40,245 bases of DNA, taken from positions 1-40,245 of the forward strand of contig CALEEY010000146.1 of assembly GCA_937877085.1 (NCBI GenBank), written 5' to 3'. This stretch comes from an uncultured Bacteroidota bacterium. Its GTDB lineage: Bacteria; Bacteroidota; Rhodothermia; Rhodothermales; UBA10348. Below are positions 1 to 40,245 of this stretch, piece after piece; the first letter of the stretch is position 1; every line of letters starts with the position of its first letter. The position numbers and the translations under genes were made by a program. A model generated the notes under the pieces. The model did not search any database and was not told where the DNA came from. It worked only from the letters and a program-made list of their open reading frames with translations.

Positions 1-2
1 AT

Positions 3-281
3 GCGAAGTCTAGTGTGTTCTATAACCGAATAAAGGGGGAGTTGGAAGACGGTATTACCGCATTGGGGTTTGACTCCACGGTTATCATTCGGCCGTCGAT
101 TATTGGCGGCGAGCGTCCCCTGGACCAGCGAAATGCAGAAAGTTGGATGCAAAAAATAGGCAAACTAGCCCCAAAATCGGTTCGAACCGTTCCTGCCGAA
201 CGCATTGCGCACGCCATGTTAGCCGGGGCAACGTCCTCGCAGCCCGGCACGCATATAATTTTGTCAAAGGATTTATGGTAG
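3..281 (+). CDS. C-terminal part of an SDR-type NAD(P)-binding oxidoreductase (HTATIP2-like), cut by the window edge
   Basis: The frame is open from base 3, so the N-terminal Rossmann half lies outside the window; the ORF-track GTG start at 15 is an artefact of the edge. The visible part contains YNRIK, matching the SDR catalytic YxxxK, followed by an IIRPSIIGGERP segment typical of atypical SDRs of the HTATIP2/NAD-dependent epimerase type. The substrate cannot be told. The stop overlaps the start of the next gene by 7 nt, which suggests translational coupling. Confidence 0.8.
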   Translation, partial: AKSSVFYNRIKGELEDGITALGFDSTVIIRPSIIGGERPLDQRNAESWMQKIGKLAPKSVRTVPAERIAHAMLAGATSSQPGTHIILSKDLW

Positions 282-739
282 ATCGCTTACAACTGAAGGT
301 GCCGCCCGCACTCGTCGGGGCCCTTATCGCTTTTTTGCAGGTCGGAATTTCTCGATGGGTTCCTGCCCTACACGTCGACATTAAATCGCAATCTTCTCTG
401 GCCCTTTTTATAGCAGCTGTTGGGCTCGGCATTGCGATCGCAGGGGTCGTCGCTTTTAGAAAGCGTTCAACCACCGTAAATCCTCATTCGCCGGGAAAAA
501 CGAGTGCCTTAGTCACTTCAGGGATCTATGGATTGACCCGTAACCCGATGTATCTCGGGATGATGATAGTGCTCGTGGGTTGGTCTATTCACCTGGGAAA
601 CGTGGGCGCTACCCTAACGGTTGTACCGTTTGTAGCATATATCACGCGATTTCAAATCAAGCCTGAAGAGGCCATCTTGCTACACCTTTTCCCACACGCT
701 TTTCCGGACTACTGCCTTCGGGTTCGCCGATGGTTATAG
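275..739 (+). CDS. Isoprenylcysteine carboxyl methyltransferase / phospholipid methyltransferase family membrane protein
   Basis: A 154-residue protein with about four hydrophobic segments and the family signature TSGIYGLTRNPMYLGMM, in which RNPMYLG is the conserved S-adenosylmethionine/membrane methyltransferase motif. The C-terminal acidic and arginine-rich end (KPEEA...VRRWL) also fits the family. The start is placed at ATG 275, not 143 as in the ORF track, because the upstream stretch is out-of-frame SDR sequence and CAAAGG sits just before ATG 275. It overlaps the SDR stop. Bacterial members methylate lipids or isoprenoid-like thiols; the substrate here is unknown. Confidence 0.82.
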   Translation: MVDRLQLKVPPALVGALIAFLQVGISRWVPALHVDIKSQSSLALFIAAVGLGIAIAGVVAFRKRSTTVNPHSPGKTSALVTSGIYGLTRNPMYLGMMIVLVGWSIHLGNVGATLTVVPFVAYITRFQIKPEEAILLHLFPHAFPDYCLRVRRWL

Positions 740-755
740 GTCATCCGGAGTCCGA

Positions 756-2848
756 TCAAACAGCGGCAGCCAGTCCTTTTTTTACCATTCTCGCCTTAGG
801 GATGTCCTGAACCGTTTCCGTTGCAGAAGGGAAGAAAACGGTAAAGGTCGTGCCCTGTTTGGGCTTGGTATCGACTTCTATTCTGCCTCATTGGCGCACA
901 ATCAATTTATGTGCAATGGCGAGCCCAAGACCAGAGCCCTCGTGTGACCGATCGGCGTCCATGTGCTCCTGTCGGAATTCATCGAACAGAAATGGTATAA
1001 ATTTTTCCGAAATACCCACGCCCGTGTCTTCGACTTTGAGGCAAACTTCATGTTCGACGCGGCTCACGCTCACTTCGACGTGACCTTTCTCGGTAAATTT
1101 TATGGCGTTTCCAACCAGGTTATTCACGATTCCCTGCAGGCCATTTTTATCCAGATTGCAATACAACCGCGGCTGAGTCTGCACTCTAAGTTCGATTCCT
1201 TTTTTTACGGCCAACGAGGTTAAAATGTGTAGGCTTTCTCGGACCGTCGATGATATATCTACTTCTTCGAACCGGAAGGATTCTTTGTTGGCTTCTAGCT
1301 TCGATAGATCGAGAACCGAGTTGATGGTGTTCAATAGCCGGTTGGATGCATCTTGAATCAGGCCGGTAAACTCTTTCAGTTCATCGTGCACTTCCTCATG
1401 AAGAACCTGAGCAAACCCGATTATTCCGCTTAACGGCGTCCGAATTTCGTGACTCATATTGGCTAAAAACGCCGTCTTTAATCGGGCCATTTCTTCGGCT
1501 CGATCGCGCTCGGTGATCAGCTCTTGTTCGTATCGCACCTGCTCTTCCCGATGCTTTTGTTGTCCCAACGCGATGGAAATCAGGTCTGCAATGTCCCGAA
1601 CAGACGTTATATCGTCTTCCGAGAAGGCGGACGGCTGATCTTCAGAAACAATCATGGCTCCTACGATCGTATCCCCAATAGTTAACATGGCCCGACCGTA
1701 ACTAATCAATCCTTCCTTAACGAGTAGAGACTCGGCCTCTGTTTTATCGCTCAAGTTCCGTAGATCCTTGATATAGAGCCAAGCATCGGTGGTCTGCCTC
1801 ATGCTCGATAATTGATACCCATGATTATCTGGGAGACCGTGCATTGACGCGCCGATCGATCCAAGTACCTTGATTTCTTTTGATTCAGAAGCGACCTGCA
1901 GAATTTCGACACGGTTGCATCCCAAGAGTTTTTGCACCTGTTCTAGCGCGGTTGCTACAACAGCGTCTAATGAATCCTCTGATACCAGCAAGCGCTCGAC
2001 TACGTTCAAGGCCTTAAGCCTTTCCGCATATTTGGCAAGCGACATTTGCGCCTTGGTACGCTCCTCGACTTCGATCTCAAGAGCACCCTTTTGCCGTTCC
2101 AAATTTTTATTTAAGGCCTCCAAATCGGCAAAGGCTGACTCCATCGCGTTTTCCAACAGATACCGATACCGCTGTTCACTTTCTTTCAATTCAGCTTCGG
2201 TCTTCTGTTGCTCGTTTACTTTGGACTCCAGGGTTCCTTTTTGATGTGAAAGGTCCTGTTGAAGCTTTCTCAGCTTGGAGACACGGCTTTCCGTTTGGTT
2301 GATTTGATGAACCGACACAAATATTCCGACCGAAAGCAAAACCAGCACAAACCCGATCAATAGATAAAACTGTCTGTTCTTTCGAATATTGCTCGTGAAC
2401 GCCGCATCCGTCATCCCGAGATGAAGCGTAGCCATGGTCGTGTCTGTGAGTGCAAACTGTATTCTTGCCCTGACAAAGCCACCATCGCCAACGCCCGTTG
2501 GGGACAGAAAGGGGTCATCGTATCCGAGCCGAACGGCCCCCGCTTCATTGATTCCGCCTAAGGACCTACCTTCTGAACTGGTAAAGACCAAATAGGTTAG
2601 ATTCTTGAGCCCTTTACCTAATTCCAGCGTCTGTTTCAACCGAATAGAATCGGACCCGGCCGACGTGTCTTCTAAAAGACTTATGAGTACGTTTGCGGCT
2701 AAAGTGGTAGACGCTTCAAGGTGCGCCAATTCGCGCTTGGCCTGCACATTCGGGCTATCATAATGATTGCCGATGCGACAATGGGCATCATAACCCCAAC
2801 GAAAAGCAGGGTCCACGTGTGTCCGTGATACTTGAAGATGCGTGACAA
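756..2848 (-). pseudogene. Sensor histidine kinase with GAF domain, disrupted by a frameshift and an in-frame TGA
   Basis: The minus-strand ORF (888-2885) contains a periplasmic sensor region, a membrane segment (FYLLIGFVLVLLSVGIFVSV), a coiled coil, a GAF-like region, a HisKA box (FLANMSHEIRTPLSGIIGF) and an HATPase domain ending DTGVGIS...GSGLGLAIAHKLIVRQ. There it meets TGA at 888-890, but the same frame continues GRIEVDTKPKQGTTFTVFFP, the normal end of an HATPase domain, to a second stop at 756. At the N-terminus the first membrane helix (WTLLFVGVMMPIVASAIIMI) lies in another frame. One missing base near 2745-2755 joins it, and the repaired length (2094 nt from a TTG at 2848) is a multiple of three. 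It is either a young pseudogene or carries sequence errors. It is divergent from recJ. Confidence 0.75.
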
Positions 2849-2967
2849 GGTGACTTATGCAGGAGTTATTAGTGTCGGTTACCATCTGTATCGGATAATA
2901 ATTGGCAATAGTTAAACAGCGCCGGGGAGTTAAACGCCGTTATATTACTCTTTTAAATCAGGAGAGC

Positions 2968-4707
2968 ATGAGTAATAAGCGCTGGCAGATTAAACGGTTG
3001 GAATCGGAAACGATAGTAGAAGAGCTTCAAGGGGCCCTAAACGACTTACCGCAGCCCCTTGCTAGGGCACTGGCGCTTCGTGGAATCGACTCTTTGGAGG
3101 GAGCTAAGGACTTTTTCAGATCAGGAATCGAACGACTGCACGACCCTTTCCTCATGGTGGACATGGATTTAGCGGTCAAGAGGATTGTAGAGGCCCTCAA
3201 CAATGCTGATCGCATCGTGGTCTATGGGGACTATGATGTGGATGGCACCACATCGACGGCCCTTTTAACTCACTTTTTGACAGGGCTCGGCGCCGACGTA
3301 CACTTTTTTATCCCAGACCGGTTCAAACACGGCTATGGATTGAGTGAAATGGGTTTGCAAGATGTCAAGGAGATGGGGGCCGACCTGGTCATTGCCCTTG
3401 ACTGCGGCGTAACGTCCGTCCACGAAGCGGTTTTTGCTCGGTCGCTAGGCATGGACCTAGTCATTTGTGACCACCATACCCCCGCCCAGGAATTACCTGT
3501 TGCCGTAGCCGTCTTGGACGCCAAACGAAGTGATTGCCCGTATCCGTTTAAGGAGTTGTGTGGATGCGCAGTGACCATGAAGTTGGCGCAGGCTGTACAA
3601 ACGGCCCTCGGAAAGGACCCAAATGAGCTCTACCAGTATTTGGATCTTGTGGCCATCGCAACCGCTAGTGATGTGGTCTCTTTGCGGGGAGAAAATCGAA
3701 TTTTACTGCGAGAGGGGATACTAAAACTGCGTTCCAATCCACGCATTGGCCTCAAAATGTTGGCCGAGCAGGCGGAGGCCCGGCTTAGTGATTGCGACAC
3801 ACGTACCATTGTTTTTAATCTCGGGCCGCGAATTAATGCGGCGGGCCGACTGGGTGATGCCGCGCGCGCCGTTACCTTGCTCCTATCGGAAACCGAACTA
3901 GAGGCCGTTGCGCGGGCGCGCCAACTTGAACGCCTCAATGAAGAACGGCGCGCGCTGGATCGCCAGACGCAGGATGAAGCGTTTAAAATGGCCGATTTGC
4001 TTCTGGCGAAAGGACAACGGCACACCGTTGTCCTGCATCACCCCGAATGGCACTTGGGGGTTATCGGGATCGTTGCGAGCCGGTTGGTGGATCGCCATTT
4101 CCGACCGGCCATCATGCTGGCTAATTCCGGCGATCTGGTCAAAGGGAGTGCGCGTTCCATCAACGGGATTAACATTCACCAAGCCCTTCAATCGTGTAGC
4201 GACCTATTGGTCGAGTTCGGTGGTCACGACTATGCCGCTGGAGTGACCCTTCTTCCCAGCAATGTGGAGGCATTTATCGAGCGCTTTGATCAAGCGGTGG
4301 CAGGGTTGGTGACGCCCGATATTCTGGAGCCGGTTATAGACGTCGATTCCGCCATGGATCTATCTACCCTAGACAAGCGCTTTTGGGCGGTCCTAAAACA
4401 ATTTGAACCCTTTGGAGCTGACAATCCGGAGCCCATCTTTTGGTCCCAGCGCCTCGAAGTAGTCGGTCCCGTTGCCACCGTTGGGCGGGATCGCTCCCAC
4501 TTGAAGTTTTCTGTTCGAAAACATGCGGCAGGCGAACCAGCCCGTGATGTCATTGGCTTTGGACTTGGAAAACACCTAGACATGGTGGCAGAAAGCCAAG
4601 AAAGGGGGAAATCCCTTGACTTATTGTTTACAATTCAGGAAAATACCTTCAACGGGCGCACCAAGTTACAACTGCTCGCCAAGGACGTTCGGCTCAACGA
4701 AGATTAG
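2968..4707 (+). CDS. recJ: Single-stranded-DNA-specific 5'-3' exonuclease RecJ
   Basis: A 579-residue DHH-family nuclease of normal RecJ length. Motifs in order: YGDYDVDG (Mn binding), VIALDCG, CDHHTP (the DHH motif), DLVAIATASDVV, GPRINAAGRLGDA, then the DHHA1 part with HLGVIGIVASRLVDRHFRPAIML and GSARSINGINIHQAL...FGGHDYAAG. A C-terminal OB-fold region follows. RecJ acts in recombinational and mismatch repair. The start is set at ATG 2968 because AGGAG stands just before it; the ORF-track extension to 2902 has no family match. The reading frame is intact. Confidence 0.96.
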   Translation: MSNKRWQIKRLESETIVEELQGALNDLPQPLARALALRGIDSLEGAKDFFRSGIERLHDPFLMVDMDLAVKRIVEALNNADRIVVYGDYDVDGTTSTALLTHFLTGLGADVHFFIPDRFKHGYGLSEMGLQDVKEMGADLVIALDCGVTSVHEAVFARSLGMDLVICDHHTPAQELPVAVAVLDAKRSDCPYPFKELCGCAVTMKLAQAVQTALGKDPNELYQYLDLVAIATASDVVSLRGENRILLREGILKLRSNPRIGLKMLAEQAEARLSDCDTRTIVFNLGPRINAAGRLGDAARAVTLLLSETELEAVARARQLERLNEERRALDRQTQDEAFKMADLLLAKGQRHTVVLHHPEWHLGVIGIVASRLVDRHFRPAIMLANSGDLVKGSARSINGINIHQALQSCSDLLVEFGGHDYAAGVTLLPSNVEAFIERFDQAVAGLVTPDILEPVIDVDSAMDLSTLDKRFWAVLKQFEPFGADNPEPIFWSQRLEVVGPVATVGRDRSHLKFSVRKHAAGEPARDVIGFGLGKHLDMVAESQERGKSLDLLFTIQENTFNGRTKLQLLAKDVRLNED

Positions 4708-4740
4708 ACACCACTATTTTCTTATCCCACCACCGGAAAC

Positions 4741-4756
4741 ACTTGTTATGACAAGT
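4741..4756. promoter_or_regulatory. Operator-like palindrome A (ACTTGTTATGACAAGT)
   Basis: A perfect 6-4-6 palindrome, ACTTGT-TATG-ACAAGT, lying 31 bp before the YeeE start and after the recJ stop. The same pattern appears before sqr, before the soe operon and twice before the GntR/UTRA gene. The TTGTnnnnACAA core resembles operators of HutC-type GntR regulators. Assignment to the GntR gene at 31661 is inference. Confidence 0.68.
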
Positions 4757-4787
4757 AAGTACATGGTCAAAAATAAACAGGATATGT

Positions 4788-5342
4788 ATGATTGAATTCA
4801 TTTCCCAACCTTGGCCTTGGTACGTCGCGGGGCCACTAATTGGTATCGTCGTCCCCGCTTTACTGCTTTTGGGCGGTAAACAATTCGGCATCTCCGAAAA
4901 CTTGCGCCACATGTGTGCGATGCTTCCGACCAAAGTTGAATTCTTCCAATATGACTGGAAAAGCGGTCTGTGGAATTTAACCTTGCTTTTTGGAATTGTA
5001 ATTGGAGGTTGGATTGGCACGAATTGGCTTGGTAACTCTGATCCCATTGCGATCTCCGAGGCAACGCGTATCGATCTTTTAGCCCTCGGAATCACCGATT
5101 TTAGCGGACTCGTTCCGTCAGAACTTTTTTCTTGGGAAAACCTAAGCAGCGGCCCTGGCCTCATATTCATCGTTTTGGGCGGCTTTTTGGTTGGTTTTGG
5201 TACTCGTTATGCTGGAGGATGCACGTCCGGGCACGCCATTTCTGGCCTCGCCAACTTGCAATTGCCTTCCCTCCTTGCCGTCATCGGCTTTTTTGCCGGA
5301 GGGTTGATAGCGACCTTTTTTCTTCTACCATTAATCCTGTGA
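4788..5342 (+). CDS. YeeE/YedE family sulfur transporter, first half-unit
   Basis: A 184-residue membrane protein of the YeeE/YedE (DUF395, TsuA-type) family. It has about five hydrophobic segments and the hallmark [11 protein letters not shown] with the conserved cysteine used to pass thiosulfate or related sulfur compounds through the membrane. The start ATG 4788 is preceded by a CAGGA Shine-Dalgarno sequence. It is the first gene of a plus-strand operon with a second half-unit, a persulfide dioxygenase and two SulP transporters, just downstream of operator A. Probably imports or moves thiosulfate or another reduced sulfur species. The exact substrate is not visible. Confidence 0.88.
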
Positions 5343-5349
5343 GCGCGTT

Positions 5350-5793
5350 ATGAACTCGAAAAAACCACAGGGACTCTTCCATTTGCTGCCATATCTATTG
5401 ATCGGCGTGTATTTTGGAATCGTGTTTACGAAATCAGAAGTTATTTCCTGGTTTAGAATACAGGAAATGTTTCGGTTCCAGTCTTTCCACATGTACGGCA
5501 TTATTGGGAGCGCCGTCGTCGTAGCCCTGCTTTCTGTTCAGTGGATTAAGCGAACCAACAAACGAGATTTGGACGGTGAGGTAATTACTATACCCCCGAA
5601 AGAAATGGGTAGCGGCACCCGTTATTGGATGGGTGGAACCATCTTTGGTTTAGGATGGGCGCTTACCGGAGCTTGCCCCGGGCCTATGTTTGCCCTCGTA
5701 GGCAACGGCATTACCGTAATGACCGTGGCTATTCTTTCCGCCGTTGCTGGTACGTTTACCTACGGCGTGCTTCGATCTAAGTTACCTCACTAA
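5350..5793 (+). CDS. YeeE/YedE family sulfur transporter, second half-unit
   Basis: A 147-residue membrane protein that complements the previous gene. It carries the second family hallmark, WALTGACPGPMFALVG, with the conserved cysteine in GACPGP. Many bacteria fuse these two halves; here they are separate genes 7 bp apart, so they likely form a heteromeric channel. It starts at ATG 5350 directly after the first stop and is followed 15 bp later by the dioxygenase gene. The coupling to persulfide metabolism supports a role in sulfur uptake or export. Confidence 0.88.
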   Translation: MNSKKPQGLFHLLPYLLIGVYFGIVFTKSEVISWFRIQEMFRFQSFHMYGIIGSAVVVALLSVQWIKRTNKRDLDGEVITIPPKEMGSGTRYWMGGTIFGLGWALTGACPGPMFALVGNGITVMTVAILSAVAGTFTYGVLRSKLPH

Positions 5794-5808
5794 AAAGCTC
5801 AGAAACAC

Positions 5809-7275
5809 ATGTTATTTCGACAAATTGGGGACACCAAGCTGGCCCAATACGCCTACCTTATTGGCTGCCAAAAAACGGGCGAAGCCATCATTGTGGACCC
5901 GGAAAGGGATATTGATACCTACCTCGAAATTGCTGAGAAAGAAGGGCTCAAAATTACGGCTGCCGTAGACACGCATATTCATGCGGACTATCTCTCCGGA
6001 CTTCGGGAATTTGCTGAACGGGGCGTCAAAGTGTACGCGTCCGATGAGGGTGATGCGGACTGGAAATACGAATGGCTCGTGGGGTCTTCGTACAATTACG
6101 AGCTCGTGAAGCACGGAGATACCTTCTCCATGGGCAACATCAAATTTACCGTGATTCACTCGCCAGGCCATACGCCAGAGCACGTCGCCTTCCTCGTCAC
6201 CGACCAAGGAGGTGGAGCGGATCGTCCGATGGGCTTGTTGAGCGGCGATTTTGTGTTTGTTGGCGACCTTGGTCGACCCGACCTGTTGGAATCGGCCGCA
6301 GGCGTAGTTGGCGTCATGGAACCCTCGGCGCGGCGGCTGTACAGCTCTGTCCAGGAATTTTTAAAGCTCGACGACTACATTCAGGTGTGGCCTGCCCATG
6401 GAGCCGGATCGGCTTGTGGAAAGGCTCTTGGGGCGATCCCTCAGACCACCGTTGGATACGAGCGAGCATTTAACCCAGCCATTGGGGCCGCGCTTCGTAG
6501 CGAAGACGAATTTGTCGAAGCCATTCTGGACGGACAACCTGAACCTCCCATGTATTTCGCGCGGATGAAGCGGGATAACAAGTTGGGACCCAAGGTTTTG
6601 CGTACGCTTCCCCAGCCAAAACATCTTTTCTGGGAAGATCTCAAAGCTTTATCGGGGAATACGTCCGTAGCCGTGCTAGATACACGATTGGATCGGTCGG
6701 CTTTTATGGCGCACCACTTGCCCGGATCGCTTTATGCTGGCCTCAACAAATCCTTTAATACGGCGGCTGGATCCATCATCGAAGAAGGTATGCCGATCTA
6801 TTTGATTATCGAAGAAGATCATTTAGACATGGCCATTCGGGATTTGGTCCGGATTGGACTCGACGACATCGTTGGCTATGCAACCCCTTCTACGCTTGAA
6901 GCCTATGCAGGCCAAGGGTTTGAGATGGCCAGCATCCGAGAGATTCATTTTGACGATTTGAATGCCTTGGTAGCCAAAGAAGAAGACCTCATCGTACTCG
7001 ATGTTCGAAATAAATCTGAACACGATTCGGCCCACGTCCCTGGCTCCGCGAATATCGCGTACACCCGACTATGGCTACGAAGAGATGAAGTACCGTCCGG
7101 CGTAAAGGCCATTCATTGTGTTTCTGGAGGGCGCTCAGCCGTGTCGGCTTCGCTCCTTGCTCGGCTTGGGCATGACGTGATCTATATCAACGGAGAATTT
7201 GCTGGCTGGGGCGCTAATCCAGAAAACGCGGTCGCTCGAAACGAAGCCGCTCCTATCGAAATCGCTCATGTATAA
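5809..7275 (+). CDS. Persulfide dioxygenase-rhodanese fusion (ETHE1/CstB-like)
   Basis: A 488-residue protein. An N-terminal metallo-beta-lactamase domain has the persulfide dioxygenase pattern THIHADYLSG (about 55-64), HSPGHTPEH (about 117-125, metal ligand His121), GDFVFVGDLGRPDL (metal ligand Asp153) and PAHGAGSACG (about 195-204). Two rhodanese domains follow. The first (about 280-360) has YLIIEEDHLD where an active-site cysteine loop is expected and looks catalytically dead. The second (about 380-470) has HCVSGGRSA with Cys437. The family oxidises glutathione- or low-molecular-weight persulfides to sulfite. The architecture resembles S. aureus CstB (MBL, rhodanese, rhodanese). It sits between sulfur and sulfate transporters and probably acts on the product of the SQR gene across the locus. 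Confidence 0.9.
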   Translation: MLFRQIGDTKLAQYAYLIGCQKTGEAIIVDPERDIDTYLEIAEKEGLKITAAVDTHIHADYLSGLREFAERGVKVYASDEGDADWKYEWLVGSSYNYELVKHGDTFSMGNIKFTVIHSPGHTPEHVAFLVTDQGGGADRPMGLLSGDFVFVGDLGRPDLLESAAGVVGVMEPSARRLYSSVQEFLKLDDYIQVWPAHGAGSACGKALGAIPQTTVGYERAFNPAIGAALRSEDEFVEAILDGQPEPPMYFARMKRDNKLGPKVLRTLPQPKHLFWEDLKALSGNTSVAVLDTRLDRSAFMAHHLPGSLYAGLNKSFNTAAGSIIEEGMPIYLIIEEDHLDMAIRDLVRIGLDDIVGYATPSTLEAYAGQGFEMASIREIHFDDLNALVAKEEDLIVLDVRNKSEHDSAHVPGSANIAYTRLWLRRDEVPSGVKAIHCVSGGRSAVSASLLARLGHDVIYINGEFAGWGANPENAVARNEAAPIEIAHV

Positions 7276-7323
7276 TTCCCTGTTTTCAGGTACCCGTGGG
7301 CGTTCAGCACCGAGCCATTCCTA

Positions 7324-9021
7324 ATGAAGCAATTCCCGATATCGCTATCCAGTTGGTTTCGGCCCTATCATAAAATCAATCTCGCGGGAGACCTGAATGC
7401 GGGCATAACGGTGGGTGTGATGCTTATCCCTCAAGGATTGGCATACGCCCTCATTGCCGGCCTTCCGCCCATTTATGGGCTTTATGCCGCATTGGTGCCC
7501 CTCATTGTTTACGCCTTATTAGGGACTTCTGGTCAGTTGGCCGTGGGTCCGGTTGCGATGGTCTCGCTGTTGATTGCCGCTGGGGTTAGTCAGATGGCTG
7601 AAAGCGGAACCGAAACCTACCTTGAGCTGGCCATTCTCTTGGCGTTTATGGTGGGGGTGATCCAGTTAGCACTTGGGTTACTGCGCTTCGGTACGGTTAC
7701 CAATTTCCTCTCGCATCCCGTACTCAGTGGGTTCACGAGCGCTGCCGCCATCATTATTGGTATGGCGCAGCTTAAACACTTGGTAGGCATTCCCATCCCC
7801 GGAGACGAAAATGTCTTCATAATAGCCCTCCATGCGGCCCAGAACATCACCACATTTCACCCCATTACGTTGGCGATAGGAATAGGTGGTATTCTGGTGA
7901 TTTTGTTGGCCAAACGAATTTCGCCCCGGTTGCCTGGTGGCATATTGGCCGTCGCATTGGCAACTGGACTGGTATTTTGGGCCGGTTTAGACAATCAAGG
8001 GGTCGCGATTGTTGGAGAAGTACCTGCTGGACTACCCAGTTTTTCGTTGACGTTTTTGACTCTTGAACATGTGCGGGGCCTTTTGCCTACGGCTCTGGCC
8101 ATTGCTTTAGTCGGATTTATGGAGTCCATCGCTGTTGCCAAGTCCATTGCGTCCAAGAACGGCTATTCAATCGAGCCTAATCGAGAACTCGTTGCGCTTG
8201 GGATGGCCAACGTAGCGGGCTCTTTTTTCAGTTCATTTCCAACGACCGGCGGATTTTCTAGGTCGGCGGTAAACAATCAGGCGGGATCCAAAACGGGCCT
8301 CTCCAGCCTCGTGAGCGCCACGGTCGTCGGTCTGACCTTGTTGTTCTTTACTCCTCTATTCACTTTCCTGCCAAAGGCTCTTTTGGCTAGTATCGTTATT
8401 GTGGCCGTCGTCGGATTGCTGGATTTTGCTGAAGTAAAATACCTTTGGCGCGTTAATCGAACCGATTTGGCGCTTTTAGCTCTGACATTTATCACCACGT
8501 TGTTGCTGGGCATCGAAGAAGGAATTTTGACTGGCCTGGTGCTGTCCTTACTGTCTTTTGTAAATCAGGCTTCCAAGCCTCACATGGCGGTTTTGGGCCG
8601 ACTTCCTAACCAGGAAGTTTTTCGCAATGTAGACCGTTTTACGGAGGCTGAACGCATACCCGGAGTGCTCATTTTCCGCGTTGATGCATCCCTCTTTTTT
8701 GGAAATGTCGATGTTGTCCGAGATGCCATCGAACTGGCCGTCGGTCTGAATGCCGAAACCCGGGTGCTGATTTTCGACTTGTATCCAGTAAATCGGATCG
8801 ATTCAACGGCTCTGCATTCGCTGTCCAAACTGCACGACTGGTTGGGTTCAAAAGACATCTCCTTGTACCTTTCGGGCGTAAAAGGCCCCGTCCGGGACGT
8901 GCTCTTTAAGGCCGGGCTAACAGAAAAGATTGGAGCGGATCATTTCTTTGATCACATTTACCCGGCTTCAGAATCGGCCAAACGTGTCCGCGATGCCTAT
9001 CTTGAACGCGAACCTTCATAA
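7324..9021 (+). CDS. SulP family inorganic anion transporter with STAS domain (first copy)
   Basis: A 565-residue SulP/SLC26-type transporter. The N-terminus has the family signature GVMLIPQGLAYALIAGLPPIYGLYAA, about 10-12 hydrophobic segments follow, then the conserved NVAGSFFSSFPTTGGFSRSAVN stretch, and a C-terminal STAS domain (FDLYPVNRIDSTALHSL). SulP proteins move sulfate, bicarbonate or related anions. In this operon, after a persulfide dioxygenase, export of sulfate or sulfite made by sulfur oxidation is a plausible role, but direction and anion are inference. It lies 48 bp after the dioxygenase stop and is followed by a paralogue 17 bp downstream. Confidence 0.92.
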   Translation: MKQFPISLSSWFRPYHKINLAGDLNAGITVGVMLIPQGLAYALIAGLPPIYGLYAALVPLIVYALLGTSGQLAVGPVAMVSLLIAAGVSQMAESGTETYLELAILLAFMVGVIQLALGLLRFGTVTNFLSHPVLSGFTSAAAIIIGMAQLKHLVGIPIPGDENVFIIALHAAQNITTFHPITLAIGIGGILVILLAKRISPRLPGGILAVALATGLVFWAGLDNQGVAIVGEVPAGLPSFSLTFLTLEHVRGLLPTALAIALVGFMESIAVAKSIASKNGYSIEPNRELVALGMANVAGSFFSSFPTTGGFSRSAVNNQAGSKTGLSSLVSATVVGLTLLFFTPLFTFLPKALLASIVIVAVVGLLDFAEVKYLWRVNRTDLALLALTFITTLLLGIEEGILTGLVLSLLSFVNQASKPHMAVLGRLPNQEVFRNVDRFTEAERIPGVLIFRVDASLFFGNVDVVRDAIELAVGLNAETRVLIFDLYPVNRIDSTALHSLSKLHDWLGSKDISLYLSGVKGPVRDVLFKAGLTEKIGADHFFDHIYPASESAKRVRDAYLEREPS

Positions 9022-9038
9022 TCGGTCCAAAAGGAACC

Positions 9039-10772
9039 ATGATTTTCGGAGACTCGGCAAGCGCATACTTTTTAACCTGGCGCCACGGATACAATCGGGC
9101 GCTTTTTAAAAGCGATTTAATTGCGGGGCTTACGGTTGGCGTCGTCCTTATTCCACAGGGCATGGCCTATGCCTTGCTGGCAGGCGTTCCTCCGGTGTAC
9201 GGACTGTACGCTTCCCTTGTCCCGTTAATTGTCTACACCTTCCTTGGTTCGTCCCGCCAGCTGGCCGTAGGAGTGGTTGCCATTGACTCGCTTGTCGTGG
9301 CAGCTGGGGTGGGTGCGTTAGCGGCCGCCAATTCGGAGTCCTTTCTAGGGCACGTGCTCCTTTTGGCGCTCATGGTGGGAGTTATCCAACTAGCCATGGG
9401 ACTGCTCCGATTTGGATTTGTGGTTAGCCTCCTGTCTAAACCCGTCATCACCGGATTTACGGCGGCTGCGGCAATCATTATTGGGATGAGTCAGCTCCAG
9501 CATTTGATGGGTCTTTCGCTTGGGCGCAATTTGAATGTTTTTATTCTGCTTTCTGAAGCGTTTTCTAAAATTGAAGACGTTCAAATGGCCAGCGTTATGA
9601 TAGGCCTTGGTGGAATTGTCTTGTTGATTGCCATGATGAAATGGCTTCCACGGGTTCCGGGACCCCTGATTGTGGTCCTGGTTTCTGCTTTTATGGTGTA
9701 TTTCACCCGCTTGGATTCAGAAGGGGTCGCCATTGTAGGCAGCATTCCGGCGGGTTTGCCAGCCCCGTCCTTCCCTCCCTTTTCGTATGAAAGTATCCGG
9801 GAATTATTTCCCACCGCCGTCACGCTTTCGTTGATCCAATTCATGGGTGTGATGTCGTTGGGTAAGGTTTTCGCTACGAAAAATGGATACCGAGTCCAGC
9901 CAAATCAGGAGCTAATTGCCTTGGGGACCATGAACTTAGCGGGTTCTGCGTTTTTATCCATTCCCGTATCCGGAAGCTATTCAAGAAGCGCGGTGAACGA
10001 TCGGGCAGGTGCCAAATCGCCTCTTGCAAACGGAATTGCAGCGCTTCTCATCTTGTGTACGTTGTTATTTCTAACCCCGTTTTTTTACTATCTGCCCATC
10101 CCCATCTTTGCATCCATCATTATGGTGGCGGCTTTTAGCTTGGTCAATATCGGCGAAGTGCGGTTTTTGCTGAAGACCAAAGCGGTGGACGGAGTTATAG
10201 CGCTGGTAACCTTTTTTGCTACGCTTATTCTGGGTATCGAACAGGGCATGTTGGTTGGTGTAAGTCTTTCCATCGTCGCTATTATGTACCGCATTGGAAG
10301 GCCTAATGTGGCCATTTTGGGCCATTTGCCGGGATCAAGGTCCTTTCGCGATGTCAACAACCATCGGCAGGCCCACCAGTTCGAGGGGATCGTGCTCATC
10401 CGCATAGATGCTTCTTTTTCGTTTGCCAATGCGGACCTGTTACAGGATGCCATCCAAGAGCATACGATCGACAAAAAAGCTAGAGCTGTCATTTTGGACG
10501 CTTCAAGCGTCAACGATCTAGATACCACGGCGTTGTCGGCGTTGGCCGACCTAAATCAGGTGCTCCGTGCTAAAAATATCTCGTTTTACTTTGCAAGTTT
10601 CCGTCAGAAGTCCCTCGACATGCTCGAGTCTTCTGGAACGATGGCAGAAATGGACCCTTCTCATTTCTTTTTGAGCGCGGATCAGGCCGTTCTACACGTG
10701 CTAACGCTGTGGGGTCGCGAGCGCGAATATCTTGATCGAATAGCCGGTCAGGCCGATTCAGACTCCGCTTGA
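9039..10772 (+). CDS. SulP family inorganic anion transporter with STAS domain (second copy)
   Basis: A 577-residue paralogue of the preceding gene with the same layout: GVVLIPQGMAYALLAGVPPVYGLYAS near the N-terminus, NLAGSAFLSIPVSGSYSRSAVN in the core, and a STAS domain with LDASSVNDLDTTALSAL. The copies have clearly diverged, so this is an old duplication and the two may differ in anion or affinity. AAAGGAA precedes the start. The 3' end overlaps the convergent torD-like gene by 25 nt. Confidence 0.92.
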   Translation: MIFGDSASAYFLTWRHGYNRALFKSDLIAGLTVGVVLIPQGMAYALLAGVPPVYGLYASLVPLIVYTFLGSSRQLAVGVVAIDSLVVAAGVGALAAANSESFLGHVLLLALMVGVIQLAMGLLRFGFVVSLLSKPVITGFTAAAAIIIGMSQLQHLMGLSLGRNLNVFILLSEAFSKIEDVQMASVMIGLGGIVLLIAMMKWLPRVPGPLIVVLVSAFMVYFTRLDSEGVAIVGSIPAGLPAPSFPPFSYESIRELFPTAVTLSLIQFMGVMSLGKVFATKNGYRVQPNQELIALGTMNLAGSAFLSIPVSGSYSRSAVNDRAGAKSPLANGIAALLILCTLLFLTPFFYYLPIPIFASIIMVAAFSLVNIGEVRFLLKTKAVDGVIALVTFFATLILGIEQGMLVGVSLSIVAIMYRIGRPNVAILGHLPGSRSFRDVNNHRQAHQFEGIVLIRIDASFSFANADLLQDAIQEHTIDKKARAVILDASSVNDLDTTALSALADLNQVLRAKNISFYFASFRQKSLDMLESSGTMAEMDPSHFFLSADQAVLHVLTLWGREREYLDRIAGQADSDSA

Positions 10773-11662
10773 CGCAGTTGCCGAATCACGTTTTGGGTTT
10801 TGCTTAGCTTTTGGGACCACTCGGCCGCCCAGTGCGCCGCGCCCTTCGTTGACCACTGATTCCACGTAGCCTGGTGGGCCGCAATTTCGTTATCAAAAAA
10901 ATCGCATATGCCGCCAAGCGCGTCGTACTGGGCGGCCGAGCGCAACATCCCTTCGATTGTACGAGCGCGTGAACCAAATCCCGTGGGTAGTCGATGGCTT
11001 CTGGCTTCATGGGCCAAAAGCGACTTCGGTATCATCAGACCGCTGGCTGCATGACTAGCCAAATATTCGGCGATCTCCGCAAGACTTGTTCGTTCTTCGT
11101 CCAGACTAAACGCCGATTCTAGGAGCTTCCACCGAGCGGCTGTATACGGTCTTGACCATGCTGCGTTGGACGAACCCAATTGAATCCTTTCAACCACGTC
11201 CTCCAAAGCCCCTGCTATTTGAGCCATTTGCGCGAACTCAAAGGTGCGAAGCCGATCTAAAAAGGGGGGAAGCCAGCTTAGTATCTCTTCCTCCAAGTAG
11301 GCCCTTGCATCATCTGGTCGGCCTTGGACTAGTAAAAACCGGATGAATCGGAGGGATGAAGAGAGGTGGTCGGCCAGAATGGAGGTCGTGTCTGGCTCAA
11401 ATCCAGCGGACGCCATAATGGTCCAGGCCCGATCGGAAACCGTTCCCCCCATGACCGCGCCCGGCTCGAGAAATACCGAGGCCGCTGGCATCAATTCGTG
11501 ACACAATACTTGGTAGTGCTGGGCCGCAAAATCGTCCGAAGGTTCGAAATGCGCCCGGCCGGCCGCCAACCCAAAGGATTTTAGCTCAACGGCACTTCGA
11601 GGGGCTCTTTCAATGAGATCTGCGAGCGTGGCCAGGTGGCCAATCATTTCATTTTCTGTCAC
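10748..11662 (-). CDS. TorD/DmsD-family molybdoenzyme chaperone, unusually long
   Basis: A 304-residue all-helical protein. The N-terminal half matches TorD-type redox-enzyme maturation proteins: an FEPSDDFAAQHYQVLCHELMP segment followed later by LVQGRPDDARAYLEEEILSWLPPFLDRL. These chaperones bind molybdopterin catalytic subunits during cofactor loading. It is the last gene after sqr (60-bp gap) on the minus strand and close to the only molybdoenzyme in the window, its likely client. TorD proteins are usually about 200 residues; the extra 100 C-terminal residues (ending in an H-W-rich helix) have no recognised match. The 3' end overlaps SulP2. Confidence 0.78.
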   Translation of the reverse strand: MTENEMIGHLATLADLIERAPRSAVELKSFGLAAGRAHFEPSDDFAAQHYQVLCHELMPAASVFLEPGAVMGGTVSDRAWTIMASAGFEPDTTSILADHLSSSLRFIRFLLVQGRPDDARAYLEEEILSWLPPFLDRLRTFEFAQMAQIAGALEDVVERIQLGSSNAAWSRPYTAARWKLLESAFSLDEERTSLAEIAEYLASHAASGLMIPKSLLAHEARSHRLPTGFGSRARTIEGMLRSAAQYDALGGICDFFDNEIAAHQATWNQWSTKGAAHWAAEWSQKLSKTQNVIRQLRQAESESA

Positions 11663-11722
11663 GGAATACCGATCTATTGATGGGAAAACCCTTGGCGTTT
11701 CCTGTTTTTGGCTGCACCTATC

Positions 11723-12925
11723 CTACATCCGTCCTCTTAGCATCCCGTGCCAATAGAAGAGTGGCAGAATCCGTGTTTTTAGAAAATACATTGACCAGCG
11801 CTCCTTTGTCGTATCAAAAGGAAAGGATGGGTCCGGTCGATTGTTGTAGTCAAACTCGGCCAACACCAATTTGCCATACCCCGTGACCAGAGGGCAAGAT
11901 GTGTATCCATTGTACCGTTTGGTCCCGGTAATCTTACCCTTTCTTTTTACGTCAAGCAAGTTCGCTACGACCAACGGTGCTTGCTTGCGCACAGCAGCTC
12001 CGGTTTTTGCATTCGGCGTGTTGGTTACATCGCCTAGGGAAAACACATTTTCAAAACGAGTGTGCTGGAGCGTTCCGGGGTCTACTTCTACCCAGCCGTC
12101 TGCATTTACTAAGGTGCTTTCTCTCACGAAATCGGGTGCAGATTGGGGTGGCACGACGTGAATCATGTCGTAAGGAACCTCCTTTTCATGCTGCGTTCCG
12201 TCTGGATTCGTTACACGAAAAACGGCCACATTATCCTCTCCTCTAATGGCAATGAGCTCCTTTTGGAAGTTGAACGTAATACCGTACCGATCCAACACTT
12301 TAATCAGGGTGTCTCTAAATTCCGGCACTCCAAACACTACCAATCCTGGAGACATAAAATTGATCTCCACTTGGTCCAAAAGGCCGTTTCGGCGGAGATA
12401 ATCCGCGGTCAAATACATGATTTTTTGAGGAGCTCCTCCACATTTGACCAACGTCGCGGGCTGGGTGAAAAGAGCTTGTCCCTTCTTCAAATTGCGAAGT
12501 ACTTCCCAAGTATAAGCGGCATGTTGGTAGCCGTAATTTGAGCAAACGCCTCCTTTGCCGAGGGCCTCGGGCAATCCTTCGATTTTATGCCAATTTAATT
12601 GGATACCCGCGGCAACTACTAGAAAATCATACGTGATTTCTGCACCGGACTTGTTGGTAACCCTATTCGTTTCCGGCGAAAAGCTGGCAACGAAATCCTT
12701 GATCCAAGTGACGCCCTTCGGGATATAATCAGCCGTTTTTCGGACAGAAACTTCCTTTTCAAAAACGCCGCCACCAACCAGCGTCCAAATCGGCTGATAG
12801 TAATGTTCTTCAGACGGTTCAATGATCGCGATGTCGAGGGTATGGTCTTTGCGCTTAAGCTGCGCCGCTACCGTGATGCCTGCTGTTCCGCCGCCGACGA
12901 TCACAACTGTATAATGACGTTTCAT
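11723..12925 (-). CDS. sqr: Sulfide:quinone oxidoreductase-like flavoprotein (type II SQR)
   Basis: A 400-residue FAD protein. VVIVGGGTAGITVAAQL at the N-terminus is the dinucleotide-binding motif. EEHYYQPIWTLVGGG and VCSNYG (Cys128), VKCGGAPQKIMYL (Cys162) and FSLGDVTNTPNAKTGAA are SQR features. A further cysteine is in TSCPLVTG (Cys344). The KCGGAPQKI stretch is typical of the mitochondrial-like type II group, which oxidises sulfide to persulfide and reduces quinone. The C-terminal FLKTRILPLFYWHGML is amphipathic and fits monotopic membrane attachment. It has operator B 74 bp upstream and is followed by torD. The product would feed the persulfide dioxygenase. Confidence 0.88.
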   Translation of the reverse strand: MKRHYTVVIVGGGTAGITVAAQLKRKDHTLDIAIIEPSEEHYYQPIWTLVGGGVFEKEVSVRKTADYIPKGVTWIKDFVASFSPETNRVTNKSGAEITYDFLVVAAGIQLNWHKIEGLPEALGKGGVCSNYGYQHAAYTWEVLRNLKKGQALFTQPATLVKCGGAPQKIMYLTADYLRRNGLLDQVEINFMSPGLVVFGVPEFRDTLIKVLDRYGITFNFQKELIAIRGEDNVAVFRVTNPDGTQHEKEVPYDMIHVVPPQSAPDFVRESTLVNADGWVEVDPGTLQHTRFENVFSLGDVTNTPNAKTGAAVRKQAPLVVANLLDVKRKGKITGTKRYNGYTSCPLVTGYGKLVLAEFDYNNRPDPSFPFDTTKERWSMYFLKTRILPLFYWHGMLRGRM

Positions 12926-12998
12926 ATTAAATCCAATCCGATGGAGCTCTTTTGCTTTTATATCCTATGATTTCGGATACAAAATACTTCCAGAATCA

Positions 12999-13014
12999 AC
13001 ATGTAATGACAAGT
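12999..13014. promoter_or_regulatory. Operator-like palindrome B (ACATGTAATGACAAGT)
   Basis: One mismatch from ACTTGTNATNACAAGT; on the minus strand it reads ACTTGTCATTACATGT. It lies in the 161-bp gap between the end of the soeA-like gene and sqr, 74 bp upstream of the sqr start. This position suggests that sqr-torD has its own regulated promoter rather than relying only on read-through from the soe operon. Confidence 0.6.
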
Positions 13015-13086
13015 CCATGTGAATTGTCAGACCATCGTGTCTTCTTTGCTATCGGACCCCTTTTTGATTGCCAATAAAAGCGGCTC

Positions 13087-16074
13087 CTATCGTCCAAACG
13101 GTTTGTCTGGTAGTTTGTAGGCCTCTTTCACCGGCTTTAGGGGCCGCTTCAACCATGCGGGACGCCTGGTGCCATCTGGGGAGTGGTCTACGGCGCTTCT
13201 AGACAGTTGTACCCATTCTTGGTAGTTCTCCATGGAGGCATTGGTATCTACGTAGACATCCCCGTGCTTGTCTTCTGGACGCGCTTTTTCGACCTTATAA
13301 GCCTTTTGAAGCCAACAATGGTGGCCAGATACAGGATCGGGCTGAACCGCATGCGTCAGGTTTTGATGGACTCCCACGTCTTCCCACCAAATGCGGGAGG
13401 TGTCCGGATCAAAAGATTTCCATGGTCCGGCGCCGTGATTTACCCGAAGCTTGTTACCCTCGTCGCGACTTTCTGTTATAGACACGAAATTCGATGTGCC
13501 CCGATTGAGTCCTTCTTCTTCTTTTAGCCGCCACCTACCCAAGTGGTGGCTCATGGCAATAACGCCGGGCTTAATGCCTTCCGTGATCCATATTTTATCG
13601 ACAAAATATCCTATCCTAGTGGTCACGCGGATCAATTCGCCCGTTTTTACCCCAATCCGGGAAGCATCGCTTGGGTGCATCCAGACCGGATTTTTGTGAC
13701 TCAATTCGTAGAGCCATTTGGCATTCGCGCTGCGCGTGTGAATGAGCGTTGGCAACCTGAAATTCGGAAGGAGTAACATCTCGCCCTTCGTTCGGTCGAT
13801 ATTGTCCGGATGGACATGACTTTTAAGGGTCCATGGCAAGGTGTATTCTTTTTCTGGCCAGCCCCAGTCCTTCATCGTGGGGCTAAAGAACTCCATTTTT
13901 CGGCTAGGCGTGGTGAATCCCGCTTTGGCTACGCCGTCGACCATGACGCCCACAACGGCGCCGTTTTTCAGCACTCTGCCCTGGCTGTCAGTCGTAATCC
14001 CCTGGGTGTCAAGCTTCTTTTCGTACGGAACGTAGTGGTCTTTTGTGACCTCAAACGCAGCATACCGCCTCATATACTCGAGAGGAGTCAAGCCCTCCTT
14101 GGCGGCCGTTTCAGGGAGTCCAGGTACGCTATTTTCGAATATCCAACGGTAGTATTCCTCCGTTGTAATGATTTCTCCTTCTCTGTAAGGGCTTTGAAAG
14201 TGCTTTCGGATACCAAGCGACCCATCGGGATCCATGGCGACGGACAATTCAATCCAGAATTCGTTTTCTTCCCACACCTCCCCGGGATTGGCCTGCCAGG
14301 TGTATTCAACTTTCTTGCCCAGCCGTTCCATGGCCACTCGGCGTACGGGCTGCCTAAAGGCAATCCATTGTCCTGCATGGGTTTCCTGACTCATTAGGTC
14401 ATGGCGCTCGTTCGCATGACCCATCGGAAGTACGTAATCAGCAAACCAGGCCGATTCGTTCCACGTCGGCGTTAACGCCACGTGACACTTCATTTTTTCC
14501 TCGTCTTGAAGCGCACGCATCCACATAAATCCATCGGGATTGATCCAGAGCGGGTTATAGACACGGGTGAAATAAACGTCGATGTCTCCACGGCCCTCTT
14601 CCAAGAAATGAGGCAATAGAAAACTCATTTCGTAATGAGCAAGCGGCCATTCATGGGGCATTTGGAGTTCATTCCAAGCGTTAAACGGGGGCGGCTCTTC
14701 AAATGGTTTGGGAACGAACTTATTCCAACTATTTCCCGAAGTACCTCCTTCTGTTCCGATACTGCCCGTTAGAACGTTCAGAAACAGCAGGCATCTGGCC
14801 ACTTGCCATCCGCCGAGGTTTCCCACGGAGGCACTTCGCCACGTGTGCGTGGCCAAACGGCCTTGGCAATTGGCCACGTATTTGGCAGCTTCGCGAATGC
14901 GTTCAATGTCAACTTGGGATTCCGCAGCCGCACGCTCGAACGTAAATTCAGCGTAGAGATCTTTTAACAGACGATCAAAAACCGCATAATCTGCTTGGTC
15001 GGCTGAGAGGTCAAATTTATCGGACGCGAGTAGGTCTTTTAGTCGATCCCAAATACCCTCGCCGGGGAGATCAATCTGAATCCCGTCATAGTTTTGAGCT
15101 TTAATGAGCTCCAACGCCTCGCGCCAGTTCACCCATTTCCGAACGAATTCCCGGTCGTAGAGGTCATTTTGAATCATGTGATTGGCAATAGCCAATAGAA
15201 CGGTCTGCTCCGATCCGGGCCACGTTGGCAGCCAGGTGTCGGACTTAGAGGCCGTGTTTGAAAGCCGCGGATCGAAGGTTATGAGCTTCGCCCCGTTCTG
15301 TTTGGCTTCCATGATCCGCTGGGCGTGCGGATTGAAGTAGTGACCCGTTTCGAGATGGCTAGAAATCAGCAGAATTACGTTCGCCTTGGCGTGGTCTGGG
15401 CTAGGACGGTCAAAGCCAGCCCACAAATAATACCCGGCCCTGGCCCCCGCAGAGCAAATGTTCGTGTGTGAATTGTGTCCGTCTACTCCCCAAGCTTCAA
15501 TACAACGGTTGGTAAAACCGTCTTCGCCGGGGCGCCCCACGTGGTACATAATGCCGTCGAGCCGTTTCCGACGCGATGCGCTCATTTTTTCGGCAATTTC
15601 AGAGACGGCTTCGTCCCATGAAATCCGTTTCCACTTCCCTTCTCCGCGTTTTCCGACCCGTTTCAATGGATAGAGAATGCGTTCTGGATCATAGACCTGA
15701 TTAATGGTGGCTGGTCCTTTCGCGCAATTCCGGCCCCGGCTTCCCGGGTGTTTGGGGTTTCCCTCGAATTTCTTGATCTCAAGCGTTTCGCGGTCTACGT
15801 AGGCCAGCAGACCACACGCGCTCTCGCAATTAAAGCAAACGGTTGGTACTAAGGTGTAATGGCGAGCGACCTTCTTGGGCCACGCCTTTCCATCCCACTC
15901 CACCCAATCGTCCCACATTTCGGTCGGAGGATACTGACTCATGCGACCATCCGGGTGGGTCACCGAGGTCATTTCAATTTTTTGGGGCTTCCTATCCGGG
16001 GTAGAAAATTGGGGTAAACCAAACGGCGTTCCGTCTCCAGTGGCTTCGGGATATGCTGATTTTTTCTTTGACAT
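13087..16074 (-). CDS. soeA: Molybdopterin oxidoreductase catalytic subunit, probably sulfite dehydrogenase (SoeA-like)
   Basis: A 995-residue DMSO-reductase-superfamily protein. The N-terminal 4Fe-4S ligands are Cys80, Cys83, Cys87 (CFNCESAC) and Cys117 (GRNCAKGP). NSHTNICSAGA places Cys207 as the likely Mo ligand, as in the PsrA/PhsA/SoeA branch. A molydopterin-dinucleotide-binding domain with MHPSDASRIGVKTGELIRV closes the protein. There is no twin-arginine signal (start MSKKKSAYPEA), so the enzyme should be cytoplasmic, which favours SoeA over periplasmic polysulfide or thiosulfate reductases. It follows the fused electron-transfer subunit by 34 bp. With SQR and persulfide dioxygenase next door, oxidation of sulfite to sulfate is the best guess; another sulfur substrate cannot be excluded. 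Confidence 0.8.
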   Translation of the reverse strand: MSKKKSAYPEATGDGTPFGLPQFSTPDRKPQKIEMTSVTHPDGRMSQYPPTEMWDDWVEWDGKAWPKKVARHYTLVPTVCFNCESACGLLAYVDRETLEIKKFEGNPKHPGSRGRNCAKGPATINQVYDPERILYPLKRVGKRGEGKWKRISWDEAVSEIAEKMSASRRKRLDGIMYHVGRPGEDGFTNRCIEAWGVDGHNSHTNICSAGARAGYYLWAGFDRPSPDHAKANVILLISSHLETGHYFNPHAQRIMEAKQNGAKLITFDPRLSNTASKSDTWLPTWPGSEQTVLLAIANHMIQNDLYDREFVRKWVNWREALELIKAQNYDGIQIDLPGEGIWDRLKDLLASDKFDLSADQADYAVFDRLLKDLYAEFTFERAAAESQVDIERIREAAKYVANCQGRLATHTWRSASVGNLGGWQVARCLLFLNVLTGSIGTEGGTSGNSWNKFVPKPFEEPPPFNAWNELQMPHEWPLAHYEMSFLLPHFLEEGRGDIDVYFTRVYNPLWINPDGFMWMRALQDEEKMKCHVALTPTWNESAWFADYVLPMGHANERHDLMSQETHAGQWIAFRQPVRRVAMERLGKKVEYTWQANPGEVWEENEFWIELSVAMDPDGSLGIRKHFQSPYREGEIITTEEYYRWIFENSVPGLPETAAKEGLTPLEYMRRYAAFEVTKDHYVPYEKKLDTQGITTDSQGRVLKNGAVVGVMVDGVAKAGFTTPSRKMEFFSPTMKDWGWPEKEYTLPWTLKSHVHPDNIDRTKGEMLLLPNFRLPTLIHTRSANAKWLYELSHKNPVWMHPSDASRIGVKTGELIRVTTRIGYFVDKIWITEGIKPGVIAMSHHLGRWRLKEEEGLNRGTSNFVSITESRDEGNKLRVNHGAGPWKSFDPDTSRIWWEDVGVHQNLTHAVQPDPVSGHHCWLQKAYKVEKARPEDKHGDVYVDTNASMENYQEWVQLSRSAVDHSPDGTRRPAWLKRPLKPVKEAYKLPDKPFGR

Positions 16075-16108
16075 TACGTTGTCGGAGCGTTTATGCGGTT
16101 TAGTCCGT

Positions 16109-17758
16109 TTAGCTATTGGGTATTTCTTGCGGGGCGTTTACAAACGCTCGTTCGTACAAATAGAGGCCGAAGAGAGCCATGGCGCCAGCCACGATTCCTG
16201 GAACTCCGGTAAACATCAACCCAAAGGGTAGGATGTGACCCACCAAGGTGCTTCCAATCCAAAAAGAACGCGCATAGCGCCCTTTTACAATCATATGGGC
16301 AGCTTTGGCAGCGGACTCCGAAGCATGAGACATACCAAACTCGCCCATGAACGTAACGGCAAGGTCAACCCCCAATGCACCAATGAAAGAAGCCCGAACA
16401 ACCGAAGAAATGTCCGTGCCGAGATCCAAGAAAGTGCCTACGATTAGTAACATGGCGCTACCTGCCAACACAGCCTGAACAATGAGGTGAATCGGGAGAA
16501 GCGGGCTTTGCCAAAGATCACGCCCCTCGGCCTGTCCAAATAGGAAGGCTGTATAGACCGCCGTCCCAATAGCCAGAGGCAATCCAATCCACATGATTGG
16601 GGTTCGAAAAGGAGCCACGCTCGCTTCAGGCAACCATTCCATCCAGACGGACAATTCGCCAAGCCACCACAGGGCAACCAACCCACTAAAACCAATCAGA
16701 ATAAAGGCGCCCCTGACCAGCCAGCTCCGCCACTGAGGGCGGGTAATGATTCGTAAAAACCGCTCCGGGCGTTCCAAATCAAAAACAAGCAAGGCCGTAG
16801 TGGCCGTCAAAAATAGAAGCGACAAAAACGACGAGGCCATAAATACGTGATTGTGGACGCCAATCAGCCCAAACAAGAAGGCTGAGCCCAGAATCATGAA
16901 CAGGCCAGACGCTATTCCCTTGGTCACCAAGTAGGCCGGAACCGGCCAGTGCCACGGTACCTTGTGCTGAGCGTTCCAAACCACTTGGGTCATCTGCTCG
17001 GCCATTCTTCCCTCGCCGATCTGAATAATGCCCCCTTTGGGATCTCCTTGGGCTTCAGGCCGCCTGAGTGCTTGGCCAGAAGCAGATTTTTTTCCGTAGG
17101 CCGTCAGTTCGGCTGGAATAGCGCCACGATGTCCATCCCCTTCATGCAGTGAAAGCACATCGGCCCATGCAAATGAGTCGGGGGTTCGTTCGACGGCCGT
17201 CGGATGCATGGCAACGTCGTCCCCACCGATATAGTACAACTTCGGGGCTGTACCTTGTTCGGGCTTTCTGACCGTAACCTTATTGCGCGCAACGGCTTGC
17301 GCGATTTCCGTCGTTGGGTCGTCCAGGTCTCCGGCCAGAATCGCGTGTTCGGGACAAACCACTACGCACGCCGGTTCTAAGCCTAAATCGACCTTATGGG
17401 CGCAATAATGGCACTTTGCTGCCGTCCCTGAATCGGGATCAATGTAAATGGCGTCGTACGGACAGGCTTGCATACATGCTTTACACCCGATGCAGGCGTC
17501 CGGGTCAAATTCGACGATGCCGTCGTCCCGCTGGTACATAGCCGTGACCGGGCAAATCCGGACGCACGGGGGATTGGAGCAGTGGTTACACCGAGTGACT
17601 TGAAAGTTTCGGGTCACATTGGGGTATTGACCCGTCTCCACGCTCTTTACCCACGTCCGTTGGACGCCCAGCGGCACTTCATTTTCACTTTTGCATGCCG
17701 TTGAACAAGCATGGCACCCGATGCAGGTGTCATTATTAATTACAAAGCCGTAATTCAT
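16109..17758 (-). CDS. Fused 4Fe-4S ferredoxin and NrfD-type membrane subunit (SoeB-SoeC fusion)
   Basis: A 549-residue fusion. Residues 1 to about 185 carry four cysteine clusters of a DmsB/PsrB-type ferredoxin: CIGCHACSTACK, CNHCSNPPCVRICP, CIGCKACMQACP and CHYC...CVVVCP. A linker of about 80 residues follows. From about residue 265 there are roughly eight hydrophobic helices of an NrfD/PsrC-type quinone-binding membrane protein (WHWPVPAYLVTKGIASGLF near its start). The subunit should pass electrons between the catalytic subunit and the quinone pool. In most known Soe and Psr systems these are two separate genes. It is the first gene of its operon, 46 bp downstream of operator C. Confidence 0.87.
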   Translation of the reverse strand: MNYGFVINNDTCIGCHACSTACKSENEVPLGVQRTWVKSVETGQYPNVTRNFQVTRCNHCSNPPCVRICPVTAMYQRDDGIVEFDPDACIGCKACMQACPYDAIYIDPDSGTAAKCHYCAHKVDLGLEPACVVVCPEHAILAGDLDDPTTEIAQAVARNKVTVRKPEQGTAPKLYYIGGDDVAMHPTAVERTPDSFAWADVLSLHEGDGHRGAIPAELTAYGKKSASGQALRRPEAQGDPKGGIIQIGEGRMAEQMTQVVWNAQHKVPWHWPVPAYLVTKGIASGLFMILGSAFLFGLIGVHNHVFMASSFLSLLFLTATTALLVFDLERPERFLRIITRPQWRSWLVRGAFILIGFSGLVALWWLGELSVWMEWLPEASVAPFRTPIMWIGLPLAIGTAVYTAFLFGQAEGRDLWQSPLLPIHLIVQAVLAGSAMLLIVGTFLDLGTDISSVVRASFIGALGVDLAVTFMGEFGMSHASESAAKAAHMIVKGRYARSFWIGSTLVGHILPFGLMFTGVPGIVAGAMALFGLYLYERAFVNAPQEIPNS

Positions 17759-17804
17759 ATCTGTCCAGCGCTGTTAGTAAACAAAAACGAACTCTATTTA
17801 TTTC

Positions 17805-17820
17805 ACTTGTAATATCAAGT
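17805..17820. promoter_or_regulatory. Operator-like palindrome C (ACTTGTAATATCAAGT)
   Basis: One mismatch from ACTTGTNATNACAAGT, located between mobA and the soe operon and 46 bp before the start codon at 17758. The flanks are AT-rich (TTTATTTC on one side), as expected for a promoter. Palindrome match and location are direct observations; control by the GntR/UTRA regulator is inferred. Confidence 0.62.
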
Positions 17821-17842
17821 TGCGCGATCAAAAGAGCAAATC

Positions 17843-18442
17843 CTATTTGCCGTTTGAGGCGGGTAAATCATGACTATAATTCACATTTTGTAAACGACCG
17901 CCCATGACATCTACTGAGAAAAATGGCTGCGTGTGGACAAAGCCCATAACCGAACGGTGGCCGGCGTCTAAATACGCCGTCAAAGGCTCTTCGAGCGTTC
18001 GATGCCAAAGGGCACAGAGCGGTTGCTCCCGCTTGGTCATCTCGTCCCGGGCAATGGTTAGTGGCTGCCGATACCCGTTTACAATGGCTTGGAGGTGTTC
18101 AGACGAAATGAGCGGCAAATCTGTAGCCAGAACGAGGAGCGTCTCGGCTGTTGTGGCGGCGAAAGCCGCCTCAATTCCGGCTAGTGGGCCCGCATCCTCT
18201 CTCAAGTCATGTATGTGGGGGGCGTTCATCTTATAGCTGCGGCCGGACGGTCCCGCTGCGATCACGATTTCAGACGCAATAGCCGTCAGCGCACCATAAG
18301 CCCGGTGCACCAACGATTCACCTTCGTAGACGACCAGGGCCTTATCTGAGCCGAAACGCTGGCTCTTTCCACCACACAGAATCACCCCACACATGCTGTT
18401 TTTCATATCCATATTCGCGGCCTCAGGCTTACTATCCATCAC
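17843..18442 (-). CDS. mobA: Molybdenum cofactor guanylyltransferase MobA
   Basis: A 199-residue nucleotidyltransferase. VILCGGKSQRFGSDKAL is the GTP-binding signature, REDAGPLAGIEAA is the conserved second motif, and LATDLPLIS carries the metal-binding aspartate. MobA attaches GMP to molybdopterin to make the bis-MGD cofactor used by DMSO-reductase-family enzymes, which fits the soeA-like gene downstream. The ORF has extra N-terminal codons; the real start may be one of the internal methionines close to MCGVILCGG. It ends 84 bp before soeBC. Confidence 0.93.
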   Translation of the reverse strand: MMDSKPEAANMDMKNSMCGVILCGGKSQRFGSDKALVVYEGESLVHRAYGALTAIASEIVIAAGPSGRSYKMNAPHIHDLREDAGPLAGIEAAFAATTAETLLVLATDLPLISSEHLQAIVNGYRQPLTIARDEMTKREQPLCALWHRTLEEPLTAYLDAGHRSVMGFVHTQPFFSVDVMGGRLQNVNYSHDLPASNGK

Positions 18443-18625
18443 TTTTCACAACTTTTACCCATTGGTTTTTTCGCCCTAATAGTTCCCATATTAATTTGTA
18501 GTCTATATTTAATCGATTGCAGGCAACCCTTTTAAGACTTCACTTGACCCTGCCGGTCGCCAACAAGTCTGACCTGTTCCTAACTGAAGCCCGGAAACGG
18601 GCAAACAGCGCTTTCCAGAGAATTT

Positions 18626-19273
18626 ATGCTTTATTTCTATGTCGATTCTGAAGAAAAAGCGCTGACGGGGATCTCGCGGACTGAATTTGACCAGAGCCGA
18701 TTGTATCGCGACCTCAAACAAGCCAAAAAAGATACGCGAGGGGTGGTTTTCGTCGTTGATGGTGCTAAAACGCCCGCCAACCTAAGTGGACAAGTGAAAT
18801 CGATCCCGGCAAAAGCCCTCCTGAACACCCATCCGTATCGCAAGCCCAAAGGGGTAACGGCAGGAGGCGGAATTGTCACCAAACAGGGGAAAAAGGCGCT
18901 CAAGGTCCTCCTTATTTTTCGCAAAAAGCTTTGGGACCTTCCAAAAGGAAAACTAGATAGGGGCGAATCCATTAAGTCTTGTGCAGAACGTGAGGTGAAA
19001 GAAGAATTGGGCATCGATCAGGTGACGGTCTTGGACTTGTTAGACACGACCGTTCACGGATACGTTGAGCGAGGGCTTTACATGGTGAAGACCACTCACT
19101 GGTATCACATGAAGGTTTCCACTAACGAGTTTGTCCCTCAAGCCAAGGAAAAAATAACCGATGTTAAATGGTCTTCTCTTTCTAAAGCGAAAGCTAAACT
19201 GGCCCACAAAACGCTTTCCCAATTGCTGACGCGCGTCGAACACCAGATTTTATACACTCACGACCATCATTAA
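18626..19273 (+). CDS. NUDIX hydrolase
   Basis: A 215-residue protein. The Nudix box is complete: G-x5-E-x7-REVKEELG (seen as GESIKSCAEREVKEELG preceded by GKLDR). About 80 residues precede the Nudix domain and lack a recognised domain. The family hydrolyses nucleoside diphosphates linked to another moiety; the substrate cannot be told here. It stands alone, divergent from mobA, with a 183-bp noncoding gap before it and no clear Shine-Dalgarno site. Confidence 0.88.
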   Translation: MLYFYVDSEEKALTGISRTEFDQSRLYRDLKQAKKDTRGVVFVVDGAKTPANLSGQVKSIPAKALLNTHPYRKPKGVTAGGGIVTKQGKKALKVLLIFRKKLWDLPKGKLDRGESIKSCAEREVKEELGIDQVTVLDLLDTTVHGYVERGLYMVKTTHWYHMKVSTNEFVPQAKEKITDVKWSSLSKAKAKLAHKTLSQLLTRVEHQILYTHDHH

Positions 19274-19373
19274 GGCACTTTTTAAGGGCTTCAAAGAGAT
19301 TCTAACGCAATTTGCTTAGAGATGGTCGACCGTTGCTATATTTTGGCTCCGATACAACGATTAAAACCGCACT

Positions 19374-19754
19374 ATGGCCGAAGCCGATTTAGATACCAAA
19401 CTAGCCCGTAGGGCTGAAAAGCGCCATTCCGGAAAGAAGAGACGCTCGGATAAAAAGCGTGGTCTTCCAGCTATTGTCGTTTTTTGGCTAATCGCTCCCT
19501 TTGGAGTTGCTGGTTTAGGGTTGCCGGTAGTAATGGATGTCCAGTGGGTTTGGCTCACCGCCGCCGCGATCATTTTGCAGATTTGGATGCTTTTAATCAA
19601 CGATCGGAAAGGATTCATTCGATCAAGAGAAATGCGTCGAGCGTACGAGGCGCGACGTCACTTCTCCATTTTAGAAACGATTGTCCTGTTTTTGTTGATA
19701 ATGGGCGATATGCTGGCCGCTGCCTATGCTCTATTGATGGCGGCTGCTCCGTGA
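19374..19754 (+). CDS. Small hypothetical membrane protein
   Basis: A 126-residue protein that I do not recognise. The first 30 residues are very basic (RRAEKRHSGKKRRSDKKRG). Three hydrophobic segments follow: VVFWLIAPFGVAGLGLPVVM, WVWLTAAAIILQIWMLLI and TIVLFLLIMGDMLAAAYALLM, with a charged loop (RKGFIRSREMRRAYEARRH) between the last two. It is convergent with the M14 peptidase gene. Coding bias looks ordinary. Probably a real inner-membrane protein of unknown role. Confidence 0.65.
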   Translation: MAEADLDTKLARRAEKRHSGKKRRSDKKRGLPAIVVFWLIAPFGVAGLGLPVVMDVQWVWLTAAAIILQIWMLLINDRKGFIRSREMRRAYEARRHFSILETIVLFLLIMGDMLAAAYALLMAAAP

Positions 19755-19789
19755 TCTGAGCTACCGGCACTCTTTGAACGGCGTGCCCT

Positions 19790-22357
19790 TTATTGCCCGA
19801 CTAGAAATACAGCATTGGCGAACAACAGCCGGCCGCTGGTCCAAAAACCCCTATACAGCGGGTTGTCTAACAAATACGTAACGGATCCTGAACCCATCCC
19901 TTGTACGCCAAAAGCCAGCGACCCTTCGATGCGCTTTTCTGCGACGTGACCGGTAAATCCGCTAACTCTTCCATTTTTCTGGACTACACCCACGTTCCAA
20001 TCGCTACCACCCTGCATGATAGCCGGATGATCTGAGCGGGAGCGCAGTACAAACGATTCGTCCCCGAACCCGAATCCTAAGGGGTGGCTGTTGTCCACGC
20101 GTACGCGATAAATGGCGCCTGGATTGCTTCCTGGCGCGCGGTCTCGGTTACGATCTTCGAACCGCTTGTTCAATGCTAGGCTGATTGCCGTGCTATCGGC
20201 CGCTTTTTCGGCCGGTTTCAGTGTCAACGAAAAGCCTTTCTTATCGGCTAATGCCGAGGCTCCGCTTCCAATAGCCACGAGCCTCCCGCCGTCGCGAATC
20301 CAAGCGGTGAGTTTTTCCAGGCCGGTCTCGGATAGCATAGAAGAAACAGCGGAGGGCAAAATGAGCACATCGTACTCGTTCAGGTCAATAGACGAAAATC
20401 GGTCGGCCGAAAATCGGGTCAAGGGGTAGTCAATAACTTGGTCAAACCAGTGCCATACCTCTCCCGTTGCCGAAGAACTAGTTCCGCTTCCGAAAGCCAT
20501 CCCCACGCGCGGGGCCTTCAAGTATTGGACATCGGACGAGCCCAAATCGGACCCTTCATCAACAAAACCGGTGGCGATTCCCGTCACTTGCTGAGCATGC
20601 GCTTTGGCTATTCCCATGACCATCTCCTTCAGGCCCGACCCAAATTTTTGGTTGGAAGTCCGCGTTACAATGAGGGACCCCGAAGGGAAAAGGTGTTCGT
20701 GTACGGAAAAAGGCTTGGTGGCGTATCGAACCCGGATGTCCGCTTTCAACAAGTCGGCCAAAAAGGCCGCGTCGTCCGCATCATCCCAAGCAATCACGTA
20801 CGCGTAGGGATTGTCTGCATGATTAGTCGACTCGGCGCTGGCCGGGGCCCATTTTTCTGTAGCGATAGCCGATTTGGAAGCAACGGCATCTACATCGTAT
20901 GCATACGGAAGTGCCCACGCCGTGATGTCATAGGTAAGCGAATCAGAAATCGGAGTCAGCGGATTGAACAATACACGTGTCAAAACGGCCCGTGGCTGAG
21001 CCGCTGGAATAACCAGATCTCCCGCCACCACGTCAAAACGGCCATTTTTTGACGACCGATAGTCATAACCATCCACTTTACCAGCGGCCTTGGCTTGTCC
21101 GTACACAATTCCGAGTTTGTCTAGATGGGCGGCCAACTCGGCCAGGCGGTTTCCAGGTGTGCTCTTTTTAATCACATACGCGCTGTAATTAGGACCTGCG
21201 CTTTTCGAATCGGAAGAGCCTTTCGTCGCGGGAAAAACACCCGAAATGGCATTTTGGAAATAGGTCGAAAACCCCTCCAAGAGCTCCTTTTGATGAACAG
21301 ATGCCATTTCAACGGTCGAAAGCCCCGTGGTCGTATGATGCGTTAACCGATCCAACAGGGTGAGGGTATCTCCTTCCGCGGTCAGGATCCCCAGCCCGGC
21401 GTCCCCACCTCCGGCCTGCTCGTACGTCATTCCGATCGCGCCGTTGAACATGGGAAAGCTATCCCCATACCCTGGGTAATAAATGTCAAATGACTGCTTG
21501 GTGAAGTACAACCACCCGTTACGATCGAAATATTTGGCGTTGTTTCGTCCAACAATCTCTTCAAATGCGCGCTGCCAAGGGGTTATTTCTTGGTGGATGG
21601 GCTCTGACGCAGGAGCAAAGTAATACGGGCTGTTTACTCCCTGTTCGTGAAAATCGACGTGTACTTGCGGCATCCATTCCTTGTACAATGCCATGCGCTG
21701 TTGGGACTCAACCTGTGTTTGCCACGACCAATCGCGATTCAGATCAAAGTAATAGTGGTTGGTGCGCCCACCCGGCCAAGGCTCGTCGTGCTCGATGGCG
21801 TCCTCGCTAATATTCATTTTTGACCCGGCCATCATATTGTACCAGTTGGCATATCGGTCGCGGCCGTCCGGGTTGATGGCTGGGTCTAAAACCACAACGG
21901 TGTTTTTCAACCACGCGGTCGATGATTGATTCGAGGGGTCTGCGAGTGCATATAAGGTAGCCATCGAGGCTTCCGTACTATTGGATTCGTTGCCGTGCAC
22001 ATTGTAGCTAAGCCAAACAATGGAAACGGGTTCTCCAACGGGCATTCCTTCTTCCAATTTGGCCCGCTTGAGGTTGTCGTGCCGAATCTGCTCCAGTCGA
22101 GCCATGTTTTCGGGTGAACTAACAAAGGCAACCATCAGAGGGCGGCCTTCATTGGTTTGGCCGTAGGGTAGTGTCTGGACGCGAGTGCTATGCTCGGCCA
22201 CGTGGTTAAAATAGTCTAAGACCGCACTGTGGCGGCTAAAACGGGAGCCTAGCTCATATCCAAGAAAGGAGCTGGGGTCTTGCAATGTATCCTGCGCCAG
22301 AGCGGGAGCTGCCAAAAGAAGGGAACTGATAAACAAGACGACTATTCGAAAATGCAT
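19790..22357 (-). CDS. Secreted M14-family zinc carboxypeptidase-like protein
   Basis: An 855-residue protein with a clear signal peptide (MHFRIVVLFISSLLLAAPALA). The M14 fold shows HGNES (His121 and Glu124 as zinc ligands), INPDGRDRY, FDLNRD and DFHEQG (His237, third ligand). MTYEQAGG supplies a likely catalytic glutamate. The remaining 450 residues form a second region common in large M14 proteins of Bacteroidota-like bacteria; LVAIGSGASALADK resembles a glutamine-amidotransferase-like fold, but this is a weak guess. Probably degrades peptides outside the inner membrane. Divergent from the BNR/T9SS gene. Confidence 0.88.
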   Translation of the reverse strand: MHFRIVVLFISSLLLAAPALAQDTLQDPSSFLGYELGSRFSRHSAVLDYFNHVAEHSTRVQTLPYGQTNEGRPLMVAFVSSPENMARLEQIRHDNLKRAKLEEGMPVGEPVSIVWLSYNVHGNESNSTEASMATLYALADPSNQSSTAWLKNTVVVLDPAINPDGRDRYANWYNMMAGSKMNISEDAIEHDEPWPGGRTNHYYFDLNRDWSWQTQVESQQRMALYKEWMPQVHVDFHEQGVNSPYYFAPASEPIHQEITPWQRAFEEIVGRNNAKYFDRNGWLYFTKQSFDIYYPGYGDSFPMFNGAIGMTYEQAGGGDAGLGILTAEGDTLTLLDRLTHHTTTGLSTVEMASVHQKELLEGFSTYFQNAISGVFPATKGSSDSKSAGPNYSAYVIKKSTPGNRLAELAAHLDKLGIVYGQAKAAGKVDGYDYRSSKNGRFDVVAGDLVIPAAQPRAVLTRVLFNPLTPISDSLTYDITAWALPYAYDVDAVASKSAIATEKWAPASAESTNHADNPYAYVIAWDDADDAAFLADLLKADIRVRYATKPFSVHEHLFPSGSLIVTRTSNQKFGSGLKEMVMGIAKAHAQQVTGIATGFVDEGSDLGSSDVQYLKAPRVGMAFGSGTSSSATGEVWHWFDQVIDYPLTRFSADRFSSIDLNEYDVLILPSAVSSMLSETGLEKLTAWIRDGGRLVAIGSGASALADKKGFSLTLKPAEKAADSTAISLALNKRFEDRNRDRAPGSNPGAIYRVRVDNSHPLGFGFGDESFVLRSRSDHPAIMQGGSDWNVGVVQKNGRVSGFTGHVAEKRIEGSLAFGVQGMGSGSVTYLLDNPLYRGFWTSGRLLFANAVFLVGQ

Positions 22358-22457
22358 GATTTTAGACGTAAATTTGGGCAGCCTAGACTTCTAGGCAAGA
22401 CTTTTAAGACATAAGACCAAGTTAGACCTTGAACCCAACCAGTCGCAACGCCAAATA

Positions 22458-25400
22458 ATGAAAATTGAGATCAAGAAACTTTTGAGGCCTTCTTTCGCAA
22501 TTGGGACAGGGTTTGTGATGATTGCGTTGTTAATAGTAGGGGACCGATCCAGGGGCTTATCTGAGGTCACGACCTCCTGGCCCCAGGACTCGCCGGATGA
22601 ATTTGCTCGCTACTTCCAAAGCATTCGGACGGCTGAAGGGGAAGCGGCTCCTTCGTATAGACCGGGGTATCGAGTGGCCGCTTTTGAACAGCTTCAAGCA
22701 GCGGCCAAGGGGCGATTTTCTGATCCCTTGCCGTGGTCGGAACGAGGGCCCGGAAACGTGGGTGGAAGGACTCGGGCCATTATTGTAGACCGCGCCGATC
22801 CGTCTCGGTCGACCTGGATTGCGGGATCCGTAGCCGGCGGCATCTGGCGAACCACGGATAAGGGACTCAGCTGGGCCTCCATGACCGACCACCTTCCTCG
22901 CTTGTCTATTGGCGCGTTGGCACAGGCGGCTTCTCGACCCGGTACAATGTACGCTGGTACGGGAGAAGGATATCCCAATGGAGATGCGGCCATTGGCGAT
23001 GGAATGTTCAAATCGACGGATGGTGGCCTGACGTGGACGTTGCTATCGTCAACTACCGGGTCGTACGATTTCTTGTTTGTCAATCGCATACTGGTTTCAC
23101 CGACGGACGAAAACTTGGTGATCGCCGCAACGAACGCAGGCCTGCAGCGATCGAGCGATGGTGGCACGAGCTGGACGGAAGTAAAAGCAGCAGGCACGTC
23201 CAGCGGTTTTTATCAGTTGCTCTCCAAGCCTGAGGATTTTACGGTGCAGTACGCCGTGGAAAAAGCACGCGGAATTTGGAAGTCGGTCGATTCGGGCATC
23301 AACTGGATGCTAATGAATACGGGTCTTCCAGAAACGACCTCGGATGTACGCATTGAACTCGACATCTCGCCGGCAAGTCCCGACCGGTTGATTGCGTTGG
23401 TGCAAAACGATACCGGTCCTGACCCCATCTATTTCTCCGATAACGGGGCAGCCAATTGGGTGCCGTTTTCGGTTACCAATACCGGCACAGCAATCGACGT
23501 GGCTGGCGATCAGGGTTGGTACGATTTAATGGTAAAAGCGCATCCCTTCAATCCAGACATTGTCTTTCTAGGCGGGATTGGGTTGTACCGAGCCACTGTT
23601 ACCGGGTCGACCGATCAAGGCCAGTTTACGGTCAATCAGAACGGAACGCAGCCTTTTCTATCCTTTATCAATTTTAGCGGAGGACAATTGGGTGGGGGCC
23701 TACGACTGGGAACGGATGAGCCAGAATCCACCATTACTCCCGAAAAAATGGTACCCGTCGAAGTCCGTTTCGGACCGGGTAAGTCCCAAATGGCCCACCG
23801 TTTTGTGCCTCCAGACCAGGCTGGAGTGGCCTTTTCTGCCTATCCGTACAAGGATTACGTATCCGTCCCATTTGAGGTTTGGGATACCAAAAACAACCGT
23901 CAGCTGATGGTCTCTTTTCGCGACCGGAACGACAACTCCGTCTTTGATCTGATCGAAAATACAGCTACAGACATCGGCCGAGAGTATGTAATTATTCACG
24001 CACTTCCATACGATGTCGAATCGCCCCAACCTTTGATCGCTATAAACGGGGGCATCGTTACGGACATGGCTTACTTTTTTTGGCCAACGCTAGCGAGTGG
24101 GGCCACTTGGAATCCAACATCTCTGCCGGTTTCTAGTCTTCAGTTTTTTTGGAGGACGGTTTCAGCCCTATCGGGTAGTATTACCTCGATTGGTTCGGGG
24201 GTCCATGCCGACCAGCACACGATGGTGGCAACTCCCTCGACCGGAACCGGATTTGAGCTCGTTCTGGGGAACGATGGGGGGATTTCGTACTCGGGAGACG
24301 GGGGATCGAATTGGATTGATCGCGACCGCGGATACAACACGGCTCAGTACTATGGGATTGACAAAAAACCGGGGCAAAGCGTGTATATCGGGGGTACCCA
24401 AGACAACGGATCTTGGCGCTCATGGGTAAACCCGACCGCGTCTCAATTTTGGCAGAGCGCCGGGGGAGGCGACGGGTTTGAGGCCGTTTGGCACAAACAA
24501 AACGGGGATAAGCTTTTAGCCACCTCCCAATGGAATTTTATTCAACGTTCCGTTAATGGAGGACAAAGTTGGACGTCAGGTATTTCGGGCCTAACGGATA
24601 CCGGCACCTCGGCCGCCGGGGCTCAGTTTCTAACCGTATTGGCATCAGACCCTACGAATTCAGACGTGGTCTATACGGTTGGTCGCTCGGGCGTTTGGAG
24701 GTCGATCGATTTTGCGGCGAGTTGGAGTTTAACGGCTATTCCAGCTGAATCATGGGGTTTTGATGACAGTAATAAGCGGGCGAAAATCGCCGTTTCTCTA
24801 AAAGATGCGACCATTGTCTGGGCTGGATCTGAAATGGACGCCGTCCCCAGCAGCGGTAGCGACAAAGATGGAAAGCTGCAGCTTTCGACAAATAAAGGGC
24901 TAGCGTTTACATCGATTCCGACCCCTTCTATTTCGCCCGGGCGTATTTCTGGGCTCGCCACTAGTTTTGAAAGCGCGGAGACGGTCTATGTACTTTTTGC
25001 AGCGTCGAATCGAGCTAAAATTCTGCGCAGTACGGATCTCGGGCAAACCTGGAAAGATTTATCGGGGTTTGATCCTGGCCCGGATGGTCTGATCAGCCAA
25101 AACGGATTTCCCGATGTAGCTGTTTACGATGTGTTGGATTTCCCGAACTCAACGCGCCTTTGGGCAGCCACTGAAATCGGGATTATAGAGTCTCTGAACG
25201 ACGGCGCCACGTGGTCCGTTGCCAATAATGGCCTTCCGGCTGTTTCCATTTGGCAAATGCGCAGGCTCGATAATGAAGTCGTGGTGGCAACGCATGGTCG
25301 GGGCGTATGGAGTGTTCCTTCCAACTCGATTCCATCCGTGATCGAAATCAACACCCAGAACGAGACCGAAGAACTACCGCTTGAGACCTCTTTGGAGGCA

Positions 25401-25643
25401 ATCTTTCCTAATCCCGTTCAGTCGCTGGCGGTACTGAAGTGGACGGTTTCCAAACCAGCCATGGTGCGAATGGCTGTAGTTGACCTGCAGGGCCGCGAAG
25501 TAGCCTCCGTTTTCACCGGAAACGTAGGTCCAGGATCTCAGGAAACGACGTTTGATGTGAATGGGCTCGCGGCGGGAGCGTACTTCGTTCGAATCGAAAT
25601 CGGAAGGGAGATTTTTTCTAAATCGTTTGTGCGCATTAAATAA
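22458..25643 (+). CDS. Secreted BNR/Asp-box (sortilin-like) beta-propeller protein with T9SS C-terminal sorting domain
   Basis: A 1061-residue protein with an N-terminal hydrophobic export segment. At least eight Asp-box-like repeats are visible, e.g. STDGGLTW, SSDGGTSW, SVDSGINW, SGDGGSNW, SVNGGQSW, STDLGQTW and SLNDGATW, spread over most of the length, as in VPS10/sortilin-type propellers. A non-propeller insertion at about 420-560 interrupts the repeats. The last 85 residues (FPNPVQSLAVLKW...GLAAGAYFVRIE...SKSFVRIK) are a type A T9SS sorting domain that directs export and surface attachment. The ligand or enzyme activity is unknown. Confidence 0.9.
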   Translation: MKIEIKKLLRPSFAIGTGFVMIALLIVGDRSRGLSEVTTSWPQDSPDEFARYFQSIRTAEGEAAPSYRPGYRVAAFEQLQAAAKGRFSDPLPWSERGPGNVGGRTRAIIVDRADPSRSTWIAGSVAGGIWRTTDKGLSWASMTDHLPRLSIGALAQAASRPGTMYAGTGEGYPNGDAAIGDGMFKSTDGGLTWTLLSSTTGSYDFLFVNRILVSPTDENLVIAATNAGLQRSSDGGTSWTEVKAAGTSSGFYQLLSKPEDFTVQYAVEKARGIWKSVDSGINWMLMNTGLPETTSDVRIELDISPASPDRLIALVQNDTGPDPIYFSDNGAANWVPFSVTNTGTAIDVAGDQGWYDLMVKAHPFNPDIVFLGGIGLYRATVTGSTDQGQFTVNQNGTQPFLSFINFSGGQLGGGLRLGTDEPESTITPEKMVPVEVRFGPGKSQMAHRFVPPDQAGVAFSAYPYKDYVSVPFEVWDTKNNRQLMVSFRDRNDNSVFDLIENTATDIGREYVIIHALPYDVESPQPLIAINGGIVTDMAYFFWPTLASGATWNPTSLPVSSLQFFWRTVSALSGSITSIGSGVHADQHTMVATPSTGTGFELVLGNDGGISYSGDGGSNWIDRDRGYNTAQYYGIDKKPGQSVYIGGTQDNGSWRSWVNPTASQFWQSAGGGDGFEAVWHKQNGDKLLATSQWNFIQRSVNGGQSWTSGISGLTDTGTSAAGAQFLTVLASDPTNSDVVYTVGRSGVWRSIDFAASWSLTAIPAESWGFDDSNKRAKIAVSLKDATIVWAGSEMDAVPSSGSDKDGKLQLSTNKGLAFTSIPTPSISPGRISGLATSFESAETVYVLFAASNRAKILRSTDLGQTWKDLSGFDPGPDGLISQNGFPDVAVYDVLDFPNSTRLWAATEIGIIESLNDGATWSVANNGLPAVSIWQMRRLDNEVVVATHGRGVWSVPSNSIPSVIEINTQNETEELPLETSLEAIFPNPVQSLAVLKWTVSKPAMVRMAVVDLQGREVASVFTGNVGPGSQETTFDVNGLAAGAYFVRIEIGREIFSKSFVRIK

Positions 25644-25749
25644 GCGAAAAAGAAGAAAATACTCGTACTAGCAAGGTGGACCTGTAGACAAGCCGCCGCT
25701 TCTCACATTCGTCCCTGAATAATGGGAGCCTTTTGCTCCTTGCAGCCTA

Positions 25750-26908
25750 GTGCTCGACAAAACTATCGCTTTCCTTTCAGCACCCGTGTTTGTAAAAGCA
25801 CCGAGGAGCTATTATTCGGCCATTTTGGCCTGCCTACTGCTATTGTGCGCCATTCCGGCGACTACTAGTTGGGCTCAGGAAGTGCGTGTTATTCATGCAG
25901 TTGACCTCCAGCGGGATGGGCGCTACACCGCTAACGTCATGATTACCAACATGACGAGTACGGCCATTCGGAACTGGACGATGTCCTTTCGGCTCGATTC
26001 TCACGTTGAATCCATCGAGAACGCGGGCTGGAGTGAATTTCAAGGCGCTTTTACCGTCAATGGCCGGGGATGGACCAAGGAAATAGCTCCTGGAGACGTG
26101 GTTTGGTTCACCATCAGTGGCCTTTCGTATAACAATATTGTCGAAGTCCCCAGAAATTGCTTTTTCAACGGATCTGCCTGCGTGGTTCAGGGGGCCCCTC
26201 AGCCGGTCATTACCTCAGCCCGTCCGGATCAGATGATTGTCTCTGCATGGATCGACAAGTCCGATGCCACGACCTACTCGGGCTACATCGCTATTCTGAA
26301 TCCTACGGATCTAAAGTTTCCTGCACTTTAAGATTTAAAATTCTCCACCCCGTCCCTTTTGGTGGAAATGCAACAGGTTATTTGGTCGCGTTCCGGATCG
26401 GATTATCAAGTATATGGACATGCCCACACCGATTATATCGATGCTGGAAACTATGTGCTGATCCCAATCCGAGGCGTGCATACGGGCACGCCGGCTCTTC
26501 CCACCAATTGTAGACTTAATGGTGTCGCCTGTACGTTTAAAACGCCGGATAAACTCATTGAGACCCCTTGGCTCAATGTGGGCATCAAAATGGCTGAGTA
26601 TACCAAAACGATCTGGGAAGGCTATATCCGCATTGAAAACCCCACGAGCTACGAATTTCCGTCGTGGACGCTACGATTTGATTTATCCGAAACCATAACC
26701 GAAATGGACGGAATGATTTGGTCTCGATCGGGCAATACCTACACCGTTCGCCCTGATTTTGGCTGAGGTCGCATCCTCGAAAAGTCGGAATATACCTTCC
26801 GTATTGCTGGGACCTGGGCAGACAGCTTGTCGGGGCCTTCAAACTGCACGATAAATGAAAAAGATTGCCTTTTATCCGCAGAAATACATCAAAATCTTGA
26901 GGAAGTAG
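25750..26908 (+). pseudogene. Secreted protein with three tandem CBM2-like modules, disrupted
   Basis: The intact first ORF (GTG 25750 to TAA near 26331) has a signal peptide ending ATTSWAQ and one CBM2-like module with W and NCFFNGSAC features. A second module is cut at FPAL-stop. Comparison with module 3 (FPSWTLRFDL) shows that FPA-W-TLRF was expected, so a small deletion after GCA and a compensating extra A a few bases on explain the stop. The frame then reopens (26359) for the rest of module 2 (NCRLNGVAC) and module 3, which meets TGA at 26764-26766 yet continues in frame to NCTINEKDC. The modules are probably carbohydrate-binding. After that the frame runs into the kinase region. Confidence 0.62.
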
Positions 26909-28365
26909 GAACGGGAGGTGGACCGTCAAAAAAGGCTGTTGGCAAAAACCAACGAAGCGCTCGAGGTGAGCAGTGAACAGGCCTCTGTTTTTGCCGCCCA
27001 GGCATCGGAGGCCACGCACGAAAAAAGTCGCTTTCTGGCTAATATGAGCCATGAAATTCGCACGCCGATGAATGCCATTATCGGCTTTACGGATCTTCTG
27101 TCGAGACGTACGGAAGATGCCGAAACAAAAAAATATGTCCAACACATTCAGGCCTCTAGCCGATCCCTCCTTACGCTCATAAACGACATTCTAGATCTCT
27201 CCAAAGTCGAAGCAGGAAAACTGGATATTGTCCCCGAGGCAATGAGTCTTGTCGGTTTGGTTGATGAAATGCCGTTGATGTTTGCCCAGAAAGCGGAGTC
27301 CAAGGGAATTTATTTTGATTGTGTGGCTCATTCTTCCATACCTCCAGCTCTCGTGTTGGACGAAACCCGGATCCGACAGATTTTGATAAATCTGATCGGT
27401 AATGCCATCAAATTTACATCGGAGGGCGGCGTACGGGTAGAGGCCAGAGCCGAACCGTTTGCAACCGATGGCCCCAATCAAACAACCGTTCTATTCCGGA
27501 TCGAAGACACCGGTATCGACATCCCGGAAGAGCAAAATACTACTGTTTTTGGCGCGTTTGACCAGGTTAAGGGTCAGTCTCAACAAGCGTACGGAGGAAC
27601 GGGCTTGGGTCTTGCTATTGCCAGTAAGTTGGTGGAATTGATGGGAGGGCGGATCTACCTGGACAGCACTCCCGGGAAAGGATCGGTATTTATGGTGCGG
27701 ATACCCAGTGTCGATGTCTTGAAAAGCAAGGCGGTTTCCGTTAAGAAGGATGCGGCAACAGGAGGACAGATTCGCTTCCGGGGTGCAACAGTTCTGGTAG
27801 CCGACGACATCACGCTAAACCGAGAGTTGGTTCGCGAAATGCTTGCGGCATCTGGCTTGACGGTCTTAGAGGCTGCTAACGGCCACCAGGTGCTGGACAT
27901 TGCCGGGTCTAAACCGATTGATTTATTGCTGCTCGATTTACATATGCCCCTTTTAAATGGCTTGGGCGTCCCGGACGAACTCGGCCGCTCCAAAAAAGGA
28001 CGCACTTTTCCTGTCTTGGGATTTTCGGCTTCCGTTATGGGTGAAGAGGCCGACTCTTTTATCAAACGAACCGACGCCTTTGTGGCCAAGCCCGTTACTC
28101 AAGATATTCTATTGGAAGCGATTGCGGCCTTTTTGCCGTTCGACCGACTGGAACCGCCTGCGTCCTCACCCATTTCGACATCGGAGGAGGCTCCCGGGCC
28201 CTCGGTTCCTACGGACCCCGCATTGGGGGCACTTTTGGAGGACGCCCGCATGCGCTGGCAGGACCTGACGTATCGTCAAACGGTCAATGAATTTGTCAGT
28301 ATCCTTGGCCTGTATTCCATAGGGCAGGAAATATTTGTGGGTTATCAATGCGCATTTGCGCTCGC

Positions 28366-29133
28366 TCAGCTATTGGCTAGCCGGCGTATCGCTATAAACA
28401 CGAGTATAAAAGCTGTGTAACTAATGAAGAAAGGGATTATGTAGTTTGCCCAACCTAGACATAGCATCACACCCATAATCAGAACCTGAAACCCCAGCCC
28501 AAACGAAGACACAGCGGTCATCAGTAATTGCGGCATATGCTCGCCAACCGGGGCTTTCTTGTCTAACCCAAAAATAATCTTATCGAACCCGCCGTTCAAA
28601 AGATAATAGGCGCCGAACAAAGTATCAACATGACGCTGCTGCTCTCCAGGCATGGCAATAGGCGACGTATGCTCGAACACACGACTGGTTTTATCGCCGT
28701 TAACCTTGTTTCGGAGAATGACATAGTAATAATTATACAGCGTGCCTTGTAGCTGCAGGCCTAAAAAAGCCATCAACATGAATAGTATCGACCCTTCTGC
28801 TACATACCATATACTAAGTAGGAAGAAGAAGTTGAGGATAATGTCGGCGACCGAATCCAAATAACGACCGGTATAAGACGGCGTTTTTTTAACTCTGGCT
28901 AACTCACCATCAGCGGCATCTAAAATCGATTTTACGATGAGGAAAAAAAACGCCGCCCAATATTGATGGTTGATGATGCACACTATTGCAATAATACCCG
29001 CAACAGTAAACAGCAAAGTGACGTGTATTGGCGTCATATTGGTGTCTTTAAGCGCATTAGCGATCTGGCGGGCAATCGGTCTGCCGTAATCAGACAGATC
29101 CAAAAATCGATGCTCGGTGGGTAGTTTAGACAT
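28366..29133 (-). CDS. CDP-alcohol phosphatidyltransferase family membrane protein
   Basis: A 255-residue membrane enzyme with the complete family motif DAADGELARVKK...GRYLDSVAD, i.e. D-x2-DG-x2-AR-x8-G-x3-D-x3-D. About six hydrophobic segments follow or flank it. The family transfers a phosphatidyl or similar group from a CDP-activated donor to an alcohol (inositol, glycerol, serine and others); the acceptor is not evident. The gene is complete although it sits inside the inserted segment. Its base composition is somewhat more AT-rich than neighbouring genes, in line with a foreign origin. Confidence 0.87.
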   Translation of the reverse strand: MSKLPTEHRFLDLSDYGRPIARQIANALKDTNMTPIHVTLLFTVAGIIAIVCIINHQYWAAFFFLIVKSILDAADGELARVKKTPSYTGRYLDSVADIILNFFFLLSIWYVAEGSILFMLMAFLGLQLQGTLYNYYYVILRNKVNGDKTSRVFEHTSPIAMPGEQQRHVDTLFGAYYLLNGGFDKIIFGLDKKAPVGEHMPQLLMTAVSSFGLGFQVLIMGVMLCLGWANYIIPFFISYTAFILVFIAIRRLANS

Positions 29134-29701
29134 TTTGGTTTATATATATCCTGCGGACAATGCGTATGTTTTAGCTATATGAAGGATAGACAGGCTCTGA
29201 GGGCAGAGTTTACTCAGTCTCGTCCGCGGCGATTACCGACCGTGCAAGGCCCGATGCGGCTTTTTTAATGCTCTTTTATGTCTGGGGTTGCATCAGTAAA
29301 AGCAGCGCGCAGTATGACCGTTACAGGAAAAAATACAATCGAATACGAGCCAGCACATAAGACATAAATCCTTTTCACAGATCCGGAACTCGCTACCATG
29401 ACTCCGATATGGCTTTATTTGCCCAAGTAATCCAACATTACCTGACAGCTCACAGAGCCGATATACCGTCTAAAACCGCTTTTTCGACGTGGGCTGCTGC
29501 CTCCGCATTGATACAAGGATCGTCGAGTTTACCATTCGGTCCATGCTGCAGCGATTTAATCACAAAAATGTTTCATGGCATCTTGTAATCCGCCAGCAGA
29601 ATAAGCGTACCGTCTTGACGAACCGTACCGCAGTCTCCTATCTCGCCGGTACCGATCTGGCAGATCGCTTTGCTAATATTCTATGCCCTCTATATTTTCA
29701 T
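29134..29701. other. Noncoding stretch within the inserted segment
   Basis: No convincing gene on either strand. A short minus-strand reading ending at 29573 (...GTGEIGDCGTVRQDG) has a protein-like look but no start and no match I recognise. Near 29246-29266 an AAGGCC/GGCTTT hairpin followed by T residues could be a plus-strand terminator, though no plus-strand gene precedes it. The ORF at 29489-29722 is not supported. The stretch is probably intergenic DNA of the donor organism. Confidence 0.45.
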
Positions 29702-30121
29702 TTATCCAAGTTGGAAATGTAGGCGCTCGTCGTCCGGCGCAGTGACCTTAACCTTCTTCCCGGTCGGGTCTTGTGCCAACATCGCGAAGGCTGTTGCGTT
29801 ATCGTCTTTGGCAGTACGAGAAACAAAGCGTTCACCACTAATTGTCTCTCCAATAATCACTGCATGCGCACCACCGTCTCGTTCGTGGTGCACTGTATAG
29901 GAGATGATTGACCCGCTTTGTGGGTCGGCGCACACCTTACAGGCCGGCAATTCATTACTACTAATGACCGTTTCAGTGTTGCCCCAATCAATACTGCTGG
30001 GCCTGCGTGAATAAATTCCGCTGGCATGCTTGGACAACATGCCACCGTTCGCCGTCACCATGGCGAAACTATCGGGTCTTTTCCGTGCCTGCCAAACAGC
30101 TTCCGCAAGAGCATGCATATG
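29702..30121 (-). pseudogene. C-terminal fragment of a thiolase-like acetyl-CoA acetyltransferase
   Basis: The minus-strand frame reads MHALAEAVWQARKRPDSF, then AMVTANGGMLSKHASGIYS, which matches the end of the thiolase fold in thiolase-like proteins of the acetyl-CoA acetyltransferase type, including the TANGG and KHA elements. The accessory C-terminal OB-like domain follows and ends at 29702. Upstream of about 30121 the match stops and the DNA belongs to the kinase, so the N-terminal two thirds are missing. The ORF-track start at 30208 is in kinase sequence. No function is expected. Confidence 0.72.
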
Positions 30122-30308
30122 GAGTCTTTTGGCGACCAAATGTCGGCATACGGAGAGCAATATGGCTTTGCGCCGCTTGTTCACTGGGGAAAAACGGTTT
30201 CCGGACACTCAAAACATTTTGAGTTGGAAGAGCTCATGATGGCCTTTAATCAGTTTCCTAAATTTATAGATCATCCGAACCCATAAGCGCCTTGCTTAGG
30301 GTTTACTT

Positions 30309-31444
30309 TTGAATGCACCTATGAACGAGCCTCGCGGACACATTTTAGTGGTTGACGACACCCCGAAGAACATTCAGGTGCTCGGAAGCATGCTTCGAGA
30401 GGCCGGGTACGCGATCAATGTTGCGACGAATGGAGAACAGGCTCTTGAAACGCTTGATCGGATTGAGCCCGATTTAATTCTCCTGGATGTGATCATCCCC
30501 GTCATGGACGGATTTGAGACCTGCCGTCGCATTAAGGCCAATGAGTGACTTGCCCAAATTCCCGTCGTTTTTCTGACGGCAAAAGTCGAAATGGATGATA
30601 TTGTGACTGGTTTTGAGCTTGGAGCCGTCGACTACATAACCAAGCCCTTTCATTCGGCTGAACTTTTGCGCCGGGTAGAAACCCACATCTCCCTAGGAGT
30701 CCTTCGTAGAGAACTGGCGGAGAAAGTCACGCAGCTGACGGGGGCAATGGCCAAATTGAGATGCTTCACCGGGAACAGGACGCGTTTTTACGGCACGAAT
30801 TGAATAATGTGATCGGGCCTATTGCTGGGTATGCCGAAATGCTGCGTTCTCAATTGGGGGAGCAGCTCGATGAAAGACAGAAAAAATGGCTCGCGGCCAT
30901 CATGCAAGGCACCGTAAGCATGAAGCAGATGCTGGATCAAATTAAAAAACTTCAGGAATTTGAGCGCGGAAGTCAATCCCTTCATTTAATGCCGGTCCCA
31001 ATCGTGGGTATTTTGTCCGACGTGATCGGCGATGTGGCCACCTACTTTAAAGGGGCCATTCCCATTTTCTTTGACCCGGAGGCCTGCCTAGACGCCAAAA
31101 TTCAGGCCGATTTAGCCTTTTTGCCCGGGGTTTTCAAAAATCTTCTAAAAAACGCTGTCGAACACGTCCAGGCCCTAGATGAGCCTAGCCGCAGAGTCGA
31201 CGTGTACTGCAGCGTGGAGCCCACGGCCGTTCTCATTTCGGTCCAGAATGGAGGAGCGGTCATCCCCCCGGAACGGTTGGCCACCTTTTTTGACAAGTTT
31301 AATACCACCAAGGGCAATGATGGCGGCACGGGTTTGGGAACCACGTATGCCCGAATTGTAACCGAGGCGCATGGGGGGACCGTATCTGTGTGGTCTAGTG
31401 AAGACCAGGGAACGCTTGTTTCTGTTCGATTGCCGCTGGTGTAG
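30309..31444 (+). pseudogene. Response regulator-histidine kinase fusion, disrupted by TGA and a frameshift
   Basis: The first ORF is a receiver domain (ILVVDDTPKNIQVLGSML, phospho-acceptor in LILLDVIIPVMDG) that meets TGA at 30546-30548. The same frame continues IPVVFLTAK and DYITKPF, the rest of a receiver. A coiled linker follows to about 30757, where the frame changes: adding one G restores KLEMLHREQDAFLRHELNN, the phospho-acceptor helix of a kinase. The HATPase part (NLLKNAVEHV, GGTGLGTTYARIVTEAHGGTVSVW) ends at 31444. The repaired length is a multiple of three. The gene starts 22 bp after the hybrid kinase tail (or 34 bp if ATG 30321 is used), probably in one operon. Confidence 0.75.
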
Positions 31445-31482
31445 GCCGCTGGGGTAACCAGTTGATGTAGGCCGCGCCAACC

Positions 31483-31498
31483 GCTTGTTATCACAAGC
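31483..31498. promoter_or_regulatory. Operator-like palindrome D (GCTTGTTATCACAAGC)
   Basis: A perfect 6-4-6 palindrome with the same TTGT-TATC-ACAA core as site A and a G/C swap in the outer base pair. It lies 178 bp upstream of the proposed GntR start and 77 bp upstream of site E. Two sites before the regulator gene fit autoregulation, possibly with cooperative binding. Function is inferred. Confidence 0.6.
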
Positions 31499-31559
31499 TG
31501 GATTGAGAGATGTTCGCGTGGAATGGAAAACTATTGGTCCATTCGCGCTTATGATAGCT

Positions 31560-31575
31560 ACTTGTCATAACACGT
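31560..31575. promoter_or_regulatory. Operator-like palindrome E (ACTTGTCATAACACGT)
   Basis: One mismatch from ACTTGTNATNACAAGT. It lies 85 bp before ATG 31661 and only 10 bp before the alternative GTG at 31586. It is the second copy in the GntR promoter region. Confidence 0.58.
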
Positions 31576-31660
31576 ATGGAATTAGTTGGTCACTAACACT
31601 ACTTTGTTTGCGCCCGACGTTGTTTTCATCGGGAATATCGAATTTAACTCCGCAATCGAA

Positions 31661-32470
31661 ATGGCTGCTGCACGACCTCGACATGAAGAAGTAAGCGACT
31701 GGCTTCGCGAACGAATGGAGTCTGGTGCATTCTTGGAGGATGACCAGCTTCCTTCTGAAAATCAACTCGGCACCCGTTTTGGCGTCAGTCGCATTACGGT
31801 CCGGAGGGCGCTTCAAACACTGGAGGGGGAGGGACTAATCTATCGCAAACAAGGGCTTGGGTCCTTTGTTAAGGATAATCGGATTCACCACGGCCTTGTT
31901 CGCCTCACCGATTTCGTCGAGGATATGGAGGCCGCCGGATTAACGCCTCAATCCATCGTCCTTCACCAGGGGATGGAATCCGCGGGGGTTCGCGTTGCTG
32001 AGGCTCTTGGGGTGGCCGAGGGGGCGCCTGTTTACCGGGTGGATCGGTTGAGAAAGGGAGACGGCGACCCGCTCGCGTTCGATCGGACGTGGCTACCGCC
32101 TTTTTACGCCCATTTAATAGAAAAACACGACCTGCGCACGTCTTCGATCTATTCTATTTTAGAAAACCATTATGATATTAGCGTGTTTCGCGGGCGGTTT
32201 CGAATTGAGTCCGTAAACGCCCCCAACGATGTGGCTCAGCATCTGGATGTGCCTTGGGGAAGGGCGCTCATGCTAATCGAGAGGACTTCGTTTACTGAGG
32301 CCAATCAGTGCTTTTATTATCAACAACGGTTTTACCGCTCCGACCGGGTTGCCTACGAACTGGAGCTACTGCGTGGAACCTCTAAAAGCCAAAAATCAGG
32401 CCTGCCGCTCAAAGAATTTGAGCCGATTTTCAAGAAAGATGCAGATCACTCCAGGGAAGCCGTTCAATAA
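31661..32470 (+). CDS. GntR-family transcriptional regulator with UTRA domain (HutC subfamily), candidate sulfur-oxidation regulator
   Basis: A 269-residue regulator. The winged-helix domain is at the N-terminus (LPSENQLGTRFGVSRITVRRAL and LEGEGLIYRKQGLGSFV), and a UTRA effector domain follows (VYRVDRLRKGDGDPLAFDRTWLPP, ending with YYQQRFYRSDRVAYEL). I start it at ATG 31661; the ORF-track start at 31586 adds residues unlike the family. UTRA domains bind small ligands, often sugars or organic acids; here no ligand can be named. Operators D and E stand upstream, and the same palindrome precedes three sulfur-oxidation operons. The 3' end overlaps convergent moeA by 41 nt. Confidence 0.88.
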   Translation: MAAARPRHEEVSDWLRERMESGAFLEDDQLPSENQLGTRFGVSRITVRRALQTLEGEGLIYRKQGLGSFVKDNRIHHGLVRLTDFVEDMEAAGLTPQSIVLHQGMESAGVRVAEALGVAEGAPVYRVDRLRKGDGDPLAFDRTWLPPFYAHLIEKHDLRTSSIYSILENHYDISVFRGRFRIESVNAPNDVAQHLDVPWGRALMLIERTSFTEANQCFYYQQRFYRSDRVAYELELLRGTSKSQKSGLPLKEFEPIFKKDADHSREAVQ

Positions 32471-33656
32471 AAACGACTGACCCCTGTGTGAGCGATTCTT
32501 CTCCGGCTGGAAGATGCAAAATACAATTCGCCCGAACCACCGAGCCATATAGATTGGAGCCCTGAGGGCCTTTCATGGAAACGGAATACCTTCCGTCGGC
32601 ATCTTGACTGGCCACGGCCCGAGAGAAGTAGTGAAGATCTTTCACTTTTTGAACATCTTCCGCCAAAAAAGCTTTGGTCAGCGGAGCGATCGGTGTTCGG
32701 CCTAAAAATCGTCGAATGAGGGGGCGCGCATACATCGCGAAACACATGGCGGTGCTAACGGGGTTGCCCGGCAGGCCAAGAACGAGCGCCGAGCCCAGTT
32801 TTCCAAAAACTAGTGGTTTTCCTGGTCGCTGCTTCACTTTCCAGAAAAGGGGCTCAAATCCCATATCGTCGAGCACCTGTTTAACGAAATCGTGGTCCCC
32901 AACCGATACCCCTCCGGAAAACAGAATGAGATCTGCCCCGCTGTTTTTTTGGATCGCTGCTCGAATGTCGGAAGGGGCGTCCGCGGCGTGGTCATAGCTG
33001 TCGCAAATCCCTCCCTCCGAGAGGACCTGTGCACGCAGGCTGGGGCCATTCGAATTTCTGATTTGGCTTGGACCTGGTGTTTGGTCGGGGGCCACTATTT
33101 CATTGCCCGAGGAGATAATCGCAACCAATGGCCTGCGCACTACCGCCGGCGAGTGACAGCCGAGCGTTGCGAGCATGCCCACTACGGGAGGCGTAATGAG
33201 CGTACCGGCCGAAAACACCTCCTCTCCGGCCCGAATGTCCTCGCCGGCAGGCCGTATGTGCTTGCCGATCGTTATGGGGGATGAAAAAGTTACCCAGCCT
33301 CCGTTTTCGAGGGCATGTTCGCGCGGTACAATGGTGTTTGCGCCGCTAGGGATGGGGGCGCCCGTCATTATTCGTGAGCAAGTACCTGGCACGATGGTCT
33401 CCTGCGGCATCATGCCGGCGGCAATATGCTCGACCATCCGGAAGGGTGGGTGGGCGTGTGGGGAGTCTTCGCCCAACCGAACAGCAAATCCATCCATTGC
33501 GGAACTTGCAAACGGTGGAACGTTTTCTGAGCTAACCAACCGCTGGCTGAGGGTTCGACCTAGCGCGTCAGACAACGCGCATGTTTCAGACGCAAGCACG
33601 CGCGATTCACCCAAAACAATCTGTTGCGCCTCTTCAAATGAAATGAATGTTCGCAT
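32430..33656 (-). CDS. moeA: Molybdopterin molybdenumtransferase MoeA
   Basis: A 408-residue protein of normal MoeA length. Motifs include PPFASSAMDGFAV near the N-terminus, IMTGAPIPSGANTIVP, the MoCF-binding region FSGGVSVGDHDFVK and VFGKLGSALVLGLPGNPVS. MoeA inserts molybdate into adenylylated molybdopterin. It supplies cofactor to the soeA-like enzyme, the only molybdoenzyme seen here. The neighbouring GntR gene is convergent and overlaps it, and no copy of the palindrome lies upstream of moeA. Confidence 0.95.
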   Translation of the reverse strand: MRTFISFEEAQQIVLGESRVLASETCALSDALGRTLSQRLVSSENVPPFASSAMDGFAVRLGEDSPHAHPPFRMVEHIAAGMMPQETIVPGTCSRIMTGAPIPSGANTIVPREHALENGGWVTFSSPITIGKHIRPAGEDIRAGEEVFSAGTLITPPVVGMLATLGCHSPAVVRRPLVAIISSGNEIVAPDQTPGPSQIRNSNGPSLRAQVLSEGGICDSYDHAADAPSDIRAAIQKNSGADLILFSGGVSVGDHDFVKQVLDDMGFEPLFWKVKQRPGKPLVFGKLGSALVLGLPGNPVSTAMCFAMYARPLIRRFLGRTPIAPLTKAFLAEDVQKVKDLHYFSRAVASQDADGRYSVSMKGPQGSNLYGSVVRANCILHLPAGEESLTQGSVVFIERLPWSDLHLS

Positions 33657-33729
33657 TTATACGGGTCTGCTTTAGTAGATTTTAGCGACTCCCAAGATAG
33701 GCCCTTTCATTCCTTCTTTCTCGACCATT

Positions 33730-35025
33730 ATGATTAGATTTGACTTCACAGGAACGGACCCCTTCGTAGACAAACGTCAGTGGGATGGCGTCGTGCGCCG
33801 CGCCCGCGCGGCGCACCAGGCGGTTCTTTCGGGCACCGGCGCCGGTAGCGAATGGTTGGGGTGGCGGCGCATTCTCGACCAGCCAAACGATGCGCTCCTA
33901 GAGGATATTGCCACACTGGGAGAAGAAATTGCTGCACGAGCCGACGTTTTATTGTGCGTCGGAATCGGCGGTTCTTTTTTGGGGTCTGAGGCCATTATTC
34001 AGGCGCTTTCACCCTATTTCCGTTCGCCGTCTGCACCCCAGGATGACGGATCCAAGCCCCTGCAGGTTCTATTTGCCGGGCATCATTTGTCCTCGGCCTA
34101 CCTGACCGACCTGTTGGCTCATCTCGAGGGAAAATCTGTTTACGTCAATGTGATTTCCAAAAGCGGGACCACGCTCGAGCCTGCGGTTGCCTTTAGAATC
34201 ATTCGGTCTTGGATGGAAAGTCGGTTTGAGGATTGCGATCGCAGAATTATTGCCACTACCGACGAGGCTAAAGGAGCCCTTCGAAAGCTGGCCCAGGAAA
34301 AAGGCTATAGGACGTATACCATTTCCGACGACGTGGGGGGGCGGTTTTCCGTACTGACGCCCGTCGGCCTGTTGCCCATAGCGGCTGCCGGCTTTGACAT
34401 CCGTTCCTTGTTTTATGGGGCCGTCGCCATGATGGCTGAGCTCCAAGAGGAAGAGGGAAATCCGGCTATTGAATACGCGGTGCGCCGATACGCGCTTCAT
34501 GAGAAAGGATATACGACCGAGATCATGTCGGTGTTTGAGCCTCGGCTCGCAGGTGTCGGGGCCTGGTGGCAGCAGTTGTTCGGAGAGAGCGAGGGCAAGG
34601 AGGGCAAGGGGCTATTCCCGGCGGTCTGTACTTTTTCGACCGACCTGCACTCGCTGGGGCAATACATTCAGGCTGGCCGCAGAAATCTCATCGAAACGTT
34701 CTTGGTCGCCGAAAAGGACCGGGCCACCGTGCTTGTTCCACCGGATAGCGGCAATTTGGATGGCCTAAACTATTTGACGGGGGTGCCGCTTCAAAACATT
34801 AATAAAGCCGCCTATGAGGGCACTTCCAAGGCCCACCTTCAAGGGGGTGTACCCATTCAGCACCTGACCATCTCCATGGTAAACGAAGAAAACCTAGGAA
34901 GACTGGTGTACTTCTTCGAGCATGCTGTATCGATTGGCGGTTACCTGTTGGGGGTTAATCCGTTTGATCAACCCGGGGTGGAAGCATATAAAATGGAGAT
35001 GTTCAACCTGTTAGGAAAACCCTAG
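33730..35025 (+). CDS. pgi: Glucose-6-phosphate isomerase
   Basis: A 431-residue enzyme of the short bacterial type. Signatures: GIGGSFLGSEAI, VISKSGTTLEPAVAF (phosphate binding), DVGGRFSVLTPVGLLP, WWQQLFGESEGKEGKGL (catalytic glutamate) and NPFDQPGVEAYK at the C-terminus. It interconverts glucose-6-phosphate and fructose-6-phosphate in glycolysis and gluconeogenesis. It is divergent from moeA with a 73-bp gap and is followed by a strong terminator. Confidence 0.96.
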   Translation: MIRFDFTGTDPFVDKRQWDGVVRRARAAHQAVLSGTGAGSEWLGWRRILDQPNDALLEDIATLGEEIAARADVLLCVGIGGSFLGSEAIIQALSPYFRSPSAPQDDGSKPLQVLFAGHHLSSAYLTDLLAHLEGKSVYVNVISKSGTTLEPAVAFRIIRSWMESRFEDCDRRIIATTDEAKGALRKLAQEKGYRTYTISDDVGGRFSVLTPVGLLPIAAAGFDIRSLFYGAVAMMAELQEEEGNPAIEYAVRRYALHEKGYTTEIMSVFEPRLAGVGAWWQQLFGESEGKEGKGLFPAVCTFSTDLHSLGQYIQAGRRNLIETFLVAEKDRATVLVPPDSGNLDGLNYLTGVPLQNINKAAYEGTSKAHLQGGVPIQHLTISMVNEENLGRLVYFFEHAVSIGGYLLGVNPFDQPGVEAYKMEMFNLLGKP

Positions 35026-35048
35026 TCGATTTGGCGTGCTGCAAGGAG

Positions 35049-35076
35049 AAAAAGACCGTTTTTTTCGGCCCTTTTT
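35049..35076 (+). terminator. Intrinsic terminator after pgi
   Basis: AAAAAGACCG, a T7 loop and CGGCCCTTTTT form a stem with one small internal mismatch, ending in a T tract 24 bp after the pgi stop. Confidence 0.7.
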
Positions 35077-35100
35077 GTCAAATTCTTTCAACGGTTGCCC

Positions 35101-35169
35101 GTGGAAAAGCCGTTGAAATATTGTGTCTAGAAGAAAATTAACCCGGGGCTTGTGGAAGGCCGTTGAAAA
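35101..35169. repeat. GTGGAA(AA/GG)CCGTTGAAA direct repeats
   Basis: GTGGAAAAGCCGTTGAAA at 35101-35118 and GTGGAAGGCCGTTGAAAA at 35152-35169, about 50 bp apart. An inverted half, TTTCAACGG, is at 35086-35094, giving a 9-bp inverted repeat with the first copy. GTGGAA resembles part of a DnaA box on the minus strand. Confidence 0.65.
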
Positions 35170-35237
35170 CCCCTCCTTTATTTTGAAACACCCAACGAAA
35201 AATACACACCCTTATTTTTGTTAATACCTCCCGCTCC

Positions 35238-35246
35238 TTATCCACA
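35238..35246 (+). promoter_or_regulatory. Perfect DnaA box TTATCCACA
   Basis: TTATCCACA is the strongest consensus DnaA-binding 9-mer. One occurrence in a short noncoding region is suggestive but could be chance, so its weight depends on the partial boxes and repeats around it. Confidence 0.5.
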
Positions 35247-35252
35247 ATATGG

Positions 35253-35475
35253 GTGTTAATGAGTGTTGATATGTTTAAAGGTCGTCACCCAAAGAGCTCC
35301 TATTAAAAATATCCGCCCACCCTTCGGTGCAGTTTGCGGAAAACATTCAACAATCCAATTAACAAATGCGTGTCAATAAGAGTTGGTAAGTATGTTTCAC
35401 ACAAATCCACACCCTCTACTACTATGTTCTACTATTTAATCTTTCTTTCTTTTAATAAGAGTTAGAATATGCATG
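35253..35475 (+). repeat. Three iteron-like repeats (GTGTnAATaAGaGTTg...TATG)
   Basis: Related copies begin at 35253 (GTGTTAATGAGTGTTGATATG), 35370 (GTGTCAATAAGAGTTGGTAAG, then TATGTTT) and 35449 (TTTTAATAAGAGTTAGAATA, then TGCATG). The spacing is uneven, 117 and 79 bp. The match is degenerate but the AATAAGAGTT core is exact in the last two. Confidence 0.5.
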
Positions 35476-35597
35476 TGTGGGTAACCTAAACACCCATCAT
35501 TTTTTAGCGTTGCCAGGAGCTTGCTTTCCGATTACCTTTCGTCGGAAGTCAAACAGATCCCCCAGCACGTAGGATGAAAAAATGTAGTTAATACCTC

Positions 35598-35632
35598 CAA
35601 AAAAGACTAAAAAGCCCTTTATTGATTAGTCT
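35598..35632 (-). terminator. Intrinsic terminator after comEC
   Basis: On the minus strand GACTAA and TTAGTC form a 6-bp stem with a 16-nt loop, followed by a T6 run, 16 bp past the comEC stop. Confidence 0.5.
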
Positions 35633-35647
35633 CGAAATGTTTTATTG

Positions 35648-37846
35648 TTATTTCCAGTTCCATTGTTTTGAAATATGTCCATCCAAACGAATCACTACCG
35701 CGCCCTCCGTTGATGTTTGCAAAACCGAGATTTGATGATTTTCTAAACGCTGTAAAACATCGATGTGGGGATGCCCAAAGGAGTTTTTACTTCCTGCTGA
35801 AATGACGCCAATGGTTGGTTTAACCGCTGTTAATAATTGGTTGGTAGAGCTCGACCTCGATCCGTGGTGGCCAATTTTGATAACTTGAGCGTTCAAAAGT
35901 TGGCTAAATAGATTGACTATTTCCATTTCTACTTCCTGTTCAGCATCACCCATCAAGAGCACTTTCGATTCACCATAGACCAGTAAAAGAACAATTGAAT
36001 CGTTGTTTTCAGCGCCAGGCAACCATGGGTTTAAAACGAAAAGTCTGATTTCTTTTCCCATCTTGATGGTGCCCCCGCTAAAAACAGATTGAATATGGGG
36101 ATCTAGGTGTTTTAGCCAGCCAGCTTGAAAAATGGATTGGGGCAACTCATCCGTTCGTAAGAGTTGGGTTTGACGAGCTTGATCGATGAAGGCGGGTAGA
36201 CCCCCAACGTGGTCCGAATGGCCATGAGTTAGTAAAAGGGAATATGATGGTGTTAGTGCGCGGGCCTGAAGGTGTTTGAAAACGGATTTTCCGCTCCACG
36301 AATTGGGCCCTAGATCAACCACAAAGGCGTTCCCGCTGGGGCTCTCTATGACTGCGGCGTCCCCTTGTCCTACATCTAAAAAGGTTATGGTGACCTCCTT
36401 TTTGGACTGAAAAGCGCCCTGCAAAGAAAAAAAAGCCATCAGCCCCAATAGCAACAGATGAACAACAGCATGCTTTTTGTAAACCCACATCAAAAAAACA
36501 AGGGAAGGCAGCCATATTTCGGCAGGAAATGTATAAAGAGGGCCAACCCAACTTGGAATCCAGCTGATGTTCGCCCCCATAGAACTGAATTTTATCAACA
36601 GGTTGAGCATTAATTCAGAAACGGTGGAAAAACTGGAAAACCCAAACGGAAGCATGATCGAAACAAGGACGACGGGCACCAAAAAAGAAAGTAAAAGAAC
36701 AGCGATAGGACTAAAGAGAAGCGCCCCCAAGGGTACAAATCCGAAGTAATAAGCCAAAAAAGGGGCCGTTCCTAGGGAGGCAGCGCAGGTTATTTTCATT
36801 GCCGAAACAATGGCCGAGCGAATAGGGTGTTTGGTTTTATGGCGCTGTTCGAGGCTAACCATCCATAAAATAAAGGTTACTGCCCCAAAGGAGAGTTGGA
36901 AGCCAGGAGCTAAAATGTCGTTCGGACGAACCAGCAGTATGAAGTAACCGGCTACGCCGGCTGGCCACAGTGGATGGCCCGACCCCCACCGACGGTGCGT
37001 GAAGCTGGAAATCAAGAAAACGGAAAGCATGATTGCCGATCTAACTACCGAAGCAGACAGCCCAACGAGTCCTACAAAAAGCCAAACACATAAGAAGCTG
37101 GTGCCAGCAAGGAGCTTACGCCGGATACGAGCAGACACCGGCACTCGAAGCACCAACACACGAAGGATAAAATGGACGAACCCAGCAATAATGCCTACGT
37201 GTAGGCCGGAAATGGCCAGTATGTGGCCTAAACCCGTCCGTTGAAAGTCGGTTTGGATAGGCCCACTAATTCCAGACCGATCACCCAGCAAGAGGGCGGC
37301 TATCAGGTATTTGTTTTCTTCTGAAAGGAAGCGGGTCTCCAGACGATTTAAAAACTCCTGTCGAATTTGAAACAGGACATGGGCCAGGCGGCGCGCATGC
37401 GCCTGGTGATTGATCGTGATGAGTTCCACCTCATCGATGGACCCGAGCCAGTTTTTGGAGCGATAATAGGCCTCTTCATCAAAATCATAGGGGTTTCGCC
37501 GCGCCCTTGGCGCGGCGAAACGACCCTTTAAAATGACTTGATCGCCCGGATGAATGGCTATTCTCGTCCCGGGAGAGCTGGTTGCCCCCCCAGGGTCGTT
37601 TTCTGTCCCCGGATAATCGAAGCGCAAGAGTACCCCATGTGGCCCACGAAGAACGGCCGATTTGTTGTAATCGACGCTTGTTATGGCCCCAGCAACCCAA
37701 ACGGAGCCCTTGTTCATTTCAATCCGAACCGCCTGGCGGCGAGATTCAACGGAATAAGACGTCGATACAGACGCTACACAAACGAAAACAAGAACCAACA
37801 CGTGCCAGAAATCCTGGTTGGGTGCCACCTGCTGCATGCCCGCCAT
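35648..37846 (-). CDS. comEC: ComEC/Rec2 family DNA uptake channel
   Basis: A 732-residue membrane protein. The N-terminal part holds a soluble OB-like (DUF4131) region with GDQVILKGRF and NPYDFDEEAYYRSKNW. The competence domain (about 190-450) includes LLGDRSGISGPIQTDFQRTG and GHILAISGLHVG, and about ten hydrophobic segments. The C-terminal metallo-beta-lactamase domain has LDVGQGDAAVI, THGHSDHVGGLP, LLMGDAE and KIGHHGSRSSS. It forms the inner-membrane channel for single-stranded DNA during natural transformation. The N-terminus seems to lack the extra helices some homologues have, so the true start is uncertain. A single gene cannot show that the cell is competent. Confidence 0.92.
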   Translation of the reverse strand: MAGMQQVAPNQDFWHVLVLVFVCVASVSTSYSVESRRQAVRIEMNKGSVWVAGAITSVDYNKSAVLRGPHGVLLRFDYPGTENDPGGATSSPGTRIAIHPGDQVILKGRFAAPRARRNPYDFDEEAYYRSKNWLGSIDEVELITINHQAHARRLAHVLFQIRQEFLNRLETRFLSEENKYLIAALLLGDRSGISGPIQTDFQRTGLGHILAISGLHVGIIAGFVHFILRVLVLRVPVSARIRRKLLAGTSFLCVWLFVGLVGLSASVVRSAIMLSVFLISSFTHRRWGSGHPLWPAGVAGYFILLVRPNDILAPGFQLSFGAVTFILWMVSLEQRHKTKHPIRSAIVSAMKITCAASLGTAPFLAYYFGFVPLGALLFSPIAVLLLSFLVPVVLVSIMLPFGFSSFSTVSELMLNLLIKFSSMGANISWIPSWVGPLYTFPAEIWLPSLVFLMWVYKKHAVVHLLLLGLMAFFSLQGAFQSKKEVTITFLDVGQGDAAVIESPSGNAFVVDLGPNSWSGKSVFKHLQARALTPSYSLLLTHGHSDHVGGLPAFIDQARQTQLLRTDELPQSIFQAGWLKHLDPHIQSVFSGGTIKMGKEIRLFVLNPWLPGAENNDSIVLLLVYGESKVLLMGDAEQEVEMEIVNLFSQLLNAQVIKIGHHGSRSSSTNQLLTAVKPTIGVISAGSKNSFGHPHIDVLQRLENHQISVLQTSTEGAVVIRLDGHISKQWNWK

Positions 37847-38013
37847 TAACCTTTATTCAAATGACCCGGGTACCCCCCTCCCGTAACCCGATCGTGTTAA
37901 AGCTCCGCTAATTAGCAGGGAGCCATTGAAAAAGAGTTGGTTATCGGGGTATCCTATGGATTCGATCATTCATTCCCCAAAGTGCTATCCGTTTTTTGAC
38001 ACGTTGTTAATCA

Positions 38014-38502
38014 ATGAGCAGTAGAAGAGAAGCTCGCGAGCGGGCCATGCAGGCTGTTTATGCGTTCACCTTAGGGGGGGACGAAGCGGAGCACGTAATT
38101 GCTTCCGTGATTGATTCTCAACTGGGAACCGACAAAGAAGCCAAGACCTTCGCGACGAAGTTGTTTTTGCGAACGTTGGACATTTCTGACGAAGCGGATG
38201 TCATTGTTGAGCGCTATACAGAAAACTGGGAGTTGTCCCGAATTGCGCTGATCGATAGAATCTTGTTAAGAATCGCCATTTGTGAGATGCTACACTTTGA
38301 CGATATTCCGCCCAAGGTAACTATCAATGAAGCGATCGAAGTAGCGAAGCGGTATAGCACCACCAAAAGTGGGCAGTTTATAAACGGAATTCTGGACGCC
38401 ATCCTGTTGGACTTTCAAAAAGAAGGCCGCCTGAAAAAAGTGGGACGCGGACTCGTAGGAATGGATACGATAACAAAACGAACGGAATCTACCGAAGAAT
38501 GA
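38014..38502 (+). CDS. nusB: Transcription antitermination factor NusB
   Basis: A 162-residue protein with the NusB pattern: SRREAREKA-like start (SSRREARERAMQAVYAF), LSRIALIDRILLRIAICEML and the C-terminal VTINEAIEVAKRYSTTKSGQFINGILD. NusB with NusE binds boxA in rRNA operons to prevent early termination. It is divergent from comEC with a 167-bp gap and is followed 25 bp later by the phosphatase gene, likely co-transcribed. Confidence 0.95.
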   Translation: MSSRREARERAMQAVYAFTLGGDEAEHVIASVIDSQLGTDKEAKTFATKLFLRTLDISDEADVIVERYTENWELSRIALIDRILLRIAICEMLHFDDIPPKVTINEAIEVAKRYSTTKSGQFINGILDAILLDFQKEGRLKKVGRGLVGMDTITKRTESTEE

Positions 38503-38527
38503 AAAATCATCAGAAAAGGAGTGCAGA

Positions 38528-39184
38528 ATGGGCCTGATAGCCATTGGTGATATTCATGGGTGCGCGTTGACCCTGGACGCATTGCTACTTGAATTAAATC
38601 CCACTCCAGAGGATCACCTGGTGTTTATTGGAGACTATGTGGACAGAGGGCCCGACTCCAAGGGTGTAATTGATCGGCTTATGATCCTGAAAGACGAGTT
38701 TCGGTGCACCTTTCTGCGCGGAAACCACGAGGATTTGATGCTCAATTTTCTGGACAAAGGCGAATACGATCTATGGGCTGTTAACGGTGGAATAGCTACC
38801 CAACAGAGCTACGGCGCCTTTGGAGAAGGCGCCACGATCCCCGAGGACCACGTAGCATTTGTTCGCTCTACGGATCGTTATTTAGATACGGAAGACTTTT
38901 TCTTTGTTCACGCGGGTATTCTCCCGGGCCGAACCATTGCCCAGAGCATTGCAGACGGCAATGAACAGGTGTTTTTATGGGAAAGAAGCCACCTTCAGGC
39001 GGATAAGTTGGCTTGGGAAAAGACCGTTGTGTGTGGCCACACTCCAACGACGCACCCCATGAACACCGAAAAATTGATAAACATCGATACGGGGTGTTGT
39101 TTTTACACGCATGCCCATCTCGGGCGGCTGACCGCGGTTCGCCTCCCCGAACGAGAGTTTGTGAGCATTCCCTTCGTCGGATAG
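38528..39184 (+). CDS. PPP-family serine/threonine protein phosphatase (calcineurin-like)
   Basis: A 218-residue metallophosphoesterase. The three PPP metal-binding signatures are present: GDIHG (residues 7-11), GDYVDRGPDS and RGNHE, plus VCGHTPT and INIDTGCCF near the C-terminus. It removes phosphate from proteins or could act like PrpA/ApaH relatives on other substrates. AAGGAG lies just before the start, one of the best Shine-Dalgarno sites in the window. Confidence 0.92.
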   Translation: MGLIAIGDIHGCALTLDALLLELNPTPEDHLVFIGDYVDRGPDSKGVIDRLMILKDEFRCTFLRGNHEDLMLNFLDKGEYDLWAVNGGIATQQSYGAFGEGATIPEDHVAFVRSTDRYLDTEDFFFVHAGILPGRTIAQSIADGNEQVFLWERSHLQADKLAWEKTVVCGHTPTTHPMNTEKLINIDTGCCFYTHAHLGRLTAVRLPEREFVSIPFVG

Positions 39185-39260
39185 GCTCCTGCGCCTCTCC
39201 TGGGTCGCTCGTATTAAGCGACGAACACACTGACCCGTTTCGATTGGCGTGGCCCCAGCC

Positions 39261-39851
39261 TTACCACGGAATCCACACGCCCATCCGTAGGCTAGGTGTC
39301 GCCCCACCAGCTTCGGCGAAGACGATGGCGGATTTCGAGGCTCTCGAAATGCGAATAATCGGATCGACCAACAACACAAAGCGTCGATTTCTATCCACTT
39401 TGGAATCCCTGGTAGAAAAAGACAACCCAGGCCCAGCCCGCAGCCCGATATCAATATCAAAGCCACGATACCCCGCATTTCCTATCAACCGCTCGATTCC
39501 GAAAACCCGAAAAGAGACCCCAATAAGCGCGGCGACCTTGATTTGGTCCTCGGTCGATCGAAACGCAGGTTCAATGTTTGACAGCAGGTGTAATTCCCTC
39601 GTATAAAGGGTTCGAGCAGACACGCTCCCCACATTGAGCCCCAGACCAGGAACGGCTGCCATGCCCAGTTGGATATACCCACCCATGGGCTCAGTACGCT
39701 GGGCCGAGGCCGTAGGTACACCGAGCGCTAAGCACAGAGAGAGCCCCCAGGTAAGCCCCAGGCCCAACACGGTCTTTAACCAGGTTTTCAGCCCGCCCGC
39801 CCTATCGACGGCCGTCGTTTTCAGGGAGTCTTTATCAAATAAAAGAAACAA
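39261..39851 (-). CDS. Hypothetical exported outer-membrane-like protein
   Basis: A 196-residue protein that I do not recognise. A hydrophobic export segment (TVLGLGLTWGLSLCLALGVPTASA) follows about 25 charged residues, suggesting that the real start may be internal. The mature part has alternating patterns (GYIQLGMAAVPGLGLNVG, GFDIDIGLRAGPGLSF) and ends in ...GVWIPW, with a terminal aromatic residue, as in small beta-barrel proteins. It is convergent with the phosphatase gene and divergent from ychF. Confidence 0.55.
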   Translation of the reverse strand: MFLLFDKDSLKTTAVDRAGGLKTWLKTVLGLGLTWGLSLCLALGVPTASAQRTEPMGGYIQLGMAAVPGLGLNVGSVSARTLYTRELHLLSNIEPAFRSTEDQIKVAALIGVSFRVFGIERLIGNAGYRGFDIDIGLRAGPGLSFSTRDSKVDRNRRFVLLVDPIIRISRASKSAIVFAEAGGATPSLRMGVWIPW

Positions 39852-39926
39852 AGCGGGTTCTTGAGCTTAGCGAGCGTTTTCGTGTTCCGGTAAAGAGCCG
39901 GGGCATCACCTTTTACGGTTTGGATC

Positions 39927-40245
39927 ATGGCCCTTCGATGTGGTATTGTCGGACTTCCCAATGTCGGAAAGTCTACCCTTTTCAACGCGCTGAGTCAAGC
40001 GGGCGCGGAATCTGCAAATTACCCGTTTTGCACGATAGAACCCAATGTGGGAATGGTATCTGTTCCGGATGACCGACTGGTTAGTCTTGGGCAGATTAAT
40101 AAATCGATTAAGATTGTCCCGACGGTAATCGAATTTGTGGATATTGCCGGCTTAGTTGCGGGCGCGTCGAAAGGAGAAGGCCTCGGAAACCAGTTTTTGG
40201 GCCACATTCGAGAAGTTGATGCCATCGTGCACGTGGTTCGGTGCT
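39927..40245 (+). CDS. ychF: Ribosome-binding ATPase YchF, N-terminal part, cut by the window end
   Basis: The visible 106 codons give [17 protein letters not shown] (G1/P-loop), [36 protein letters not shown] (switch II region) and [10 protein letters not shown], the Obg-like YchF/OLA1 signature. YchF prefers ATP, binds ribosomes and is linked to oxidative stress responses. The ORF track missed it because the reading frame leaves the window. Start ATG 39927. Confidence 0.96.

Follow-up and report, generated by a model that had tools for sequence, protein, structure and literature searches.

A DNA segment of apparent Halieaceae origin with base-exact edges in a degenerate kinase gene of an uncultured Rhodothermales bacterium

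Results

We analyzed a stretch of 40,245 nucleotides (hereafter, the window) from the draft genome of an uncultured Rhodothermales bacterium (G000). In the window, a hybrid histidine kinase frame on the forward strand, flanked by the gene of a secreted CBM2-domain protein and that of a receiver-histidine kinase, is interrupted by a segment whose genes lie on the opposite strand (Table 1). The locus was compared mainly with those of G002, a genome of the same genus, and G014, a genome of another genus in the same family.

Table 1. Features of the interrupted locus, with window positions and supporting evidence
Feature	Position	Strand	Evidence
CBM2-domain secreted-protein pseudogene, C-terminal part lost	25750..26922	+	Pfam CBM_2; three-way alignment with G002 and G003
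Deletion scar, linker of the CBM2 gene joined to kinase codon ~921 at a short repeat (..AACGGGAGGTSGA..)	26907..26922	+	Comparison with G002
Hybrid histidine kinase remnant, left of the insert	26918..28291	+	Pfam HisKA, HATPase_c, receiver; tblastn to the G002 kinase
Foreign insert, continuous piece of apparent Halieaceae chromosome	28292..30118	-	Matches to L043 and L044; same right edge in G158, G146 and G029
CDP-alcohol phosphatidyltransferase, complete, 255 aa	28366..29133	-	Pfam CDP-OH_P_transf, E=4.4e-14
Acyl-CoA ligase tail (relic)	29482..29599	-	Similarity to L044 (66-183) and to the 3' end of the 540-aa L046 ORF
Thiolase-like gene, last 138 codons only	29702..30118	-	Pfam TLP1_add_C, E=1.7e-7; codon alignment with L043, L045 and L046
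Kinase 3' end, last 55 codons and stop, frame kept	30119..30286	+	Alignment with G002 and G014
Receiver-histidine kinase pseudogene, downstream	30309..31444	+	Pfam; comparison of frames with the intact gene in G002
comEC-like gene, apparently intact	35648..37846	-	Pfam Competence, E=3.5e-46; Lactamase_B; DUF4131

Alignment with the kinase orthologues of G002 and G014 placed the extra DNA at 28,292-30,118, a length of 1,827 bp or a whole number of codons (609). In G002, window positions 28,253-28,291 correspond to 5791-5829 and positions 30,119-30,240 to 5830-5951, which are contiguous there, and the kinase of G014 is likewise contiguous across the site (6441, then 6442). Relative to these orthologues, not one kinase base or residue was lost or duplicated: the host join reads ...RQTVNE/MESFGDQMSAYG..., compared with ...RQTVNEMESFGEEMAAYG... 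in the uninterrupted G002 gene, and the kinase reading picks up after the insert as MESFGDQMSAYGEQY. A previous reading of the window from its sequence alone (the sequence-only reading) had placed an insertion at 28315-30120. The insertion itself stands, whereas its edges had to be corrected on the basis of the contiguity in G002 and G014; in particular, the kinase had been read through VNEFVS, but FVS is insert sequence and the left edge so drawn lies 24 bp within the insert. The insert was not found in any genus relative examined, and the arrangement is not a normal gene order of relatives, the orthologous kinases of G002 and G014 being continuous.

The same reading regarded the segment as foreign, and a search for a continuous match in another taxon indeed returned a donor lineage in Halieaceae. 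The insert is 95.1% identical to, and collinear with, a Haliea MAG contig (CAJXTK010000167.1; L043) over 1,718 contiguous bp (window 30119-28403), a match that is bounded by the end of the L043 contig. A Halioglobus contig (L044), at 86% identity, extends the match to window 28,291. At the right edge, the close matches that reach it (G027, G029, G146, and G158, from the family of the Haliea genome containing L043) all end at window 30,118-30,119. On either side, donor homology therefore gives way to host homology at one and the same base, with a host/donor overlap of at most 1 bp (A) per junction, the donor being represented here by its relatives and not by the donor itself. On the donor side, the left edge is looser than the right because the sole relative reaching it is only 86% identical. 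The ends had been read as cut through genes, and both do cut through donor sequence: the segment is collinear with the L043 chromosome (partly also with L044 and L046), in which the positions of its ends are the borders of nothing. Judged from these alignments, the insert is one unbroken chromosomal segment of foreign, Halieaceae origin. As a side observation on this public MAG, L043 appears to retain untrimmed Nextera adapter at 1-60 and 6133-6178 (CTGTCTCTTATACACATCT.. at one end and an ORF tail, CLLYTSPSPRD, at the other).

Counted from its right end along the - strand, the insert carries the end of a thiolase-like gene, a ligase relic, a phosphatidyltransferase gene, and 74 bp of downstream DNA. 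A truncated thiolase gene and a complete CDP-alcohol phosphatidyltransferase had already been recognized on this strand, and domain searches bore out both (Table 1). The thiolase-like gene, which encodes 509 aa when whole in L043 (ORF 3303-4832), has its 5' part cut off at the insert edge. A possible further truncated gene had also been suggested, and there is indeed the tail of an acyl-CoA ligase, a name read from the translation with no family search behind it; its truncation, however, predates the transfer, as the entire 540-aa gene is found in L046 but the identical relic is found in L043, and thus belongs to the donor lineage. The phosphatidyltransferase retains an intact catalytic motif (DGELARVKKTPSYTGRYLDSVAD) and shares 94% amino acid identity with its L043 counterpart; a scan of GTDB species genomes recovered relatives in four Haliea/Halioglobus MAGs (94%, 91%, 84%, and 83%). 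More distant relatives, at 57-66% identity, occur in MAGs of Flavobacteriales and Saprospiraceae (L049-L057), from which it appears that this gene family may move between phyla by itself.

Of the changes assigned to the insert branch, 10 were synonymous and 7 non-synonymous, compared with 12 and 9, respectively, on the Haliea L043 branch; overall, no relaxed selection was seen on the insert branch relative to the L043 branch. By gene, the insert branch comprised 6 non-synonymous and 5 synonymous changes in the phosphatidyltransferase, including Y180N at an invariant residue, and 1 and 5, respectively, in the thiolase. Such an absence of post-transfer decay would be expected of a chimera as well as of a very recent event.

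The kinase into which the segment is placed is itself reduced and its locus degenerate, which the sequence-only reading had not noted. Its frame in the window starts at approximately residue 921 of the 1,437-aa open frame of G002, which has a large sensor part, and the N-terminal loss of approximately 920 residues occurred via a deletion at a 10-14-bp similar stretch. At the resulting scar, the kinase follows directly on the glycine-rich linker of the CBM2 gene upstream, the intervening sequence of G002 type having gone together with the N-terminal part; in G002, both genes are whole and approximately 12.9 kb lie between the points joined at the scar. The sensor half was not found elsewhere in G000, in which only weak paralogues were detected, and its relocation within the genome was rejected on the same ground. 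The earlier statement that the insert splits a hybrid kinase gene is thus correct in that the insert lies inside the kinase frame, but overstates the effect, since the gene was without its sensor half. In addition, the sequence DTGID stands in place of DSGIG or DTGIG at the ATP-binding G1 motif of histidine kinases (DxGxG). Relative counts of non-synonymous and synonymous changes in the kinase remnant differed only slightly between the window (87:72) and G002 (84:81), suggesting that the loss of the kinase is recent; the case for this loss rests on the truncation and the changed G1 box.

The neighboring genes are also decayed. The CBM2 pseudogene contains an in-frame TAA (26,329) and TGA (26,764), compared with an open frame in G002 that runs to a T9SS-type tail, and a Por_Secre_tail domain (T9SS-type sorting tail) is present on a neighboring gene, which suggests a host on the Bacteroidota/Rhodothermota side. 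The frame of the downstream receiver-kinase is interrupted by an in-frame TGA at 30,546 and shifts near 30,755. In G003, a separate assembly, the CBM2 gene is fused directly to the downstream kinase and the hybrid kinase is wholly lost; this fusion of the CBM2 gene to the HisKA part (L039, G003:C35, 6350-6420) arose independently by deletion at a similar stretch of 6-8 bp, which suggests that, within the genus, short-homology deletions readily affect this locus. A contig of G004 ends inside the hybrid kinase (G004:C348, 12425-12925). As far as these comparisons can tell, the host locus is degenerate independently of the insert, with truncation and insertion possible in either order, and was deleted separately in G003.

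Elsewhere in the window, another hybrid-type histidine kinase frame (774-2885, - strand) has an in-frame TGA at 888 (..KLIVRQ*GRIEVDTKP..). TGA terminates several intact genes of the window, and this frame therefore looks like a pseudogene and not a case of recoding. Translations of 5809-17758 suggest a likely sulfur-oxidation neighborhood, with an MBL-rhodanese protein, two tandem SulP-type permeases, an FAD/NAD oxidoreductase, and a molybdopterin/iron-sulfur oxidoreductase.

Discussion

We regard a genuine insertion, irrespective of its mechanism, as quite likely. Somewhat less firmly, we favor as its probable cause a recent, Ku-independent illegitimate capture of a short linear Halieaceae fragment in a degenerate, non-essential locus. 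A short linear piece of Halieaceae chromosome would have entered the host cell, presumably by DNA uptake, and would have been joined into a break in the non-essential, degenerating two-component locus by homology-independent (illegitimate) recombination. The joining would have taken place in the cell and not in the assembler, Ku-independent end joining may have been its chemistry, and the insert would have been tolerated because its target had little function left to lose. ComEC, DprA, and a T2SSE/PilB-PilT-type ATPase are encoded, and uptake of free DNA by the host is thus possible, although the presence of these genes does not prove competence. The comEC gene in the window had been taken as a hint of capture; it is present, but as one gene of a widespread set it says little.

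Some observations count against capture. Ku was not found in any of the six genomes of the genus (G000, which is 89.96% complete, and five relatives), and the usual bacterial end-joining route therefore appears to be missing; Ku-dependent end joining was rejected on this basis. Ku is present in 4 of the 27 genomes of the family. Known homology-independent joins often cost host bases, whereas none was lost here. As for end joining in general, it has been stated that, a few species apart, prokaryotes almost entirely lack the non-homologous pathway (PMC2884548).

The sequence-only reading left capture and a chimeric assembly as alternatives. Capture fits better, given the exact join, the overlap of at most 1 bp, and the decaying locus, but a chimera keeps a real, if minority, chance. 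In that case, a Haliea contig from the same sample would have been misplaced between two host contigs whose ends abut, or both joins would stem from chimeric molecules. The source, of which the window is contig 146, is a draft of 332 contigs (2.9 Mb, 89.96% complete), the insert has changed in the manner of a live Haliea gene and shows no decay, and its ends cut donor sequence without bearing any mobile-element signature, all of which would suit an artefact. However, this would take two joins, neither with a k-mer in common between host and donor, that jointly preserve every host base, and with at most 1 bp shared per junction, a k-mer-based assembler has nothing to join on. A random artefact would also rarely choose a pseudogene locus, as near-neutral targets presumably make up a small minority of such a genome. 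Furthermore, with L043 and L046 as the only probes, no further DNA of either was found in G000, and the contamination of the genome is 0.62%. Misjoins do occur in short-read assemblies, but those found to be chimeric in one test on a mock community were at contig ends and between highly similar, near-identical genomes (PMC8172020). Finally, the two flanks of the insert adjoin each other in a single contig of G003 (L039) and share a contig in G002, which indicates that they belong together.

If the insertion is genuine, routes other than end joining have to be considered. Homology-facilitated illegitimate recombination, in which RecA anchors the host-like side of an incoming molecule and the other side is joined illegitimately, commonly replaces or deletes host DNA. 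Here, no host DNA was lost, and on either side donor homology stops precisely where the insert does, leaving no anchor. This route is known in transformable bacteria (reviewed in PMC2884548), but for lack of both anchor and loss it is disfavored, and we consider it quite improbable. Marginally less probable again is a mobile unit that carried the phosphatidyltransferase as cargo, such as a non-autonomous element, an integron-type cassette, or an IS91/ISCR one-ended transfer. The intact phosphatidyltransferase gene and the clean insertion would agree with such a unit, but the insert begins within a thiolase gene and is collinear with the L043 chromosome, no target-site duplication was found, and the insert ends are unrelated by eye. 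No transposase or related enzyme was found among its contents (only the thiolase end, the ligase relic, and the phosphatidyltransferase), in line with the previous reading; nor did the insert match any of 72,556 plasmid or 50,697 phage records, and no relatives of the phosphatidyltransferase were found in viral contigs. Without a target duplication, a recombinase, or a phage or plasmid match, a mobile element was rejected. A normal inherited gene order, lost by the relatives, has next to no chance: no genus relative has the insert, and it is refuted by the continuous kinase orthologues of G002 and G014, which represent two genera of one family.

Events of the kind that we favor are known, and this one is a clean example. 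Ku/LigD non-homologous end joining can capture filler DNA, blunt or nearly blunt, into a break. The present case resembles it in the (nearly) blunt capture of an unrelated fragment but differs in that Ku was not found here or in the genus. The variable segments ascribed to illegitimate recombination in an earlier survey (Genome Biol 2010, PMC2884548) are similarly non-mobile, present or absent, free of transposase or site-specific signatures, and often located within genes; that survey compared strains of one species, whereas the source of the present segment lies in a bacterial family unrelated to the host, with both of its junctions resolved. Homology-facilitated illegitimate recombination in Acinetobacter, Pseudomonas stutzeri, and pneumococcus (cited within PMC2884548) likewise brings in foreign DNA with little or no homology at the join point, but the present insert has neither a homologous anchor nor a loss of host bases. 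A broader view, in which a lineage without detected Ku efficiently seals double-stranded foreign fragments, once taken up, into breaks without host loss, so that DNA of marine neighbors accumulates in its pseudogenes, seems unlikely.

By the time foreign DNA is seen, its edges have usually been blurred by selection and amelioration. If the insert is a chimera, a two-sided, base-exact foreign insert can arise within a draft contig and pass a contamination check. If it is real, it would represent a fresh capture in a locus of little function, for which the donor lineage, the recipient, the empty-site orthologues, and both junctions are available at base resolution, and the chemistry of joining would become testable in an uncultured lineage without detectable Ku.
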